From: a virus
IMG/VR virus record: IMGVR_UViG_3300008113_000221
Span: 1-60,151 of that record
Length of the DNA: 60,151 bases
Strand: one strand, 5' to 3'
In this document: positions 1 through 60,151 of the stretch, one piece after another
How the letters are laid out: every line of letters begins with the position of its first letter
How positions within the stretch are numbered: position 1 is the stretch's first letter
Notes under the pieces: model-generated
What the model saw: only the letters and a program-made list of their open reading frames with translations
Told to the model about the DNA's origin: nothing
Database searches by the model: none
Translations under genes and position numbers: made by a program

Positions 1-1
1 A

Positions 2-193
2 GTTACTGCATCTGTTAAGTCTTATGAGTTAGTTTTTTTCTATCCTTGTGAATACGGCATTGAAACCCTTGACGGCTTATACTCATGGGAGAGCAAAGAC
101 CCAGCAAACAGGCGATTGATAGAAGTGGAAAGCCTTGATGCGGCATACTCCATAATTGACAATAAAAAACTACTAAAGACGTTTGCGGCTTAA
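2..193 (+). CDS. partial hypothetical protein, cut by the window start
   Basis: An open frame runs from base 2 to a TAA at 191-193 (63 codons) with no ATG, GTG or TTG in frame, so the 5' end lies outside the window. If the two window ends are joined directly, an in-frame TAG at 60147-60149 closes the frame without a start, so the ends do not seem to abut. The C-terminal part is mixed and soluble-looking; I do not recognise it. It is followed 28 bases later by the next small gene on the same strand. Confidence 0.6.
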   Translation, partial: VTASVKSYELVFFYPCEYGIETLDGLYSWESKDPANRRLIEVESLDAAYSIIDNKKLLKTFAA

Positions 194-221
194 CCAATTT
201 TTAACCAATAAATTTAAACAC

Positions 222-524
222 ATGAACACACAAACATTAACAATTCACGGACTATCTGAAAACATTGCATATTGCGAAGCTCAAGGACTTGCTAATGTCT
301 TTTCGGCTTATGCTGAACATTGTGCAGGGGAAACAATCATGGACGGCGGGGCAGGTTTCAATCCCAATTCGGGATATATTTACATAGCCCTTGAAAATGG
401 CATTCAAATTTGTTCCATGCTTGGTAGAGAGGTTGAATACCTTGTAACAGACTTTGAAGACGGGGAAGAAACTTTCTTCAGTACATACAATGAGGCGGAG
501 GAATTTTTGTGCAAAGAAGCATAA
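222..524 (+). CDS. hypothetical early protein, 100 aa
   Basis: The chosen ATG at 222 has the upstream context AAACACATG shared by many genes here; an in-frame ATG at 183 lacks it. The protein is acidic (ED-rich C-terminal third) with a central hydrophobic stretch GYIYIALENGIQI and no membrane segment. Similar small acidic proteins are common in Bacteroidota mobile elements, but I know no function. A GC-rich hairpin with a T-run follows directly, so it may be an independent short transcription unit. Confidence 0.75.
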   Translation: MNTQTLTIHGLSENIAYCEAQGLANVFSAYAEHCAGETIMDGGAGFNPNSGYIYIALENGIQICSMLGREVEYLVTDFEDGEETFFSTYNEAEEFLCKEA

Positions 525-531
525 ACAATAA

Positions 532-560
532 ACGGGCTGAAATATGCCCGTATTTTTTAA
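532..560 (+). terminator. intercistronic hairpin with T-run (early copy 1)
   Basis: Stem ACGGGC (532-537) pairs with GCCCGT (546-551) across an 8-nt loop and is followed by ATTTTTTAA. This is a Rho-independent-like terminator or attenuator immediately after the preceding stop. The same design recurs at 835, 978 and 1842. Confidence 0.65.
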
Positions 561-577
561 CCTTAAATTTTAAACAC

Positions 578-799
578 ATGAAACAGATTTTTGCAAAATT
601 CAACAGCAAATGCGCTGAAACTGGTAAAACATTAAAAAAGGGAGATTTGATATTTTACGACTATTCAAGCCGTAAGGCATACCACATAGACAGCCAAGCA
701 GCTAAAGGAGACAATGAAACAGAAAGTACAAAAAACTACATTAATGCCCAAGAGGAGGCGTACTGGGATAATTTAACGGGCGGATATTATTCAAGATAA
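578..799 (+). CDS. small zinc-ribbon-like protein, 73 aa
   Basis: Start chosen at ATG 578 because of the AAACACATG context; an upstream in-frame ATG at 509 would overlap the previous gene and the hairpin. The N-terminal KFNSKCAETGKTLKKGD, followed by a tyrosine-rich strand and YHID, looks like half of the small 'C-x-x-x-G, K-K-G-D, Y-D, YH' treble-clef or ribbon proteins that report on metal binding. Only one cysteine and one histidine are clear, so metal binding is unproven. Function unknown. Confidence 0.7.
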   Translation: MKQIFAKFNSKCAETGKTLKKGDLIFYDYSSRKAYHIDSQAAKGDNETESTKNYINAQEEAYWDNLTGGYYSR

Positions 800-834
800 A
801 AACGAGGTTAGCTGATGAGGATTGAATATCCGAA

Positions 835-855
835 ACGGGCATTTTGCCCGTATTA
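835..855 (+). terminator. intercistronic hairpin (early copy 2)
   Basis: ACGGGC (835-840), loop ATTTT, GCCCGT (846-851), then ATTAACC. The same stem as copy 1, with a weaker T-tract. Confidence 0.5.
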
Positions 856-871
856 ACCAAACATTTAAAAA

Positions 872-970
872 ATGCAAACGATTAAAACTTTTGCCGTTCC
901 TCTCATTGTCCTTGTTATTGTTTCAGCATGTTTCATCATGCAAGTTTACACAATGGCAATAAACTGGTAA
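872..970 (+). CDS. 32-aa single-pass membrane peptide
   Basis: A short frame in the gap between two hairpins. It has a lysine-bearing N-terminus followed by one hydrophobic stretch (FAVPLIVLVIVSACFIM), then a short polar tail ending in INW. The start is preceded by an A-rich stretch (ATTTAAAAA). Its position, spacing and clean membrane segment argue that it is a real mini-protein. Function unknown; small phage membrane peptides often act on host envelope or defence functions, but nothing here shows that. Confidence 0.5.
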   Translation: MQTIKTFAVPLIVLVIVSACFIMQVYTMAINW

Positions 971-977
971 AGAATTA

Positions 978-1003
978 AGGCGGTGAAATTCCGCCTATTT
1001 TTC
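978..1003 (+). terminator. intercistronic hairpin with T-run (early copy 3)
   Basis: AGGCGG (978-983), loop TGAAATT, CCGCCT (991-996), then ATTTTTC. A different stem sequence from copies 1 and 2 but the same architecture and place in the gene-hairpin-gene pattern. Confidence 0.6.
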
Positions 1004-1023
1004 AATCCTTTAACGTAATACAC

Positions 1024-1218
1024 ATGAGAAACATAGAAACAAAATACATATTTTTTAAGACGGAAAATGAAGCTATTAACCACATGATAGACAAAAGCTA
1101 CCAATACATTGACCCGATAAAATTTGAACATGAAATAATTAACAAAAAATGCTATTATTCAAAAACACATAACATAATTTTTATAGTTGATGAACTTGGC
1201 ATATTAACAACTGATTAA
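1024..1218 (+). CDS. hypothetical early protein, 64 aa
   Basis: ATG in an ATACACATG context. Mixed alpha/beta composition with a C-terminal hydrophobic strand (NIIFIVDELGILTTD) and a lysine/tyrosine-rich middle. No cysteines in pairs, no membrane segment. Not recognised. It lies between a terminator-like hairpin and a promoter-like repeat, so it may be transcribed alone. Confidence 0.65.
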   Translation: MRNIETKYIFFKTENEAINHMIDKSYQYIDPIKFEHEIINKKCYYSKTHNIIFIVDELGILTTD

Positions 1219-1261
1219 CAAGTCATTGTGAGCTATTTAACATTTCAGCACATAATTTTAC
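1204..1261 (+). promoter_or_regulatory. promoter-like repeat A, copy 1
   Basis: About 58 nt with the order CTGATTAACAA, ATTGTGAG, TTTAACAT and a -7-like TAATTTTAC (1253-1261), 33 nt before the next ATG. The same ordered blocks with the same spacing occur at 1588-1639. TAnnTTTAC differs by one base from the Bacteroidota -7 box TAnnTTTG. Confidence 0.5.
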
Positions 1262-1294
1262 ATTACAATTTTAAACACACAAAAAACCAAACAC

Positions 1295-1585
1295 ATGGAA
1301 CAGATTAAAACTATTGACATTAACGCAAAAGAGTGGTTTGACAAGGTGAACGGGAATAGCTATTTTTCAGCCGAAATAGTTACAAATTATGGCATGGATG
1401 ATGCTAAAATGTATGTGCTACCTTTTCAATATGGCTACGATGACCACTACAAACACATGGCAGCAAAAGAATTATTTGAACAAGGCATAATATCAACAGA
1501 GAAATTTTGGGAACTAAGAGAGCAGGGAATAATAGTGAGAGCCAACATACAGCATAATTGCAAAAAAAGGGAACTGATACATTAA
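1295..1585 (+). CDS. hypothetical early protein, 96 aa
   Basis: ATG in the AAACACATG context. N-terminal half is mixed strand/helix with aromatic residues (WFDKVNG, YGYDDHYKH); the C-terminal half is helical, then basic. The family seems to be the kind seen in Bacteroidota phage early regions, without assigned function. Repeat A copy 1 lies just upstream and copy 2 just downstream. Confidence 0.7.
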   Translation: MEQIKTIDINAKEWFDKVNGNSYFSAEIVTNYGMDDAKMYVLPFQYGYDDHYKHMAAKELFEQGIISTEKFWELREQGIIVRANIQHNCKKRELIH

Positions 1586-1587
1586 CA

Positions 1588-1639
1588 GCTGATTAACAAT
1601 GTATTGTGAGTTCTTTAACATCTTACAAATTACCTTTAC
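1588..1639 (+). promoter_or_regulatory. promoter-like repeat A, copy 2
   Basis: Second copy of the element at 1204: CTGATTAACAA, ATTGTGAG, TTTAACAT and TACCTTTAC (1631-1639), ending 23 nt before the ATG at 1663. The conserved blocks differ from copy 1 mainly in the spacers. Confidence 0.5.
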
Positions 1640-1662
1640 TTCATAATCAAAAACACAAACAC

Positions 1663-1830
1663 ATGAGCAAAGAAACACTAAAGGAAGCAATTGAAACCTA
1701 CGGAAAAGAAATCGTATCGGAAGTAATACAGATAGTTGAACTTGCCGACACAGACGGGGCATGGGCAACATTCCAAGACATGGGCATGGAGGAACATGCC
1801 GAAATAGTTGAAATGCTATATTTTAACTAA
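1663..1830 (+). CDS. small acidic helical protein, 55 aa
   Basis: The ATG at 1663 has the AAACACATG context; an upstream in-frame ATG at 1606 lies inside repeat A and is rejected. The protein is predicted mostly helical and strongly acidic (EAIETYGKEIVSEV, MGMEEHAEIVEML). No recognised domain. A hairpin with an eight-T tract follows. Confidence 0.7.
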   Translation: MSKETLKEAIETYGKEIVSEVIQIVELADTDGAWATFQDMGMEEHAEIVEMLYFN

Positions 1831-1841
1831 CCCGAACGGGA

Positions 1842-1871
1842 ACGGGAAACCCATAAACCCGTATTTTTTTT
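1842..1871 (+). terminator. intercistronic hairpin with T-run (early copy 4)
   Basis: ACGGG (1842-1846) pairs with CCCGT (1858-1862), followed by ATTTTTTTT. An extra AACGGG just upstream could form an alternative stem with the same CCCGT, so two mutually exclusive hairpins are possible. Confidence 0.55.
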
Positions 1872-1892
1872 AACCAAACAAATAAAATACAC

Positions 1893-2339
1893 ATGAATCA
1901 AATTATACCTGAATTTGAAATAAAGCTAAAGATTAAAGGAAAGAAATCGGAACTGAAACAAATTAGAGGTTCAGAAGATGCAGCCGAGATATGCCGCATG
2001 TGTTTTGATGAAGGAAAAATAAATTGGATTGAAGAATTTATCGTAATAGGACTGAATAGAGCAAATAAGGTACAAGGTTTCTATAAAGTAAGTTCGGGAG
2101 GAGTTACGGGAACAGTTGCCGACCCAAGAATCGTTTTTCAATTTGCACTATTAAGCAATGCAACAAGCATAATAATAGCACACAACCATCCAAGTGGTAA
2201 CCTAAAGCCCTCTGACGCTGATATAACCCTAACCAAGAAAATGAAACAATCGGGAGAAGCATTGGATATCAAACTACTTGACCATATCATAGTAACAGAC
2301 GAAGGTTACACATCATTGTCAGACGAAGGAGTTATCTAA
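1893..2339 (+). CDS. radC: RadC-like JAB/MPN-domain protein
   Basis: 148 aa, the size of a stand-alone RadC JAB domain without the helix-hairpin-helix half. The JAMM signature is visible: E47/E48 before the strand IVIGLN, HNHPSG (H97, H99) and SDAD (D110), so the zinc site looks intact. RadC family proteins are frequent in phages, plasmids and islands; despite the name the DNA-repair role is doubtful, and nuclease or peptidase activities have been proposed. The AUG has the ATACACATG context. It sits among early genes, so a role in protecting or processing incoming DNA is possible but unproven. Confidence 0.9.
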   Translation: MNQIIPEFEIKLKIKGKKSELKQIRGSEDAAEICRMCFDEGKINWIEEFIVIGLNRANKVQGFYKVSSGGVTGTVADPRIVFQFALLSNATSIIIAHNHPSGNLKPSDADITLTKKMKQSGEALDIKLLDHIIVTDEGYTSLSDEGVI

Positions 2340-2368
2340 ACAACATAAAACACAATAAAACTAAACAC

Positions 2369-2554
2369 ATGAAACATTTACACACAAAATTTAATGAAGT
2401 TATCGTATCGTACAAGTTAGACCCATTTACAGAACTTGAATATAGTTCAATCACTGAAATGTTCCACAACATGACAGAGAATGATGTTATCAACCTTGCC
2501 CATGACTACGCAAAGGAGTTGATAGTTTTTGACTACGAAACAATGTATGTTTAA
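2369..2554 (+). CDS. hypothetical early protein, 61 aa
   Basis: AAACACATG start context. Composition suggests two or three helices with acidic surface (TELEYSSITEMFHNMTENDV). No recognised motif. The stop overlaps the start of promoter-like repeat B, which leads into the next gene. Confidence 0.7.
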   Translation: MKHLHTKFNEVIVSYKLDPFTELEYSSITEMFHNMTENDVINLAHDYAKELIVFDYETMYV

Positions 2555-2597
2555 CAACCCATTAACAACAAGTAATTAATCTGACAACTATTTTTAC
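2551..2597 (+). promoter_or_regulatory. promoter-like repeat B, copy 1
   Basis: TTAACAACCCATTAACAACA (2551-2570) is followed by the -7-like TATTTTTAC (2589-2597). The second TTAACAA is separated from the -7-like box by exactly 20 nt. Copy 2 at 4169 differs by one base in the first block and has the identical 20-nt spacing. Confidence 0.5.
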
Positions 2598-2615
2598 ATT
2601 CTAAACAAAAAACAT

Positions 2616-2762
2616 ATGGAAAGTATAATTTTTCAGAACAAATGGTGCAAAATAGTGCAAATAGACACATACTATGTGCTGAAATCAAAATCAGACAAGT
2701 ATAATGACCAGTATTTTTTAACCTTATCAGATGCCTATAAAAATATAGGAATAAGATACTAA
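2616..2762 (+). CDS. hypothetical early protein, 48 aa
   Basis: A compact frame filling the gap between repeat B and the next gene, starting at ATG 2616. Alternating hydrophobic residues (SIIFQNKWCKIVQIDTYYVL) suggest a small beta-rich fold followed by a short helix. The spacing of 12 nt to the next start fits the dense packing here. Unrecognised. Confidence 0.6.
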   Translation: MESIIFQNKWCKIVQIDTYYVLKSKSDKYNDQYFLTLSDAYKNIGIRY

Positions 2763-2774
2763 AACACACATACC

Positions 2775-3371
2775 ATGAGAACAATAGAAACACAACTATT
2801 CAAATTCAGCGAATTGTCAGATGATGCTAAGAAATTAGCAATAGAGCAATACAGAGAAAGGGAATACTTTGATGACTGGGGAATTAGATGGGTAATAGAT
2901 GATTGCTACCTATTTGAACCTAAATATGAGGAATTGCATAAGCTATTTGGCAAGGAATATGATGACAGACAAAAACCGATTATAGGAAATACAAGGAAAG
3001 TTTATTTTGATACAGACAGAAATTCACATCTTGATGCTGATGAAGGTATTATCATAAACGATGAAAGGATGTTTCTAATATGGTTAGGAATACCAGAAAG
3101 TATGCACGAATTTGTTTATTTCACAATAAGAGACAAAGGTGGAAGATATACCGATACTATCATAGAATTTGAACCCAATGACTGGGAGCATGAATTTTCA
3201 GATGAAGAAAATAAAATACTTGAGGATGCTGCCGATAAATTTTCAGACCACATGGATAACGTGCTGAACAATATAAAGAAAAGTCTTGAAGACTATTATT
3301 CAGACGAAAATTTAATGGAACAACTTGACGTAAATGAATATGAATACCACGAAGATGGTACAAGATATTGA
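2775..3371 (+). CDS. hypothetical phage protein, 198 aa
   Basis: The largest protein of the early cluster. It begins with a helix typical of a widespread phage family (FKFSELSDDAKKLAIEQYRE, 'sel-sdeakkkAie.yR'), continues with tyrosine/aspartate-rich beta segments and ends in a strongly acidic helical tail (DEENKILEDAADKFSDHMD). Overall highly acidic (D/E-rich), which is a property of some DNA-mimic anti-defence proteins, but the resemblance is compositional only. No catalytic motif seen. Confidence 0.75.
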   Translation: MRTIETQLFKFSELSDDAKKLAIEQYREREYFDDWGIRWVIDDCYLFEPKYEELHKLFGKEYDDRQKPIIGNTRKVYFDTDRNSHLDADEGIIINDERMFLIWLGIPESMHEFVYFTIRDKGGRYTDTIIEFEPNDWEHEFSDEENKILEDAADKFSDHMDNVLNNIKKSLEDYYSDENLMEQLDVNEYEYHEDGTRY

Positions 3372-3393
3372 TAACCAATAAAATATAAAACAC

Positions 3394-3753
3394 ATGACAC
3401 AATCATTTTACAATCGCTACAATGACCTAAGAGATGAGGTTAAGAATGAAATTATTGACTACATCAACAAACATGAATGCGGAGATATTCATAATTCAGA
3501 AGAAGAATTCTATGACCTACCAAGAACATTTTATGTAGATAAATATGGGCATTACAATGAATATGCCATACTTGGGGCAAGAATAGAATGTGATAGGCTG
3601 ATATTTGACGGATTCGGGTTGGGAAATAATTATGGACACGACATGGCATTTTATGAATATGAACTAAACCTACCGACAATGATTGAAATACTTGATGAGC
3701 TATACAAGATACCAATTAACCCTAAATTAATTAACACACAAGTACAAAATTAA
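3394..3753 (+). CDS. hypothetical early protein, 119 aa
   Basis: AAAACACATG start context. Starts with a basic/acidic amphipathic helix and continues with beta-like segments rich in Y, G and D. It looks like a distant partner of the preceding 198-aa protein in composition. No recognised domain, no membrane segment. Confidence 0.7.
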   Translation: MTQSFYNRYNDLRDEVKNEIIDYINKHECGDIHNSEEEFYDLPRTFYVDKYGHYNEYAILGARIECDRLIFDGFGLGNNYGHDMAFYEYELNLPTMIEILDELYKIPINPKLINTQVQN

Positions 3754-3765
3754 AAACATATTAAA

Positions 3766-3927
3766 ATGATTAAAGAAACGCAATTAGACAACCTTAGGGC
3801 AATGATATACAACTTGCTTATATCTAACCCAGAAATGGGATTAGGGGATATGCCGCAATGCAGTGATGCAGCCAATATATTAGTAGATGAATGGATTGAA
3901 CTAAACAATATAAAAATACAACTATGA
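3766..3927 (+). CDS. hypothetical early protein, 53 aa
   Basis: Starts 12 nt after the previous stop and ends with TGA overlapping the next ATG (ATGA at 3924-3927), the coupling seen throughout this cluster. Helical composition with a short hydrophobic centre (MIYNLLIS). Unrecognised. Confidence 0.65.
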   Translation: MIKETQLDNLRAMIYNLLISNPEMGLGDMPQCSDAANILVDEWIELNNIKIQL

Positions 3928-4172
3928 AACAATTTACAGACACAGACATTATCAATGAGCTGAAAAGCAGAGGATATAATACCAGCCTATTGTTCAACCT
4001 ATATGATGTTGAATTTGCCGTTAAGCAATACGAAGAAGATGCAGGTAGCCCAATAGACATGGATGATACAGACATGGCTAACATACTGGATGAAATTAAC
4101 TACGAATGGTACACTGAACAGATTAACCAAGACATATACCAAGCAGTATCTGACTACGTTAAATACTATTAA
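3924..4172 (+). CDS. small acidic early protein, 82 aa
   Basis: ATGA-coupled to the previous gene. Acidic, mostly helical; the central segment SPIDMDDTDMANILDEINYEW is D/E-rich. No recognised motif. Its stop opens the second copy of promoter-like repeat B. Confidence 0.7.
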   Translation: MKQFTDTDIINELKSRGYNTSLLFNLYDVEFAVKQYEEDAGSPIDMDDTDMANILDEINYEWYTEQINQDIYQAVSDYVKYY

Positions 4173-4215
4173 CAACCCTTTAACAACATTCAATAACACA
4201 CATTAATAACTTTAC
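4169..4215 (+). promoter_or_regulatory. promoter-like repeat B, copy 2
   Basis: TTAACAACCCTTTAACAACA (4169-4188), then TAACTTTAC (4207-4215) with 20 nt between the second TTAACAA and the -7-like box, as in copy 1. It lies 13 nt upstream of the ATG at 4229. Confidence 0.5.
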
Positions 4216-4228
4216 AAAAAACACACAC

Positions 4229-4531
4229 ATGAAAACTTACACATTCAACATTGACAGAAAATGTACTATCTGGTATAGGGAATATCATGAAGTACAAGCA
4301 AGTAGCAAAGAAGAAGCTGAAAAGATTATGATTGAGAATTTCACTGACGGAACAACAGATGAAACTTTTTCGTATCAAGAAGCCCTATATGACACCCTTG
4401 AAGATATGTTCCCAGAAGATAATGGCGGACACTCTACGTTTGAGCTGGTGGATGAAGATGGCGATAGTATTGCAGACAACACAATGATAGTATCAAATAA
4501 TTCTATAACAATAAAAAACACACAACAATGA
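4229..4531 (+). CDS. hypothetical early protein, 100 aa
   Basis: ACACACATG context. N-terminal strand pattern (YTFNIDRKCTIWYREYHEVQAS) followed by an 'SSKEEAEKI' helix, the layout of small 'DpnD/PcfM-like' alpha-beta proteins found in phages and plasmids, in which a beta strand precedes an AxSxEEA helix. C-terminal half is very acidic. Start of an ATGA-linked group that runs to 5501. Confidence 0.7.
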   Translation: MKTYTFNIDRKCTIWYREYHEVQASSKEEAEKIMIENFTDGTTDETFSYQEALYDTLEDMFPEDNGGHSTFELVDEDGDSIADNTMIVSNNSITIKNTQQ

Positions 4532-4737
4532 AACTTTGGATTGAAAAACGAAATGAATTTAACAAGTATTCTAAGAAGTTCCAAGCAGAATACTTCATCA
4601 TGATGCAAGAGGAAACTAATTTACCCACCTTGTTATTCATATCCGATAGCCTTGACGATGCTGAATATATGTTCGGCAAGATAGCAGAAGAAATTAAACC
4701 AGCAGAAAAAGAAATCATTAAAGAAATAACACTATGA
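4528..4737 (+). CDS. hypothetical early protein, 69 aa
   Basis: ATGA overlap with the previous gene. Basic N-terminus (MKLWIEKRNEFNKYSKKFQ), acidic helical C-terminus ending EKEIIKEITL. No known domain. Tight coupling on both sides suggests that it is translated with its neighbours. Confidence 0.7.
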   Translation: MKLWIEKRNEFNKYSKKFQAEYFIMMQEETNLPTLLFISDSLDDAEYMFGKIAEEIKPAEKEIIKEITL

Positions 4738-4931
4738 ACGCACACGCACTATTAAACTACTTGCTCATGCTTAAGAAGAATGGGCAAGACCTTAGCCGAA
4801 TATCCGTAAATTTCAGAATTGACTATGATTCTGACGTAATACCAGTGAACTTCGCCGAAGAAGATTTGTATGACGCTGAAACCAATAGCATACTTGAATC
4901 AATTTGCTTACTTAATAACATAAATCAATAA
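4734..4931 (+). CDS. hypothetical early protein, 65 aa
   Basis: ATGA-coupled. N-terminal helix (HALLNYLLMLKKNGQDLSR), then a strand with acidic residues (FRIDYDSDVIPVNFAEEDLYD). Unrecognised; soluble. Confidence 0.7.
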   Translation: MNAHALLNYLLMLKKNGQDLSRISVNFRIDYDSDVIPVNFAEEDLYDAETNSILESICLLNNINQ

Positions 4932-4935
4932 AATA

Positions 4936-5280
4936 ATGAGAAAATTTAACTTAGACGCAGCCCTTAAGGGAGTTCCAGTCGCTACTAAGGATGGACATGA
5001 GGTACATATTATAGACGCTAAAGAAACTTCTAATGGCACAACTATCGTTGGCTGGATTGGAGACATAATAGCCACATGGGAGAGAGATGGAAGGCACAGA
5101 AAAGGTAGCGATAGCGACCTTGACCTATTCCTTGCAGGAAAAGATGACTATTACATTAACATCTATAAAGATGATGAAGGGGTATGGGCAGCTGAACACA
5201 TGTACGAAACACGTGAAATGGCAGTAACTATGGGAGAAGATACGCCATACTTTTATGACACTATAAAAATTGAGCTATGA
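4936..5280 (+). CDS. hypothetical phage protein, 114 aa
   Basis: Starts 4 nt after the previous stop. The N-terminus RKFNLDAALKGVPVATKDGH, followed by VHIID and a W-x-x-D-G strand, matches a small beta-rich family that I have seen widely in Bacteroidota phages ('f.leaAl.GkpV.tRdG'). The function is not known. The C-terminal part is acidic and aromatic. Confidence 0.75.
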   Translation: MRKFNLDAALKGVPVATKDGHEVHIIDAKETSNGTTIVGWIGDIIATWERDGRHRKGSDSDLDLFLAGKDDYYINIYKDDEGVWAAEHMYETREMAVTMGEDTPYFYDTIKIEL

Positions 5281-5501
5281 AAACAGGCAGCCAGATAATA
5301 GCAGACGGAGATAGGGTAAACATTACCGCCCACTACCAGTACACTCTGGGCATGAATGAAATACTACCACACGTTCAAGAGGTCAGCATAAGGCTAACAG
5401 ATTTATATGTAGAATTTGAAAATGGCACACATATAAAGCTATTGACTAAGCTAACCAAGAGCCAAGAAGATTTGATTATCAAGTCAATACAAATTGACTG
5501 A
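5277..5501 (+). CDS. hypothetical early protein, 74 aa
   Basis: ATGA-coupled to the preceding gene and last of this group. Beta-strand-rich (alternating hydrophobics, VSIRLTDLYVEFENGTHIKL) with a short C-terminal helix. No known domain. An AT-rich gap with a dyad follows. Confidence 0.7.
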   Translation: MKTGSQIIADGDRVNITAHYQYTLGMNEILPHVQEVSIRLTDLYVEFENGTHIKLLTKLTKSQEDLIIKSIQID

Positions 5502-5535
5502 AAAAATATCTATAATTTATTTTTTTAATTATTCA

Positions 5536-5550
5536 CAAGTGTATAACTTG
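5536..5550. promoter_or_regulatory. inverted repeat, candidate operator
   Basis: CAAGT-GTATA-ACTTG is a perfect 5-bp inverted repeat with a 5-nt spacer in the 66-nt AT-rich gap before the gene at 5568. The dyad overlaps a TAACTTG sequence close to the -7 box consensus. A binding protein is not known. Confidence 0.35.
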
Positions 5551-5567
5551 CACACAAACCAAACACA

Positions 5568-5774
5568 ATGACAGCACAAAACACGCTGAAAGCCTTGTAC
5601 GCCTTTACTTCAGACCAGTATGAGAATTTGAAGAAGGACTACAACAAGCTACCGAAACAAGAGAAGTCCAGACTGCCCTTCACACTATTTATCATCGGAG
5701 TATTTGCAAACCTTATTGAAGACGCAAACAAAAAACAACATGATAAACCTACTGAAGAAAAGAAAGTGGATTAA
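5568..5774 (+). CDS. hypothetical early protein, 68 aa
   Basis: Start context AAACACAATG. Helical, with lysine-rich middle (YENLKKDYNKLPKQEKSRLP), one hydrophobic helix (FTLFIIGVFANLI, possibly amphipathic rather than membrane) and a basic tail. No recognised family. Overlaps the next frame by 35 nt. Confidence 0.65.
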   Translation: MTAQNTLKALYAFTSDQYENLKKDYNKLPKQEKSRLPFTLFIIGVFANLIEDANKKQHDKPTEEKKVD

Positions 5775-5913
5775 AACCTACGATTTCACATCAGAAGATG
5801 GGGCATACAGACACGAGATACTAAGATGCGAATCATCTGGGATGCTGAAACACATTAAGACACACAGAAACATTAAACACACTAAAATTATCAAACCATG
5901 CAAAACAAAATAA
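5740..5913 (+). CDS. small basic protein, 57 aa
   Basis: ATG 5740 is preferred over an in-frame ATG at 5704 because of its A-rich upstream (AAAAACAAC) and smaller overlap. Very basic (repeated KHIKTHRNIKHTK), with one cysteine; could bind nucleic acid. The overlaps with both neighbours reduce confidence, although the frame continues the packing without a gap. Confidence 0.5.
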   Translation: MINLLKKRKWIKTYDFTSEDGAYRHEILRCESSGMLKHIKTHRNIKHTKIIKPCKTK

Positions 5914-6104
5914 GTTCATTCGCCAAGATGGATGAAGCAGAAAGGATGCTATACGTCGCAAGATTACACCACGCAATATGGCATGACGAGTCAGTATATA
6001 GGGCAGTTGATATGCTGATAAGTAGAAGTGAGGAGAGAGTTCCAGAAGCCATATACTTTCCTAATGGAGAGCAGATTGATAACCTTACAAACGAAGCAAT
6101 ATGA
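5898..6104 (+). CDS. hypothetical early protein, 68 aa
   Basis: Overlaps the previous frame by 16 nt and the next by ATGA. Helical composition, arginine/histidine-containing (ARLHHAIWHDESVYRAVDM), then an acidic tail. No known domain. Confidence 0.7.
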   Translation: MQNKISSFAKMDEAERMLYVARLHHAIWHDESVYRAVDMLISRSEERVPEAIYFPNGEQIDNLTNEAI

Positions 6105-6298
6105 CAGCAATGCAGGAGCTTATACAAGGATTAGACCCGATACATTCAGCAGTGAACGACAAGGCTAATGAGCTTGTTACTAAAGAAAGGCAGCAGCTAT
6201 TTGACGCCATGATGTATGCCTTAGATGAAGATGGGCACAATGGTGAATGGAAGCTAAAGTTTATCAATAACTACTTAGACAATTTATATAACAAATAA
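6101..6298 (+). CDS. hypothetical early protein, 65 aa
   Basis: ATGA-coupled. Predicted three short helices (AMQELIQGLDPIHSAVNDK, ERQQLFDAMMYAL, WKLKFINNYLDNLYNK). Soluble, no cysteine pairs. Unrecognised. Confidence 0.7.
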   Translation: MTAMQELIQGLDPIHSAVNDKANELVTKERQQLFDAMMYALDEDGHNGEWKLKFINNYLDNLYNK

Positions 6299-6308
6299 AA
6301 CTAAACAC

Positions 6309-6473
6309 ATGGAACAGGTACAAGACATCGTTATCAGATATGTTCAAGATTATTTAGCTGACAGGTTGAAAGACGTATTAACTTACCCAGAGATAGGACA
6401 GATTAACGAAGATGTAGAGATGAAGATACTGGCAGCTTTCTACGAAAGAGGTATTACTTCGCCCATAAAATAA
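6309..6473 (+). CDS. hypothetical early protein, 54 aa
   Basis: ATG 6309 in the AAACACATG context, 10 nt after the previous stop. Helical (QDIVIRYVQDYLADRLKDVL) with a second short helix. It fills an otherwise open gap and keeps the cluster spacing. No homologue that I recognise. Confidence 0.65.
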   Translation: MEQVQDIVIRYVQDYLADRLKDVLTYPEIGQINEDVEMKILAAFYERGITSPIK

Positions 6474-6478
6474 CAGAT

Positions 6479-6673
6479 ATGAAAATAACAATTGAATCAA
6501 ACGGAACAATAGTAACAATAGATGAAGATGTAACAACTATATATGAATTATTAGACGTGTACAGAAGATGTGCAATAGCTTTAACATATCATGAAGATAG
6601 TTGGGAAGAAGCGATACTTGATGAGGCTGATGAGATTAATAATGTTCGCAGTTCCCAAACAACAAACAAATAA
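6479..6673 (+). CDS. hypothetical early protein, 64 aa
   Basis: Begins with two short beta strands (MKITIESNGTIVTIDEDV) followed by a long helix, ending in an acidic segment. This strand-strand-helix pattern is common in small phage proteins without known role. Five-nt spacing to the previous gene. Confidence 0.7.
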   Translation: MKITIESNGTIVTIDEDVTTIYELLDVYRRCAIALTYHEDSWEEAILDEADEINNVRSSQTTNK

Positions 6674-6675
6674 CT

Positions 6676-6942
6676 ATGGCACAACAAACAGCAGTAGACT
6701 ATCTTTTTGAAAAATTATTCTATACTCCAAAAGACAAATTTGAATGCTATGCTATATTGGAACAATCCAAACAAATGGAGAAGGAGCAGCGTATTAAAGA
6801 CTACAATGTTGGCTATACAGATGCTCAATGTAATCATATAAATGATGCAGAAAACTATGTCAATGAACAAGAATATTTAAATGACGACCCAGAAATAAAA
6901 GGATGGACTATTGGACCATTTGGTACACCTGAAAAATTATAA
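6676..6942 (+). CDS. QQTAV-family small protein, paralogue 1 (88 aa)
   Basis: Shares the N-terminal signature QQTAVDYLFEKL and the helix KQMEKEQRIKDYNVGY with the next gene (QQTAVEWLEYKL, KQMEKLQITKAY), so the pair arose by tandem duplication. The family is frequent in Bacteroidota phages and prophages; its role is unknown. This copy has a longer C-terminus (DPEIKGWTIGPFG) that is absent in the second. Spacing to neighbours is 2 nt on each side. Confidence 0.75.
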   Translation: MAQQTAVDYLFEKLFYTPKDKFECYAILEQSKQMEKEQRIKDYNVGYTDAQCNHINDAENYVNEQEYLNDDPEIKGWTIGPFGTPEKL

Positions 6943-6944
6943 CT

Positions 6945-7133
6945 ATGAAACAACAAACGGCAGTAGAATGGTTGGAATATAAATTATTAACTGAAGGATT
7001 AGATGATGAATTTATAAAACAAGCCAAACAAATGGAGAAGCTTCAAATAACAAAAGCATATAGCGAAGGTCTATTTAGCGAAGCGCAATGGAGAGATGCA
7101 GAACAATACTATAACGAAACATATAATAAATAA
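6945..7133 (+). CDS. QQTAV-family small protein, paralogue 2 (62 aa)
   Basis: Shorter member of the tandem pair described for the preceding gene, ending QYYNETYNK. Entirely helical and acidic in composition. No catalytic residues apparent. The two may form a heteromeric pair, but that is speculation. Confidence 0.75.
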   Translation: MKQQTAVEWLEYKLLTEGLDDEFIKQAKQMEKLQITKAYSEGLFSEAQWRDAEQYYNETYNK

Positions 7134-7135
7134 CC

Positions 7136-7339
7136 ATGCCAGACATAACAAAATGCAAAGGTACTGATTGCCCACTCAAAGAACAATGCTACCGATACAC
7201 TGCAAAGGATGACGAGTATCAAGCGTTCTTGGTTGAAGTACCATATAAAGATGGGAAGTGCGAAATGTTTTGGGGTGATAATCAGGAGCAAATACTTATG
7301 AATTTACAAGATATAATTAATAGAAAAAATTTTACATAA
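7136..7339 (+). CDS. cysteine-rich small protein, 67 aa
   Basis: N-terminus DITKCKGTDCPLKEQCYRY contains three closely spaced cysteines (C7, C12, C18), with a fourth in DGKCEMFW. The KC-x4-CPLKxxCYR pattern is a recurrent Bacteroidota phage family that plausibly binds zinc or an iron-sulphur cluster. Function unknown. It is the last gene before the iteron-like gap. Confidence 0.8.
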   Translation: MPDITKCKGTDCPLKEQCYRYTAKDDEYQAFLVEVPYKDGKCEMFWGDNQEQILMNLQDIINRKNFT

Positions 7340-7503
7340 TCGGTAATATAATGCACTTTAATTCGGATTTTGTCCGATTTATGACACATTATTTAATAAA
7401 ATGAGCAATATAATGCACAATAAAGTGCATGAAAAATGCACAATAAGGCATGAAAAAAAGGAAAAATTCATGCAAAATTTAGTCATCAAACAAAAACACA
7501 TAT
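7340..7503 (+). repeat. non-coding gap with ATGCAC iteron-like repeats
   Basis: AATATAATGCAC occurs at 7345-7356 and 7407-7418. A unit ATGCACAATAAAGTGCATG (7413) is repeated imperfectly at 7436 (ATGCACAATAAGGCATG), each followed by an A-run, and another ATTCATGCA follows at 7468. TGCAC-AATAAA-GTGCA is itself a dyad. A small dyad TCGGA-TTTTG-TCCGA lies at 7373-7387. The position directly upstream of the replication genes suggests a replication origin or operator. A 45-codon frame from 7401 overlaps the erf start and is judged less likely to be a gene. Confidence 0.5.
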
Positions 7504-8043
7504 ATGAAGAATCTATTAAAAGCCATGTACCAGTTCGCTGATATGGCCGAACCGATACTAAAAGACGCAGACAATCCTTTCTTTAAATCCAAGTTCGCAG
7601 CACTGGAGCATATCCAGCAGAGCATAAAGGAGCCATTAAAGAAGTGCGGACTTGTCCTTTCCCAGCCATCAGTAGTAATAGACGGAGCGCACTATGTAAA
7701 AAGCATATTGTTCCATGTGGAAAGCGGAGAATATATTGAATCTTACTTCCCAGTGGTAGCCATGAAGGGAACGCCACAAGACTATGGTTCGGCTACCAGT
7801 TACGCCAAGCGTTATGCCCTATCTGGGCTATTAAACCTTACTATTCAAGGAGAGGATGATGATGCAGAAACAGCAGAAGGCAGAGGTAAGTCTGCTCCTC
7901 ATCAAGACCAGAAGGAGTGGCTGAATAAAGGTTCAGAAGCTTTCATGAAGGTAAAGGGATTCTTAGATAAAGGAGGAGACATTAAAGAGGTAGAGAAGAA
8001 GTATAAGATTAGCAAAGAGGTAAGAGACTTATTAAGCAAATAA
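7504..8043 (+). CDS. erf: ERF-family single-strand annealing protein
   Basis: 179 aa. Residues about 1-115 form the ERF fold, with the diagnostic segment GTPQDYGSATSYAKRYAL near residues 89-106 and the preceding beta-rich region. P22 Erf-type proteins form rings on single-stranded DNA ends and promote annealing, giving RecA-independent recombination and genome circularisation. The C-terminal tail after the acidic EDDDAETAEG linker is lysine-rich, as is common in this family. It heads the replication-recombination block, directly after the iteron-like gap; ATG preceded by an A/C-rich leader. Confidence 0.9.
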   Translation: MKNLLKAMYQFADMAEPILKDADNPFFKSKFAALEHIQQSIKEPLKKCGLVLSQPSVVIDGAHYVKSILFHVESGEYIESYFPVVAMKGTPQDYGSATSYAKRYALSGLLNLTIQGEDDDAETAEGRGKSAPHQDQKEWLNKGSEAFMKVKGFLDKGGDIKEVEKKYKISKEVRDLLSK

Positions 8044-8046
8044 ACT

Positions 8047-8232
8047 ATGGCACTTAAAAAAATGGAAAAAATCTACGACTACGTATTTCACTTTAATCAC
8101 TTTACCGAATTGTGGAGTGCAATTCCAAGAGAGCTATATAATAGATACTGGAATAACGATGAAGTAGAAGGAGTAATTAAATCTAACAACATCAATACGC
8201 TGATTAACATTATAACCAAAGAAACAAAATAA
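8047..8232 (+). CDS. hypothetical protein, 61 aa
   Basis: Three nt after the annealing-protein gene. Aromatic-rich N-terminal half (YDYVFHFNHFTELWSAIP), then NINTLINIITKETK. Seems to be a conserved Bacteroidota phage mini-protein of the 'dYvFhyNp...W.AF' type. No function known. Confidence 0.7.
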   Translation: MALKKMEKIYDYVFHFNHFTELWSAIPRELYNRYWNNDEVEGVIKSNNINTLINIITKETK

Positions 8233-8242
8233 AACATAGTAC

Positions 8243-8695
8243 ATGGAACTGACAATTTTAAACGAACTGAAGCCAACGAAGACAGACATCAAAACAGCAG
8301 CAGAGTATTTTATCCAAGCAGTAGAGCAAGGAAAAGAGAATCCACTTGACCTTGCAGTAAAGGTTAAGGTATGGGAAGAGCTGATGAAAGAAGTAAAAGA
8401 CAGGCTCATGAAATACTCCCTTGACGAGATTGATAAGCATAGCGGGAAGGTAAATCTGTATGACACCAAGATTGAAAGAGTTGAAGGCGGAGTAAAGTAT
8501 GACTACTCTGGAGACACTACATGGCAACTGCTTAAGGCTTCTGTTGACTACGCTACAGAAAAAATGAAAGCCAGAGAAGATATTTTAAAAAAGATACCAG
8601 CAGGAATGAGCCTTGTAGATGAAGCTACTGGAGAAGTTATTGTAGGGCCATCAAAGACATCAACAACAACCTTAAAGATAACACTTGCAAAATGA
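8243..8695 (+). CDS. recombination-block protein, 150 aa, helical then beta
   Basis: N-terminal helices with a 'VEQGKENPLDLAVKVKVWEELMKEV' type region (about residues 28-55), a long coil, then a beta segment containing VEGGVKYDYSGD and a C-terminal domain. This layout recurs in Bacteroidota phages next to annealing and replication proteins, and resembles Gp157- or host-nuclease-inhibitor-like helpers only in architecture. I infer a role in recombination from position; no catalytic site is seen. Ends ATGA-coupled to the next frame. Confidence 0.75.
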   Translation: MELTILNELKPTKTDIKTAAEYFIQAVEQGKENPLDLAVKVKVWEELMKEVKDRLMKYSLDEIDKHSGKVNLYDTKIERVEGGVKYDYSGDTTWQLLKASVDYATEKMKAREDILKKIPAGMSLVDEATGEVIVGPSKTSTTTLKITLAK

Positions 8696-8772
8696 TACAA
8701 CTATTTATAATACTTTCATTACTAATGATTTATGCAGCAAACCAACTAAACAAAATAGAAAATGAGCGATAA
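8692..8772 (+). CDS. 26-aa membrane mini-protein
   Basis: Starts at ATG overlapping the previous stop (ATGA) and ends inside the start of the next gene (stop at 8770-8772, next ATG at 8762). One hydrophobic segment (LFIILSLLMIYAA) then polar NQLNKIENER. It could mainly couple translation of its neighbours, or be a real membrane peptide. Confidence 0.4.
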   Translation: MIQLFIILSLLMIYAANQLNKIENER

Positions 8773-9208
8773 AGAACTGATGAGTAACGTAAAGATTGAC
8801 AAGATTAAGATGCTGATTAAGAAAGCCGAGGAGTTTCATAGCCTTGCTCTTGAGATAGGGATAGACACTGGACTGATAGAGGCGATAGCTGGTAATAGCG
8901 TAATCATTGAGCCGTACTATATCATTGAGCTTGTTCAAAGAAGGCTTAACGTAGATATAAATACCAACTCAAGGAAGAAAGAAATCGTAGAGGCTAAAAG
9001 GATTATATGCTGGTTACTACAAAAGTATGCAAGGCTAAGTCTAAAGAAGATTATAGTATATGTAAATCTTAAAGACCATAGCACAGCCATACACCATATC
9101 CAGACGCTGAATGACTATCTGGAGCATGATGAATACTTGCAACACCTTATTGCAGGATTTGAAGAAGATATTATAAATTTTTCTAATAAGAAAAGCCAAT
9201 ATCATTGA
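8762..9208 (+). CDS. DnaA domain IV-like replication initiator protein
   Basis: 148 aa. Residues about 75-115 match the DnaA C-terminal DNA-binding domain: a helix AKRIICWLLQKYARLSL, then the signature KDHSTAI at 104-110, which in DnaA reads the DnaA box. There is no AAA+ ATPase domain; the N-terminal 70 residues are helical and unassigned. Stand-alone domain-IV proteins in phages may recruit the replisome to a phage origin or block host DnaA boxes. Stop overlaps the TTG start of the helicase gene (TTGA), so they are coupled. Confidence 0.8.
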   Translation: MSDKELMSNVKIDKIKMLIKKAEEFHSLALEIGIDTGLIEAIAGNSVIIEPYYIIELVQRRLNVDINTNSRKKEIVEAKRIICWLLQKYARLSLKKIIVYVNLKDHSTAIHHIQTLNDYLEHDEYLQHLIAGFEEDIINFSNKKSQYH

Positions 9209-11061
9209 TTACTATATTCCAGACTTTTAAAGACATAGATACTCCGCATCATGTTACCGTAAGCTCAGTACTCAATGGTATAAAAAATGGCAAGGTAAAG
9301 GATGATGTTGAAAAGATACGCTCATCAACAAGTGATGCTGAAATTGGAGAGCTGAAACTAAAGCTACCATGCGTTCTATACGCTGGAAGATTTGACATAC
9401 CAGTTATTAGGGAGCGTAAAGATGGTACAATGTATAAGTCTTACAGAACAGACGAATCATTATCCATGCACTCAAAGCTTGTTCCATTTGACATTGATGA
9501 TATTGATGACATACCGAAATACAAGGAGGATGCAAAGAGAGACCCGTATATATATGCTCTATGGGTAAGCCCTTCTGGAACAGGACTTCATGGGCTTATA
9601 AAGATAGCTGATGGCAGCAGACATGAGGAGCATTACACCGCCCTTCTAAAAAGGTATCCAGTCTTTGACCCTACAGCAAGGAACCCTTCAAGGGTATTGT
9701 TCTTGTCTTATGACCCAGATATTTATATCAACGAAGATGCTAAGACTTTCTTTGAGGTGCAGGAAAAGGTTGTATCTGCTGGCATCAACATGACTGGTGG
9801 ATTTACAGACTACAAAAGGCTTGGCGTGGCAGCTAAGATGATAAGGATAAGTGAGCAAGGAGCAAGGCATCACGCTGTTATCAAGTCTTCATACCTTGTA
9901 GGTGGGCTTATTGCTGGAGGAATTGTGGAAGAGTATATAGGCAGGATGGTTCTGGAGTACGAGGTTAATAACAAGTTCGCTCCAGAAGAAAGAGAGATAG
10001 AGATAAAAGCTGTTCACGATGGCATCAAGGCTGGTATGTATATGCCTATCAGCGATATTGACAGGTACGAACACGAGGTAATGCATGCTGTAGGGGCTAT
10101 AGAAGAAGAGCTTTCGTTTCTATCTAACAACAGAGCCGATGAAGAGTTCATTAGGAAGTACAGAGCAGGCTTAATTCCGATGGGTAAACCATTTGGGTAT
10201 GAAGACATGGATAAGCATTTACTCCTCAATGAAGGTCAGTTCTATGCGATTCTGAGCCATACCTCAACTGGTAAGACGCAGCTAACCTTATGGCTTATAT
10301 TCCTTTCTGCCTTGAAATATGACTGGTGCTGGGTAATATACACTGGAGAGAATAGAGTTGCATCTGTTAAGATGAGGTTTGTAGAGTTCTTTACAGGGTA
10401 TAGGATAAAGGATTGCCCAGAGGACTTCTTTCAACAGGCTATTAAATGGATTAATGATAGGATATTCTTTGTCAATAACGATGAGATGCACGGGTATGAT
10501 GACATTCTTAAGTATACGGAGTCCGTTTCTAAGTATCATGCCATTAAAGGATTGCTCATAGACCCTGTTAATTCACTGAAGATGAATGGAAAAGACTCTA
10601 AGTATAATCACGAGATGGAGATGTATACTAACATGCTGCTCTATACAAAGAGGACTAATATAACTATCCTATTATCCATACATACAAGGAGTGAATCTCA
10701 GAGACAGAGGGACAAGAATGGTAATCAGCCTATGCCATACCCTGCTGATGCTGATGGTGGGGCTGTGCTTGTTAATAAGACTGATGTGTTTATCGTGATG
10801 AATAGGAATATCCAAGACCCAGAAAGCTGGATGATTAATGAGATAAAGGTTCTGAAGCACAGGACAGCAGAGTATTCTGGAGGCGGAGTAACTAAGGCCA
10901 ATGAATCTATAAGGCTGAAGATGAATAAAGGAGTGGAGTTCACTGACGAGTATGGACACTTGCCCATTGACAGGAGCTACCTAAGATTAGACAACAGGCT
11001 GATAGACGACAAGCCAAACGATGAAGATATAGAAAGCTTTATACACGAAATAAAACTTTAA
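9205..11061 (+). CDS. primase-like (BT4734/VirE-N) and DnaB/RecA-type helicase fusion
   Basis: 618 aa, TTG start at 9205-9207 overlapping the previous TGA. Residues about 50-190 resemble the BT4734/VirE N-terminal primase-like domain, with SPSGTG at 122-127 and a following 'GLHGLIKI' strand. After a helical linker comes a RecA-fold helicase domain with Walker A SHTSTGKT (351-358), a Walker B-like strand GLLIDPVNSL and a later SIHTRSE motif. Such fusions unwind and prime DNA at phage and element origins. A dedicated DnaG-type primase is not seen, so this protein may serve both roles. Confidence 0.85.
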   Translation: MITIFQTFKDIDTPHHVTVSSVLNGIKNGKVKDDVEKIRSSTSDAEIGELKLKLPCVLYAGRFDIPVIRERKDGTMYKSYRTDESLSMHSKLVPFDIDDIDDIPKYKEDAKRDPYIYALWVSPSGTGLHGLIKIADGSRHEEHYTALLKRYPVFDPTARNPSRVLFLSYDPDIYINEDAKTFFEVQEKVVSAGINMTGGFTDYKRLGVAAKMIRISEQGARHHAVIKSSYLVGGLIAGGIVEEYIGRMVLEYEVNNKFAPEEREIEIKAVHDGIKAGMYMPISDIDRYEHEVMHAVGAIEEELSFLSNNRADEEFIRKYRAGLIPMGKPFGYEDMDKHLLLNEGQFYAILSHTSTGKTQLTLWLIFLSALKYDWCWVIYTGENRVASVKMRFVEFFTGYRIKDCPEDFFQQAIKWINDRIFFVNNDEMHGYDDILKYTESVSKYHAIKGLLIDPVNSLKMNGKDSKYNHEMEMYTNMLLYTKRTNITILLSIHTRSESQRQRDKNGNQPMPYPADADGGAVLVNKTDVFIVMNRNIQDPESWMINEIKVLKHRTAEYSGGGVTKANESIRLKMNKGVEFTDEYGHLPIDRSYLRLDNRLIDDKPNDEDIESFIHEIKL

Positions 11062-11063
11062 CT

Positions 11064-11390
11064 ATGACGGAAGGGCAAAAGGAATCTTTATTCATGGCCT
11101 ACATAAGCGCTTGTAATGGATATATGTACGCCAGCGACCTTGAGAAAGACAAGTCGCTGCATGTTGTAACAAGGCAGGCGGTTGGAGCTATGGCAAACAA
11201 GTTCAAATGGATTAAGACATCGCTTGAGGTTAAGTCTAATTCAGCCATACTAAGGCAGGTTGATACCCTTAGATACGATGAAATATTTAGGCTGATGATT
11301 AACCTTGACGAGGATAACCAGCATAAGCTTGAGATGTTGATAAGCAAATTTGTAGATGATTTAAACCCAGATAATGAAGGTAACAAATAG
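11064..11390 (+). CDS. hypothetical replication-block protein, 108 aa
   Basis: Two nt after the helicase gene. Entirely helical (YMYASDLEKDKSLHVVTRQA, MINLDEDNQHKLEMLISKF), no cysteines or membrane segments. Position suggests a helicase partner or loader, but nothing in the sequence proves this. Confidence 0.75.
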   Translation: MTEGQKESLFMAYISACNGYMYASDLEKDKSLHVVTRQAVGAMANKFKWIKTSLEVKSNSAILRQVDTLRYDEIFRLMINLDEDNQHKLEMLISKFVDDLNPDNEGNK

Positions 11391-11583
11391 TATTGCGGAG
11401 TATATTAAAAAAAATGATGAAAGAAAGAATTTAAGATGGAGATACAAAGATGGAGAGCTGATGTTTGAGTATGATGATGGATTATGGTTCAACGAGAAGC
11501 ATTTAGATGAGCTATTCCCAATGTATCAGTATAAAAAGTTCAATGACAAAGGAATCAATCCAGACACCACTAAATTTAACTAA
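11374..11583 (+). CDS. hypothetical protein, 69 aa
   Basis: Overlaps the previous gene by 17 nt. Basic N-terminal helix followed by beta-like segments with acidic and aromatic residues (RWRYKDGELMFEYDDGLWF). Not recognised. Confidence 0.65.
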   Translation: MKVTNSIAEYIKKNDERKNLRWRYKDGELMFEYDDGLWFNEKHLDELFPMYQYKKFNDKGINPDTTKFN

Positions 11584-11584
11584 T

Positions 11585-11725
11585 ATGAAAAAACTATTAT
11601 TGTCAGCGTATTGCAAGTTCTTTGGCCACAGATGGAAGATTAACCACATATACGGAGCTTCTGCTGTAGTTACCTGTAAGAGGTGCGGAGAGCACAGGCA
11701 TGACTTAATATCTGAGCTGCTATGA
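11585..11725 (+). CDS. small zinc-finger-like prophage protein, 46 aa
   Basis: ATG 11585, one nt after the previous stop; a longer in-frame start at 11507 is rejected because it would overlap the previous gene. It contains YCKFFGHRW and CKRCGEHRH, giving C-x4-H and C-x2-C-x2-H ligands, as in the small DUF1660-like prophage proteins. Possibly a DNA- or protein-binding zinc knuckle. ATGA-coupled to the next gene. Confidence 0.75.
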   Translation: MKKLLLSAYCKFFGHRWKINHIYGASAVVTCKRCGEHRHDLISELL

Positions 11726-11943
11726 TACACGAGATTAAGTCTTCAATAGCTGTGCATACTCCACATGGAGAAGGAGTAGCTATGTTCATAATCGACTATG
11801 GCATTGATGTTAATTCTGTATGGGTAGTAAGGCTTGACGGAGGGCATGTAAAACATTACTATTCAGATGATATACGGGTATACGACAATCCGATGAATGG
11901 GAAAGGCTTTAATATAGAAATACCAGATAGCTGGGAAAAGTAA
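11722..11943 (+). CDS. conserved small beta-barrel-like protein, 73 aa
   Basis: ATGA-coupled. The segment VHTPHGEGVAMFIIDYGIDVNSVW, then LDGGHVKHYYSDDIR and 'DNPMNGKGF', is a recognisable Bacteroidota phage family ('TPhGeGiAlfIiDYG.e.N..WvV') of unknown function, usually near replication genes. Beta-rich and likely a small barrel. Confidence 0.8.
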   Translation: MIHEIKSSIAVHTPHGEGVAMFIIDYGIDVNSVWVVRLDGGHVKHYYSDDIRVYDNPMNGKGFNIEIPDSWEK

Positions 11944-11957
11944 TAAATATATTACAA

Positions 11958-12110
11958 ATGTTTTTTTTCTCAAGTATATTAATTTTTGTATATTTGAACT
12001 GGAATGTACCATATTCCATTAAGAAAACTTATTGGCTTGAGGAGGCGCTTGCAATGGTACTGCAAGCAAATCTGATAGCCTTTTTTATTTTATGCCTGAT
12101 AGCTATATAA
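11958..12110 (+). CDS. 50-aa two-pass membrane protein, overlaps next gene
   Basis: Continuous frame from ATG 11958 to TAA 12108-12110 in what otherwise looks like a 148-nt leader. Two hydrophobic segments (FFFSSILIFVYL and NLIAFFILCLIAI) flank a polar loop NWNVPYSIKKTYWLEE. It overlaps the start of the next gene by 19 nt. It carries a perfect -7-like TATATTTG (11989-11996) and a 7-bp inverted repeat (GCTTGCA at 12047, TGCAAGC at 12061) inside, so the same DNA may also act as a promoter or leader for the next gene. A GAGGAGG at 12039 precedes an internal ATG at 12054, an 18-codon alternative. Confidence 0.55.
   Translation: MFFFSSILIFVYLNWNVPYSIKKTYWLEEALAMVLQANLIAFFILCLIAI
11989..11996 (+). 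promoter_or_regulatory. -7 box of a Bacteroidota-type promoter
   Basis: TATATTTG matches TAnnTTTG exactly. No TTG lies 17-23 nt upstream, so the -33 part is missing. It could drive the winged-helix gene at 12092 as a separate unit. Confidence 0.35.
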
Positions 12111-12724
12111 AGCGCACAAAGCGCAACAAGAACTTTACCACACTTGGCAATAATCTATTTTCTTCTGGATTATCCGCTGAATCTCTTGGTATACTATGCT
12201 TTATCCTTCATCTTCCAGATGACTGGGTGCTAAGAAAAGGTCACTTGCAGAAACAATTTAAGATAGGGAGAGATAAAATGACAAGGATATTTAAGGAGTT
12301 AAAAGAGAAGGGGTACCTTGCTGATTTATTGTATATCAAGGGTGAAGATGGAAAGTTTGATGGAGCTCATTATATAATATATGACGAGCCTATTAAAGAG
12401 GATAATAAAGTTTTAGACAAGGCGAACAATGTTATAGAAGCGGATAGCCTGAAAACCCGTACTCCGGAAAACCAGTCTACCCGAAACCAGTATACTGGAA
12501 ACCAGTCTACCCAAGACCAGTGCACTGGAAAACCTACACATACTAAAGACTATAATAACAAAGAACTAATTATACCAAATACTAACCAACCAAACCAACA
12601 ATCAGCGAGAATTAAAAGAGACCCAGAAGATGACGCTCCAGAAGGAATGTATACGGTTATATTCCATGATGGTACTCGTAAATATTACAAAGACGATGAT
12701 ATGTCTTGGCTTGATAAAAAATAA
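12092..12724 (+). CDS. winged-helix replication protein (DnaD/phage replication N-domain type)
   Basis: 210 aa. Residues about 8-90 form a winged-helix domain: 'FTTLGNNLFSSGLSAESLGILCFIL', then a recognition region 'FKIGRDKMTRIFKELKEKGYL'. A low-complexity middle has the repeat QSTRNQYTGNQSTQDQCTG, typical of phage replication initiators whose centre may double as a DNA element, then a basic and acidic C-terminus. Proteins of this architecture bind phage origins and recruit helicase. It opens a second replication group after the membrane mini-gene. Confidence 0.75.
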   Translation: MPDSYIKRTKRNKNFTTLGNNLFSSGLSAESLGILCFILHLPDDWVLRKGHLQKQFKIGRDKMTRIFKELKEKGYLADLLYIKGEDGKFDGAHYIIYDEPIKEDNKVLDKANNVIEADSLKTRTPENQSTRNQYTGNQSTQDQCTGKPTHTKDYNNKELIIPNTNQPNQQSARIKRDPEDDAPEGMYTVIFHDGTRKYYKDDDMSWLDKK

Positions 12725-12760
12725 ATACAAATAATGTAAAACAAATAGTAATAACAAAAC

Positions 12761-12773
12761 GCTGATAATCAGC
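12761..12773. promoter_or_regulatory. perfect palindrome GCTGAT-A-ATCAGC
   Basis: GCTGATAATCAGC, 6-bp arms around one base, in the 74-nt gap before the 54-aa gene. A TGATAATCA core also occurs at 47183 and 59692. Candidate regulator site. Confidence 0.35.
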
Positions 12774-12798
12774 AACTTAAACAAGTAAATAATAAATA

Positions 12799-12963
12799 AT
12801 GGATAATGTAAATGTAATTTATTCTCAAGGCAAGCTTAAATTTGTATTCAAGAACTATGAGATACAAGAAGATGGAGTAGCTATTGAGCTTACTCCAGAA
12901 GAATATGAAAAGCTAATAGAATACATAGAGCTATCAAAAGATATAGACAACGCTTTTTTATAA
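12799..12963 (+). CDS. hypothetical protein, 54 aa
   Basis: A frame from ATG 12799 that fills the gap before the lysine-rich gene. It starts with strands (NVNVIYSQGKLKFVFKNYEI) and ends with an acidic helix (LTPEEYEKLIEYIELSK). This strand-then-LTPEEYEKL layout fits a small folded phage protein. Unrecognised. Confidence 0.65.
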   Translation: MDNVNVIYSQGKLKFVFKNYEIQEDGVAIELTPEEYEKLIEYIELSKDIDNAFL

Positions 12964-12978
12964 TTAAAAACAAATACA

Positions 12979-13197
12979 ATGGAAAAGAAAACAACCAAGA
13001 AGTTGGTAAAGAGAGCTGATGTAAAGAAGTCTGCTCCTAAAAAATCAGCGCCTAAGAAAGCAGTCAAAAAGAAAGTAGAAGTATTTGTAGAAGAACAGGA
13101 GTTCGACTTCTTTAACTTTGATATACCAAGAAGTGTATATGCAAGACTATTCTGGACATACTTTAAGCTATACATTAAATCATTCTTTAGAAAATAA
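12979..13197 (+). CDS. lysine-rich small protein, 72 aa
   Basis: First 40 residues are a lysine/alanine/serine-rich tract with repeated SAPKKSAPKKAVKKKV, similar to histone H1-like tails. The remainder contains acidic and aromatic residues and an amphipathic YFKLYIKSFF segment. It could bind DNA non-specifically or a membrane; no known domain. Confidence 0.7.
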   Translation: MEKKTTKKLVKRADVKKSAPKKSAPKKAVKKKVEVFVEEQEFDFFNFDIPRSVYARLFWTYFKLYIKSFFRK

Positions 13198-13209
13198 CAT
13201 ACCATAACC

Positions 13210-13605
13210 ATGAAGATATTTGAAGACAAAGAGCTGCAAGATAGGTTTGAAAAGACTAAAGAACTATACGAGCAATATAGGTCAGTAGTTACAAGGAAGG
13301 TAGACTTCACTAATCCAAATGAGATACTTAACCAGCTTGGAGAACTAAGCAATGTAGCGCACTTGGGAGCTGAATGTGAGGCCATGTTCGAGTTCCTTAA
13401 CGATAAGCATGCAATGAAGAAACTTGCTGTGCTTGACATGGATGCAAGAGGAGCTGCTGAAAAGAAGATTATCCTTAACAACGAAATAGGTAGCACTAAC
13501 TTCTGGCTGACAATGATAAGGCTACTTGTAAAAGAGGCTCACTATAACTCAGATAGACTTAGGTCAGCACTTTCATATCTAAAACAAGAGATGTCATCAC
13601 TTTAA
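13210..13605 (+). CDS. hypothetical protein, 131 aa, helical
   Basis: Acidic N-terminal coiled segment (EDKELQDRFEKTKELYEQY), then several amphipathic helices. No cysteines or membrane segments. Lies directly before the SSB-like gene, so a replication or recombination accessory role is likely but inferred from context only. Confidence 0.75.
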   Translation: MKIFEDKELQDRFEKTKELYEQYRSVVTRKVDFTNPNEILNQLGELSNVAHLGAECEAMFEFLNDKHAMKKLAVLDMDARGAAEKKIILNNEIGSTNFWLTMIRLLVKEAHYNSDRLRSALSYLKQEMSSL

Positions 13606-13625
13606 TAATCATAAAACAAAAACAA

Positions 13626-13901
13626 ATGGAAAAGCAAAAGAAAATCTACTGCGGTAGTGGAAAGAAAAAGTCAGACACATGGCTGCAAATCAGCATCAAT
13701 CCAGAGAAGTTCGGCCAGTACATTAAAGAGTACAATGGAAGTAAGTATCTTAGGCTGAATGTAAACATTCTTAATCAGCCAGACAAGTATGGTAAGGATG
13801 TTCAAGTATCTATTGATACATGGGAACCTAATGGCAATAAGCAGCAAGAAGTTAAAACTCCTGCACAAGATGTTGGAGGATATGATAGCCTACCCTTTTG
13901 A
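13626..13901 (+). CDS. SSB-like single-stranded DNA-binding protein
   Basis: 91 aa. Beta-rich body with aromatic and lysine residues (KIYCGSGKKKSDTWLQISINP) and a C-terminal tail ending DVGGYDSLPF, which resembles the acidic protein-docking tip of SSB proteins (DDIPF type). Small OB-fold-like proteins with this start and tip are common in Bacteroidota phages next to nucleases. Likely coats single-stranded DNA during replication and annealing. The stop sits at the junction with the nuclease gene. Confidence 0.7.
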   Translation: MEKQKKIYCGSGKKKSDTWLQISINPEKFGQYIKEYNGSKYLRLNVNILNQPDKYGKDVQVSIDTWEPNGNKQQEVKTPAQDVGGYDSLPF

Positions 13902-13903
13902 TT

Positions 13904-14257
13904 ATGAAGTATAGCTCATCATATACATACGATTTAACTGTCGGCCAGCGTGCTGAAGAGTGGGTAATGGAAGTCTTTGACGGAACTAAAAAGATTGAAG
14001 TCAAGACAGACTTCCTTGCTCACAGGACAGGAAACATATATGTTGAAGTATACTCCAGAGGAAGGCAATCTGGCATCAGCACAACAACTGCTGACTACTG
14101 GATATATAAGATAGCCAAGATTGATTCTGCCGCAATAATTCCTGTAGCAAGGTTGCGAGAATTGGTCAAGAAGTATCATAATGGTACATTTGCTAAAGGC
14201 GGAGATGATGACACTTCACTTGGAGTGCTAATACCCCTGTCAGAAATATACAGATGA
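13904..14257 (+). CDS. PD-(D/E)XK-type nuclease
   Basis: 117 aa from ATG 13904. A TTG at 13898 overlapping the previous TGA would add two residues and copies the TTGA coupling of the helicase gene, so the exact start is open. The core has IEVKTD (E32-x-K34) followed by a beta hairpin with NIYVEV (E49) and a helix after ADYWIY, typical of small restriction-endonuclease-fold enzymes. It could be a Holliday-junction or branch nuclease acting with the neighbouring SSB-like protein and terminase. Stop overlaps the terminase start by ATGA. Confidence 0.65.
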   Translation: MKYSSSYTYDLTVGQRAEEWVMEVFDGTKKIEVKTDFLAHRTGNIYVEVYSRGRQSGISTTTADYWIYKIAKIDSAAIIPVARLRELVKKYHNGTFAKGGDDDTSLGVLIPLSEIYR

Positions 14258-16218
14258 GTGTAATACAGATATACGGAATAGATGTAACCATACCACCAGC
14301 TCCACCAAAGGAGCGAATAGATGGCTATGGACTATCTGAAAAGAAACAGAAGTTTAAACGTATTGAGATACCAGATTCATTCTACGATGTAGACTACGAT
14401 GAAGATGGAGTAGCAATATACGATGATGAACAGATAAGATTTATACGTACAGAGTTCGATAAACTAAAGCACGGATACTGGTTCTTTAATAAGTCAGAGC
14501 CTACATACATTACTGGAGACTACTACTTCTACCTTAACTACTGGATGCTTGAGCATGGAGGACTACCAGAGTATAGAGACGCAGACAGAAAGTGGTTTCT
14601 ATTCTATGAAGAGTGCCTAAAAGACCAAGATATTCTCGGAATTATAAGGGTAAAGAAAAGACGTGAAGGTGCTACCTCTCAGTCATCGTGTATTATTACA
14701 AAGGCTGCTTCCATGTCAGAGAATACAAGATGTGGTATTATTAGTAAGACTGGTAAAGATGCTGAAGACTTGTTTCAGAACATGGTAGTATACGGATTCA
14801 GAGCCATGCCTTCATTCCTTCAGCCAAGAACAGACGGAACAGAAGACCCTAAAAAGAAACTTACATTCGTTAAGCAGGCTAAGAAAACAAAGAAAGCTAA
14901 GGGATTATTTAACAGGAGAGAAGGACTTAACTCATTCATTGAGTGGCGTAACACAGCATTGAACTCTTTTGACTCTGGTAGATGGAGCAGACTTCTGATA
15001 GACGAGGCTTCTAAGTATGACGCAAGTATACCTATCCAAGAGTATTGGAACATCGCTAAAAAGACGCTGACAGAAGGAGCTAACAAGGTAGGATTTGCTA
15101 TCATGGTATCTACCGTAAACCCTCCAAACAACGGAGGCCAGCCATTCAAAACACTATGGGATGACTCAGACCAGTTTAAATATGGTAGACGCACGCCTTC
15201 AAGACTTGTAAGATACTTTGCTCCAGCCAACGAAGGCTATGCAGGATTTATTGACGAATGGGGATTCTCTATGGCAGAAGATGCTAAAGAGCATATCCTT
15301 GCAGACAGGCTTGCTTCTAAGCAAGACCAAGACATTAGAGACTATCCGCTAAACGAGATGGAGGCTTTCAAGTTCAATGATGTAGACTGCCACTTTAATC
15401 TTGACCTGATAGAAAAGCAGGAGTACTTCCTTAAAGAAAATAACATACCGCTAAGGCGTGGTAGACTATACTTTGATGGTGATAATAAGGTTCAGTTTGC
15501 TGATGACAACGCAGGAAAATGGCTGATATATAAGATGCCGAAAAATACTAATTCTTTCACCATAAAGAATAATGTAATGTATCCTATGTCATCAGCAGAG
15601 TATGGAATAGGGTGTGACCCATTTAGGCACAGCATAACATCTGGAGAAGGCTCAATGGGAGCAGCGTGGGTAGGAGAGAAGCTGGATATTACCAAGCCAG
15701 ACGATACAGGACTTCCTGTGGCATATTATTATGGTAGGCCTAAGATGAAAGACTTGTTCTGGCAGGAGATGTTGATGGTGGCTATGTGGTATGGAGCTCC
15801 AGTAACTATAGAGAAAGACGCAGGAGATGACTACTACCCATACTTCCAGAAGTATAATACGCTTGGATATAACTGCCTGCCTATGCTTGGTAAAAAGCCA
15901 GACGCTGTAATCAACCCAGATAGAAAGGCTAAGACTAACTTCCTTGATAGAGGTATAGCATCAGCAGATGCGTTTGCCTTATCTAAGCAGCTTGAGTATT
16001 GCATCAACTACGTAGAACATCACTGCCATAAGATATACTATCCAGACCTTCTTGATGAGCTGAAAAGATACAGGCACGATAATAGAACTAAGTTCGATAC
16101 CTGTGTCAGCTTCATGATAATGCTGCTGACAATGACTGGCCAGAATAAGGCTAACGCTGTAGCTAAAAAGAAACAACCGCTGATAGAGATATATACAGCA
16201 GACGCATTTAGAGTTTAG
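14254..16218 (+). CDS. terL: terminase large subunit (DNA-packaging ATPase/nuclease)
   Basis: 654 aa. The ATPase half has a deviant Walker A VKKRREGATSQSS (133-145), with the lysine before rather than inside the loop, and Walker B LLIDE (247-251) in a 'RWSRLLIDEASKYD' context. The C-terminal half begins near YGIGCDPF (about residue 447) with the aspartate expected for the RNase H-like headful/cutting nuclease. It pumps DNA through the portal. No small-subunit gene is recognisable next to it. The portal is on the other strand 34 kb away. ATGA-coupled to the nuclease gene; its stop interlocks with the opposite gene at 16215. Confidence 0.92.
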   Translation: MSVIQIYGIDVTIPPAPPKERIDGYGLSEKKQKFKRIEIPDSFYDVDYDEDGVAIYDDEQIRFIRTEFDKLKHGYWFFNKSEPTYITGDYYFYLNYWMLEHGGLPEYRDADRKWFLFYEECLKDQDILGIIRVKKRREGATSQSSCIITKAASMSENTRCGIISKTGKDAEDLFQNMVVYGFRAMPSFLQPRTDGTEDPKKKLTFVKQAKKTKKAKGLFNRREGLNSFIEWRNTALNSFDSGRWSRLLIDEASKYDASIPIQEYWNIAKKTLTEGANKVGFAIMVSTVNPPNNGGQPFKTLWDDSDQFKYGRRTPSRLVRYFAPANEGYAGFIDEWGFSMAEDAKEHILADRLASKQDQDIRDYPLNEMEAFKFNDVDCHFNLDLIEKQEYFLKENNIPLRRGRLYFDGDNKVQFADDNAGKWLIYKMPKNTNSFTIKNNVMYPMSSAEYGIGCDPFRHSITSGEGSMGAAWVGEKLDITKPDDTGLPVAYYYGRPKMKDLFWQEMLMVAMWYGAPVTIEKDAGDDYYPYFQKYNTLGYNCLPMLGKKPDAVINPDRKAKTNFLDRGIASADAFALSKQLEYCINYVEHHCHKIYYPDLLDELKRYRHDNRTKFDTCVSFMIMLLTMTGQNKANAVAKKKQPLIEIYTADAFRV

Positions 16219-16457
16219 GAGTCAAGCCTTCTAAACTTGGCTTTCCATAATAGCCTTGCCATTACAGAAGACTCTTTACGCACCTTTGTTTCAGACCATT
16301 CTGGATGCCTGATATGCATAAACTCATGTATTAGATATAGTAAATATCTGTAACCTCTTAGACTAACATCAAGCTCAATAAGGTTTTCTGCGGTATGGGC
16401 AAGACCCCAAGACCTCTCCTTTCCGAGCTTACGATGTATAATCTTAGGTTGCTTCAT
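16215..16457 (-). CDS. mini zincin-like protein with HExxHxxH motif
   Basis: 80 aa. HEFMHIRH (H44-E45-F46-M47-H48, third histidine H51) preceded by a hydrophobic helix YLLYLI is a complete zinc-metallopeptidase signature, as in SprT/WSS1-like or Bacteroidota 'H-E-x-x-H-x-x-H-P-x-W' mini-proteins. 80 residues is very short for an active protease. It may process a virion or host protein, or be a degenerate binding protein. Last gene of the leftward arm, ending 4 nt inside the terminase gene. The previous gene overlaps its start by 14 nt. Confidence 0.75.
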   Translation of the reverse strand: MKQPKIIHRKLGKERSWGLAHTAENLIELDVSLRGYRYLLYLIHEFMHIRHPEWSETKVRKESSVMARLLWKAKFRRLDS

Positions 16458-16611
16458 TCACTTTTGTAGGCTTTTTTATCTTTGATTTTCTTGCTTTTAT
16501 GGCTACCTTACGCCACTGCTCTGCCTTCTCGTAGTACATGTTCGTCATCTTTACTGCTTCCTCTTCTTGCTGCTCTTGTGTTAATTCGTAGAACTCGTCT
16601 TGTAGCTTCAT
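16444..16611 (-). CDS. small charged coiled protein, 55 aa
   Basis: ATG 16609-16611 on the minus strand; stop overlaps the start of the HExxH gene. The first half is acidic (ELTQEQQEEEAVKM), the second strongly basic (RKVAIKARKSKIKKPTK), a helical charge-segregated protein. No known family. A TAAATTTG -7-like box lies 20 nt upstream. Confidence 0.6.
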   Translation of the reverse strand: MKLQDEFYELTQEQQEEEAVKMTNMYYEKAEQWRKVAIKARKSKIKKPTKVNEAT

Positions 16612-16630
16612 AAATTTGTTTTGTGAGCGA

Positions 16631-16638
16631 CAAATTTA
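16631..16638 (-). promoter_or_regulatory. -7 promoter box
   Basis: TAAATTTG on the minus strand, exact to TAnnTTTG, 20 nt upstream of the 55-aa gene. No clear -33 TTG. Confidence 0.4.
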
Positions 16639-16658
16639 ATGAATTGATTGATAAAATT

Positions 16659-17708
16659 CTAATGTAATATATGGGTAAATCTGGCTATTTGTCCGTGCTC
16701 TGGGTGGTGGACAAATGCTTCTACCGCCTTTGGGGCATGCTGATACCCATTCTTGTGATGCCAACCGTCTGTTCCAGAAGGAGACCTCATAGACTCAACC
16801 GTTACGCTCATGTAATCCCTTGACCTTTTATGGTGGATATGGTGGGTGTAAAAGTACCTATTCCTACACTCTGCCCAATATGGACTCTCGTGAGCCATAA
16901 GCATTGGTAAGTCGGCTTCTTTTGCTCCGTCTCCATGCGTTGTTCCTATAATGTTATTATGGTATCTAAAGTACTTTCTATGGGCCGGGCTTACATCAAA
17001 GGTTACGTTAGCGTTCTTATAGAACCAAGCCTCTATAGTCTGGGCAAGGTAGAATCCACTGGTATAATCATGGTTAGATGGGTTGTACTGTACATGAACT
17101 GGAGCTACTTGAACAAGTAGTTCTATGCATCTTGTTATAAGGTTCTGTGCCATCTTAAAGGCATCGTACCACATTAAGCTGACATCTTGCTTAGTTCCTC
17201 CTGTAGTTGTATTAGCAGGATTATCTACGTGCAATATATCATTTCCTATGACAAGAAGAATCTTGTCAATCTCAAAGCCACTAGAACGTGAAATAAGCCC
17301 ATTTACGGCCTCCATTACTCTGGCAAATGCTATGTCATGGTTATACTCGTCTCCGGTCTCTATGGAGCTCGCTAGCTTTCCTATATGTATATCAGCAGGG
17401 TCTATTACAAGAAGGTGCTTACTTTTGTATTTTGGGTATACAAGCTTGGGGTATATTGGGGCGTAGAGCTGAATCTCCTCTATGATATTGCTAAATATAG
17501 AATCAAAGCCAATCTTATTATTTGATACGTTTATTGAGAATCTTTCGCTCTTATGCCAGTAATAGTTGACATCTTCATAGGGTATCCCCTTCTCTTCACA
17601 TTCTTTCTTAAGCGCTTCATGGTTCCTCTTTTCTTGTCTATACCTATTAACAATATCCATCTCGTCTTTATCAAGACGTGGCCTAACTAAGCTTTTCTTT
17701 TTAGACAT
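16659..17708 (-). CDS. metallophosphoesterase (calcineurin-like)
   Basis: 349 aa. Catalytic motifs in order: DPADIHIG (D106, H108), VIGNDILH (N156, D157), PSNHD (N212, H213, D214), THGDG (H258, D260) and HHIHH (289-293). This is the complete set of a two-metal calcineurin-like phosphoesterase, though the third motif is SNHD instead of GNHD. The N-terminal 95 residues are basic and helical and may contact DNA. Related phage enzymes near terminases act as DNA nucleases or phosphatases; a role in finishing DNA ends is possible. It lies between lysis genes and the terminase. Confidence 0.88.
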   Translation of the reverse strand: MSKKKSLVRPRLDKDEMDIVNRYRQEKRNHEALKKECEEKGIPYEDVNYYWHKSERFSINVSNNKIGFDSIFSNIIEEIQLYAPIYPKLVYPKYKSKHLLVIDPADIHIGKLASSIETGDEYNHDIAFARVMEAVNGLISRSSGFEIDKILLVIGNDILHVDNPANTTTGGTKQDVSLMWYDAFKMAQNLITRCIELLVQVAPVHVQYNPSNHDYTSGFYLAQTIEAWFYKNANVTFDVSPAHRKYFRYHNNIIGTTHGDGAKEADLPMLMAHESPYWAECRNRYFYTHHIHHKRSRDYMSVTVESMRSPSGTDGWHHKNGYQHAPKAVEAFVHHPEHGQIARFTHILH

Positions 17709-17732
17709 TTAAGTTGTATTGGTTAAGAGATG

Positions 17733-18059
17733 CTAGCAGAACTTGAATATTGCTTTTTTATACAGCTCGGTAACTTTTCTGGTAAAGGGCTTTGGTGGGT
17801 GATACTCCCCTATGATAGTGTTATATAATGCAAATACTAAATCATCAAGGTCTATGACGTAAAAGTCTCCAACCTCGCATCTGCCACCTATAAACAACCC
17901 ATTCTCTATAACAATATCTTCTATATGGGCTACGTAATCATCAGTGCTTCTTCCTTCTACTGGGATATATCCAGTATGATACATTGTCCATACAGCACGC
18001 TTTACCTCATTACTATACGGAGAGTTATATATTATATCATATACTATTTGCTCTTTCAA
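17733..18059 (-). CDS. hypothetical protein, 108 aa
   Basis: Mixed alpha/beta, acidic middle (DLDDLVFALYN), one cysteine in GRCEVGD. No membrane segment. It follows the endolysin gene with a 4-nt overlap (start at 18059, endolysin stop at 18056), so it is translated with the lysis gene. Function unknown. Confidence 0.7.
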   Translation of the reverse strand: MKEQIVYDIIYNSPYSNEVKRAVWTMYHTGYIPVEGRSTDDYVAHIEDIVIENGLFIGGRCEVGDFYVIDLDDLVFALYNTIIGEYHPPKPFTRKVTELYKKAIFKFC

Positions 18060-18655
18060 GATAGTAGGCTATTAAATGTATTAAACTTGCTCTGGCGGTC
18101 TGCCAGCCCATGAGTTCCGCCATTTACACGCTTTGTTACAGCAAGAACAACATCTTCTCCTGCTCCTTTATCGCATATATCCCATAGCTTATTCTTGTCA
18201 AAAAACCATGCAGCTGAAGTAAGCGGATACTTGTCTGATACTAAATCTGGATTAGCCACACAATCCTCGCCTATAAATGTAGAGAAAGCCTTGTAATTAT
18301 CCTTGCCTGTCAATTGGATAAACCCTCTTCCACGAAACTTAAATCCATCTCCACTTGCCTCATCTCCATTGCCCATCCTGCTTGCATATACCCTATTGGC
18401 TATCTTCTCTGGTTGACGTGCATATTTGTCGGCAGTAGCCTTGTCTTTAAAGTATTTAGGAAACACCTTGAGTAAAGAATCAGCTGAATAATTTAAGTTC
18501 TCTTTTAAGAATTTAAAGTTCCCAGACTCATGAGCAACCTGTGCTAAGAAGTGAGCAAGCCTGATAGGTTTACTAATAGAAAACTTTTCCATTACAGAAG
18601 GAAGCTCAGATGATACAGATACAGGTATCTTTAATACTAAATTGCTTGTATTCAT
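18056..18655 (-). CDS. GH19 chitinase-fold endolysin
   Basis: 199 aa, nearly all one GH19 domain. The catalytic acid is in AQVAHESGNF (E43), followed by the typical NYSADSLLKVFPKYF, 'NRVYASRMGNGDEASGDG' (second glutamate E99) and FRGRGFIQLTGKDNY. GH19 enzymes in phages cut peptidoglycan glycan strands and act as endolysins. No signal peptide, so it needs a holin; several small membrane proteins lie just upstream in the operon. Confidence 0.9.
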   Translation of the reverse strand: MNTSNLVLKIPVSVSSELPSVMEKFSISKPIRLAHFLAQVAHESGNFKFLKENLNYSADSLLKVFPKYFKDKATADKYARQPEKIANRVYASRMGNGDEASGDGFKFRGRGFIQLTGKDNYKAFSTFIGEDCVANPDLVSDKYPLTSAAWFFDKNKLWDICDKGAGEDVVLAVTKRVNGGTHGLADRQSKFNTFNSLLS

Positions 18656-18674
18656 GGTCTTCTAGTTTATAGGA

Positions 18675-18917
18675 TTACTTGCTATTATATTTCCACTCTA
18701 GATAAGAAACTCTCTTTGTAAGGCTTATAATCTTTGCTCCGATAACGCTGTCTCTTTTCATATATATGCTATCACGAACACGCATGCCATCATTAATTGA
18801 CTTTACGGTAAGCGTATCCATGCTTGAAGATTTCTGCATGTATACAAAAAATCCTATCAACATAAATATTGATATAATCAATAGCGCCATTTCGTTGTTG
18901 CTTATCTTATTTGTCAT
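18675..18917 (-). CDS. N-terminally anchored small membrane protein, spanin candidate
   Basis: 80 aa. A short cytoplasmic N-terminus, one membrane helix (ALLIISIFMLIGFFVYM, about residues 11-27), then a charged external domain (RVRDSIYMKRDSVIGAKI). The topology suits an inner-membrane spanin subunit, but it is short and no matching outer lipoprotein is certain. Overlaps the upstream holin-like gene by 11 nt. Confidence 0.6.
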   Translation of the reverse strand: MTNKISNNEMALLIISIFMLIGFFVYMQKSSSMDTLTVKSINDGMRVRDSIYMKRDSVIGAKIISLTKRVSYLEWKYNSK

Positions 18918-19089
18918 CTCCTGTTATTTTCTTTATTGAAGAAGCCATTGCCCCAAAGAGTACGCTGACAAAAGCTATCAAAAGCTCCCTGTTCTCCTGC
19001 GGCATCTCCTTTTCCATAAGCATCATGAATATGCCAACGGCAACAGCTATTACAAGCAAAGAGCCAATAAATCCCCAAACATTATTCAT
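18907..19089 (-). CDS. small two-pass membrane protein, holin candidate 2
   Basis: 60 aa from ATG 19087-19089, which overlaps the previous stop by 8 nt (ATGAATAA); a longer start at 19131 would overlap further and add a basic tail. Two membrane helices (VWGFIGSLLVIAVAVGIFMML and ELLIAFVSVLFGAMASSI) joined by an acidic loop, with a basic C-terminus. Size and topology are those of a class II holin, and the context next to an endolysin supports it. Confidence 0.6.
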   Translation of the reverse strand: MNNVWGFIGSLLVIAVAVGIFMMLMEKEMPQENRELLIAFVSVLFGAMASSIKKITGDDK

Positions 19090-19315
19090 CTTTACCTTTT
19101 TTAAATATTTTTTCAGCCGCTGATATCCCAAGCGCAGCAGCGCTTAGAGCAGCTACGGAATATACTAATGCCTCGGAAGGCTCATTTTGAGTATCATGAT
19201 TAGCATACAGCGTATAGCACAATGCAACAGCTGATACTACCCCTACAAGCCTCTTGCTTGACGCTTCTCCGTTCTCTGATAGAAAACCTTTAGCCCATTC
19301 AAAAAACTTTTTCAT
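19082..19315 (-). CDS. holin-like membrane protein, 77 aa
   Basis: N-terminal amphipathic segment 'FFEWAKGFLSENGEASSKRLVG', followed by two membrane helices (VVSAVALCYTLYA and LVYSVAALSAAALGISAAEKI) and a lysine-rich tail. This layout, with SSKRL before the first helix and an AEK after the second, is characteristic of Bacteroidota phage holins. Best holin candidate of the cluster. Gap of 4 nt to the upstream gene. Confidence 0.7.
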   Translation of the reverse strand: MKKFFEWAKGFLSENGEASSKRLVGVVSAVALCYTLYANHDTQNEPSEALVYSVAALSAAALGISAAEKIFKKGKDE

Positions 19316-19319
19316 ATAA

Positions 19320-19622
19320 TTATTTTTCTATTGCTTTTTTAGTTCCAAAATAATAGCTGAAAATCATTAAAATCAAAGTCTTTATTAGGTCAAATAATTC
19401 CTTGTCTTGCCCATCGCTCAATAATGATAGTTTAAATGCTACAGTCTTGTCAGCTACATAAACTCCAACAAGTGCGGTAAATACAAGTAATATAAACCGC
19501 ACAAGTATCTCTTGAGTTTGATTAATAAATAGCCTGCTTACATACCATATTGAGCCCATTATAACTCCCAGAGACAATAAAACGCCCAAAATCATTATAT
19601 ACAAATTACTGCTACTAAACAT
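19320..19622 (-). CDS. multi-pass membrane protein, 100 aa
   Basis: Start placed at ATG 19620-19622, ten nt after the upstream stop; a longer in-frame start at 19658 would overlap that gene. Three hydrophobic segments (LYIMILGVLLSLGVIMGSIWYV, ILVRFILLVFTALVGVYV, LIKTLILMIFSYYFG). May be an antiholin or another lysis-timing protein; this is inferred from location. Confidence 0.65.
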   Translation of the reverse strand: MFSSSNLYIMILGVLLSLGVIMGSIWYVSRLFINQTQEILVRFILLVFTALVGVYVADKTVAFKLSLLSDGQDKELFDLIKTLILMIFSYYFGTKKAIEK

Positions 19623-19632
19623 TATGAAGCGT

Positions 19633-19902
19633 TTATTTCTTTTTATTTTTCTGAACAAATCTTCTGGCCTGCTCTACATTGTCAAATCCCCAAGCCTTAA
19701 ACGCAAGAGCTTTCCTTGTAGGCTCCCCATTAGGCTTCTTCATGTCTCCTTTCATGCCAAGAAACCTCGCAGCAAAAGACACCCTTCTCGGATTATCTCC
19801 AGACTTAACTGGTGGCTTTAGATTAGCACCTTCCGTACGCTTGAAGTATTCTCTTCCCGCCTTCGTAAGTCCGCCTTCTGGATTCTTATGCTCTTTTCTC
19901 AT
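19633..19902 (-). CDS. DUF6321-like basic protein, 89 aa
   Basis: Matches a widespread small family with the order 'GGLTKAGREYFKRTEGANLKPPVK', 'RRVSFAARFLGM' and 'GEPTRKALAFKAWGF', found in marine phages and large DNA viruses. Highly basic, soluble, function unknown; possibly a nucleic-acid- or virion-associated protein. It sits inside the lysis cluster between membrane proteins, 3 nt from the next upstream gene. Confidence 0.75.
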   Translation of the reverse strand: MRKEHKNPEGGLTKAGREYFKRTEGANLKPPVKSGDNPRRVSFAARFLGMKGDMKKPNGEPTRKALAFKAWGFDNVEQARRFVQKNKKK

Positions 19903-19905
19903 GGC

Positions 19906-20493
19906 TTATAGTTTTATAAGTACATTACCCCTGATGACAGGAACTCCATTTATAACTCCAGCGCCTATGCCGTACAGCCTTCTGCTTGGAGTTTCCATAA
20001 ATAAGTTGATATTAGCATCGTATACCCCTCTTCCAGCGCCTGCTCCAAATCCCCAAAAAAAGGTAGTCTTAAACTTCTCTTTTAGGTATATCTTGTCTGT
20101 TATTGTTTTAGAGTATATAGATGCTGAATACTTTCTTGAAAGTATCTTATTTTGACTTACACTATCTGTTATGTAAACGTGTCCACTGTCAAGGCCAAGT
20201 GTATCCTTGTATACAGATATGGTATAGAAGTCCCTAATTATGATAGCTGTATCTACTGGCTCTGTAATGGCTACGTATATTACCGTATCCTTACGTATAC
20301 CTTTGCCAGCCTTATAAACTACTGTATCTTTTCTTATGTATTGTGTATCTGTTATGGTCTTTATAACCTCATACTTCTTGCCATCTACCTTTACTGACTT
20401 GTCATCTTTACGGCATCCGTCAAAATAATTAACACAGAATACCCCAAGAAGGAATGAGAGTAAGCTGAATATGTAAACTTTTGCATTGTTCAC
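19906..20493 (-). CDS. membrane-anchored envelope protein, 195 aa
   Basis: N-terminal membrane helix (VYIFSLLSFLLGVFCVNYF) followed by C27 in FDGCRK, which is not a good lipobox. The body carries repeated 'D-T-x-Y-I/V-x-K-D-T' segments (TDTQYIRKDTVVYK, RKDTVIYVA), a beta-rich external domain and a glycine-rich C-terminal part (GFGAGAGRGVYDANINLF). It resembles the DUF6808-type Bacteroidota phage proteins. It may span the periplasm in lysis. ATGA-coupled to the upstream gene. Confidence 0.65.
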   Translation of the reverse strand: MNNAKVYIFSLLSFLLGVFCVNYFDGCRKDDKSVKVDGKKYEVIKTITDTQYIRKDTVVYKAGKGIRKDTVIYVAITEPVDTAIIIRDFYTISVYKDTLGLDSGHVYITDSVSQNKILSRKYSASIYSKTITDKIYLKEKFKTTFFWGFGAGAGRGVYDANINLFMETPSRRLYGIGAGVINGVPVIRGNVLIKL

Positions 20494-20774
20494 TTTGGTA
20501 CACTACTATATATTTTTATCAAAACCTCTATTGTAAGCCCTATAGCCACTATAGCTGATACAGTATACAATATCCTTTTTCTAAAGTCTTTAAGTTCTTG
20601 CATATCCGCCTCAAACTTCTCAAGTCTTTTTACAAGACCATCTGATTTTACAAGTGGATTACCGACTAAGGCATCCACTACATACGACAACTTCTTATCT
20701 ATCTCATCTAGCTTTTCTTCCATTTCATCTAGTCTATTTTCCATCTTCTGAAGGTGGATTTCTGTAGGTTCCAT
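20490..20774 (-). CDS. coiled-coil protein with C-terminal membrane anchor, 94 aa
   Basis: Residues about 5-35 form a heptad coiled coil (KMENRLDEMEEKLDEIDKKL), then a second helix and a C-terminal membrane segment (ILYTVSAIVAIGLTIEVLIKI). This is the layout of small phage membrane proteins in lysis cassettes, often annotated as hemolysin-XhlA-like. First gene of the lysis transcription unit, directly after a strong promoter. Confidence 0.7.
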   Translation of the reverse strand: MEPTEIHLQKMENRLDEMEEKLDEIDKKLSYVVDALVGNPLVKSDGLVKRLEKFEADMQELKDFRKRILYTVSAIVAIGLTIEVLIKIYSSVPK

Positions 20775-20800
20775 TTACATTTGGTTAAGTCATTAATTAA

Positions 20801-20828
20801 CAAATATAACACTTTATTTTTATAGCAA
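20801..20828 (-). promoter_or_regulatory. lysis-unit promoter (TTG-N17-TATATTTG)
   Basis: On the minus strand TTG (20828-20826), a 17-nt spacer, and TATATTTG (20808-20801), a full Bacteroidota promoter, 26 nt before the start of the coiled-coil gene. The -33 TTG lies in the T-tract of the preceding terminator. Confidence 0.65.
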
Positions 20829-20854
20829 AATAGCCCTCCATATAGGAGAGCTAT
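20826..20854 (-). terminator. Rho-independent terminator after the 145-aa gene
   Basis: A 10-bp stem with one wobble (GGAG-containing arms at 20845-20854 and 20830-20839), loop ATATA, followed on the minus strand by TTTTG. It ends the tail-fibre unit's last gene and abuts the lysis promoter. Confidence 0.65.
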
Positions 20855-20878
20855 CCGTAAAATTACGTATAATTTTAA

Positions 20879-21316
20879 TTACATTTCTACAACTACAGCG
20901 TCTTCGGAATCGTCATCCGACTCTTCTTCTGGAGCTTTAATACCTTCTACCCATCCATTTAGGAATAAGTAATTTTCAAGTCCTTCTGTAGAGAATGTGA
21001 GCTGATAGAACTCAAACTCTTTATTAAGGAGTTCTTTGATTTCAGCATTCATCTTCTTAGTACCTTCCTTAGAGTACTTATATCCCCCCTTCTCATCTGT
21101 AAGAAGTGAGCCGTTAGCGTCAACATTAGCATTATCAAGACGAATGTCTTCTAGCTTTTCATTGTACTCGTCAAGGTTTTTCTGAATCTTTTTAGCTATC
21201 TTTTCAAGCTTCTTTCCAGCCTTAGACGAAAGGATAGTTTTGTCAGACATGAGGAGGTTTAGCCCCCTTGTTAATACCAATAGGTCTTGGTAGCTCTTTG
21301 TTACTTTCTGTGACAT
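20879..21316 (-). CDS. hypothetical phage protein, 145 aa
   Basis: Helical throughout with a lysine-rich N-terminal half (SSKAGKKLEKIAKKIQKNLDE) and an acidic C-terminal tail (EEESDDDSEDAVVVEM). No recognised domain. It stands alone between a promoter-terminator pair on each side, so it is a monocistronic unit. High expression is suggested by both signals, perhaps a virion-associated or host-directed protein. Confidence 0.75.
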   Translation of the reverse strand: MSQKVTKSYQDLLVLTRGLNLLMSDKTILSSKAGKKLEKIAKKIQKNLDEYNEKLEDIRLDNANVDANGSLLTDEKGGYKYSKEGTKKMNAEIKELLNKEFEFYQLTFSTEGLENYLFLNGWVEGIKAPEEESDDDSEDAVVVEM

Positions 21317-21333
21317 AGTTATTTATTTAGATA

Positions 21334-21366
21334 CAAATATACAAAAAGCCCGTAAAAACAAGCTTT
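21334..21366 (-). terminator. terminator with downstream -7 promoter box
   Basis: Stem of nine pairs with two wobbles (arms at 21345-21353 and 21358-21366, four-base loop), then a T-tract leading straight into TATATTTG (21341-21334), a -7 box for the 145-aa gene. A TTG-like -33 is not obvious. Another terminator-promoter pair of the type seen at 45.9, 47.0 and 49.9 kb. Confidence 0.55.
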
Positions 21367-21388
21367 CTGTATACTTTTTTTCTAAATA

Positions 21389-21742
21389 TTATGCCTGTGG
21401 CTCAGAAGGAGTTTCTTCTACTTGTGGCTCTACCACCTCTGGAAGCGGTTCTGGAGTTGGCTCAGGAGTTGGTTCTGGGGCTGGAGGAACAGGTACGTTA
21501 TCTACCACTATCCAAGGGGCAGCAGCAAGAATGTCATCAATAAGAACTTGGTCAGAATCAGTCCACTGTGCCAAAACTTCTTGGCTGAAGCTGTAATTAC
21601 CATCTTTTAGATTAGTTCCTTTTTCGTCTTGGATTGCCCAATAAGACCAACCGCTTGGATACTGAACGTAAAAATAACCTTTAACTGCTTCTACGTTAAT
21701 AAACGGAAGCGAAGGATTTAACTGAAATTCAATGTTTGTCAT
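21389..21742 (-). CDS. tail-tip protein with proline/glutamate-rich tail, 117 aa
   Basis: About 80 residues of beta-rich domain with aromatic residues (VKGYFYVQYPSGWSYWAIQ), followed by a PE-rich tail with repeated PEPTPEPTPEP. Such extended tails occur in phage fibre chaperones and spacers. It follows the adhesin and fibre genes, so it is a candidate fibre assembly or attachment accessory. Confidence 0.6.
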   Translation of the reverse strand: MTNIEFQLNPSLPFINVEAVKGYFYVQYPSGWSYWAIQDEKGTNLKDGNYSFSQEVLAQWTDSDQVLIDDILAAAPWIVVDNVPVPPAPEPTPEPTPEPLPEVVEPQVEETPSEPQA

Positions 21743-21754
21743 ATTATATTTGCT

Positions 21755-22447
21755 TTAATTATTGAAAAATTGAAAGAATCCTCCATTATTACCTCCACCA
21801 ACTACCCAATCAAGAAACACATACCCTGCTGCTCCAGAACCACCATTATACCCCCCGAAAGAGGTAACTCTTGAACCACCTCCTGCGCCACCATAAACAC
21901 TGCCTCCTGTTCCTGAGCCATCGGTAGTTGTTCTACCATTACCACCTGCTCCACCATTTAATGTTTTAGCAGCACCTCCTGTAGCACCACTTGCGCTATT
22001 ACCTGTTCCTGTAGAACCTGCTCCACCACCACCACCTCCTCCAGAAGTTGTTGCAGAACTACCTGCTGCACCATTACCACCTGCATACACAGTGTCTCCT
22101 ATTGAGCCTGTTGTAGTTCCTGTTGGAGCAGTACCACTGCCGCCACCAATTACAGGAGGAGCCCCTGCTCCACCTTTAGCAATTACTGTTCCTGTCGTGC
22201 TAAACCAACTATCCCCCCCACTTGATGATGAACTACCTCCACCTCCAACTGTTACAGTATATGTTGTGCCTGCTGTTACAGATACTACTTTTTTTGCATA
22301 AGCTCCACCTGCACCACCACCACTGTATGAACCAGCACCATTTACTGTTCCTCCACCACCTCCACCACCCCAACACTCTACTGTTACCGATGTAACACCT
22401 GCAGGTGCGGTCCATGTTCCTGTTGTAGTAAAAGCTTGTGTAGGCAT
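21755..22447 (-). CDS. glycine-rich receptor-binding adhesin
   Basis: 230 aa. N-terminal FTTTGTWTAPAGVTSVTVECWG, then long glycine tracts (GGGGGG, GGAGG, GGNGG repeats) separated by serine/threonine/tyrosine-bearing variable segments, ending with a hydrophobic VFLDWVVGGG. This glycine-rich domain is the same general design as T4-type gp38 adhesins, in which glycine-rich strands form a polyglycine-II sandwich carrying variable host-binding loops. It lies directly downstream of the 2000-aa fibre gene. Likely the tip that touches the host surface. Confidence 0.75.
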   Translation of the reverse strand: MPTQAFTTTGTWTAPAGVTSVTVECWGGGGGGGTVNGAGSYSGGGAGGAYAKKVVSVTAGTTYTVTVGGGGSSSSSGGDSWFSTTGTVIAKGGAGAPPVIGGGSGTAPTGTTTGSIGDTVYAGGNGAAGSSATTSGGGGGGGAGSTGTGNSASGATGGAAKTLNGGAGGNGRTTTDGSGTGGSVYGGAGGGSRVTSFGGYNGGSGAAGYVFLDWVVGGGNNGGFFQFFNN

Positions 22448-22448
22448 A

Positions 22449-25400
22449 TTATGAAATTACGGGAAAGTTATTTAAGAATGCTATCAAATCCCATCTGCTA
22501 TCTGTGCTATTCCAAATAAAACCAAGATACATTGTTTTACCTAATATAGTTGTTGTAGGAAGAGCTAAGTCTGAAGATGCCCTATATGCACCTGATGAAC
22601 CTGTTGTCCAAGTTATAGCCCTTGCAGTACCATTATCTTTTATTCTTATGAGTAATTTCTGACCATTTACAAATGTCCCTGTAGGTGATGCTACTGATAG
22701 AGCAGCAGCCTGAGCTGTTATTGTAAATGTATCACCACTTGCAAGGTTTGGAGTAAGTGTTGCAGTTGATGCTGTATTTGTAGTTGTAGGCTTAAGAACA
22801 TTGTAATTTACTCCACCTGAGAATGTACCTTCTCCTAACCCATTAACTCTAAATCTTACTGTACCATTAGTGGATAAATCTATTAAATTAAATGCACTAC
22901 TACCTACAACTAAAGTAGTTCCTTGAATTAAATTACCTGTATACGTAACAATATCATTTGAGTTTACTTGCAAACCTGCAGACGATGTTGAGTTTTGATT
23001 GATTACTATTCTACCATTTTGGAATAACCCATTCCCACTTATTTGTAAGCGGTCTGCACCATTATCGGTTGTAGTGCCGATGAGTACGTTGCCACCACTT
23101 GTGATACGCATACGTTCGCTTCCACCAACTTCAAACAAAAACGGAGTACCGCCTATTGCTCTAATAACCGCAGCACCACCACCAGCAGCATTCAAATTTA
23201 AATAGCTCGTATACGCTCCAGCCGAAGATGATAATACTATACCTACATCGCTACTTGTATTAACGTGCAATGGAGCACTTGGCGAGGTAGTACCTACACC
23301 AACGTTACCGCCTTGTTTTATTACTAATCTATAAGCTGTATCATAAAAGAAAAAGTCATTGGTAGCACTTGCAAATGCTCCTTCATTACCAATAACCCAC
23401 CTTTCGGTTGAATTATTAAATGATAAATATGCATTAGTATTAGTTCCTGTCCCTTCAGATATTGTTACTTTTCTTGTTGGAGATACAGTTCCAAAACCTA
23501 CCCTATTATTAGCAGCATCTACAAACAACGTATTGGTATCTACTGTTAAGTTACCTGTGATGTTAGCACTTGCTGCCGTTACACTACTTGAGAATGTGGC
23601 TGCACCTGTTGAGGCTATGGTTAATCTTGTTGTAGTAACACCTGAATCACCATAATCTATTGTTAAGTTACCTGCACTATTTCTAAATCTATAATCTCCA
23701 TAAGCATCAGCACCCCACGTTGCATTCGTTCCACGCATCATTTCTATATCAACAACAGGAGTAGTGTTGGTAGAAGCGTGAACACAAAGTAATGCATTGC
23801 CGCTTTTTACTATTGATAAATTATCCGTAAACCTACCCGTACCATTTACATCAAGTTTATATCCTGCGTCTGTAGCTGTGCCTACTGCTAAATTACCATT
23901 AGCAAATAACGTCATAGCTTGTGTAAAGCTGATTGCGTTACCTGCCGTTCCTGAAGGAGCTTGATACCAAACATATTGACCACTATCATTTAATCCATAT
24001 AATTGTGCATATCCATTAGCAATATATTTGTTGCCTGAATTATAATATATGTTATGACCTAAATAAGTTGATGGAGATGAATATAAAGAACTTAAAGAAC
24101 CTACTTGTAATACTTTAAATGTACTCCACGCACTTGGTGTTACTCCTAAACCTAAATTGCCTGAAGCGTCATTAATTAAATTACTATTCCCTATTGTACT
24201 TGTACCTGTAAACTTAGGAAGGTAGTTAGTTGTTCCTGTGCCTGTAACAGGGTTAGTTAAAGCATTCTGTTTGCTATTAAATGTTGTCCAATCTGCACTA
24301 CTTAATGCACCTCTGTTTGTGGCAGATGCTGTTGGTAAATTGAAAGTGTGAGTGCTCGTTGCTGATGATATTGCAAAATCAGTTCCTGCTGTACCCACTG
24401 CAAATGTCTGTGTTGCTGCAGTCAATCCATTAAGTGATGTAATGGCAGCACTTATATATGTAGGAGTAAAAAATTCATAAGCAGTGTTACCTGCATTTCT
24501 CCTTAAAAGTTGACTTGCTGTTCCTGCAACAGCAGTTACAGCAGAGGTGGCATTACCAATTAACACACCCGTAAGTGTTGTTGCTCCCGTACCGCCTCTA
24601 CCAACGGCTAATGAACCTGTCCACCCAACAGTAATTGATGCAGCACGAAGTAAAGCTGTTGCAGCTGTACCACCAAGTGTTAAGGTGACATTTGTATCGT
24701 CAGTCTTTGTTAATGCTGCTCCTGTTATATCAGAACCTGCAATAGTAGCCCAAGATGGAGCTGCTGATACTGTACCCGTACCTGTCTGAGATAAAAATTG
24801 CTTTGCAGTTGTAATGTTTCCTGCAAGTCTTGTAGCAGCACCGGCAGCAACACCATATATGACATCACCAAGCGTTGTCATTGGATTGGCAAACCCAACG
24901 TAGTTTGGTATATTAAGCGTTGCACCAACTAAAGTTGCAGCACCTGAAGTTCCTGTTGTTGTTAGTGTAATAGCATTCTGCTTACTATTGAATGTAGTCC
25001 AATCAGCACTACTCAATGCACCTCTGTTTGTAGCTGATGCTGTAGGTACGTTTAATGTTATAACAGGTGTTGTTGTTCCTGTTGCTACTGTTGAACTTAA
25101 ATCTGTTCCTGTAGTTCCTAAAGTTAAAGCTGCAACAGAAGTAACTGTACCCACGCTGAATGTTCTGTTTGCACTTAAATCTTGGGCAGTACCGTTAATC
25201 GTTATTGTTCTTGTTGTAGGTACACCACCTAATCCGCTTAGTGTGTATGTAGGAACATTAAGAGTAGCCCCCACTAAAGTAGACGAACCACTTGCACCCG
25301 TTGTAGTTAGTGTTATTGCATTTTGCTTACTATTAAATGTTGTCCAATCCGTACTACTCAATGCACCTCTGTTAGTTGCAGATGCCGTTGGTATATTTAA

Positions 25401-28400
25401 AGTTATTACAGGAGTAGTTGTGCCGTTTGCAACAGTTGAACTTATATCCGTTCCCGTTGTACCTATCGTTAAAGCTGCAACACTTGTTACCGTTCCTACA
25501 CTCCATGTCCTATTAGCAGACAAATCATAAGATGTACCGTTAATGGTTAATGTCGTAGTTGCAGAAGCGCCTCCAAGGCCATTAAGTGTATATGTTGGAA
25601 CATTAAGAGTTGAGCCAACTAATGTTGAAGAGCCACTTGCACCTGTTGTAGTTAAACTAAGTGTATTTTGTTTATTGTTAAAAGTTGTCCAATCGGTACT
25701 ACTCAAATAACCATTTGTACTGCCACTTGATTGTGATATTGAGATTGTATTCCCACTAACAGAAATAGGTGCAGTACCAAAATACACACCAGAACCAATC
25801 TGTGAGAATGAAATATATGTTGTTCCTATTGTAATAGGAGTAGAAGCAGGATTACAATGCCATTGGGTATTTGATAAAGTAGAACCACTACTTATACTCA
25901 ATGTCGCTTCAGATAGTTCTGATGATGCATTGGCATCCGCAGACCTTGTAAGTATAAATGGACTTGAGCCATCTCCTGCTTGTGTAACTACATAAATACC
26001 GTTATTAGGGGTTAGTGTACTTGTTTCATTTTTTACTAAAACCCTATTTCCTGCAACCAGTGCAACTCCATCTGTAGTTGCTGAAGGTATTGCACCATTA
26101 ACTGAGCCAGTCAATATTTGACCAGAACCAGTTACCGCATAAGAAGGTAAGGCAGCAACAGTACCTGCATTTGCAGATTGTTTCCAGTCAATACCATTAG
26201 CCAAGTTGTCTACATAATCCTTTGTGGCTGCACCAAGCCCGCTAACAGGGTCTGCATTTAATATTAGATATCCCGTCATTGTATCGCCCGCCTTGTTAAC
26301 AGGAGTGTATCCAAGAACAGTGGGAATAGTTGCACTCTTCCATAGGCTTAATGTAGTATCACGGTAAAGCACACCATTATTTACATAAGGGGCTGGAGCT
26401 ACGTCATGTAATTCTTCAAGCTCATAACCATTATCTATCTTAACGTATATCTTACCGTTATTAGCATGTGCATATTCTACATATCCAATAATAACAGTAT
26501 GCTGAGGTGCTACTGGCTTTATATTTGTAATTGCTCCGGGCGTTGTTGGACTTAGGTAAAGAATAGTTCCATCAACCCAAGTTTCACCCTGAAGGCTACC
26601 TGTTGTATTTATATCTGTAATAGCTCCAATATTCACAATAAACCCTTCCTGATTAGTTGATATGTTTTCACATACTAATCCAAGGGTAGACGCACTATTT
26701 GCGTCATTATTTGCTTGAGCTAAAGAAACAGCAAGTCTTTGTCCTTGCGCTCCTGCCACTTTTACTACCTTATAATCTGCTCTAAGCAAGTTAGTGGCTG
26801 TACTATTTCTTACTCTTGCAATAACACTCTGCCCAATAGGAACACTATACGTATTGCCCTTGACAGACAGGCGAACTGTGCCATCCGTATTATCCCACCA
26901 CATTACTCCTTCAGCAGAAGGAATGTTACTGCTTGATGGATTATATCTAACAAAGTCAGTAATCAAACCATAGGTTCCGAGGTCAACATCTTGTGTTGCG
27001 CCCGTATACGGAACGTATCCTGTTAATGCTGAACCATAGTTAGGTATATTTAATGTATTCCCAATAAGAGTAGATACACCACTTGTCCCTGTTGTAGTTA
27101 ATGTTATTGTACCTTGCTTATTATTAAAAGTATTCCAGTCCGTAGAGCTTAAATATCCGTCTGTTGTAGTCGTAGACTGTGTTATTCCTATAGTTCCGCT
27201 GCCCGTTATCGTACCTCCAGTTATTGGGCCGCTTGTAGCAATACTTGTAACCGTTCCTACAGACCAGCTCCTATTTGCTGATAAATCATAAGAAGTGCCA
27301 TTGATGGTAAGTGTTCTTGACGTAGGAACATATCCAGAAAGGTCTGGAGAGTATATTGGTATGTTTAATGTGTTCCCTATAAACGTAGCAGCCCCACTAC
27401 TTCCTGTAGTAGTTAGAGTTATTGCTCCTTGTTTTGAATTAAAAACAGACCAGTCTGAGCTTGACAGAGCACCTCTGTTTGAAGCAGAAGCTGTTGGTAT
27501 ATTCAGTGTTATTGCTGGAGTAGTAGTAGCGTTTGCTACAGAGCTATTTATATCTGTTCCTGTAGTTCCAGTAGCAAAGCTGACAGACGTAACAGTTCCA
27601 AGAGGATTTGCTGCCCATGACAATATATTACCATCAGTAGTTAAGAACTTCCCAGCATTTCCTGTTTGTGTTGGAAAATTAGATACCCAAGTATATGCGT
27701 CATCCCAGTTGCTCTGCTTAACATTTGTTGGCAAAGAGTATCCAGATGCGAATGATAACGCCAAAGTTCCTGCTCCCGTAACAGGATTTCCGCCTACAGA
27801 AAATCCAGTAGGAACAGACATGTCTACAGAAGTTACTGTGCCAACGCTCCACGACCTATTAGCAGATAGGTCATATGTTGTTCCATTAATAGTTATTGTC
27901 CTTGATGTAGGCACATAGCCAGAAAGGTCTGGAGTATATATAGGAATATTTAATGTTCCTCCAATAAGTGTTGCGGCGCCAGAAGTTCCTGTTGTGGTAA
28001 GCGTTATGGCCGCTTGCTTTGAATTAAAAACGCTCCAGTCTGTAGCGCTTAAATACCCATCGGTAGACGAACTTGCTTGGCTTATTCCTATTGTTCCAGA
28101 GCCAGTTATAGTACCCCCTGTTAAAGGCCCAGATGTAGACACACTTGTTACAGTACCTACACTCCACGACCTATTCGCTGACAAATCATAGGTAGTTCCA
28201 TTTATAGTAAGAGTCCTTGAAGATGGAACAGACCCATTTGTATCCATAATTCTTTCCCACCTACCAGTAGCAACTCCTGTAACTTGCAGATAATCCACTC
28301 CGTCATCAGCCGTAGTGCTTGACGGATTCCACCAGAATACACCTCCGCTATTATCGCCCTCTGAACTTAGTCCAGTAGCATAGAATAGAGTACTTATATT

Positions 28401-28451
28401 CTTATTCTGATTTCTTAAGTCAGTTACAAGAGGTATACTTTGTATTACCAT
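22449..28451 (-). CDS. giant repetitive tail fibre, 2000 aa
   Basis: N-terminal anchor (VIQSIPLVTDLRNQ, then FFWWNPSSTT-type segment) followed by seven modules ending DWTTFNSKQ or DWSVFNSKQ. Each module has the pattern SRTLTINGTSYDLSANRSW, GTVTSVA, GYLSSTDW or GALSSTDW, then NAITLTTTG and TLNIPTY. A non-repetitive middle (about residues 590-760) contains 'GAATKDYVDNL', a common fibre motif. Later segments are beta-helix-like with NVLIGTTTD repeats. No peptidase S74 chaperone at the C-terminus, which ends in NNFPVIS. It trimerises for host attachment; the DNA repeats allow recombination. Confidence 0.9.
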   Translation of the reverse strand: MVIQSIPLVTDLRNQNKNISTLFYATGLSSEGDNSGGVFWWNPSSTTADDGVDYLQVTGVATGRWERIMDTNGSVPSSRTLTINGTTYDLSANRSWSVGTVTSVSTSGPLTGGTITGSGTIGISQASSSTDGYLSATDWSVFNSKQAAITLTTTGTSGAATLIGGTLNIPIYTPDLSGYVPTSRTITINGTTYDLSANRSWSVGTVTSVDMSVPTGFSVGGNPVTGAGTLALSFASGYSLPTNVKQSNWDDAYTWVSNFPTQTGNAGKFLTTDGNILSWAANPLGTVTSVSFATGTTGTDINSSVANATTTPAITLNIPTASASNRGALSSSDWSVFNSKQGAITLTTTGSSGAATFIGNTLNIPIYSPDLSGYVPTSRTLTINGTSYDLSANRSWSVGTVTSIATSGPITGGTITGSGTIGITQSTTTTDGYLSSTDWNTFNNKQGTITLTTTGTSGVSTLIGNTLNIPNYGSALTGYVPYTGATQDVDLGTYGLITDFVRYNPSSSNIPSAEGVMWWDNTDGTVRLSVKGNTYSVPIGQSVIARVRNSTATNLLRADYKVVKVAGAQGQRLAVSLAQANNDANSASTLGLVCENISTNQEGFIVNIGAITDINTTGSLQGETWVDGTILYLSPTTPGAITNIKPVAPQHTVIIGYVEYAHANNGKIYVKIDNGYELEELHDVAPAPYVNNGVLYRDTTLSLWKSATIPTVLGYTPVNKAGDTMTGYLILNADPVSGLGAATKDYVDNLANGIDWKQSANAGTVAALPSYAVTGSGQILTGSVNGAIPSATTDGVALVAGNRVLVKNETSTLTPNNGIYVVTQAGDGSSPFILTRSADANASSELSEATLSISSGSTLSNTQWHCNPASTPITIGTTYISFSQIGSGVYFGTAPISVSGNTISISQSSGSTNGYLSSTDWTTFNNKQNTLSLTTTGASGSSTLVGSTLNVPTYTLNGLGGASATTTLTINGTSYDLSANRTWSVGTVTSVAALTIGTTGTDISSTVANGTTTPVITLNIPTASATNRGALSSTDWTTFNSKQNAITLTTTGASGSSTLVGATLNVPTYTLSGLGGVPTTRTITINGTAQDLSANRTFSVGTVTSVAALTLGTTGTDLSSTVATGTTTPVITLNVPTASATNRGALSSADWTTFNSKQNAITLTTTGTSGAATLVGATLNIPNYVGFANPMTTLGDVIYGVAAGAATRLAGNITTAKQFLSQTGTGTVSAAPSWATIAGSDITGAALTKTDDTNVTLTLGGTAATALLRAASITVGWTGSLAVGRGGTGATTLTGVLIGNATSAVTAVAGTASQLLRRNAGNTAYEFFTPTYISAAITSLNGLTAATQTFAVGTAGTDFAISSATSTHTFNLPTASATNRGALSSADWTTFNSKQNALTNPVTGTGTTNYLPKFTGTSTIGNSNLINDASGNLGLGVTPSAWSTFKVLQVGSLSSLYSSPSTYLGHNIYYNSGNKYIANGYAQLYGLNDSGQYVWYQAPSGTAGNAISFTQAMTLFANGNLAVGTATDAGYKLDVNGTGRFTDNLSIVKSGNALLCVHASTNTTPVVDIEMMRGTNATWGADAYGDYRFRNSAGNLTIDYGDSGVTTTRLTIASTGAATFSSSVTAASANITGNLTVDTNTLFVDAANNRVGFGTVSPTRKVTISEGTGTNTNAYLSFNNSTERWVIGNEGAFASATNDFFFYDTAYRLVIKQGGNVGVGTTSPSAPLHVNTSSDVGIVLSSSAGAYTSYLNLNAAGGGAAVIRAIGGTPFLFEVGGSERMRITSGGNVLIGTTTDNGADRLQISGNGLFQNGRIVINQNSTSSAGLQVNSNDIVTYTGNLIQGTTLVVGSSAFNLIDLSTNGTVRFRVNGLGEGTFSGGVNYNVLKPTTTNTASTATLTPNLASGDTFTITAQAAALSVASPTGTFVNGQKLLIRIKDNGTARAITWTTGSSGAYRASSDLALPTTTILGKTMYLGFIWNSTDSRWDLIAFLNNFPVIS

Positions 28452-28452
28452 G

Positions 28453-29001
28453 TTAGATATATATGATGGTCAAAACCTGATTCAAATTAAGATTCGCACT
28501 AAATGTTATTGTTCCTGTAGCACTATTGAATGAGTATGTAACTGGTGTTCCAATAGTCTGTAAAACAACATTATCAAGTACAACTATTATAGTTCTGTTT
28601 GCCAGAACAAGATTAGTATACAAGTTTGTGTTTGGCGGCATAGGACTTCCTATTACGCCAACGGTAAATGTTATTGTGCCAGCCGCACCTGCTGTTGCTG
28701 TAGGTATTACAGGAGTTCCAATGACAAGGCCAGATGCTCCGCTATTGGCAACGCCTACTGCTGTAAGTAGCCATTTGCCAAATAAAGCATACATGTAGTT
28801 TCCAACCTTATCATATCCCTCAGTACCAACGAGATATGGCTGACCCCATTTCATTGTTTCGTTAACCATATACAGCAATCTCGTCTTCTTCCTCTCGTCA
28901 ATCCAGCTGTAATACCTCTGTTTCTGATAGTCGTTCATGGACAGATATACGGATATATCAGCCCATTTTATATAGTCTGTTATGGTAGAGTTAGATAACA
29001 T
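28453..29001 (-). CDS. tail protein, 182 aa (fibre-proximal)
   Basis: N-terminal helical half with tryptophans (DYIKWADISVYLSMNDYQK), then a glycine/threonine-rich beta C-terminal half (SGASGLVIGTPVIPTATAG) that looks like fibre-module sequence. Overlaps the next upstream gene by 1 nt (TAATG) and lies 1 nt before the fibre gene. Likely an adaptor between tail body and fibre. Confidence 0.7.
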   Translation of the reverse strand: MLSNSTITDYIKWADISVYLSMNDYQKQRYYSWIDERKKTRLLYMVNETMKWGQPYLVGTEGYDKVGNYMYALFGKWLLTAVGVANSGASGLVIGTPVIPTATAGAAGTITFTVGVIGSPMPPNTNLYTNLVLANRTIIVVLDNVVLQTIGTPVTYSFNSATGTITFSANLNLNQVLTIIYI

Positions 29002-29540
29002 TAGAATCTAAGTGATGATTGATTAATAATAGCTTTTGCTCTCCTAAGTGCATTGTCTGCACTTATCTGGTCTCCGTAAGTAGCCGCTACTATGGCAGCA
29101 TCCTTTTCTGTCTGAAGCTCACTCCAGCTATCGTAAAACGTAAGGTCATCTATCCTTGCTGGGTTGGTAGCCGCAATCTGTGCTACATTATATAGCGCAG
29201 TATTGGTATAGCAAGTAAGTGCTGCAACACTCTCCTTAGAGTATATACTTCCGCCTTGAGGTGCTGAAGAGTTCAGCTCCATAACTATCCTTAGTCCGTA
29301 ATCTTGGTCTATGCCAGTTATTGTAATCTGGTCTGTAGGATATGACGCAAAGCTAAAGTCTACGTAGTTATTCGGAGAGTTTGCTGGGAACTTGATAGTT
29401 GTTCCGTCTGCCTTATACAGGTATAACCTTCTATACGTAAACGTATTCTTAGCCTCTGAGGCGTATGACGAGGTGTCGGTAATTACAAACTGGGTACAAT
29501 CAATACCCTGCGCTACCGTATAATTTGCTACAAAAGCCAT
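29001..29540 (-). CDS. tail protein, 179 aa (adaptor)
   Basis: Beta-rich N-terminal half (VAQGIDCTQFVITDTSSYASE), helical C-terminal half (VAQIAATNPARIDDLTFYDSW). Similar beta-then-helix proteins precede the fibres in Bacteroidota phages. Its -7 box (TATATTTG at 29562-29555) suggests that it starts a separate unit after the 1206-aa gene. Confidence 0.7.
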   Translation of the reverse strand: MAFVANYTVAQGIDCTQFVITDTSSYASEAKNTFTYRRLYLYKADGTTIKFPANSPNNYVDFSFASYPTDQITITGIDQDYGLRIVMELNSSAPQGGSIYSKESVAALTCYTNTALYNVAQIAATNPARIDDLTFYDSWSELQTEKDAAIVAATYGDQISADNALRRAKAIINQSSLRF

Positions 29541-29554
29541 AGTCTATGTTTTTA

Positions 29555-29562
29555 CAAATATA
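29555..29562 (-). promoter_or_regulatory. -7 promoter box before the fibre unit
   Basis: TATATTTG on the minus strand in the 37-nt gap before the 179-aa gene. No TTG at 17-23 nt upstream, so this is a partial promoter call. Confidence 0.4.
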
Positions 29563-29577
29563 AGATTTTTGCAGCTA

Positions 29578-32500
29578 TTATCTGCCCATCTTCATAGAGC
29601 CTCCGCCCATGCCCCCCATCTTCATTCCGCCTTTCATTCCTCCGCCTTTTGACTTTTTAGGGTACTGCCTGAATTTTTCTTCTTTAATTATACCATACCT
29701 TAGCTTTTCACCTGCCCTTATTATGTCTGCATCTTGGAATCCGCTTATTGCAGACAGTCCATTGGCAAGCCCCATAAAAAGAAAGAATCTTCTTTGTTCG
29801 TCAGAAAGCTGTACATCTTTTTCTGTTATGTTAGACATGTCGCTTCTTTCGTTTTCTTTTCTTACTTTTTTTTCAAACTTAAATGCAGCAGGGGCCTCTC
29901 CATTTGCGGCATACGAAATATCCAACATTGACTTATATCCAGTCTTAAACGGTATGCCATAAGTTCCTAGTATATCATACCATCCATAGTCTGAGTTATT
30001 TCTTGGGTTGAATGGGGGCTGAAATGTAGGCTCTTCTTTTACCCAAGAGAAATAGTCTTTTCCTGTGTCGCTAATGGCATTCCCAGACAATACGTAGGCT
30101 ATCCTATTCATTATATTTATTCCAGACTCTTCTACACTAGGGCCAAAGCCGCCAACAGTTAAGTCTCTTAGCACGTATGTGTACCACTTTTTAAATGAGC
30201 CAGATAGAGAATCGTAAAATTCGTCATCATCCTCTATGTCAAACGCTGATTTAAGAACCTCTTTTATACCATATCTGTATATAGACGAAATCAAGAAAAT
30301 ATTAATTGCTGAATACGCAGCTGTTTCTAGTGTAGTGCCAAATACATCTATAGCTGCTTCTTTTTTTTGCATTGAGTTTCCGTACAACATTTTAGACGTA
30401 TCCTCCATTAGCCTAGCTTTCGTATTAGAGCTAAAATTATTAAATGGAAGAATTATATTCTTTATAAGCTCCGCCCACGATGAGCCGTTCTCATTTCTTT
30501 TGAACTCAGACTGCAATACCCTAGTGCTTACGGCCTGTGTTTTGTCAATAGACTGCTGGGCATAAGATAAAGCCATCTCTCTTTCTTCGTTCATTCTAGT
30601 ATGCTCAGTCTTTAAGTCTTCTGCCGTAGTAGGTATTTTGGCAACCTCATTCATATACTGCAAGTAATACGAAGCAAATGTCTTCTTTGCTGCATATACG
30701 TCAGCTGTTGTAAGTGCGTATAAGGATAAAGACCTTATATTCGCTGCTACGTCTCCAACATCTGAAACGACCTTTTTTATCCCTCTCTTTGTCTTTCCGT
30801 ATGAAAGAACCTCTGACTCCTCTGCCCTTCCTGCTGCTCCCATTTCTATACCCCTAGAGCCAACTGGAGCAAGATTAAAAAGCTCTAAGTTAGTAGGCAC
30901 ATTAGATGTCATTACCATTGACATATACTTTGGATTTCTTACAGACGCAAGTATAAGAGGAGTTGTTTGAGATATTATCTGCGTTGGCCTTCCAAGAGCA
31001 ATAGCTGAACCCAAGTCTTTTAATATCCTTGTTGCTGCTAGTGCTACGGAATTAAAAGTCCCATCAGCATTCTTTCTACCGTATCTCATCGTTTCATACT
31101 GCTTCTTAAAAGACTCTGTAAAGAAGTCTGAATTCGCTTGTCCTCCAAATGCCTCAGACATTCCATCAGTATTCTGAGACATGTATTGAAACACTTTTGC
31201 GGAAAGATGCGACTTAGAAGTAAACAGCTGCTCTTGTAGCGTCTTAAATGAGTTAAACTCAAATCTATAGTCAACTGCCTTATTCTTTGGTAGATTGTCA
31301 ACAAGTTTTCTTTCTTTGCTTCTTCCAGTTTCTTTTGGCTTTAGCGTATTATTATTAAATACAGTATCAAATGGGTCAAAATCTTGAGCATCTGTTCCAA
31401 CCTTTTTGTATCTTCTTGGATGATATTGTGGCCTGTTTTCATACTCAAATGTCTCATTCAGGTCTTCTTCTGCATGTGTCTTAAAATCATCTTCGTAAAC
31501 CTTCCACACATTTTTGTTCATCCATTCAGCAGCCTTTACCTCTAGTGGGTGCAGATTAGAGTATCCATTTTTAAAGTCTTCAAGCGTATTAAAGTCTTTT
31601 ACGGAAGACTGGTATATACCATCAAGAAGCTCTCCAATATAATTATCTTCAACATCAGAGCTTTTCTTGTATACTTCTATAGACTTTCTTAGCTGCTCTT
31701 TATTGTTCCTGTAGTCAGAATCTTCTGAGCCAAGCCTTACGTTTGCCAAGTCAGCAAATACACCTATTGTTATATCTGTTTCAGCAGAGTTATGAATTAT
31801 TGGAGTATCGTAATAGAACTTAGAAAACCCTCCTATTAAAAATCTTTTTACTGCGCTGGTAGCCTGCTGCAATCTTGTTACGTTTTCTGCCGCAAGAACT
31901 ATGGCGTATGCGTTATTTACATTTGAGTTAGAGTCGTTTATAACAGAGTTGTCAACTATTCTAATTAGCTCTGCAAGCTGCTTGCTATCTGATATTGACG
32001 CTGGGTCTACTCCAGATATTCTTTTCAGCTTATCAAATAGCTTCTTTTGTTTCGCTGATGCATTAGCGGCAGGAACTGTTCTTGCCAGCTTTTCTTTAAG
32101 TCCAAGTAGGCTATATCCAGCAACTCTTTCTAGGTTATATCTAAGAGCCTTTCTCTTTGCATCGCTAAGAGAATTTAGATATGAGTCCATGTCTTCTGAT
32201 GACATAAACTCGTCTATTGCATTAGCTTCTTCTTCATTTATTCCAAGAACCCCATAGGCATCTTCTACGTCAGATATAACAGATTGCTTTACAGATTTTT
32301 CTATAGGAGCAAATAATTTCTCGGCATTTTTTACATCAAATGCCTGATAATTTGGCGATGTTACTGGAAGCTTAGACGCTGCATACGTAGCAGCAATCCT
32401 GTTAAATTCCGATAGTTCTTTTTGAGATAGATATTCAAGCGGAATATTCTTCATCCTCTTAACTAAGTCAGCAGCCTCCGCAAATGGTTTTACAAGTTTT

Positions 32501-33198
32501 GCTTGCAAAGACTTTCCTGTTCTCAAGTCAGCATCATAATTAGCATTAGCTACAATCTTCTCAAAGTAGTCTGTAAACCTTTTCAAATCCCTTTCGCTAC
32601 TGCCTATATTTGACGCCTTTCTTATAATAGACTCTACCTGCTTTCTAGACAATACGCCTCTTAGCTTATCTGACGTTTTTAGAAAGTCTCCAACCTTTTT
32701 GCTAAACGCTTTCTGAAAAGCAGTTTGCTCTTTTACGCCCTCCTTTCTTCCGGCCTTCTTTCCTTCTATCTCTGCTGCAAGCTTTGCTTCCGCTTGTTTA
32801 AACGCCGACTCGTATTCAAGTTCTTTTATACGCTCTTCGTACTCCGCTTTTGTTATCTTGTTATTGGCAAGCTGGTCTTCAAGAGCTCTTATCTTAGGAG
32901 CCATATCTCTACCTTGCCTCATCTGCCCAGCCAAAAACGCTTCTTTTCTTGCTTCGTCAGCTCCTTGCTTAAACGCCTTTGTTGCCAACCTTACAGTTTC
33001 GTTTAACTGCTTTTTGCCCTGTTTAGATAATAGCTGAACCGCTTCATCGACAGTAGGTATACTACCATCTCCTTTAATCAAAAAAGATACATGCGCAATG
33101 GCATCTATATCCTTTGGAGATTTTCCAGACAACCTTTCAGCCAATCCAGACGTGAGCTCTTTCCAATTATCAGACTTCTTGTTTGGGCAAATAGACAT
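29578..33198 (-). CDS. large internal virion (cargo/ejection) protein, 1206 aa
   Basis: N-terminal cysteine-bearing start (SICPNKKSDNWKELTSGLAERL), a long lysine/glutamate-rich coiled coil (about 120-190), helical domains, and a conserved-looking segment AIALGRPTQIISQTTPLIL (about 735-755). A single hydrophobic stretch SAINIFLISSIYRYG lies near 960, and the C-terminus ends in glycine-methionine repeats (GGMKMGGMGGG). Layout and position between tail hub and fibres suggest an internal core protein ejected with DNA, possibly forming a channel. No enzyme motif seen. 4 nt after a mini-gene. Confidence 0.7.
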   Translation of the reverse strand: MSICPNKKSDNWKELTSGLAERLSGKSPKDIDAIAHVSFLIKGDGSIPTVDEAVQLLSKQGKKQLNETVRLATKAFKQGADEARKEAFLAGQMRQGRDMAPKIRALEDQLANNKITKAEYEERIKELEYESAFKQAEAKLAAEIEGKKAGRKEGVKEQTAFQKAFSKKVGDFLKTSDKLRGVLSRKQVESIIRKASNIGSSERDLKRFTDYFEKIVANANYDADLRTGKSLQAKLVKPFAEAADLVKRMKNIPLEYLSQKELSEFNRIAATYAASKLPVTSPNYQAFDVKNAEKLFAPIEKSVKQSVISDVEDAYGVLGINEEEANAIDEFMSSEDMDSYLNSLSDAKRKALRYNLERVAGYSLLGLKEKLARTVPAANASAKQKKLFDKLKRISGVDPASISDSKQLAELIRIVDNSVINDSNSNVNNAYAIVLAAENVTRLQQATSAVKRFLIGGFSKFYYDTPIIHNSAETDITIGVFADLANVRLGSEDSDYRNNKEQLRKSIEVYKKSSDVEDNYIGELLDGIYQSSVKDFNTLEDFKNGYSNLHPLEVKAAEWMNKNVWKVYEDDFKTHAEEDLNETFEYENRPQYHPRRYKKVGTDAQDFDPFDTVFNNNTLKPKETGRSKERKLVDNLPKNKAVDYRFEFNSFKTLQEQLFTSKSHLSAKVFQYMSQNTDGMSEAFGGQANSDFFTESFKKQYETMRYGRKNADGTFNSVALAATRILKDLGSAIALGRPTQIISQTTPLILASVRNPKYMSMVMTSNVPTNLELFNLAPVGSRGIEMGAAGRAEESEVLSYGKTKRGIKKVVSDVGDVAANIRSLSLYALTTADVYAAKKTFASYYLQYMNEVAKIPTTAEDLKTEHTRMNEEREMALSYAQQSIDKTQAVSTRVLQSEFKRNENGSSWAELIKNIILPFNNFSSNTKARLMEDTSKMLYGNSMQKKEAAIDVFGTTLETAAYSAINIFLISSIYRYGIKEVLKSAFDIEDDDEFYDSLSGSFKKWYTYVLRDLTVGGFGPSVEESGINIMNRIAYVLSGNAISDTGKDYFSWVKEEPTFQPPFNPRNNSDYGWYDILGTYGIPFKTGYKSMLDISYAANGEAPAAFKFEKKVRKENERSDMSNITEKDVQLSDEQRRFFLFMGLANGLSAISGFQDADIIRAGEKLRYGIIKEEKFRQYPKKSKGGGMKGGMKMGGMGGGSMKMGR

Positions 33199-33202
33199 GT
33201 TA

Positions 33203-33367
33203 TTATTTTTTCTTTTTAGGCATAGGTGCGCCTGCCGACCTTAAGGCAATCGCAACTATTTGATTCTGAGGTCTTTTTGTTTCAGGCTTTTTAAGTTCTC
33301 TAATATTTGCGCTTACTGCTTTTTGCATTGCCGCCTTGCTTTTGCCTTTCGCTTTTTTGAGTGGCAT
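33203..33367 (-). CDS. small basic phage protein, 54 aa
   Basis: Frame between the two giant genes: MPLKKAKGKSKAAMQKAVS, then PQNQIVAIALRSAGAPMPKKK. It matches the widespread family of mini-proteins with 'PLKKG...KQAVAIALSKAG' found in many phages; function unknown, perhaps virion- or DNA-associated. Five nt upstream of the 1206-aa start. Confidence 0.75.
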   Translation of the reverse strand: MPLKKAKGKSKAAMQKAVSANIRELKKPETKRPQNQIVAIALRSAGAPMPKKKK

Positions 33368-33395
33368 ATATTATTTTTTAATAAGTGACTTTACC

Positions 33396-36300
33396 TTATT
33401 TGCAAAACTTCCTAGCAACGAACTGCTCCCTTGTTTCTGTGTACCCGAACTCACTGGCTCTTTCTCTTTGGTATTGCTCTTCAAACTTTGGGTTTGTGAA
33501 CTCTCCGTTGACAAACTCTGGAAGCTCTTCTGCCTCTTGCTCTGTAACTTGTTCAAAGATGGGTTGCTCAAATACTTTAGCAGTTCCTGCTTGTTGGGCT
33601 CGCTCATACTCGGAATAGACTCCTGCAAGATTAGCAATGATTTTGATTTCATTTTCTTTTAATTTATTTTCAGTTTTAGCAAGTGCTGATAACGCTTGCT
33701 CTCTTGTCATAGCCTCTGATTCAAACATTCCACCTGCGGATGTCTCAGATGCTGCATTGTATTTTCTTACAAAGTCCTTAAACTTCATAGGCCCTTCTGC
33801 AATCATTCTATTCATTACGATAACATCTGGGTTATGAGGCTTACCTAACTGCGTCTGACCAATATAATTCCAAAAATCATCTAGCTTGTAGCCCCTCGAC
33901 ACCATATCAGACTGAAGTAATATGGCATCGTTAATCAGTTTCTCAAGACTATAGTTTTCGTTCTTATAGTTTGTCGTAAGTAAAGGTAACGCACTTATGA
34001 TATTTTTTCTAAATGTTTTTACATTATCTGTAGACTTCATTACCTCTGGACTAACTACAGTAGCTAACAATATGTCGTTAATCAAATCTTTTCCAGATTC
34101 CGTAAGTTGATTATCTTGAGAAACATACTCACTTCTTTCTTGCTGAGTAATTATCCCGTTAGCCTCAAGTAAATTTATAAGCGCAGTTCTATCTTGTTTG
34201 CTATCAAACAGCTCGCCCATTGTATTGTATCCAGATATTATATTTAAAATGCCATCCTTTAGGCGCTGATTATTTGATATGATAGCAGCTCTTTTTATTG
34301 CCGTATCAGTAGGGCTTTCTCCTTTCTGAGCCTTCTGGTTATATGCGTCAAGTTCTTTTACAGAATACTCTTTTACGGAGTTGTCTATTTTTACGAGAAC
34401 TGGATTCTTCATACCTCTTACAGCAGCAGGGTCTATGCCAAACTTTGCAGCTCTATCCTCAAGCCTTTTCTTATATTCCGCATATTTTTCTGGAGCTATA
34501 TCCTTAGATAGCTTAATCGCCATTGTTCTTCCGTTTCCAGAAAGAACTATGCCATCAAGGCTTATGATAGGAACTCCTGTATCTGGAGTTGCTGAATCAG
34601 AAATAACAATAGAAGGCTTTAAGTTTCTTGCATCCCTGTTTACCTTTTCTTTTGCTACAGTATCTCCTTTATAGTTCCTTGGATTTACATTCATCCCATT
34701 CTGACTAGGGTATCCTTTTGTATCATTGAATGAAGTCTCATTGTGAGATGCAAGTATGTCATCCATTTCGACTACAGCAAATGCCGCATCTCTGGTTTCT
34801 CCATTAGGCATCTCAATGGTAGTATCCTCTCCAAGTATTATGCCTTTATTCTGAAATCCTTTATTAGCTTCTCCGACTTTAACAGTCTTACCATCAGCAG
34901 GAGCAAGAAGACCTGTTCCGGTCTCCATTGTTGGTTTTACTTCTATGTCGGCCTCTACTACCGCTTGTCCTGCAACTGGTTGAGCTGTCTCCGAAGGCTT
35001 AACTAACGGACTTATAATTTTATCGTACTTATTATAAATTTCATCAAACTTTGCCCTATCTTCCTCGTTAGTTATTTTGCTCCTATCAACAACTCCATCA
35101 ACCTTGTATTGCTCAATATTAGGAATAGCGGCAAGTAGTTCTTTTTGCTCTGCTGCTCTTAGTCTTTCTATTTCATTAACTGGTTCTACAGAAGTCTGTT
35201 CTGATTCTTTTAGTTTTAAATCCGATAAATCTAATGTTATGGTTCCTCTAGAACTATTATTTACGGCAGTCTGTTCTGAAATTTCTTCTGAAATAGCAAT
35301 ATCTTGTTCTTTTATAAATTTAGGGTCATTTTCTGATTTATAAAGTGTTCTATTTTCATTTCTGCCAAAAACAATTAGTCTTGCATTTTTCTCAATTTCC
35401 TCTTTTGTTCTTTTTGGTATTTCTACAGTAGCTTGTGGTGTACCCTTTCTGCTTGTTCCCAATTCTACAACCATATATTCTTTTCCATCCGCATCCGTAA
35501 CTATGCTGCCTACTTTGATTTCTGCGACAACAGGAACTTGTTCAGTAATGATAGGCGCTGCTTCAACGGCAACTTCTGCAACTTGTCCAGATTCGAGCTC
35601 TTGCTTGATTGGTTCGTTTGATTCAACGAAGTCTTCAAATTGTTGTCTTGTTTCATTATTTTCGTTTATTTTCTTTAAGATTATTTGGTACGCTACATCA
35701 TCAGCTGTAGAACCTCTAAAAGTTCTTTTCTTGCCATCCTCTGTCTCTAGGTTTACTGAAACAATATTACCATTAGCGTCTCTGTTAATTGCTGCCAATG
35801 GGTCTGTAAACAAGTTTACAAACTCTGTTCCTCTTACAACTATATTTCCGCTATCTGCAACAGATACAGCAGACTCCTGCTTTTCTATTCCAAGGTCAGA
35901 TATTTTAGAGTCTCCTATCTCGTCTACATTACCTATTTCTACAATCCTATTTTTGCTAGGTATATCAGCGACTACAGTCTGGCCTTCAACTCTTAGTGTA
36001 GCCTTATCACCGTTATATAGAACAGGCATATCTAACATCTCTGATACTGTAATAGCGTCTTTCTCATCTTGCTCAAGTTGCTTATCATCATTTCTTACAG
36101 ACTCTATATCGTATCTTGTTTTGCTAATTTCTTCTGGCTCTGCATCTCCTATCTGCTTAAAGAACTTTCCATCTGCTTCAAAGTAGCTAGTTTCAACACC
36201 AGATACTTCTCCTCTTATCTCGTCATTAAGAGATGCTCTTTTTTCCTCTAATGCTTTTATTTCAGATTCTGCATCAGCGGCAACAGATTCGTCTAATTTG

Positions 36301-37739
36301 GATAGCTGCTCTTTTTTTGCGGCAATCTCTTCGTCAACCTTATCCCTTTGCTCTACGATAGGAATAACCTTTTCTTGAACTTCTGGAGGAGTTAGCGGAG
36401 GAAGCTTTTGCTTTATCCTTGCATAGTTTTCTAGAGTAAACATCGTAGCATCTCTATCTTCTTGAGAATAGTTATTCGCATCGAATGTCGCCTCTAATTC
36501 ACTTCTTATGTTGGCAAAGTCTTCATCTGTCTTTGCATTTGCAACGTCTTTTAATACACTTGTATTTACGTTTTTACTAAACGTTGCTATAGTGCCCATG
36601 GGGGCTCCGTATATTCCGCCAGCTAACGTAGCTGTTAAAATATTTTTGCCTATGTTGTCGTATATTTCTTTTTCGTTAAATACTTCTTGCCCTTGAATCT
36701 TATTTGTAAGTATCTTAGCGCCTTCATTAAGAGTTGTCTGTATTCCTTCTGTAATACCTTCAATAGCTGATGAATAAGCGACTTTAAGTCCTTTTGATTT
36801 TGCTGTAGAAGCAAGCGCTCTAACTTCTGTTTCTATAATCTTCTCTATCCCTTTTGTTGATATTGGAGTTGTAGACTTTGATATTTTCTTAAAAGTATCT
36901 GATATTACTTTTTTTTGTATGTTCTTGAACGCAGGCCCAGTTCCAAATATTTTATCAAATCCAAGTTTTTCTAAGTAAGAGTTTATTACACCAACGGTAT
37001 TCCCATACACTTCTCTGGCTAAAGGATTTTCTTTAATCTCTCCTTTTTCAACCATTTTATCATACTCTCTAACCCCCTCTCCATATCCTTGAAAATAGTA
37101 TGAAGACATTCCTGTAACAAGAGCTAAAGGTATATCAGATAACATTCTTGCTCCAGAAGCTGTTAGGGCTTTTGCATTTTCAATAAAACCCTTATTTTTA
37201 AAATCTATTCTTGATATTTCTTGCTGCTCTACAGGAGTAGCGTAATCTGACTTTATCTTTCCAAATGCTGACTCTATTTTACGAGTTCTTTCTTTTTTAA
37301 TAGCAGCTTCTGTTTTTGGCCTTTCTACCTGCTCTCTTACTACATCAGAAACCGTTTTCTGTGGGCCTGTTAAAGGCTGAATATATGAGAATGGGTCTTG
37401 AGGAACCCTTTCTGGTATGCCAGTAGCAAAAGATTCAAATCCTGTTACAAAATTATTCCAAGTTGTAGAAAGGAACTTTTCCGCTTCGCTCCTATCTTTT
37501 TGTACGCTTTTCTGATACTTTGGTTGTTTAGGAATTTCTCCTATAACCAATGAGTTAAAGTTCTCTGGCGTTCTATTAAATCCTTCTACTTTGTCTTTAA
37601 GAGCTTGGTACGCCCTTCCTCTGTAGGCAGAATCAGACATCATAAGATTCCTAAATTCTTCTGGACTCCTATTAAATCCGTCTACCTTTTCAGTTAGCGT
37701 TTGATATACTTTGGATATATAATCGTTCTCGTTTGCCAT
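33396..37739 (-). CDS. polyvalent cargo protein with DdrB-like ParB-superfamily domain, 1447 aa
   Basis: N-terminus has a duplicated motif (EKVDGFNRSPEEF and DKVEGFNRTPENF, within residues 1-65) typical of Bacteroidota phage virion proteins. A long coiled coil lies near 466-515, then an acidic beta-rich middle. Residues about 960-1330 match the DdrB-like ParB-superfamily domain (TIEMPNGETRDAAFAVVEMD, then NPRNY, VLSGNGRTMAIKL, NNQRLKDGILN). In polyvalent proteins such domains protect or process incoming DNA. It ends FVARKFCK. Neighbours are internal-core genes, so it is probably packaged and ejected. Confidence 0.8.
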   Translation of the reverse strand: MANENDYISKVYQTLTEKVDGFNRSPEEFRNLMMSDSAYRGRAYQALKDKVEGFNRTPENFNSLVIGEIPKQPKYQKSVQKDRSEAEKFLSTTWNNFVTGFESFATGIPERVPQDPFSYIQPLTGPQKTVSDVVREQVERPKTEAAIKKERTRKIESAFGKIKSDYATPVEQQEISRIDFKNKGFIENAKALTASGARMLSDIPLALVTGMSSYYFQGYGEGVREYDKMVEKGEIKENPLAREVYGNTVGVINSYLEKLGFDKIFGTGPAFKNIQKKVISDTFKKISKSTTPISTKGIEKIIETEVRALASTAKSKGLKVAYSSAIEGITEGIQTTLNEGAKILTNKIQGQEVFNEKEIYDNIGKNILTATLAGGIYGAPMGTIATFSKNVNTSVLKDVANAKTDEDFANIRSELEATFDANNYSQEDRDATMFTLENYARIKQKLPPLTPPEVQEKVIPIVEQRDKVDEEIAAKKEQLSKLDESVAADAESEIKALEEKRASLNDEIRGEVSGVETSYFEADGKFFKQIGDAEPEEISKTRYDIESVRNDDKQLEQDEKDAITVSEMLDMPVLYNGDKATLRVEGQTVVADIPSKNRIVEIGNVDEIGDSKISDLGIEKQESAVSVADSGNIVVRGTEFVNLFTDPLAAINRDANGNIVSVNLETEDGKKRTFRGSTADDVAYQIILKKINENNETRQQFEDFVESNEPIKQELESGQVAEVAVEAAPIITEQVPVVAEIKVGSIVTDADGKEYMVVELGTSRKGTPQATVEIPKRTKEEIEKNARLIVFGRNENRTLYKSENDPKFIKEQDIAISEEISEQTAVNNSSRGTITLDLSDLKLKESEQTSVEPVNEIERLRAAEQKELLAAIPNIEQYKVDGVVDRSKITNEEDRAKFDEIYNKYDKIISPLVKPSETAQPVAGQAVVEADIEVKPTMETGTGLLAPADGKTVKVGEANKGFQNKGIILGEDTTIEMPNGETRDAAFAVVEMDDILASHNETSFNDTKGYPSQNGMNVNPRNYKGDTVAKEKVNRDARNLKPSIVISDSATPDTGVPIISLDGIVLSGNGRTMAIKLSKDIAPEKYAEYKKRLEDRAAKFGIDPAAVRGMKNPVLVKIDNSVKEYSVKELDAYNQKAQKGESPTDTAIKRAAIISNNQRLKDGILNIISGYNTMGELFDSKQDRTALINLLEANGIITQQERSEYVSQDNQLTESGKDLINDILLATVVSPEVMKSTDNVKTFRKNIISALPLLTTNYKNENYSLEKLINDAILLQSDMVSRGYKLDDFWNYIGQTQLGKPHNPDVIVMNRMIAEGPMKFKDFVRKYNAASETSAGGMFESEAMTREQALSALAKTENKLKENEIKIIANLAGVYSEYERAQQAGTAKVFEQPIFEQVTEQEAEELPEFVNGEFTNPKFEEQYQRERASEFGYTETREQFVARKFCK

Positions 37740-37747
37740 AAATTTAA

Positions 37748-39367
37748 TTATAGGTCTCTCTCTGCTGCATCTCCAGTAACTGATGGCGCCATGTATACCC
37801 CAATAGCCTGCCTTGTTTCCTTAGCGCTTCGCTGTGGTGGAGCTATGTATGCATCGGCAAAATTCCTAGATTTTCTCCCATTAACATTTAGGTATATGTT
37901 TATTGGATTCTTTGCTGCGTCAGTTGTTCTTAAAATCATAACCCTTCCAGACCTTAAAGCTTCTGGAGTTATATCACTATCAAGGAATCCTCTATTTTTA
38001 TTTGCCTCATTTATAGCAACAGACAATTCATAAAGCTGCTGTTTGCCTTGTTCTGTGTTTGGATTTTTGACAGAGAACTTTCTAGATATAGTTTTATCTA
38101 TATCTTTTGATGCTAGTTCGCTTCCAATATTATACCCCTCTTTATTCTTGTGCACTTCTAATGCGGTGAATGGGTACATCTTATCAGCAGCGCCTATGCT
38201 ATTAAACTGATTAGATGTCTCTCTCATTGCAGATACGCCCATCTCTCCAACTCTTGATGCGTTTTCAAATAATGGAGATATTTTTACTGGCCCTCCCCCA
38301 AATCTTTTATCTAAGGCCTGCTCTCTCCTTTGCTCTGCTGCAATTTGGTCTGATATTCTTTCTTGCCTTAAAACTTGTCTACGAGTTACGGGGTCTTCTA
38401 TGAAATCTTCTTCAAATGAAGGATTTGCGTATTTTGAAATAAACTGTTTAGCAGCAAGGTAGTTTATAAACTTAGCTTTAGGTGGTAAGTTTTTAGCAAA
38501 TATATCTTCTGGCAAATTTGGAAGCTTAAACTTAGACTGCTTTTCTTGATACAGTTTTAAAAAATTATTTATCGTATTATTATAGTCTCCAGTTTCAACA
38601 GCTTTATCAAACTCTTGTTTTGTAAACTTATTTATTTCTCTTGGAGAAATAGTCTGTTCTAGAGATTGTCTAATTGCGCCTGCTGTTACATCAATATCTG
38701 GCAAAAGATTCTTATACTTAAATACTTTAGATACGCCTTCTCCTGAAGGGTATGCCTCGTCTGGTATATTGGGGCTATATTTAGATACCGCATCTATTGT
38801 TTGCGGAACCGATTGATAAAACTTTCTTCCATCAACATCTTTTCTTCTGTATTCGGCCATGTTATCAAGGTTATTCGCCCTTATTTCGTCAATAGACTTG
38901 CTCATTACATTATTTTTCCATCTAATGTCAGCGCCTTCATCCCAATCATCAATATTTTTGGGGTCTACTATATTTTGGTATGTATCCCTTTCTGTTTTAG
39001 AAAACTCTTTACTGGCTTGAATGGTAGTAAGCATTTTACTATATAGTGCATTTGCCTCACTTTTTAGCTGACCATACTTTTCTGGATTCTTAGTAATGAG
39101 TGAAGGATTAGAAGACAGTTGCTTTTCTATTGAAGACCACTTATTGTAGCTATCAGTAACCCTGCCTATATCAGCTTCTCTTATTCCAGCTCTTTGCTTA
39201 TTGATGTCAGCAAGTTCAGTATAATACCTTTTCTCTGCCTCTATTCTCCTAGCTCTATCTTCTGCTGCAATACGCTGATTAGCAGCACTCAATGTGTTGT
39301 ATATGGGAGACAGGTCTTGAGCGCCAAACGCCCTTTGTATCATTCTTTCTGAAATGCCTAATGCCAT
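37748..39367 (-). CDS. internal virion / cargo protein, 539 aa
   Basis: Mostly helical with an N-terminal basic region (SERMIQRAFGAQDLSPIYNTL), coiled segments rich in E/R/K/Q, and a C-terminal beta segment (VMILRTTDAAKNPINIYLN). No membrane helix or enzyme motif. It lies between the 224-aa and 1447-aa cargo genes, 8 nt from the latter. Likely part of the ejected core by position and composition. Confidence 0.65.
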   Translation of the reverse strand: MALGISERMIQRAFGAQDLSPIYNTLSAANQRIAAEDRARRIEAEKRYYTELADINKQRAGIREADIGRVTDSYNKWSSIEKQLSSNPSLITKNPEKYGQLKSEANALYSKMLTTIQASKEFSKTERDTYQNIVDPKNIDDWDEGADIRWKNNVMSKSIDEIRANNLDNMAEYRRKDVDGRKFYQSVPQTIDAVSKYSPNIPDEAYPSGEGVSKVFKYKNLLPDIDVTAGAIRQSLEQTISPREINKFTKQEFDKAVETGDYNNTINNFLKLYQEKQSKFKLPNLPEDIFAKNLPPKAKFINYLAAKQFISKYANPSFEEDFIEDPVTRRQVLRQERISDQIAAEQRREQALDKRFGGGPVKISPLFENASRVGEMGVSAMRETSNQFNSIGAADKMYPFTALEVHKNKEGYNIGSELASKDIDKTISRKFSVKNPNTEQGKQQLYELSVAINEANKNRGFLDSDITPEALRSGRVMILRTTDAAKNPINIYLNVNGRKSRNFADAYIAPPQRSAKETRQAIGVYMAPSVTGDAAERDL

Positions 39368-39404
39368 GTTAAGTTTTTAAGCTCGTTTATATTCTATCTA
39401 TTCA

Positions 39405-40079
39405 TTAAAAACCTTCATTCAAAAACCTAGCATCCATTCCTGCGTCAGCAGCTGATAAAGCTGAAGCGCTAGGGCTAGATATTTTTGGCAAGGAAGTTTT
39501 TCCTTTCTTTCTAGAAAAATCTATTTCAGCACCACTGCCACCAGAAGTAGCAAGTCCAGCTCCAGCTCCAGTTGCAGCAGCAAGTCCTTGGCTAACCATA
39601 GCTCTCTTTGCAGCAAGTCTTTCAAGTGCCATGTTTGCTTTAAGGCCAGCCTTCTCTCTTCTTGATTCAAGAGCTCTCGCTCTTTCTTGCGTCATCATCT
39701 GCCTTTGCCCCTGTAATCTTTGTCTTGCGCCTAGTTTAAATTCAGCAGCCTTAGTGCCTAAGTCAAGAAGCCCTCTTCTTTGCTGTTCAGCAAGAACGCC
39801 AACAGATTGAAGTCCACCCTTTCTTGTTTGAGCAGAACGAAGTGCCGCTGATGTAGCAAGTCCAAGTTGCTCTTGCGCTCTTCCCATTCCGGGCATAGGA
39901 ACATTGACATCCTCTTTAGCGGCTTGATAAGCCTCTTTAGCAAACGGAGATTCTGTATAGTCTTCAATACCTTCGATTGCAGCCTCTGCTCTCTTTCTTG
40001 CCTTTCTTTGACCAATCATTCCTCCTATTGCTTGAACAGCGCCTATGCCTGCTTGAATTGCCGCTAATGGAATTGCCAT
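39405..40079 (-). CDS. internal virion / tail-core protein, 224 aa
   Basis: Begins with an apolar alanine/glycine helix (AAIQAGIGAVQAIGGMIGQ), then long arginine/glutamine-rich coils (ARQRLQGQRQMMTQERARAL), an alanine-glycine stretch (GLAAATGAGAGLATSG) and a disordered tail. This pattern is similar to T7 gp14-like internal core proteins that insert in the outer membrane at ejection. First of the cargo block, 11 nt after the 1241-aa gene. Confidence 0.65.
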   Translation of the reverse strand: MAIPLAAIQAGIGAVQAIGGMIGQRKARKRAEAAIEGIEDYTESPFAKEAYQAAKEDVNVPMPGMGRAQEQLGLATSAALRSAQTRKGGLQSVGVLAEQQRRGLLDLGTKAAEFKLGARQRLQGQRQMMTQERARALESRREKAGLKANMALERLAAKRAMVSQGLAAATGAGAGLATSGGSGAEIDFSRKKGKTSLPKISSPSASALSAADAGMDARFLNEGF

Positions 40080-40090
40080 AATATTTTATT

Positions 40091-43000
40091 TTATCCGTTT
40101 CGTTGACTTATTGTAAAGTTCATATATAATCCTGACAAATATACAAAATTAGTGCTAGTATTGGACAGTTTGAGCTGCAACCATGACCCTTTAAGGTAAT
40201 TGCCATCTATAACACCGCCTATGCTATTGCCATCTCTCATGAAGGCTGCATGGTAAAATCCTTCATTCAATTCATAATCACTAGCCACAAGGTTGCTAAC
40301 TTGCCCTAAAGACGTAGTAACATCTGAGCTTCCAGCAGAAGCCCATAATGCGCTTGAGTCCTGCGTTATTGCGTTAAAGTCTTTCTTCAGCATATTCTGC
40401 ATATTGAAAGATACGCTTATTTCGCTTGGATATGCTACTCCGTAGAACGTATTTCTTGTAGCTGAATCATGCAGATATAAGCCTCCATTCTTCCAGCTAA
40501 CAACAGTATTCTCTACGCACCCAAGCCACTCTGGCTCATAGCTATAGAACGATGAATATGCGTTTCTTTTTTCATTAAATCCTATAGTATACGGGGTAAG
40601 TGTAACAGCGCCCTTAGTTCCAGACTGGAATACGCTAATAAACTCTTCTTCAAAAGAGTCGTAAGTTCCAAGAACTCTGGCAAATCCGCCACCGCTTCTT
40701 AGATACGTCTGGTCGATATACTTATTTGCTATCTCTGGGAAGAAGTACTGTCCTTTATAAATCTCACTTATTGGAGTAACTCCATCGTTAGCAAGCCTTA
40801 TATGGTATCCCCTTATTGGGTCTACGAAATAGTCGGCAGCGGCAGAAGACGCAAGAGAGCAATACTGATTGCCTATTCCATATTCCCCTTGATAGTAGTT
40901 AATCTTATTGATTATATTTATTGAGCCTATAAGGTTAGTGCTACCATCTTGGTTTGATAGTTCTGTAGCGTAAATCCTAACAACACCTTGTCCTCTATTT
41001 TGAAATACTCTAAGTATGCTCTCACGAACCTTAAACCTCTGTATATCTCCCTTGCTCCTATCGTACTCATCATAGTTTATAGGGAAGAATCTGTTAGTCT
41101 GATTAATCAGCGTTCCCTGCTGATATGTTCCACCATATCTTACAAGAGTTGAATTGTATAATTCTCTTGCAAATGGGTCTATAACAAACGGCCTTCCGTT
41201 TCCAGCTACAGACGAAGGGAATAGGTCAGATGCAGCTTTATTTACAAGATACATTGGATTCGGAAGAGCAGGGCTATTTACGGGGAACATCCTAAATCTT
41301 GTGTATACGTCTCCTCTGCTAAACCCAAATACTGCTCCCTGCGGCATCAACGCTGTAATAGAAGCATCTGCTATATTATCTGTATATGTCGTAGTGGTAT
41401 TATCATTTATTGTTGTCAGTAAATAATAATCTGCTCCATTAGCTTTTGTCCTAAACACCTTCCTTGCTGTAGTTCCAGCAGGGCCTGTCGGGATAGACGT
41501 AAGATTAATTTGTTGGCTACCAGAAACTGTTGTTACGTTAGCGCTCTTTGGACTAGGATTAGATTGGCCAGCAGGGGCAACATATTCCACTTTGTAAGAA
41601 TATACCCCAATACTAAGATTTCCTGCCGATGCGACAAGTGTTGCCGTAGGAGCTGTAGAAGGAGCAGGCACAGCAGATGTAGTTCCGGCAATTTGATTTA
41701 CAGTTTTTGACGTATGGTATCTTGTTGGCAATCCAGCATCTCCAACTTGATAAGTTTCCCCAAACTCATAGAACGACTGAGCATTTAGCTCTGTTCCTGT
41801 GGCTGGAGTGTAAACTTCGCAATAATAATTATCTGTTGTACCAAAATTAGAAATAGCTGTCGAATATGGTATTTTTATATATATCCCAGTAAATGCAGTT
41901 GCCACTATAGTAGGGTCTGTTACAACATCTACAATAGGAAAATCAACAGTCGATACAATTCCTCCTCCGTATGGTATAAATGGCCCTATAATCCTAATTC
42001 TATCTCCTCTATTAAAGTCATATGCCTCATAATTATTTTCGTTGGTCTGCAAATTTGTTATCTGCAAGTATCCATAGTCTGAGTCTTTTTCTGTAGTAGA
42101 GCTAACGAATGTAGTAAACGATGCAGCAGTAAGATTTAATGACCTACCCCAAGTAAAATACTTTGCGTTTACTGGAGGCTGATGATTTATAAGAAAAGAT
42201 ATGTTTGGTATCTTCATCTGTGTTCCACCAGTAGTATCCATCTCTGGAGTTGAAATAAGCATTGAGTCAACAGTCTTTGCTCCATCAGTTACACCAAACT
42301 CATCAAAATACATCAATACAAATCTGTATTTAGATTTATGCTTATAGCATGATATTGATACGTCATCTATTGAAGAAGGCGCAGAGGCATAAGATATTGA
42401 AGAAATCCCATCAAATACGTTATACTGAACGGGGTCTCCTGCGTCTGGGTCTCTAGGGTATACATATACTCTACTAAATAAAGTATAATTAAACGGGTCT
42501 GTCTGGTCTAGATAATAGTTTGTAGTTATCTGTGCGGCAAAATATGCGGCTACGGTTGACCTTGTATCTCCAGCCCCAACAGTATAACTATATGTAAGGC
42601 TCGCAACAACGTATGGAGGCGTAGGCTTATCTACTACAACCTGTATGGTAACTACATCTCCTACTTGAGGAGTTCCGTATATGTCAAATGCCCATCCGTA
42701 AGTATCAATCTCTGCTGATACTATAGTCATTGGCGCAGTAGAATTATTTGTAATAAGAGATACGGATGATGAAACATCTAGATTCGCATCCATATTAATG
42801 CCTTCCGTTATTCCACCATATAATAGAACATTGCCATTTAGCAGCTCTTGTGCATTAGCCTTTTTTGGCACATAGTCAAAAAGAAGCAAATCCTCTTCTT
42901 GGTCTATGTAGTCATAAGAGCTATCGTTTAAAAAGAAGAATGTCTGATTGCTATTATTAGATGCATTGCCCTTTTGTATCGTAGCAATAGATAGCGTTGC

Positions 43001-43816
43001 TGAAAATGTATTATCAATAGTATGCCTTGCAGCAAGCTCAACAGCTATGCAGTCAGCATCTCCATTATTGTATATTACAGATATTTTATTGCTCTTTGTG
43101 GGGTCTGTGTCATTTGCAATACTGTCAACGCTTGAAGGAGCAAATAACTTACTCCAAGGGCTCCACGTAGATTTAGTATTATCCCTATAAATCCACCTGT
43201 ACCTAAACTGATACAATGTGTTTTTAAGGTTATTTATTGTGATAGCAGCATCATCAAGATACGAGCAAATAGGAGCTATTAAAGGCATCTTCCTTGCCAC
43301 GTACAAATACTGCGTCTGCCACTGCGTTCCAGAAGAATAAAGGAGGTTAGACAGCGCATCTTTTACATTCAGATAGCATGGCCTATTAGTCCTGTCTGTC
43401 CAATACAGCGTATCTCCTTCATCTTGGTCTTTGTAAATAATATTTACAGAAGCTATTGGATATGCAGGGTCAAAAGTAAAAATATCATAAGCACTATTAG
43501 TAAAGCTTACAAGAACAGGAGTTATTGTCTTGGCAATAGTGTCATAATAGTATATTCCATTTCTTCCATTACTATTGTAGTTGAAATAGTATAATCTATT
43601 TTTTACATTATCGTACAAGTGTCCAATACACCTATTTGTTCCTGCTGGAAGAGAGTTAGAAATAAGCCTATTGCCATAAATATTCTCAACAAGATTATCT
43701 CCTTGAGGGCCTCTAAACCTTACGTTCAGTGCATTTCTATGATGCGATTCTGGCAATACATCATTACCATCATCTAAGTTCATTACCCCTGAAAACCTCT
43801 TTTCGTTTACTGGCAT
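40091..43816 (-). CDS. tail nozzle/stabilisation (muzzle-like) protein, 1241 aa
   Basis: N-terminus KRFSGVMNLDDGNDVLPESHHRNALN is characteristic of large Bacteroidota podovirus tail proteins ('g.MNlDda..vLP.g.yrdA.N'), often annotated as stabilisation, tubular B or muzzle protein. The body is beta-rich throughout, consistent with propeller and immunoglobulin-like domains; a TYTDNIADASITALMPQG region near 820 is a fibronectin-like insertion. It should form the lower part of the short tail. Three ring-protein genes precede it with 1-10-nt gaps. Confidence 0.75.
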   Translation of the reverse strand: MPVNEKRFSGVMNLDDGNDVLPESHHRNALNVRFRGPQGDNLVENIYGNRLISNSLPAGTNRCIGHLYDNVKNRLYYFNYNSNGRNGIYYYDTIAKTITPVLVSFTNSAYDIFTFDPAYPIASVNIIYKDQDEGDTLYWTDRTNRPCYLNVKDALSNLLYSSGTQWQTQYLYVARKMPLIAPICSYLDDAAITINNLKNTLYQFRYRWIYRDNTKSTWSPWSKLFAPSSVDSIANDTDPTKSNKISVIYNNGDADCIAVELAARHTIDNTFSATLSIATIQKGNASNNSNQTFFFLNDSSYDYIDQEEDLLLFDYVPKKANAQELLNGNVLLYGGITEGINMDANLDVSSSVSLITNNSTAPMTIVSAEIDTYGWAFDIYGTPQVGDVVTIQVVVDKPTPPYVVASLTYSYTVGAGDTRSTVAAYFAAQITTNYYLDQTDPFNYTLFSRVYVYPRDPDAGDPVQYNVFDGISSISYASAPSSIDDVSISCYKHKSKYRFVLMYFDEFGVTDGAKTVDSMLISTPEMDTTGGTQMKIPNISFLINHQPPVNAKYFTWGRSLNLTAASFTTFVSSTTEKDSDYGYLQITNLQTNENNYEAYDFNRGDRIRIIGPFIPYGGGIVSTVDFPIVDVVTDPTIVATAFTGIYIKIPYSTAISNFGTTDNYYCEVYTPATGTELNAQSFYEFGETYQVGDAGLPTRYHTSKTVNQIAGTTSAVPAPSTAPTATLVASAGNLSIGVYSYKVEYVAPAGQSNPSPKSANVTTVSGSQQINLTSIPTGPAGTTARKVFRTKANGADYYLLTTINDNTTTTYTDNIADASITALMPQGAVFGFSRGDVYTRFRMFPVNSPALPNPMYLVNKAASDLFPSSVAGNGRPFVIDPFARELYNSTLVRYGGTYQQGTLINQTNRFFPINYDEYDRSKGDIQRFKVRESILRVFQNRGQGVVRIYATELSNQDGSTNLIGSINIINKINYYQGEYGIGNQYCSLASSAAADYFVDPIRGYHIRLANDGVTPISEIYKGQYFFPEIANKYIDQTYLRSGGGFARVLGTYDSFEEEFISVFQSGTKGAVTLTPYTIGFNEKRNAYSSFYSYEPEWLGCVENTVVSWKNGGLYLHDSATRNTFYGVAYPSEISVSFNMQNMLKKDFNAITQDSSALWASAGSSDVTTSLGQVSNLVASDYELNEGFYHAAFMRDGNSIGGVIDGNYLKGSWLQLKLSNTSTNFVYLSGLYMNFTISQRNG

Positions 43817-43819
43817 GTG

Positions 43820-44590
43820 TTATCCTTTTACTGATAGTCTCATTGATTCTCTTGAATACTGCTCTGCTACTGCAACCCTAAATGGCTTAATCCTTTTTCT
43901 TGCAAGTTTCTTCTGCGTATAGTACTCTCTCTGCCTAAGCGTCTTTTCGCTGATGTTTACCATCCTGCTACTTGCAAGAGAGCTTATGTCTTTCCATGCA
44001 AGCCATGCTATCAAAGCCTCTTGACACTTCAAATCTATTGAATAATCGTCATTCATTACAGGACTGCTCAAGTACTCAAGAACAATCTGATTGTATTGAA
44101 AATCAGCGCTTAGGATAATAACTCCATTTGCTGCATCCACTTTAAAATCTCCTGCCTGTACCAGTCCGCTTCCAGCTCCAAAGTACTGCTCATATCCTCC
44201 ATCATCCCATCCACCCCACCAGTAAGGGTACTGCTCATAGTTTGGAGAACCTCCATTTGGAGACTGTATCTTGCCAATCCTGTCTGGGTCTGTAGATTTA
44301 TATGTAGTAAGTTGGTCGTTATATCTTAGCGTAGAAAGCTCACCAAAAGAATTAAATATGCCTACTCTTGCCCAGTCGATATAGTCAACTGGCAACGTAG
44401 CTGTTTGGTTTGCATTAACATCTATGACTACAGACTTGGGAGCCCATGAAACATCAAGACCTATATCCGTAAGTCCTCTGAACGCAAGAACCCATAGCCT
44501 TCTAAATTCTCTAGAAGTCTGTCTGCTTTCATCAATATACATATTGACACAATCTGAAAGCTTTACATATTTTTCTATTGCTTCGCTCAT
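43820..44590 (-). CDS. tail ring/adaptor protein, 256 aa
   Basis: Beta-rich centre with tyrosine/glycine-rich insert (WWGGWDDGGYEQYFGAGSG) flanked by helices; C-terminal helix basic (KLARKRIKPFRVAVAEQYSR). Position after two smaller ring proteins and before the nozzle matches the T7 gp11-like or crAss-type ring stack. Sequence identity cannot be tested here. Confidence 0.6.
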   Translation of the reverse strand: MSEAIEKYVKLSDCVNMYIDESRQTSREFRRLWVLAFRGLTDIGLDVSWAPKSVVIDVNANQTATLPVDYIDWARVGIFNSFGELSTLRYNDQLTTYKSTDPDRIGKIQSPNGGSPNYEQYPYWWGGWDDGGYEQYFGAGSGLVQAGDFKVDAANGVIILSADFQYNQIVLEYLSSPVMNDDYSIDLKCQEALIAWLAWKDISSLASSRMVNISEKTLRQREYYTQKKLARKRIKPFRVAVAEQYSRESMRLSVKG

Positions 44591-44600
44591 CTTTTATTTT

Positions 44601-45239
44601 TTAAGCTCTATCTTGTCCGTCATTAATAACGTCAGAAACAATACCCTTTCTTGGCAACAACCTCTGCAAGACAATGTTAAATATCTGCTCTACAGCATCA
44701 GCTGGAACATTCAATACGTCATTTGCTGATGATTGAACATTGGTAGCCATCCTTATATTTATCTTGTCTGTAGTATGAGACAAATCTGTTCTGCACCAGA
44801 AATATATCTTATTTCCTTCAATCCAGTAGAATGCAGCCTGTGGAGGCTTAGGCATAAACTGGAAGTAATCCATCTCGTTAGGCTTGATATACAACACTGG
44901 CTTGCTCTGTCCAAGTCCGCCGCTAAAATATACCCCTAGTACTCCAGAGCTATTAGGCATGCCTATAGGTGGGTGAGGTATAGTTGTATAATAGTTTCCG
45001 CTATCGTTATCATACGAAGGAGTACTAAGCTGATATGTGGTGATATATCCGTCTGGAACAGACATGATACCAGATATGTTGTACTCGTCAAGAATCTGCT
45101 TGTTCATTACTGTAGCAATAGCATCGTTGATATATAAATCAACCTCATTGCTTGACAGTTCAGCATCATCTGTAGGTATGCCGTTATAGTAATACCTAAG
45201 TATTCTATCTATAAGCTGTTGTCTTGTTGTATATGCCAT
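44601..45239 (-). CDS. head-tail ring protein, 212 aa
   Basis: Helical N-terminus (TTRQQLIDRILRYYYNG), then a beta region with 'PPQAAFYWIEGNKIYFW'. The pattern of a helical adaptor with a beta hairpin is common to podovirus tail tubular A-like adaptors. Sits 2 nt from the preceding gene in the tail unit. Confidence 0.6.
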   Translation of the reverse strand: MAYTTRQQLIDRILRYYYNGIPTDDAELSSNEVDLYINDAIATVMNKQILDEYNISGIMSVPDGYITTYQLSTPSYDNDSGNYYTTIPHPPIGMPNSSGVLGVYFSGGLGQSKPVLYIKPNEMDYFQFMPKPPQAAFYWIEGNKIYFWCRTDLSHTTDKINIRMATNVQSSANDVLNVPADAVEQIFNIVLQRLLPRKGIVSDVINDGQDRA

Positions 45240-45241
45240 AA

Positions 45242-45910
45242 TTATTCTCCTTGAGCAATAACTTGCTGACCGTAATTAATAAGTGTACTTTCTTTTATCG
45301 ACACGCCTAGTACTTTTAAAGCCCTTGCTACAATCTCATCAATATCATTATCCTTCCACACTGGCTGAGTACTTGTTCCTGCGTTGTATACAGGCCTTCC
45401 GCTTCCGTCAATAGTATACCCCCACACCACATTTACGGGTACTGATAAGTATTTTACAGTAACGCTTGCAAGAGATGTTGGATACACCCTCCATGATGTA
45501 GATTGTTCCACGTAAAACGCATTTGACTCATTGACTGGGTCAATAGAGTCTCCAAGTCTTTCCGCAAACCTATCCTCTTCTATTCTAAATACCCTTTGAT
45601 TGGTTGGCGTATACATAGCCAGAAGCTTGTTGAAGTCTGCTGGCTTGTTACCTGCTCCTGTAGTCAGCGCTACCGTTGCCGATTTCTGAAATGGAGCAAG
45701 TCTGCTAACTACATTATCTGTCATGTTCAATCCTACTCTTGGAGTCGGTTTGTCATATCTATATTGCTCTACCCTTCCAACAAGGAAGTCGTAGTAATTT
45801 CTTTGAGCTGTATTAAAGCATGCTTGAAATTCAACTGGAGATAAACTCTCAAGTTGATTCTTTCTTGCAATCACTCGCATCAGCGTATATACTTCGTTAA
45901 CATCCATCAA
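45242..45910 (-). CDS. head-tail connector protein, 222 aa
   Basis: N-terminal helix (VNEVYTLMRVIARKNQLESLS) with the 'vF.ai..ia.Kn..gyiSp.eFn' feel of Bacteroidota phage connector proteins, then beta segments and C-terminal DEIVARALKVLGVSIKE helices. First gene of the tail transcription unit, directly after a terminator-promoter cassette. A structural role is inferred from synteny. Confidence 0.65.
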   Translation of the reverse strand: MMDVNEVYTLMRVIARKNQLESLSPVEFQACFNTAQRNYYDFLVGRVEQYRYDKPTPRVGLNMTDNVVSRLAPFQKSATVALTTGAGNKPADFNKLLAMYTPTNQRVFRIEEDRFAERLGDSIDPVNESNAFYVEQSTSWRVYPTSLASVTVKYLSVPVNVVWGYTIDGSGRPVYNAGTSTQPVWKDNDIDEIVARALKVLGVSIKESTLINYGQQVIAQGE

Positions 45911-45932
45911 AAGCTGTTTATGTTAATTTTAA

Positions 45933-45940
45933 CAAATATA
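45933..45940 (-). promoter_or_regulatory. -7 promoter box for the tail unit
   Basis: TATATTTG on the minus strand, 22 nt before the 222-aa gene and just past the terminator T-tract. The -33 is not a clean TTG. Confidence 0.5.
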
Positions 45941-45943
45941 CGA

Positions 45944-45978
45944 ATAAAAAAAATCCCCGATGTAGAAACATCAGGGAT
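45944..45978 (-). terminator. strong Rho-independent terminator after the 312-aa gene
   Basis: Arms at 45953-45963 and 45968-45978 form an 11-bp stem with one wobble and a 4-nt loop; on the minus strand it is followed by TTTTTTTATT. It ends the post-capsid unit, before the tail promoter. Confidence 0.85.
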
Positions 45979-46034
45979 ACCAAACTTTAAAAAACACACG
46001 AATTGAACATTTTCAAATGTCTACAAACACGGAA

Positions 46035-46973
46035 TTAAAAGTCTACTTGAGCCTTTAGTGTTCTCAAGAATGATTCTCCTTCATCTGTCATGCCGTAGTC
46101 CGTTATTGCGTCTAATGGCTTTTTGCTGACATCAATGTTGGCTATAAGTTGCTTTGTAGCAGTCCAGTGTGCCTGTCCTTTTACAAATCCTGTAGTAATA
46201 ATATTGCTTTCAAGACCCCTTGAAACGAGATACAGCGTCTTAATCCTTGGGTTATTAGCATACAACAAGAACTTTTCTGGGTTTTCCAGAGCCTTGCTCT
46301 TGTAGTCTTCCCTTATTGCATCATAATCCCTTTCTTCTCCTGTTGCAGGGTGTATGAAGCTGATGCCCAAGTACTTAGCGTGTGGTATCATTTCTTCTAC
46401 AGCGGCATTTCTTGCAACGTCATAAGCCCTGTCTTTCTTCTTACCAAGTTCTACAGTATCCTCGTCAGAGTTTGCAAAGTCAAGAAGTCGGTATACGTTC
46501 TTAACCATTTTGAGCTTGTTTGTATTCTGCTCACACTGGTTAGAAAGCAACAAGAATTGATATAATTGTTTATTCCAAGCAGGAACTACTAAATTTCCAT
46601 TTTCAAAAGTAATTGAGTTTTTAGGATTACCAGTCACAGAGTCTGTAATATTACCCTTCTCTTCCTGCTCATCAACAAATATTGTCGGATATCCGTCAAG
46701 ATACCTAATCTGCCTTGGTCTGAAATCAGGCTCTTCAGCAGTTCCGTAGTTGTAAAGAATGTTGTCTTGGTTGGTGACAGTAAATCTTGGAGGGAATACG
46801 CTAGCACCTTCATGAGACCTTACGTGTTCGTGAACGAGCCTAAACACGTACTGGTCTGGTTGCCTCTTTGGTTTCTTTGTTGCTGTTGGCGCTGGCGGCT
46901 TCTTAAAACTTAAAGAAGGTTGTGGCGCTGCTTGAGTTGGTGTACTTGCCAACTCTGCTGATACTTTTGCCAT
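46035..46973 (-). CDS. virion-associated protein after capsid, 312 aa
   Basis: Disordered proline/lysine-rich N-terminus (PTQAAPQPSLSFKKPPAPTATKKP), then a folded domain with VFRLVHEHVRSHEGASVFPP and helices to the C-terminus (GMTDEGESFLRTLKAQVDF). No enzyme motif. It is a monocistronic unit with its own promoter and terminator directly downstream of the capsid gene, so it may be an abundant structural protein such as a head-fibre, decoration or head-closure protein. Not recognised by family. Confidence 0.65.
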   Translation of the reverse strand: MAKVSAELASTPTQAAPQPSLSFKKPPAPTATKKPKRQPDQYVFRLVHEHVRSHEGASVFPPRFTVTNQDNILYNYGTAEEPDFRPRQIRYLDGYPTIFVDEQEEKGNITDSVTGNPKNSITFENGNLVVPAWNKQLYQFLLLSNQCEQNTNKLKMVKNVYRLLDFANSDEDTVELGKKKDRAYDVARNAAVEEMIPHAKYLGISFIHPATGEERDYDAIREDYKSKALENPEKFLLYANNPRIKTLYLVSRGLESNIITTGFVKGQAHWTATKQLIANIDVSKKPLDAITDYGMTDEGESFLRTLKAQVDF

Positions 46974-47004
46974 AGTTTTATTTTTTTTAGTTAATAACTT
47001 ATTA

Positions 47005-47034
47005 CAAATGTAGTTACTTCAAATAACATGCCAA
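47005..47034 (-). promoter_or_regulatory. promoter of the post-capsid gene (TTG-N19-TACATTTG)
   Basis: Minus strand TTG (47034-47032), a 19-nt spacer, TACATTTG (47012-47005); exact to the Bacteroidota pattern and 31 nt before the start. Confidence 0.65.
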
Positions 47035-47061
47035 AAAAAATAAATAGGGGCCTAAGCCCCC
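47035..47061 (-). terminator. terminator hairpin with T-run
   Basis: GGGGC stem (arms near 47047-47051 and 47056-47060) followed on the minus strand by TATTTATTTTTTTT. It lies about 30 nt downstream of the -7 box at 47093. Confidence 0.6.
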
Positions 47062-47092
47062 ATCTATACACATTAAACACAATTAATTGTAA

Positions 47093-47100
47093 CAAATTTA
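47093..47100 (-). promoter_or_regulatory. -7 promoter box between two terminators
   Basis: TAAATTTG on the minus strand, exact to TAnnTTTG, between the terminators at 47132 and 47035. If active, it would give an RNA of about 45-50 nt. Confidence 0.4.
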
Positions 47101-47131
47101 TATATAAAAATGTTACGAAAGCTATATTAAT

Positions 47132-47163
47132 AAAAATCCCCACCAAATTAATGGTAGGGATTT
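47132..47163 (-). terminator. terminator of the capsid gene
   Basis: Ten-bp stem with one wobble (arms 47136-47145 and 47152-47161, loop of six), followed on the minus strand by TTTTTATTAA. Located 36 nt past the capsid stop. Confidence 0.75.
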
Positions 47164-47177
47164 CTATTTTTATGTAA

Positions 47178-47196
47178 CTAATTGATAATCAATTAG
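47178..47196. promoter_or_regulatory. perfect 9-bp palindrome CTAATTGAT-A-ATCAATTAG
   Basis: Between the capsid stop and its terminator. Its TGATAATCAATTAG half is repeated exactly at 59692-59705 near the late promoter. It may be an operator or simply an AT-rich hairpin. Confidence 0.4.
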
Positions 47197-47198
47197 AA

Positions 47199-48617
47199 CT
47201 ACACGCCTTCAACAATTGCGTACTGGTTAGCACCGAAGACTCTTACGCCGGGGTAGCTAATCATACTGATTGTTTTGTTAGCAGTAGTGGTCTTGTTAGA
47301 AGGAGCAAGCATACCAGTTTCGGTAGTCAAAATCCTCTGACCATTAACCTCTTGGAATACAATCTGGAAGCTAGGGAACTGTTTGCCAGTCTTAGCATCG
47401 CTGTTGATTTTCTGAGGAATAAGTACACCATAGTTGCGCTTTTCTGGAGTCAAAGCACCTGCACTGATGTGGTATACCGCTTCTGGGCTGAACATGTTGT
47501 TCAAGAAGAAGTGGAAAGTATAGCCATCAATCATGAAAGAGCTAAATCCGTAAGAAGCAGCAGCCTCTTGGCTTCCACCTACAGAACCGTAGCTGATAGC
47601 ACCGTTAGCATACTTACCGAACAGAAGGTTGTTAACCTCTTGGCGCTGATAGATGTCTTGCAAGAAATGATACTCGCCAGAACCACCGTAGAAGTTCAAA
47701 GCACGAGTGATTGATTGCATGTTAGACATATCAGTTCCAGAACCACCACCGAAAGAACCAGCAGTGTATTGGATAGTAGAACCACCAGCAGCAACACGAG
47801 GAATAACACCAGTTGTACCTACAGTACCAGCAATGTTATCAACAGCAACACCTTCCATGATTTTGAAGAAAGCGTTGTTCATGTAACGGCGGTTCATATC
47901 GTCTTGAGCGAGGTAGTAGTAGTAGAAGTTTCCGTTTCCGAAATCTACTTCGTTCTTCTCGAGGTCAGCTCTATCAGTGATAGTGAAGTCGTCTCTGTGC
48001 TCAGTGGTAGTGTTTGTAATCTTATCCAAGATTGGAGACATACCGTTAAGAGCTGTAGAACCTTCTCCGATGTTAACTGCACCACGAAGCAATAAGAAGT
48101 CAGCAGCAAGCAAGTTTGCAGAGCCAGCTGAAGTCAAAGCTTGAGCAGCAACAAGAGGCTTGATTTCCCAAACCTCTGGGTAAACGCCAGAGCCAGATGT
48201 CTTAGCGATAACTTGACCTTCGATACCAGAAGTCATAATACGAACAACTTCACCAACACGAAGAGGAGTAGCAGCACTGTAGTAGTATGGGTCAGCAGCA
48301 GCATTTGCAGCAGCAGAATCACCGATAGTTACAGAGATGGTTGCGCCAGCAGCAGGAGCTACAACAGCAGCACGTACCTTTACAGCTTGGTGAAGACCAC
48401 GCTTCTCATAGTGGTAGAATAAACGGTTGTCAGACTTAGCTTCTGTAACTGAGTTACCGAGAGCCATTTGTACGATTGCATAGTTTTCAGCACCGTACTT
48501 TCTAACCAAGTTCTTTTCAAAAGAACGGTCGAAAATGTTGAGGTCATTCAGAAGCGCTCTGTTCGCTGAAGAGCTAGAGATGGCGCCTTGTGAATAAGCA
48601 GGATAGCTATTAGGCAT
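47199..48617 (-). CDS. major capsid protein
   Basis: 472 aa, directly after the scaffold-like gene. It has a flexible serine-rich N-terminus, an N-arm helix (RSFEKNLVRKYGAENYAIVQMA), alanine-rich variable beta segment (AAVVAPAAGATISVTIGDSA) and an HK97-type layout with 'KIMEGVAVDNIAGTVGTTG' and a C-terminal beta domain. Alternative functions are unlikely, given size, place next to scaffold and portal, and the strong terminator. It forms the icosahedral shell. Confidence 0.85.
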   Translation of the reverse strand: MPNSYPAYSQGAISSSSANRALLNDLNIFDRSFEKNLVRKYGAENYAIVQMALGNSVTEAKSDNRLFYHYEKRGLHQAVKVRAAVVAPAAGATISVTIGDSAAANAAADPYYYSAATPLRVGEVVRIMTSGIEGQVIAKTSGSGVYPEVWEIKPLVAAQALTSAGSANLLAADFLLLRGAVNIGEGSTALNGMSPILDKITNTTTEHRDDFTITDRADLEKNEVDFGNGNFYYYYLAQDDMNRRYMNNAFFKIMEGVAVDNIAGTVGTTGVIPRVAAGGSTIQYTAGSFGGGSGTDMSNMQSITRALNFYGGSGEYHFLQDIYQRQEVNNLLFGKYANGAISYGSVGGSQEAAASYGFSSFMIDGYTFHFFLNNMFSPEAVYHISAGALTPEKRNYGVLIPQKINSDAKTGKQFPSFQIVFQEVNGQRILTTETGMLAPSNKTTTANKTISMISYPGVRVFGANQYAIVEGV

Positions 48618-48642
48618 TGTTATTTGTTTTTAAAATTAATAA

Positions 48643-49893
48643 TTATTGTCTTCTTAAATGCCCCATGAAGAGTTGCTCATACATAGCATTTTCTTCATCT
48701 GCCGCATTAGGCCTAAATGTTCCAGATGGATTTTGTTCTGTTTGAATGTTTTTGCTCTGCTTCAGTATCTCTAAGCGAGTTTGATTAACCGCTTGCGAAA
48801 CCGCTGAAGTAATAATCTTATCTAAGTTGTCTGCAACGTAAAGCTCTTTTACCAATCTTTCAGCGTCATACTTACCGTCTTTGTAGTACCTGCCGACTTG
48901 ATATGATTCAAGGTCTTCTGCGGCTTGGCGATACTTCGATAACTCCTGCGCAGGAATATCAAATTTTCCGTTAATCGCCACGCTTGATTTCTCATCCTTC
49001 CATGAAAAGGGTAGAGAACTAATACGTGATTCAACACCATTAAGACTGGAAAGGAAGTTTGACCTTTGTTCTTGAATCAATTCTTCCAACTCACTGTCGT
49101 CTTGTTGCTCAACCACTTCTTGTTGCCTAGACAACTCAGGTAGTTTTATCTCCTGAGCTAAACCATCAAAGAACTCTTTCGCACTGTCAACATCATTTTT
49201 AATGCGCTGGGACAGCTTTTTTTGTTCTCTTTTTAACTTCGACTCATCAAATGCATATTCGTCAATGCTGTACTTTTCATCGTACTCCGCTTGAACGTCA
49301 TCATCGTCAAACTCTGGGTTGTTTACTTTTATATAAGCTTTAAGAACTTCTTCGTTACTTCCGCCTTTAATATCTTCTGCGAACTTCTTAGTTCCCAGAA
49401 CATCAACCACCTCATCAATCTTTCCCTCTAAAAGCAGATTATATATCGCTTCAGACATTTCGTTTTCAAACTTAGGAACAGCAGGCTCATTTAAAGCCTC
49501 AACTATTTCCTCCCAAGATTCAAACTGGCCGTCTGTCTTAGCCTTTATGAAATCATCCTCCTCAATCACATCATTCATCCCACTTGCGTCTTCGCTACCA
49601 ATTTCGGTAGAAGCTTCAAGATTTTCCATATTAGTTGCGTCTGCAACTGTTTCATGTGAAACTTCTTCTGATGCTTGTTCTGTGCTTTCTGGCCCTTGCT
49701 TGATATTGCTTTTGCCTGTCAGCAGCGCATCATAAGCGCTTTCGTTAGAAACGTCTGGTGGAGCTGATGATACAACTTCCTCATTTAAAGAACTTTCCTC
49801 TGTCGTTTGCTCTGGTTGTGGCGCTTCTTCTTGCTTTGTTTCTACTGGCTTAATTTCTTGTGCATACTCTTGCACGATGTCTTTTATTTCCAT
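48643..49893 (-). CDS. scaffolding protein
   Basis: 416 aa, extremely acidic with a proline/glutamate-rich disordered first third (EEAPQPEQTTEESS, EEVSHETVADATN), helical middle (DVDSAKEFFDGLAQEIKLPEL) and a C-terminal helix/basic end (MYEQLFMGHLRRQ), as scaffolds have for capsid contact. Directly upstream of the capsid gene and with its own promoter. Likely directs procapsid assembly and leaves before packaging. Confidence 0.75.
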   Translation of the reverse strand: MEIKDIVQEYAQEIKPVETKQEEAPQPEQTTEESSLNEEVVSSAPPDVSNESAYDALLTGKSNIKQGPESTEQASEEVSHETVADATNMENLEASTEIGSEDASGMNDVIEEDDFIKAKTDGQFESWEEIVEALNEPAVPKFENEMSEAIYNLLLEGKIDEVVDVLGTKKFAEDIKGGSNEEVLKAYIKVNNPEFDDDDVQAEYDEKYSIDEYAFDESKLKREQKKLSQRIKNDVDSAKEFFDGLAQEIKLPELSRQQEVVEQQDDSELEELIQEQRSNFLSSLNGVESRISSLPFSWKDEKSSVAINGKFDIPAQELSKYRQAAEDLESYQVGRYYKDGKYDAERLVKELYVADNLDKIITSAVSQAVNQTRLEILKQSKNIQTEQNPSGTFRPNAADEENAMYEQLFMGHLRRQ

Positions 49894-49934
49894 AAATGTT
49901 TGTTTTTAGGATTTACTTGTCCTGAAACTATTAG

Positions 49935-49962
49935 CAAATATATGTAATATTTTGATTTACAA
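49935..49962 (-). promoter_or_regulatory. scaffold-capsid unit promoter (TTG-N17-TATATTTG)
   Basis: Minus strand TTG (49962-49960), a 17-nt spacer, TATATTTG (49942-49935), 42 nt before the scaffold ATG. Full consensus. Confidence 0.7.
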
Positions 49963-49983
49963 AAAAATAGCTTTATGGCTTAC

Positions 49984-50010
49984 AAAAAAAGGCGGTGTAA
50001 AAACACCGCC
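49984..50010 (-). terminator. strong terminator of the portal gene
   Basis: Perfect 8-bp stem GGCGGTGT/ACACCGCC (arms 49991-49998 and 50003-50010, loop of four), followed by seven T on the minus strand. Confidence 0.9.
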
Positions 50011-50041
50011 ACCATAACCATGAAACTAAACAAAGAAGCCA

Positions 50042-52438
50042 TTATTGAATTGGCGGCTCCTGTATCTGCTCTTCAGCAGGAACCTCTTGAGCGACCTCTC
50101 CATCCATAGCAGCTCCTTGCTCTGCTATAGCCTGTTGCTCCATCATCATCTGCTCTTCCATCTGCGCCTGTTCTTTTGCCGCCATCTGTTCCATTTGAGG
50201 CTGAATTGCATTTGACAATATTGTGTCAGCAAACGCCTTTATTTGTTCTGGAATATCTTTTCCGCTATTTAGCGAGTTAGCATATATCGTAGACGCAAAC
50301 TTAATAAGTTCTATCTGCTTGTCGTACTCTCCCTTATTGCTATTGACGGCTATCTTACTCTCTGCTGCCATCTGCTCAAGCTGTGCATCCATCTCCGCCT
50401 TAGACTGAGCTGACTGCTGCTGTATCTGTGCGTTCATCTCTGCGTTCTTCTGTGCCGTCTCCTCCGCTTCCTTCTTCGCCTTCTTCATAGCTCTGGCAAG
50501 GTATAGTTCAGCAAGCTTTGTATCGTCAATATTCTTAACCTTAAATGCCTGCTCGTATGTAATAATACCAGCCTGTATAGCTGAATTAAGCATCTGATTA
50601 AGCTCTGCCCTGCTATTCTGGTCGTTAATCATACTGACGGTAACGTCAAAAGTCATGTCCAGAAGACTCATCTCGTAGCCTTCAAACTCCTTGAATTTGA
50701 CTGCCTTAAGCACTACAGAATCCCATACCATCATAGAAACCTTCCTAGAAGTATCTTCGATAAGCTGCATTGCTGCACTATAGATATATTCTGTAGCATT
50801 GTTTGAGGCTTGAACCTGCTGTTGCATAACACCAAGTCCAGTCTTTACAGGAAGACTTGAGCCATCCCTGTATTCAGAAATACCCATCTCCTCACGAAGT
50901 CTATCAAGTTCAAAGTTATACTGACCTATCAGCGCATTAAGCTGGCCAATATTATTGTTTGAGTTCATTGGCTGAATAGGCGCAGCCTTTTGCTGCCCGT
51001 CATCTCCTGTGGAATCCCAATATACTCTACCAGTTTGGTCCCAAATACGCATTAGCTTCAGCGGCTCTACGCTATTACCAAGACCTAAGTCTACATCTCT
51101 AAGACCTGCTATATCAATCATGTAGCCATCTGGCCTCATGGTAGACAATAGCTGCTGCATCTTGAGTCTGATAAGAATCATCTGCCTGATAGGGCCCATA
51201 GCCTTCTCGATAATAGAAGGAATAAGTCCGCCTGTAGCATTAGGGCATATAACAGAATACGAGAAGAATACATCAACTCCATTCTGATAAGGCCTAATCT
51301 GGTTAGGAGCAATCTCCCACTTCAGCATTATGTCTGTATCATTAACCCAGATACCATTGTAAATATTGTATCTCTTTGTCTCAAGAACTTCTCCAGCTAT
51401 AGCCTGTCCTTCTGGAGCTACTGGCTTTCCTTGCTTTGGAACTACAAGAAGATTGCCAAACTTGTTCTCTGTCTTAACAGAATACTCCACGTCAATAGTC
51501 TTTACCTCAAAGTCAAATACAAGAACAGAATAGTCGTCATACGGTCTAGTCTCTGTGTACTTGTATGAATCTTTCCAGTAAAGGTTTTCTGAACGCTTCA
51601 GCTCTCTTGACGCCTTCTGCGCCAGCTTGAACAAAGTCTCTTCGTCTACATTAAACTTTCTTCTGATAGCTGAAATCTTCATCGGATAAACCTCTCCGAT
51701 ATACGATATGTCTTTGCCATTGTCTGTTTCAAAGACATTGTAAAGCATATTTTCTGGCTTACACCTCTTTATTCTTATATTACCAGTTGCATCATAGTAC
51801 AACTTAGTGCATGCAAAGTTGGTATCTATAATATCTCTAAGAACCGTTCTCTTTAAAATATTATAGTCGTTATCGCCAAGAACTTTTCTAATCCTTTGCT
51901 CAAACATTATCTCTTCTGGCAGTCTATACTCTAAGTCAAAGTATAATGCCAAGTCGTCTTCATCTTCTGGAATAAACTTCTGAGACTCAAGCTTCTCGCC
52001 CATCTCCTGTTCGATAAGAGCAATCTTATCTTTGTTGTCCATTCTGAATTTAGCTTCCTGCTTCTCCATATCCTTCTTAGATATGCTCACGTCATCAACC
52101 GCTCTTACAATAGGCACTTCAACTCTATTCATAAATCCGCCAAGAAGTATCTCTACAAACTTTGGCGCTATCTTAATAGGAGTCCAGTCAATGTTTATAA
52201 AAGAGTTGTTCCCTTCTATACGCATCAAGTCCATAAACTCCTGCATAGTGTTTGTGCCGTAGCTAAACTCTCTGTTAGCACGCCATTGCCTATACCTTTT
52301 ACCGTAGTATCCGTCTGAATTTCTATCAGCGCTATTGAATATTCCTTGAGCTACCTTCAACCCGTACTCTTTCTTTCTCTTTTGAGAGGGCTTATCGAGG
52401 TGCATCTGAAGAAGTTCACCTAAACTTGAGAACTGCAT
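50042..52438 (-). CDS. portal protein
   Basis: 798 aa. The N-terminal region (DRNSDGYYGKRYRQWRANREF, then FINIDWTPIKIAPKFVEILLGG, about 33-100) is typical of large portals of crAss-like and related Bacteroidota podoviruses. Middle helices and stem follow; the last 150 residues are a glutamine/glutamate-rich coiled coil and a disordered acidic end (AEEQIQEPPIQ) that could form the barrel reaching into the capsid. It forms the twelve-subunit DNA gate and terminase dock. The terminase gene is 34 kb away on the other strand. Confidence 0.85.
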   Translation of the reverse strand: MQFSSLGELLQMHLDKPSQKRKKEYGLKVAQGIFNSADRNSDGYYGKRYRQWRANREFSYGTNTMQEFMDLMRIEGNNSFINIDWTPIKIAPKFVEILLGGFMNRVEVPIVRAVDDVSISKKDMEKQEAKFRMDNKDKIALIEQEMGEKLESQKFIPEDEDDLALYFDLEYRLPEEIMFEQRIRKVLGDNDYNILKRTVLRDIIDTNFACTKLYYDATGNIRIKRCKPENMLYNVFETDNGKDISYIGEVYPMKISAIRRKFNVDEETLFKLAQKASRELKRSENLYWKDSYKYTETRPYDDYSVLVFDFEVKTIDVEYSVKTENKFGNLLVVPKQGKPVAPEGQAIAGEVLETKRYNIYNGIWVNDTDIMLKWEIAPNQIRPYQNGVDVFFSYSVICPNATGGLIPSIIEKAMGPIRQMILIRLKMQQLLSTMRPDGYMIDIAGLRDVDLGLGNSVEPLKLMRIWDQTGRVYWDSTGDDGQQKAAPIQPMNSNNNIGQLNALIGQYNFELDRLREEMGISEYRDGSSLPVKTGLGVMQQQVQASNNATEYIYSAAMQLIEDTSRKVSMMVWDSVVLKAVKFKEFEGYEMSLLDMTFDVTVSMINDQNSRAELNQMLNSAIQAGIITYEQAFKVKNIDDTKLAELYLARAMKKAKKEAEETAQKNAEMNAQIQQQSAQSKAEMDAQLEQMAAESKIAVNSNKGEYDKQIELIKFASTIYANSLNSGKDIPEQIKAFADTILSNAIQPQMEQMAAKEQAQMEEQMMMEQQAIAEQGAAMDGEVAQEVPAEEQIQEPPIQ

Positions 52439-52454
52439 TTTTCTATATTTACAA

Positions 52455-52462
52455 CAAATATA
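52455..52462 (-). promoter_or_regulatory. -7 promoter box before the portal
   Basis: TATATTTG on the minus strand in the 40-nt gap before the portal. No clear TTG at the expected distance. Confidence 0.4.
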
Positions 52463-52478
52463 GAATTTTATTGGCTAA

Positions 52479-53261
52479 TTATTTGGCTTTAGCCATTTTA
52501 GCTTGGATATTAACTATGTATTTATCGTATATCGGGTCTACATATTCCCCCTTGGATTGCTTGTCTTCCATCCACTTTCTAAGCATGCTGTAGCGTATAA
52601 ATGGGTCTGCTGGTATCTTCTTCCTGCCCATATCCCAGTATGGCTGCATAAACACAATATACTGCCTTCTCCTTCTATCAATCTCCTCCTCGCTATACTT
52701 CCTTTCTCCAAAAGTCCTGCCCCTAAGAACAAAGTTGCTGATGTTCTTTTTCCTCATCCTGTTGTTAAAGTAGTACTTCATGTCCTGCCTTATTGCGGCA
52801 AGTATACTTTCAACAATCTGCTTTCCTTTGTCTGATATGTAATAATACCCATCTCTATCGCTATTCATGGCATACCCGAGCCTCACCATTCTTTTTACAG
52901 TCCAACCCTTAATCTCTTGAACTCCAGTAGATTGTACGTAGTTGTTTATCCTATCTTGATTAGTGTGCTCAACATCATACATATAATTCAGCACATCATA
53001 CTCAAATGGGCGTAGCTTATAAACCTTAAACGCCTTTTCGTATATTGTTGCCGACACGGTAAACATTCGCATCTGGTGGTCTCTGTCTCTGATAGCGGAG
53101 TGGATACGCCTTATGTACCTCTCCCTTGACCTTACCATTGCCTTTAGCGTAAAGAAGGCTGCTCTATATCTTGCCTTTACCTCATCTATGATTTTATTAA
53201 CGTCAAAACTGAGCTCAAAGTTTACCCCTTTGTAGCTCATTGACTTCTTTATTGACTTCAT
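52479..53261 (-). CDS. winged-helix-like protein before the portal, 260 aa
   Basis: Strongly basic N-terminal half (FTLKAMVRSRERYIRRIHSAIRDRDHQM), then a possible winged-helix domain (YKLRPFEYDVLNYMYDVEH, IKGWTVKRMVRLGYAM, GYYYISDKGKQIV), followed by an arginine-rich C-terminal half. The order helix-turn-helix plus 'yy.it.kG' is MarR-like. It may regulate late genes or, by position, be a small-terminase-like DNA recogniser; both are inferences. Overlaps the upstream gene by 4 nt. Confidence 0.6.
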   Translation of the reverse strand: MKSIKKSMSYKGVNFELSFDVNKIIDEVKARYRAAFFTLKAMVRSRERYIRRIHSAIRDRDHQMRMFTVSATIYEKAFKVYKLRPFEYDVLNYMYDVEHTNQDRINNYVQSTGVQEIKGWTVKRMVRLGYAMNSDRDGYYYISDKGKQIVESILAAIRQDMKYYFNNRMRKKNISNFVLRGRTFGERKYSEEEIDRRRRQYIVFMQPYWDMGRKKIPADPFIRYSMLRKWMEDKQSKGEYVDPIYDKYIVNIQAKMAKAK

Positions 53262-53578
53262 CGCTTCTCCAGTTTAGCGAGCTGCTCAATGAGCGGTATG
53301 CCTTTCTTCTCAGCTTCATTAGCCTCCTGCTCTGTCATCTTCAAGAAGTTATTCCTGAGCCAGTTAGCAGACTCTACCATATCCTTCAGCGAAGTTGTCA
53401 GCTTCTGGAATCTGTCAAATGTTTTATCATCGCTGGTAAGGTCTAGCGTAAAGCCATTAAGTGATTTAGACAACTCATTAAGCTTTCTATTTAGAGAAAA
53501 ATACAAAGCGAACATGCCGTCACTTTTGTATATGGCAAGTTCTTCTTCAAGCTGTTTTATAATTTGCTTCTCTGTCAT
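53258..53578 (-). CDS. coiled-coil protein, 106 aa
   Basis: Helical throughout (QLEEELAIYKSDGMF, LSKSLNGFTLDLTSDD, LTSLKDMVESANWLR), no motif. It meets the upstream gene at TAATG (1-nt overlap) and overlaps the downstream one by ATGA. Size, helical content and place before the portal could fit a terminase small subunit, but no DNA-binding motif is visible. Confidence 0.65.
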   Translation of the reverse strand: MTEKQIIKQLEEELAIYKSDGMFALYFSLNRKLNELSKSLNGFTLDLTSDDKTFDRFQKLTTSLKDMVESANWLRNNFLKMTEQEANEAEKKGIPLIEQLAKLEKR

Positions 53579-53973
53579 TAGTTTCTGCTCATTGTTAGTT
53601 TCAATACAATATCTTTCTCGTGCTCCATTACGTTTATATAGCCTTCTCTTATACCGTCAAATATATAGTCTATCCAGTCATTACTTCCATCGTCAGCAGT
53701 TATTATGCAGTAGTACTCTGCATTTTCTGGAACTACCGAAATAACATCATCAACTATATAATCTCTACTCGCAAGTACTTCTATAATCTGTTCAAGCTCG
53801 TCAAAGAACATGCATATTCCGGGCCTATTCTCATCATCATTTATCAGCCTGCTTATGTGGTGTACGTCATACGTTACATACGCAGCTGTTGTCATATTTA
53901 TCAACGCTATTTTATATGAGTCATGCATCGACTCAAATGTAAAACTAATCGTTGAATACTCCAAGTATGTCAT
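53578..53973 (-). CDS. hypothetical protein, 131 aa
   Basis: Beta-rich N-terminal half (STISFTFESMHDSYKIALINM), acidic helical middle, one cysteine cluster (PGICMFFDEL, YYCIITADDGS). Overlaps the upstream GroES-like gene by 29 nt. Not recognised. Confidence 0.65.
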   Translation of the reverse strand: MTYLEYSTISFTFESMHDSYKIALINMTTAAYVTYDVHHISRLINDDENRPGICMFFDELEQIIEVLASRDYIVDDVISVVPENAEYYCIITADDGSNDWIDYIFDGIREGYINVMEHEKDIVLKLTMSRN

Positions 53974-54526
53974 CTTGCAATATGCGTATTGCTCTCTGCT
54001 CTATACCTTTATGATGATACACAATCTCATAGTCGCTCATCTTATAGCAAAGAACATTTTGATTACGCTTAACGTCAGTATAGTCATCAGGAACTGATAC
54101 TACCTTAAACTTCATTGGCTCTGTCTTCTCTGTGTAGTCAAACTGAGAGAGCTTCTTAGCCTGTATCCTTTCTGCAATTATAGTTCCGCTGATAGGAGTA
54201 AGATTTCCTTCGTCATCAATCTTTGCGTATACCAGATTATTGTACGGTATAGAGAATATGACATAGCCATCTTTCTTTTCTATATGGCTTGCATCATTCT
54301 TTACCATGTTGTGATGAACGATTACGTTGTCTCCAACTTTAATGTCATCAATACCTTCTCCAACAGCTATTACGCTGCATATATTTGGAGATGCCTCCCT
54401 GTCATTTTCGTTATACTTTCTTCCAATAAAAAGCTCAATGCTTGAGCCATCGGGCATCTGTACTTTGTGTGTCTCCTTCTGCTCCATATGAGCTTTCAGA
54501 ATTAATGATTTTCTCTTTGCTTTCAT
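53945..54526 (-). CDS. double GroES-like co-chaperonin
   Basis: 193 aa. First half (about 5-70) has SLILKA, then IEL-type strands, ICSVIAVGEGIDDIKVGDNVIV, i.e. the GroES pattern 'v..vG.G....vkvGD.Vl'. The second (about 105-193) ends VYHHKGIEQRAIRILQDDILGVF, the C-terminal strand pattern of GroES ('g.ey.ilr.eDilav.'). Two GroES-like domains in one chain would resemble a fused T4 gp31-type co-chaperonin that helps host GroEL fold capsid proteins. The mobile-loop sequence is not clear. Its start overlaps the DUF3310 gene by 92 nt; an ATG at 54487 would reduce that. Confidence 0.6.
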   Translation of the reverse strand: MKAKRKSLILKAHMEQKETHKVQMPDGSSIELFIGRKYNENDREASPNICSVIAVGEGIDDIKVGDNVIVHHNMVKNDASHIEKKDGYVIFSIPYNNLVYAKIDDEGNLTPISGTIIAERIQAKKLSQFDYTEKTEPMKFKVVSVPDDYTDVKRNQNVLCYKMSDYEIVYHHKGIEQRAIRILQDDILGVFND

Positions 54527-54728
54527 GGTAGTCTAATTCTATTAGTAGGTCAATGTAATGCTTTGCTTTGAGTAGGTCTTGTATGCCGTTCTTATCTCTG
54601 TGGCGTATGACATATTTAACAATGTTACCTTCTATAAAAGGTATATTGTTTTTATGGATAAACTCGGTAGGCTGAATCTTGTACTTCTTATAGTGTCCTC
54701 CACCTACCTGTATGTCTTTTGCACTCAT
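54435..54728 (-). CDS. DUF3310 protein (phage nucleotide-kinase-like family)
   Basis: 97 aa from ATG 54726-54728, ATGA-coupled to the upstream gene. Contains the signature VGGGHYKKYKIQPTEFI and 'GNIVKYVIRHRDKNGIQDLLKAKHYID', diagnostic of DUF3310, which is related to T7 gp1.7-type proteins and the MazG-like all-alpha fold. Probably acts on nucleotides; the exact activity is unclear. Its C-terminal third overlaps the GroES-like gene in another frame. Confidence 0.85.
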   Translation of the reverse strand: MSAKDIQVGGGHYKKYKIQPTEFIHKNNIPFIEGNIVKYVIRHRDKNGIQDLLKAKHYIDLLIELDYHESKEKIINSESSYGAEGDTQSTDARWLKH

Positions 54729-54901
54729 ATAATCCACTTAAATAAAAATAGCCAAGACAAATATAGAGATATAAGTCCGACTATCAATGCAGCATTGACA
54801 AGTATTTTCGCAACAACCTTCCTTATCCCACTAATTCTTTGTATGTAAAAGAATATAAATATAGTGGCAAGAGTTGTTATGAGTGCAAATGCATATATCA
54901 T
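54725..54901 (-). CDS. two-pass membrane mini-protein, 58 aa
   Basis: Two hydrophobic segments (FALITTLATIFIFFYI and LVNAALIVGLISLYLSWLFLF) separated by a basic loop (QRISGIRKVVAK). ATGA overlaps at both ends show a coupled mini-operon with the 47-aa and DUF3310 genes. Function unknown. Confidence 0.65.
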   Translation of the reverse strand: MIYAFALITTLATIFIFFYIQRISGIRKVVAKILVNAALIVGLISLYLSWLFLFKWII

Positions 54902-55041
54902 TTTTTCTTCATTTTAACAGGTGCAACCTTTTTAACCTCAAATTGTTTTCCTACAATAAGCTGTCCTTTAGGTGTCCTGTCTTTTGGCCTTGGTACAATC
55001 GTATTGTATTCAATAGCTTTTTTCATTTTAATCTTTGGCAT
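54898..55041 (-). CDS. basic mini-protein, 47 aa
   Basis: Lysine-rich ends (PKIKMKKAIEYNT, VKKVAPVKMKKK) and a central VPRPKDRTPKGQLIVGKQF. ATGA-coupled to the membrane mini-gene. Similar to the many small basic proteins in this arm. Not recognised. Confidence 0.65.
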   Translation of the reverse strand: MPKIKMKKAIEYNTIVPRPKDRTPKGQLIVGKQFEVKKVAPVKMKKK

Positions 55042-55089
55042 ATTTCTATTTTTAAATACTTGTATATATCTTTACAAAAACCACGAACC

Positions 55090-55293
55090 ATGAACACTAT
55101 TTTTAACTACTGCGTAGACCTTCTTTACTATATTTCTTACATCACTGGCTTGTCTTACGAAGAGGTAAATGTCGTTATATTTTGTTTTATATGGCCATTG
55201 TTTACAATATTTTTAATATATAAGGCTTTTATAAAATCGGCTTGCCAGTCTTCTTGTCAAAATAAATCCTGCCATAAATCTCTGGAGGCTTAG
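55090..55293 (+). CDS. lone plus-strand small membrane protein, 67 aa
   Basis: From ATG 55090, the only rightward gene in the late arm. NTIFNYCVDLLYYISYITGLSYEEVNVVIFCFIWPLFTI matches a conserved Bacteroidota mini-membrane family ('ya..tgmsYeevNiwIFv...P..tl'). Its last 22 codons overlap the opposite gene's 3' end, so the tail (HKSLEA) may be extended by the chance loss of an earlier stop. TATCTTTAC, a TAnnTTTG-like box, lies 24 nt upstream. Function unknown; possibly expressed at a different time from the surrounding genes. Confidence 0.55.
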   Translation: MNTIFNYCVDLLYYISYITGLSYEEVNVVIFCFIWPLFTIFLIYKAFIKSACQSSCQNKSCHKSLEA

Positions 55294-56107
55294 ACCCCTG
55301 CCTTAGTATACTCCTTCCAAACTTGGCTATATTTGTTTTTGACTTTTCTATAAATCCCTGTCCTTCTAACTCTTTGCTGGTTCCTGAAGTAGGGTCTATA
55401 TCCCATACATCATAGTATGATATATATGGCCCCTTTTCATCTTCTTCAATACCTATGTTAGCGACCCCTAGTCCAGTTACAGTTCCTTTTACTCCTCCTT
55501 TCTTTCCAACAAGCACCTCCCCAGTTTTTTCATCCCTTGCTAGAAACGAACTTCCAGATTTCTTTAATGTGCTTATCAAGTTGTCTAAATCTTTTTTGCT
55601 TTTTATACTTGGAGTAGAGCCAATCTCTTTTGACAGAGCATCAAGCAATCCCTTGCCAACTATTTTAGAATCAACATATTCAGATGTTTTATCCGTTTCG
55701 TCTGTTGGCCTATAAGCCGATTTTGATAAAGTACCATACTTTGGCTTCAGTCCACCATACTTAGAAAGCAGGTCAAACCTTAGCTTATCTTCATCTCCAC
55801 CTTTTAGACCATATCCCTTCTCGAAGTATTGCTCCATGTCAGCCCTATCCTGCTCTTTTTCTCCCATTACTATAGTCTTAAATCCTCTTTCTATAGTACT
55901 TCCTTTACCGCCGGGCCTATCATCTCCATATCCCCAAGGAGTTATATTTTTAGCAAGCCTTTTTCTCGCAATGCCTGCAATAATCTTTAATGCCTCTTTT
56001 CCAGATTCTCCAAGTGTGTTAAACCCAACTGGCTCTTGAGGAAGCTTTGGCTTGTCTGGAACTAATATCTCCTTGCCGTTAACTACTATCTTTTTTTTGT
56101 CTTCCAT
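55229..56107 (-). CDS. hypothetical late protein, 292 aa
   Basis: Starts with a basic/proline-rich segment (VNGKEILVPDKPKLPQEPVG), has several glycine/lysine-rich loops (GGKGSTIERGFKTIVMGE) and a C-terminal beta domain with 'IYGRIYFDKKTGKPIL'. No enzyme motif. The style is similar to phage virion proteins that carry peptide motifs for other virion parts. Adjacent small basic and acidic genes suggest a structural or packaging accessory cluster. Confidence 0.65.
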   Translation of the reverse strand: MEDKKKIVVNGKEILVPDKPKLPQEPVGFNTLGESGKEALKIIAGIARKRLAKNITPWGYGDDRPGGKGSTIERGFKTIVMGEKEQDRADMEQYFEKGYGLKGGDEDKLRFDLLSKYGGLKPKYGTLSKSAYRPTDETDKTSEYVDSKIVGKGLLDALSKEIGSTPSIKSKKDLDNLISTLKKSGSSFLARDEKTGEVLVGKKGGVKGTVTGLGVANIGIEEDEKGPYISYYDVWDIDPTSGTSKELEGQGFIEKSKTNIAKFGRSILRQGSKPPEIYGRIYFDKKTGKPIL

Positions 56108-56108
56108 G

Positions 56109-56219
56109 CTATATTGATGCTATGTAAAGTATTATAAAAAATATTGGCAATAGAAGCACTATCGCTAGTGGTATTAGTCCGTATAAAAGTACACGCAGTA
56201 TTGCTTTAGCTATTTTCAT
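56109..56219 (-). CDS. 36-aa single-pass membrane peptide
   Basis: Basic N-terminus (KIAKAILRVLLYG) followed by one membrane segment (LIPLAIVLLLPIFFIILYI). ATGA overlap with the upstream gene. Too short for family recognition. Confidence 0.5.
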   Translation of the reverse strand: MKIAKAILRVLLYGLIPLAIVLLLPIFFIILYIASI

Positions 56220-56434
56220 TTTTTCTTTTTGTAGTTCTCAAGCATCTTATACCCCTGCATCCTTCTGTATGCATTACCAAAAGCCTTGAGCTTCATCATC
56301 TTCTCCTCTTTTTCTTTCTTCTCATCGCTTTCTTCCATCATATCCTCTTCCTCTTCAATGAGGTCTTCCATCATCTCATGATGCTTATACATCTTCTCGA
56401 TGTCTTTTTCGGATATTTTTTTTTTGCCAAACAT
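56216..56434 (-). CDS. highly charged helical protein, 72 aa
   Basis: Alternating acidic and basic blocks (MEDLIEEEEDMMEESDEKKEKEEKMMKLK) with many methionines, then a basic tail ending YKKKK. Predicted single long helix. Likely an accessory virion or DNA-binding protein; not recognised. 1 nt from the next upstream gene. Confidence 0.65.
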   Translation of the reverse strand: MFGKKKISEKDIEKMYKHHEMMEDLIEEEEDMMEESDEKKEKEEKMMKLKAFGNAYRRMQGYKMLENYKKKK

Positions 56435-56435
56435 A

Positions 56436-56684
56436 TTATTTCTTTTTAGCTTTTAACTCCATCAGCTTCTTTGCTGCACTTGGAACTTTAGTCATGTCAG
56501 TACCGTACAGTCCACGACCTTTAACAGGATTTAGCTTCCTATCCTCTTGAACAAGTTTCTTATAATCCTTGTTAGCTTGAGCATTTTCCTTTGCAGTCAT
56601 TGGCTTCTTCATCTGGGTAAGAGACTTTGCCATTCCAGCCTCCGCTTGAGTAAGCGGTCTTTTTTTAATAGGTTGTTGTTTCAT
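56436..56684 (-). CDS. basic small protein, 82 aa
   Basis: Lysine/glutamine-rich throughout (KQQPIKKRPLTQAEAGMAKSL, VKGRGLYGTDM, AAKKLMELKAKKK). Resembles the other small basic proteins in this arm in its sequence style. Could bind DNA or serve as a packaged peptide. No domain. Confidence 0.65.
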   Translation of the reverse strand: MKQQPIKKRPLTQAEAGMAKSLTQMKKPMTAKENAQANKDYKKLVQEDRKLNPVKGRGLYGTDMTKVPSAAKKLMELKAKKK

Positions 56685-56692
56685 TTTTTTAT

Positions 56693-57028
56693 TTATTGTA
56701 TTCCGTATTTAGATAATCCACCAGATTTTTTAAGAGCCTGATATTTTGCTGTTGGAACTAAGTCGCCATCTTTCATAGCAAAAATACCTTCTGCGATAAG
56801 TTCTTGATTAGACATCTTAGACTTTCCTTTTGGCCCTGCCATTGCAGCTACATTCTTTGGAATGAACTTAGCGAGCATAGTCTTTTCAGTAACCTTGCCA
56901 TCCATAGACTCTGTCTCCTGTCCAACCGCAACTACTTTGCCTACTTTCTTGTCTTCAATCATTTTGTCAGCAGCTTTCTTTACTCCAGACATTGGAAGTG
57001 GGCCACCTTTAAGTTTAATTTTTGCCAT
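56693..57028 (-). CDS. small protein with MAKIKLKGG start, 111 aa
   Basis: A basic N-terminus, mixed centre with methionines, and a C-terminal segment AIFAMKDGDLVPTAKYQALKKS (approximate) of helix-turn-helix-like composition, but no clear fold. Adjacent to DUF5872 and other mini-genes. Function unknown. Confidence 0.65.
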   Translation of the reverse strand: MAKIKLKGGPLPMSGVKKAADKMIEDKKVGKVVAVGQETESMDGKVTEKTMLAKFIPKNVAAMAGPKGKSKMSNQELIAEGIFAMKDGDLVPTAKYQALKKSGGLSKYGIQ

Positions 57029-57040
57029 TGTTTTTTGTTT

Positions 57041-57415
57041 TTATCTGTACTTTTTAGTTTTTTCTGCTATCTTTTTAGGCTGCTCTACAAACTGCTTTCC
57101 CTCTTTATTCCCTTCAGCCTTTGCCTTGTTAGTCGCCGCCTTCTCTTTTTCAGATAGTGCGCTCCATGCTTTCTTAGGAAGGTATCTTCTCTTGCCTTCA
57201 GAAGGCTTGCCAGAAGATGTTGTCCATTCCTGCTTTGTCCACTGAGAGAGTTTGTTAGACTCCTTCTTTTCTCCACTATATCCTCCACCCTTCTTCTTAT
57301 ATATTGACACTGCAAGTTGCATTGCTCTGGCTGAGTGTTTACCGCCCATCCTTCTCTTCGCTTCTTGCTTTGCTGAATCCCACAGCGCAGGCTTAGTTTT
57401 TACGGCTACACTCAT
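57041..57415 (-). CDS. DUF5872 protein, 124 aa
   Basis: Shows the family's ordered motifs: 'ALWDSAKQEAKRRMGGKHSARAMQLAVSIYKKKGGGY', then LSQWTKQEWTTSSGKPS, RRYLPKKAWSALSEKE and KQFVEQPKKIAEKTKKYR. DUF5872 occurs in large DNA viruses and marine phages, with unknown role; the basic composition suggests binding to nucleic acid. ATGA-coupled to the 36-aa gene. Confidence 0.8.
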   Translation of the reverse strand: MSVAVKTKPALWDSAKQEAKRRMGGKHSARAMQLAVSIYKKKGGGYSGEKKESNKLSQWTKQEWTTSSGKPSEGKRRYLPKKAWSALSEKEKAATNKAKAEGNKEGKQFVEQPKKIAEKTKKYR

Positions 57416-57522
57416 TTCCTATCTTTTCTATCGTGCTTGTTATACGACTTCTTAGCCTTTCCTTTCTTTCTTTTACCAAAGGAGATTTTTACACTGTCGC
57501 CTGATGATTTAGATTTTGCCAT
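57412..57522 (-). CDS. 36-aa basic mini-protein
   Basis: KISFGKRKKGKAKKSYNKHDRK shows a 'SFGKRK.GKAKKsyNKHD' pattern that I have seen in Bacteroidota phages, so it is likely real despite its size. ATGA-coupled to DUF5872 and TAATG-coupled to the preceding gene. Function unknown; possibly DNA-packing or ribosome-directed. Confidence 0.65.
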   Translation of the reverse strand: MAKSKSSGDSVKISFGKRKKGKAKKSYNKHDRKDRK

Positions 57523-57866
57523 TACTTTCCTATTTTAACTTTTCTACCACCTTTATAATTTTGCGTAAACCTTACAGCGTCTGCATCATTCTTGAATTTA
57601 ATAAATTCCCCTGTCTTTTTTGCATAGTCATAAGCATCATCACTATTTAAATATTTTAGCTCTTTATTTATGTTTACAACTCTTGGATAAGCAATCCCAT
57701 CGGATACTTCCATTTTGTGCGTCATGCTATATCCGGGCTCATCTGGGTCTGGTATGCTTTTAGTTTTTTTCTCAAAAAACCTTTCAACAAAGTCTTTGCC
57801 CCTATTAGCAGCAAGTATACTATCAACTTCTTTTCTATCCTTTCTTTTTAGCCTTACCTTAGCCAT
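57522..57866 (-). CDS. conserved phage peptide-domain protein, 114 aa
   Basis: Contains the ordered motif 'NRGKDFVERFFEKKTKSI', 'YSMTHKMEVSDGIAYPRVV', 'DDAYDYAKKTGEFIKF' and 'RFTQNYK', a domain often found free-standing or inside virion polyproteins of Bacteroidota phages. It is thought to be a virion-associated module; its activity is unknown. Overlaps RusA by 8 nt. Confidence 0.75.
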   Translation of the reverse strand: MAKVRLKRKDRKEVDSILAANRGKDFVERFFEKKTKSIPDPDEPGYSMTHKMEVSDGIAYPRVVNINKELKYLNSDDAYDYAKKTGEFIKFKNDADAVRFTQNYKGGRKVKIGK

Positions 57867-58218
57867 CGAGTTTAATAATTTTAAATTCTATTCTTGGGTT
57901 CTGTTTGTCAACAAATTTTCTGGCTGATATATTCATGCAATACCTATCATTCTCTATTGCCTCTACCCTTTGCAGGCAGTCAAGGAAAGCCTTAAACATG
58001 CCATCAAGGTCACTCATATTGCTTCTGAAATATACATCAACCTCTACGCCAAAGTTACCAATTATTTTCTCTTTTTTACCAAATTGCAAGGCAAACGATT
58101 TTTCGTAGTCTTTCAGCTCTTTTGTCTTCGCCAGTGAGCCATGACCCTTAATGGTTATTATCCTATAGCCATTACTTTTAGAAGGCACTTGCCCATATAT
58201 CACTATCTTGTCATTCAT
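57859..58218 (-). CDS. rusA: RusA-type Holliday-junction resolvase
   Basis: 119 aa, usual family length. The catalytic acids fit the E. coli numbering I recall: SDLDGMFKAFLD (D70, D72) and a third aspartate at NDRY (D91); a lysine-rich loop near 34-50. RusA dimers cut Holliday junctions and branched DNA, which phages need before packaging. It lies in the late arm rather than beside the ERF/helicase genes. Confidence 0.88.
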   Translation of the reverse strand: MNDKIVIYGQVPSKSNGYRIITIKGHGSLAKTKELKDYEKSFALQFGKKEKIIGNFGVEVDVYFRSNMSDLDGMFKAFLDCLQRVEAIENDRYCMNISARKFVDKQNPRIEFKIIKLDG

Positions 58219-58219
58219 A

Positions 58220-58489
58220 TTACAAAGGCTGTTCAGTTACAGAACTATCGTCATCTTGCATACTCTCAGTTATCATCTTACACTTCTCAAACTCATGGTA
58301 GCTTGCGCTTTTAAAGTTAACCATATAATCTGATTTAGCCTTGATTAATTTATCAAGCGTTCCTTTGAGAGCATACTCGCTGATACCTATAGTAGCCTCT
58401 GCTCGGTGGGTATCACAGTAAGAGAATACCGCATCATCGTGTACCCTTACTGAATTTACTGCTGGGTTAGAACAAATACAGCATATCAT
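58220..58489 (-). CDS. small zinc-finger protein, 89 aa
   Basis: ICCICSNPA (C3, C4, C6) followed by a beta segment and YCDTHRA (C25, H28) supplies a plausible zinc site. The rest is helical with an acidic end. A one-nucleotide gap separates it from the RusA gene, and it overlaps the upstream gene by ATGA. Possibly DNA- or protein-binding; not a recognised family. Confidence 0.65.
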   Translation of the reverse strand: MICCICSNPAVNSVRVHDDAVFSYCDTHRAEATIGISEYALKGTLDKLIKAKSDYMVNFKSASYHEFEKCKMITESMQDDDSSVTEQPL

Positions 58490-58692
58490 ATGTTATTTTT
58501 TACTTCGTTCCAAAATTCGTAGTCGTACTCTATTGACGTACTTGAAATCTTCTTTGTAGGATGCGCTGATAATATCAAGTCTACTGCCATTCGTGCATAC
58601 CTCTTTGACTCATAATGTGTTATATTTTCTGAGTTAGAGAACATGCGCACTATCTTTTCAGCCATCTGTTTTGGCGTAATCTCTCTTTCCAT
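58486..58692 (-). CDS. small helical protein, third of a related set (68 aa)
   Basis: Ends with YEFWNEVKNNI, like the YWQEVKNEI and YYKEVKKEI ends of the next two upstream genes, and has a matching middle (RMAVDLILSAHP for AIIALDEIWY). It overlaps the upstream paralogue by 35 nt. The family is frequent in Bacteroidota phages; the role is unknown. Confidence 0.7.
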   Translation of the reverse strand: MEREITPKQMAEKIVRMFSNSENITHYESKRYARMAVDLILSAHPTKKISSTSIEYDYEFWNEVKNNI

Positions 58693-58918
58693 CGTATTTA
58701 AGTATTTCTTTTTTTACTTCCTTATAATACTCTTCAGCATCTGATGTTTGTGACGCTGACAACGCCTCCTCATATCCTTCTACTACATACCATATCTCAT
58801 CAAGTGCTATGATAGCACATTCTTTAGCTCTTTGTAGGCAGTCTTCCTGACCTAGTTTCCACTGAACATGAGGATAGAATCTCTCAATCAGCATCTGTGC
58901 ATGCCATTTTGCCTTCAT
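58658..58918 (-). CDS. small helical protein, second of a related set (86 aa)
   Basis: Core signature RAKECAIIALDEIW and EEYYKEVKKEILKY aligns with its two neighbours, which points to tandem duplication. N-terminal WHAQMLIERFYPHVQW is distinct. ATGA overlap with the upstream gene. Confidence 0.75.
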   Translation of the reverse strand: MKAKWHAQMLIERFYPHVQWKLGQEDCLQRAKECAIIALDEIWYVVEGYEEALSASQTSDAEEYYKEVKKEILKYDGKRDYAKTDG

Positions 58919-59160
58919 AATTTCTCTATTTCATTTTTTACTTCTTGCCAGTAATGGTGTGTTAGCGGAAGCTCTTTAATAGCATCTAGCCTAAGTATCT
59001 CATTAACGGCAATCAGCGCACATTCCTTAGCCTCTGTCCATCCGTCATATTCGCCTTCTGATATGACATGTCTATTAAGTGGTAAGTGCTTATAAAATGC
59101 GTCTACCATCTTATTAGCCTTCTTCCTGACATCGGGAACATGGTCTGTTTGTTTGCTCAT
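58915..59160 (-). CDS. small helical protein, first of a related set (81 aa)
   Basis: Contains AKECALIAVNEIL and HYWQEVKNEIEKL, the most typical form of the set; N-terminal KQTDHVPDVRKKANKMVDAFYKH. Overlaps the upstream RepL-like gene by ATGA. All helical; function unknown. Confidence 0.75.
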   Translation of the reverse strand: MSKQTDHVPDVRKKANKMVDAFYKHLPLNRHVISEGEYDGWTEAKECALIAVNEILRLDAIKELPLTHHYWQEVKNEIEKL

Positions 59161-59624
59161 ATACTCCTTTTATTTAATACTTTTATCCTATTGCCATTAA
59201 AGAACACATTAGGGTCAAACCAGAACTCTATCCTTGAGCCTAGCTTCTTCCTTATAATGTCATTATCCAATAGGTTATTTACTCCTTCATATACGCTTGC
59301 CACAGACATTCCACACGCCACAGAGCAATCTGGAGGATTCAGCACAATAAGCTGAGACAATGGTCTTACAGATGACATTGAATAAAACAATAGCTTCATT
59401 GCCGCTGGAGACAATTTAACAACCCTACTAAGACTACTCTGAAACAGCTTAGTATATACCAAAGAGTCATGCAAAACTTTACTATCTTTGCCTAATCTAC
59501 GCATGGAATAATACTGACCTGTCTCTGGGTCAATGGTCAGCTGCTCATCTTCCTTCGTAGTATATATCCTCTCATCTATTCCCTCTATCTTGTAGGGATT
59601 ATTTATGTAAGCCTCTCTCTTCAT
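59157..59624 (-). CDS. RepL-like winged-helix protein, first gene of the late arm
   Basis: 155 aa. After an N-terminal extension (EGIDERIYTTKEDEQLTIDPE) comes a winged-helix region: 'LSPAAMKLLFYSMSSVRPLSQ', 'CGMSVASVYEGVNNLLDNDIIRKK' and EFWFDPNVFFNGNR, the last being the typical RepL 'fWinPniFFnGdR' end. RepL proteins start rolling-circle or theta replication in plasmids; in phages similar proteins can act as initiators or transcription regulators. Its place first after the late promoter, almost leaderless, favours a regulatory role, but I cannot separate the two. Confidence 0.75.
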   Translation of the reverse strand: MKREAYINNPYKIEGIDERIYTTKEDEQLTIDPETGQYYSMRRLGKDSKVLHDSLVYTKLFQSSLSRVVKLSPAAMKLLFYSMSSVRPLSQLIVLNPPDCSVACGMSVASVYEGVNNLLDNDIIRKKLGSRIEFWFDPNVFFNGNRIKVLNKRSI

Positions 59625-59629
59625 AGCAT

Positions 59630-59661
59630 CAAATATAAGTACTTTTTATGCTATCACCCAA
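59630..59661 (-). promoter_or_regulatory. leftward promoter of the late arm (TTG-N21-TATATTTG)
   Basis: Minus strand TTG (59661-59659), a 21-nt spacer, TATATTTG (59637-59630). The -7 box ends only 5 nt before the ATG, so the mRNA would be leaderless or nearly so. Confidence 0.6.
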
Positions 59662-59792
59662 ATATTTTCCAGTATTCTGAACTACCTATACTGATAATCA
59701 ATTAGTTATAGCGTTTCCTTCTTATAATTATTAAGCGTGTAAACATAATACTCGCATTAGGGCTGATGACTTGTTTATCTGTGCGGTATTTA

Positions 59793-59809
59793 ACGGCGAC
59801 TATCGCCGT
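59793..59809. terminator. perfect GC-rich hairpin ACGGCGA-CTA-TCGCCGT
   Basis: Seven-bp stem with 3-nt loop, flanked by TTTA and AAAA, so it is a bidirectional terminator-like element or a dyad at an origin. A TGCGGT direct repeat flanks it (59782 and 59815). Confidence 0.5.
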
Positions 59810-59950
59810 AAAAATGCGGTGAATTAAACAATAAGTTTAAAAACATGCCAATATCTGTACTATGAGTACGACAATCAGCATAATTCTAAACAATTCGCAA
59901 ATTGATAAACCTATAGATTTACTAACGTCATGAATAAGTAAGCTGATAAC

Positions 59951-59979
59951 TTGACTTATAAAGGATAGATATGAGTCAA
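59951..59979. promoter_or_regulatory. TTGACT/AGTCAA inverted repeat
   Basis: TTGACT (59951-59956) and AGTCAA (59974-59979) with a 17-nt spacer. Half-sites resemble those at 60040 and 60092. Confidence 0.35.
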
Positions 59980-60039
59980 AATGTAGGATATATGACACAT
60001 TAAACGCTGATATACGCATTAATGTAGTAAATATCCAAC

Positions 60040-60058
60040 TGTCAAGTAATCCTTGACA
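60040..60058. promoter_or_regulatory. operator-like dyad TGTCAAG-TAATC-CTTGACA
   Basis: A perfect 7-bp inverted repeat with a 5-nt spacer, 34 nt upstream of the rightward promoter. A related dyad TGACA-AACAA-TGTCA (60093-60107) with the same spacer overlaps the -35 box. Confidence 0.55.
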
Positions 60059-60091
60059 ACTCAGAAATGTCCAGTAATTGATGCATAAAAC

Positions 60092-60120
60092 TTGACAAAC
60101 AATGTCACAAATTTTACAAT
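60092..60120 (+). promoter_or_regulatory. rightward near-consensus promoter TTGACA-N17-TACAAT
   Basis: TTGACA (60092-60097), exactly 17 nt, then TACAAT (60115-60120), one mismatch from the general sigma-70 type -10, not the Bacteroidota type. The -35 is inside a dyad (60093-60107) and the -10 lies between GTCACA (60104-60109) and TGTGAC (60124-60129). It points out of the window, towards the early arm if the genome is circular. Confidence 0.5.
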
Positions 60121-60151
60121 ATCTGTGACTTAGAGATGTGGTATCGTAGAT

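Follow-up and report, generated by a model that had tools for sequence, protein, structure and literature searches.

The window analysed in this study, a virus record of 60151 bases, holds an uninterrupted open reading frame on its minus strand that encodes a protein of 1447 aa at exactly 33396-37739, as the sequence-only reading had given it. The genes of this region follow the order portal, scaffold-like, major capsid-like, small tail genes, nozzle-like, 224 aa, 539 aa, 1447 aa and 1206 aa; downstream of the 1206-aa gene there are smaller genes and then a 2000-aa fibre-like protein. The 1447-aa gene is flanked by the nozzle-like and 224/539-aa genes on one side and by the 1206-aa gene on the other, which is the order of flavobacterial podoviruses and bears out its proposed position in an ejection block. 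The window portal is also nearest to the portals of flavobacterial podoviruses (24-28% identity).

The following three neighbours, all on the minus strand, precede the 1447-aa gene: a tail nozzle-like virion protein (40091..43816; PHROG 14478, E 1e-48), for which size and position suggest the name nozzle; a 224-aa protein with a hydrophobic N-terminus (39405..40079), which has a weak Parafilimonas prophage homologue (E 8e-4); and a 539-aa protein (37748..39367), which relatives have at the same position. The latter two matched no database family and were assigned to the ejection slot by position alone. A BLAST match between the 539-aa protein and P1 DdrB (E 5e-5 in a 12-protein set) perhaps reflects composition, and a comparison with the 611-aa protein of the phage locus L017 gave no homology. 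The virus is podovirus-like and its host is probably a member of the Bacteroidota, since a relative of the middle module described below occurs in Parafilimonas terrae and a window gene (9205-11061) encodes a 618-aa protein with a BT4734-like N domain, a name that comes from a Bacteroides protein, and a DnaB/AAA-type C-terminal part. Elsewhere in the window, an ERF recombination protein is encoded at 7504-8043. The 2000-aa fibre-like protein (22449-28451) is rich in internal repeats of the type TLTINGTSYDLSANRSWSVGTVTSV that are nearly identical to one another; several of them match one stretch near the start of the fibre of the relative L002.

The claim that the 1447-aa protein carries a DdrB-like domain of the ParB superfamily had been staked on a DdrB/ParB profile match, and it survived that search. 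Pfam ddrB-ParB (PF18763) matched residues 979-1117 (34389..34805, minus strand) with an E of 1.9e-21 and 76.9 bits against a curated cut-off of 27.6. It was the sole accepted Pfam domain and the only effector domain recognised in this protein; PHROG 5143 also matched (E 3e-23). Both motifs named earlier were present, NPRNY at 1019-1023 and VLSGNGRTMAIKL at 1065-1077. In an alignment of 63 sequences, comprising the window and viral contigs, S998, R1021, V1065, the SGNGRT signature (1067-1072; 34524..34541, minus strand) and Y1089 were invariant, and the position of N1022 was occupied by D in 86% and by N in 13% of the sequences. The window domain therefore possesses the pocket arginine, the GNGR signature, the D/N after strand 2 and the family tyrosine; the equation of R1021, N1022, S1067-T1072 and Y1089 with the residues named in the relevant passages of Iyer et al. 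2017 (PMC5512222) is our own assignment.

Moreover, the conserved DdrB unit exceeds the domain defined by Pfam. It spans about 410 residues (949-1361), including a helical extension of 240 residues (1118-1361; 33657..34388, minus strand) that is aligned throughout the 63 sequences and in which N1134 (98%) and Q1295 (95%) are conserved. BLAST matches of the DdrB region to other phages likewise continue past the Pfam domain. In L017, where a 2483-aa protein occupies the same slot in another phage, the extension is shared and identity reaches 41% over 415 aa (window residues 951-1359), with no detectable likeness to the 1447-aa protein outside the DdrB unit. In the AlphaFold model of the unit (mean pLDDT 84.5), a mixed alpha/beta part gives way to a long helical part, the latter mostly at pLDDT 87-96 with dips to about 70. 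The best matches of this model in a viral structure library included named DdrB-like proteins, and ParB/sulfiredoxin entries of that library were matched weakly (E 0.3-2.6). Purifying selection was evident in most segments of the 1447-aa protein for which it could be estimated. In the ParB domain, dN/dS was 0.04-0.10 with dS estimable for all three pairs, and in the helical extension it was 0.02 for the pair L002-L015, dS being saturated in both window pairs.

Upstream of the DdrB unit, the middle part of the protein had been described as acidic and as possibly holding a further domain. A net charge of -52 over residues 401-1000 agrees with the first description, and the second was borne out by residues 545-720 (35580..36107, minus strand), a shared module of mostly strands with a confident core at about 560-680 (pLDDT about 70-90). 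No Pfam, PHROG or NCBIfam family covers residues ~545-720, and comparison of the module model with solved structures found nothing. The module recurs at 26-44% identity in the giant proteins of the phage loci L097-L102, L112, L115 and L117-L119, and it is 45% identical over 224 aa to a prophage giant of Parafilimonas terrae (Bacteroidota). Its carriers are always giant proteins in the same gene slot. The DdrB profile detected nothing in the middle-module giants of the other phages or of the Parafilimonas prophage. Instead, L097 matched RadC, SNF2-type and LPD38 domains, and L098 matched LPD23, together with an ART-PolyVal match below its cut-off. An HExxH motif was found in L097, L098, L115, L117 and L120; it is absent from the 1447-aa and 1206-aa window proteins, which thus have no such peptidase motif to release the cassette. 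The Parafilimonas gene itself (L120:5334-12707) encodes a prophage-like giant of 2457 aa with the header, the middle module and an HEALH peptidase-like motif, and is preceded by genes of 288 and 542 aa.

The remaining segments, all on the minus strand, were less uniform. Residues 71-450 (36390..37529) are rich in helix and glycine and are partly aligned with L097 and L098; a weak case may be made for membrane association, and residues 367-385 are mildly hydrophobic (Kyte-Doolittle 1.24 over 19 residues). A urease gamma match at 295-367 was dismissed as chance (Pfam E 5e-4, below cut-off; NCBIfam 15 bits vs 82). The coiled coil of the sequence-only reading corresponds to residues 451-515 (36195..36389), which are charged and by composition probably helical, and the model predicts a helix at about 535-560. 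Structure prediction of the middle was confident for about 560-680 and 855-915 only. The latter (34995..35177; pLDDT 88-95) is a short helical module common to elemo structural protein gp18, to which it is 46.6% identical over 58 aa (E 6e-5 in the phage collection). Residues 741-850 (35190..35519) are absent from L002 and L015 and were modelled with low confidence. Adjacent to them, residues 630-740 (35520..35852) show low divergence from both relatives: dS at ~630-740 was 0.44 vs 1.1-2.8 in most estimable segments, and fourfold-site identity was 0.81-1.0 from residue 661 on, vs ~0.4 in most of the rest. This pattern carries the mark of a recent recombination next to the 741-850 insertion. The last 85 residues of the protein are likewise little diverged from L002 and L015.

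At the N-terminus, the proposed duplication was confirmed by shuffling. Residues 7-36 and 39-68 aligned with a score of 85, whereas 2000 shuffles scored 17 on average and never more than 40. This header (residues 7-66; 37542..37721, minus strand) is built of two units of ~28 aa, and similar headers stand on the giants of other phages. A like duplication was found at the start of the giants of L015, L017, L097, L098, L102, L119 and the Manatee Spring phage, its score being reached by 0 of 500 shuffles; it was weaker in L115, and the shuffle test did not detect it in L112, L118 or elemo gp18. Furthermore, a header profile built from twelve sequences recovered the held-out L027, L028, L119 and L120 and gave clear matches solely at the starts of giant ORFs among 14187 translated frames, all of the loci having been retrieved through DdrB, the middle module or neighbours of either. 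A header consensus probe matched 7 records of the phage collection, all of them Cellulophaga or Bacteroides phages, and the Cellulophaga header ORFs are annotated as structural by similarity to phi8:3. In Cellulophaga phi46:3 and phi19:3 (L105:26119-26427 and L106:5983-6291), the header is encoded by a short ORF of its own, immediately upstream of the giant ORF. This ORF shifts frame at a nine-A run from which the reading frame of the giant continues, either by programmed slippage or through a homopolymer sequencing error.

The header can also be replaced while the surrounding genes are kept. L015 and L002 share 89% identity in the nozzle and 88% in the 231-aa protein, yet their headers differ (18%). 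The window and L002, in turn, have headers of a similar type (57-58%), with 38-45% identity in the nozzle and 33% in the 224-aa protein. These values indicate that the header varies independently of the nozzle and the 224/231-aa neighbours. It is conceivable, though we hold the idea tentatively, that the duplicated motif serves the giants of Bacteroidota phages in general as an exchangeable header for packaging and ejection, which would route any cassette into the virion and out via the tail; by the same reading, it might play in phages the part that ArdC-N has been proposed to play as a header in conjugation.

The 1206-aa neighbour (29578..33198, minus strand) was found by profile to be homologous to the C-terminal half of the giants of L100 and L102. 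The match amounted to 95 bits (E 8e-30) and aligned residues 163-1019 with 1552-2418 of the giants, more than 850 residues in all; it was obtained with the HMMER bias filter off, the default filter having hidden it. In the same L100 and L102 chains, residues 1078-1214 correspond to the middle module of the 1447-aa protein. Since the neighbour thus matches the C-terminal half of module-bearing giants, the polyvalent ejection protein of the window seems to be split into two genes. The simplest account would be that both parts are encoded by one gene in some phages and by two in others, whether through splitting or through fusion. A candidate homology between the 1206-aa protein and the C-terminal half of the L017 protein was rejected, as no likeness was found. 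The 1206-aa protein lacks about 50 residues that are present in L001/L014, L002 and L015, which may represent an in-frame deletion or an assembly error; in L001/L014, otherwise identical to the window over the genes compared, the homologue has 1256 aa.

Comparison of the slot among phages revealed repeated exchange of its contents. Giants of 3694 and 3859 aa occupy it in elemo and in a Manatee Spring phage, respectively, and in Cellulophaga phi46:3 the short header ORF is followed there by a 1439-aa ORF. In L017, DdrB occupies the same slot in a protein that is otherwise unrelated, and in Piluca it lies inside an epsilon15 gp16-like protein with a transglycosylase domain. The shuffling of domains that characterizes polyvalent proteins is therefore seen among the relatives as module swaps. 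The Flavobacterium paper contains no virion mass spectrometry of the elemo phages.

Taken together, these data support the earlier interpretation in its four parts, namely the DdrB-like domain, the duplicated N-terminus, the ejection-block position and an extra middle domain. We consider it probable that the 1447-aa protein is a modular polyvalent protein that is carried in the virion and injected, with DdrB as its present cassette; packaging and injection are suggested by its position and by its relatives. A polyvalent ejection protein would be encoded in two pieces, its front half by the 1447-aa gene and its back half by the 1206-aa gene. The duplicated header may serve as a portable tag that directs the protein into the virion beside the portal and tail. 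On infection, the protein would be threaded N-terminus first through the tail, ahead of the DNA and with the 224-, 539- and 1206-aa proteins, by analogy with the model for phicrAss001 (PMC10172136). As judged by comparison, the header and common middle module are followed by an exchangeable cassette, which here is a complete DdrB unit of ParB-like pocket and helical extension; its counterparts elsewhere are modules of peptidase-like, RadC/helicase or ADP-ribosyltransferase type. Once inside the host cytoplasm, the DdrB unit, if it behaves like its superfamily, would bind nucleotide and act on DNA, either to protect or process the phage genome as it enters or to damage the DNA of the host or of a rival. 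That it targets DNA or nucleotides is suggested by analogy with the proteins treated in the passages of Iyer et al. 2017 (PMC5512222) used here; we found no literature report of a tested biochemical activity for any DdrB-family member.

Because the role of P1 DdrB may lie in assembly, the activity of the unit is left divided among a DNA-directed effector, a clamp and an assembly adaptor. As an adaptor, the DdrB unit would load other cargo into the head and would have no task in the infected cell. We regard this as unlikely, even though the only role assigned to P1 DdrB is helping the addition of DarB to the capsid (PMC9024508), the P1 Dar proteins enter the particle in sequence (PMC12810830) and P1 can do without ddrB (PMC10695390). 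Among the subset of window genes scanned, none was recognised as coding for a DarB-like protein; moreover, proteins of very different make-up have received the unit as a cassette, and its nucleotide-pocket residues are invariant. ParB is a CTP-gated clamp. A clamp variant of the last step, to which we give no greater weight than to the adaptor, would have the DdrB unit, rather than being a nuclease, spread on and shield the incoming genome as an NTP-gated DNA clamp, its helical extension being used as ParB uses its middle domain. In favour of such a clamp, members of the family consistently have a helical domain of 240 residues behind the ParB-like pocket; however, the model of the DdrB unit matched no solved structure, ParB clamps included, the extension has no sequence match to ParB, and no DNA-binding motif was identified. 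A third reading, in which the DdrB unit is a passive relic in a structural ejection protein of the ordinary sort, is very improbable, for although giant ejection proteins tolerate domain turnover and most relatives recovered via the middle module lack DdrB in this slot, dN/dS is low in the ParB domain and, for the pair L002-L015, in the extension, and every DdrB signature residue is intact.

Polyvalent proteins are already recognised as injected multi-tools, and the present case bears on how a phage may mark them for packaging and delivery. The new parts are the exchangeable header and the middle module: between close relatives the short duplicated header is replaced and the body is kept, and the cargo behind the common module varies from phage to phage. 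If the header is an address label, the particles of Bacteroidota phages would carry a delivery code that can be recognised, and a scan for that code could reveal injected effectors. In addition, the conserved extension provides a better-defined unit for biochemical tests of the DdrB family.

Among known systems, phicrAss001 stores the large cargo proteins gp45-gp50 in the head and in the tail by the muzzle/nozzle, from which, in the authors' model, they leave N-terminus first (PMC10172136). The window protein is large like them and would share their storage near the nozzle and their ejection; unlike it, the three largest phicrAss001 cargo proteins are RNA polymerase-associated (PMC10172136). 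Proteins of the epsilon15 gp16 type, as in Alcaligenes phage Piluca and Acinetobacter phage TPWB-05, also place a DdrB unit in a podovirus tail/ejection-block protein, but they have a transglycosylase partner, neither header nor middle module, and proteobacterial hosts. P1 DdrB, detected in virions by 39 peptides (PMC9024508), shares the ddrB-ParB domain, SGNGR and the conserved R, D/N and Y. It differs in that the domain lies at the N-terminus of a 995-aa protein without header or middle module and, according to the passages of Iyer et al. 2017 used here (PMC5512222), is accompanied by a C-terminal metallopeptidase domain; moreover, P1 is a myovirus with DarA/DarB, unlike the podovirus-like virus of the window. 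Polyvalent proteins, as described in the same passages (PMC5512222), combine DdrB, RadC, helicase, ADP-ribosyltransferase and LPD domains interchangeably and are thought to be packaged and injected. Neither this duplicated header nor the middle module nor the DdrB extension of 240 residues is mentioned in these passages, and, in contrast to the proteins they describe, the window chain seems to be split into two genes. The zincin-like metallopeptidase that is a frequent but non-obligatory hub of polyvalent proteins has no HExxH counterpart in the window proteins. The multidomain make-up and interchangeable domain order of the polyvalent proteins (PMC5512222, same passages) are those observed among the relatives of the window protein.
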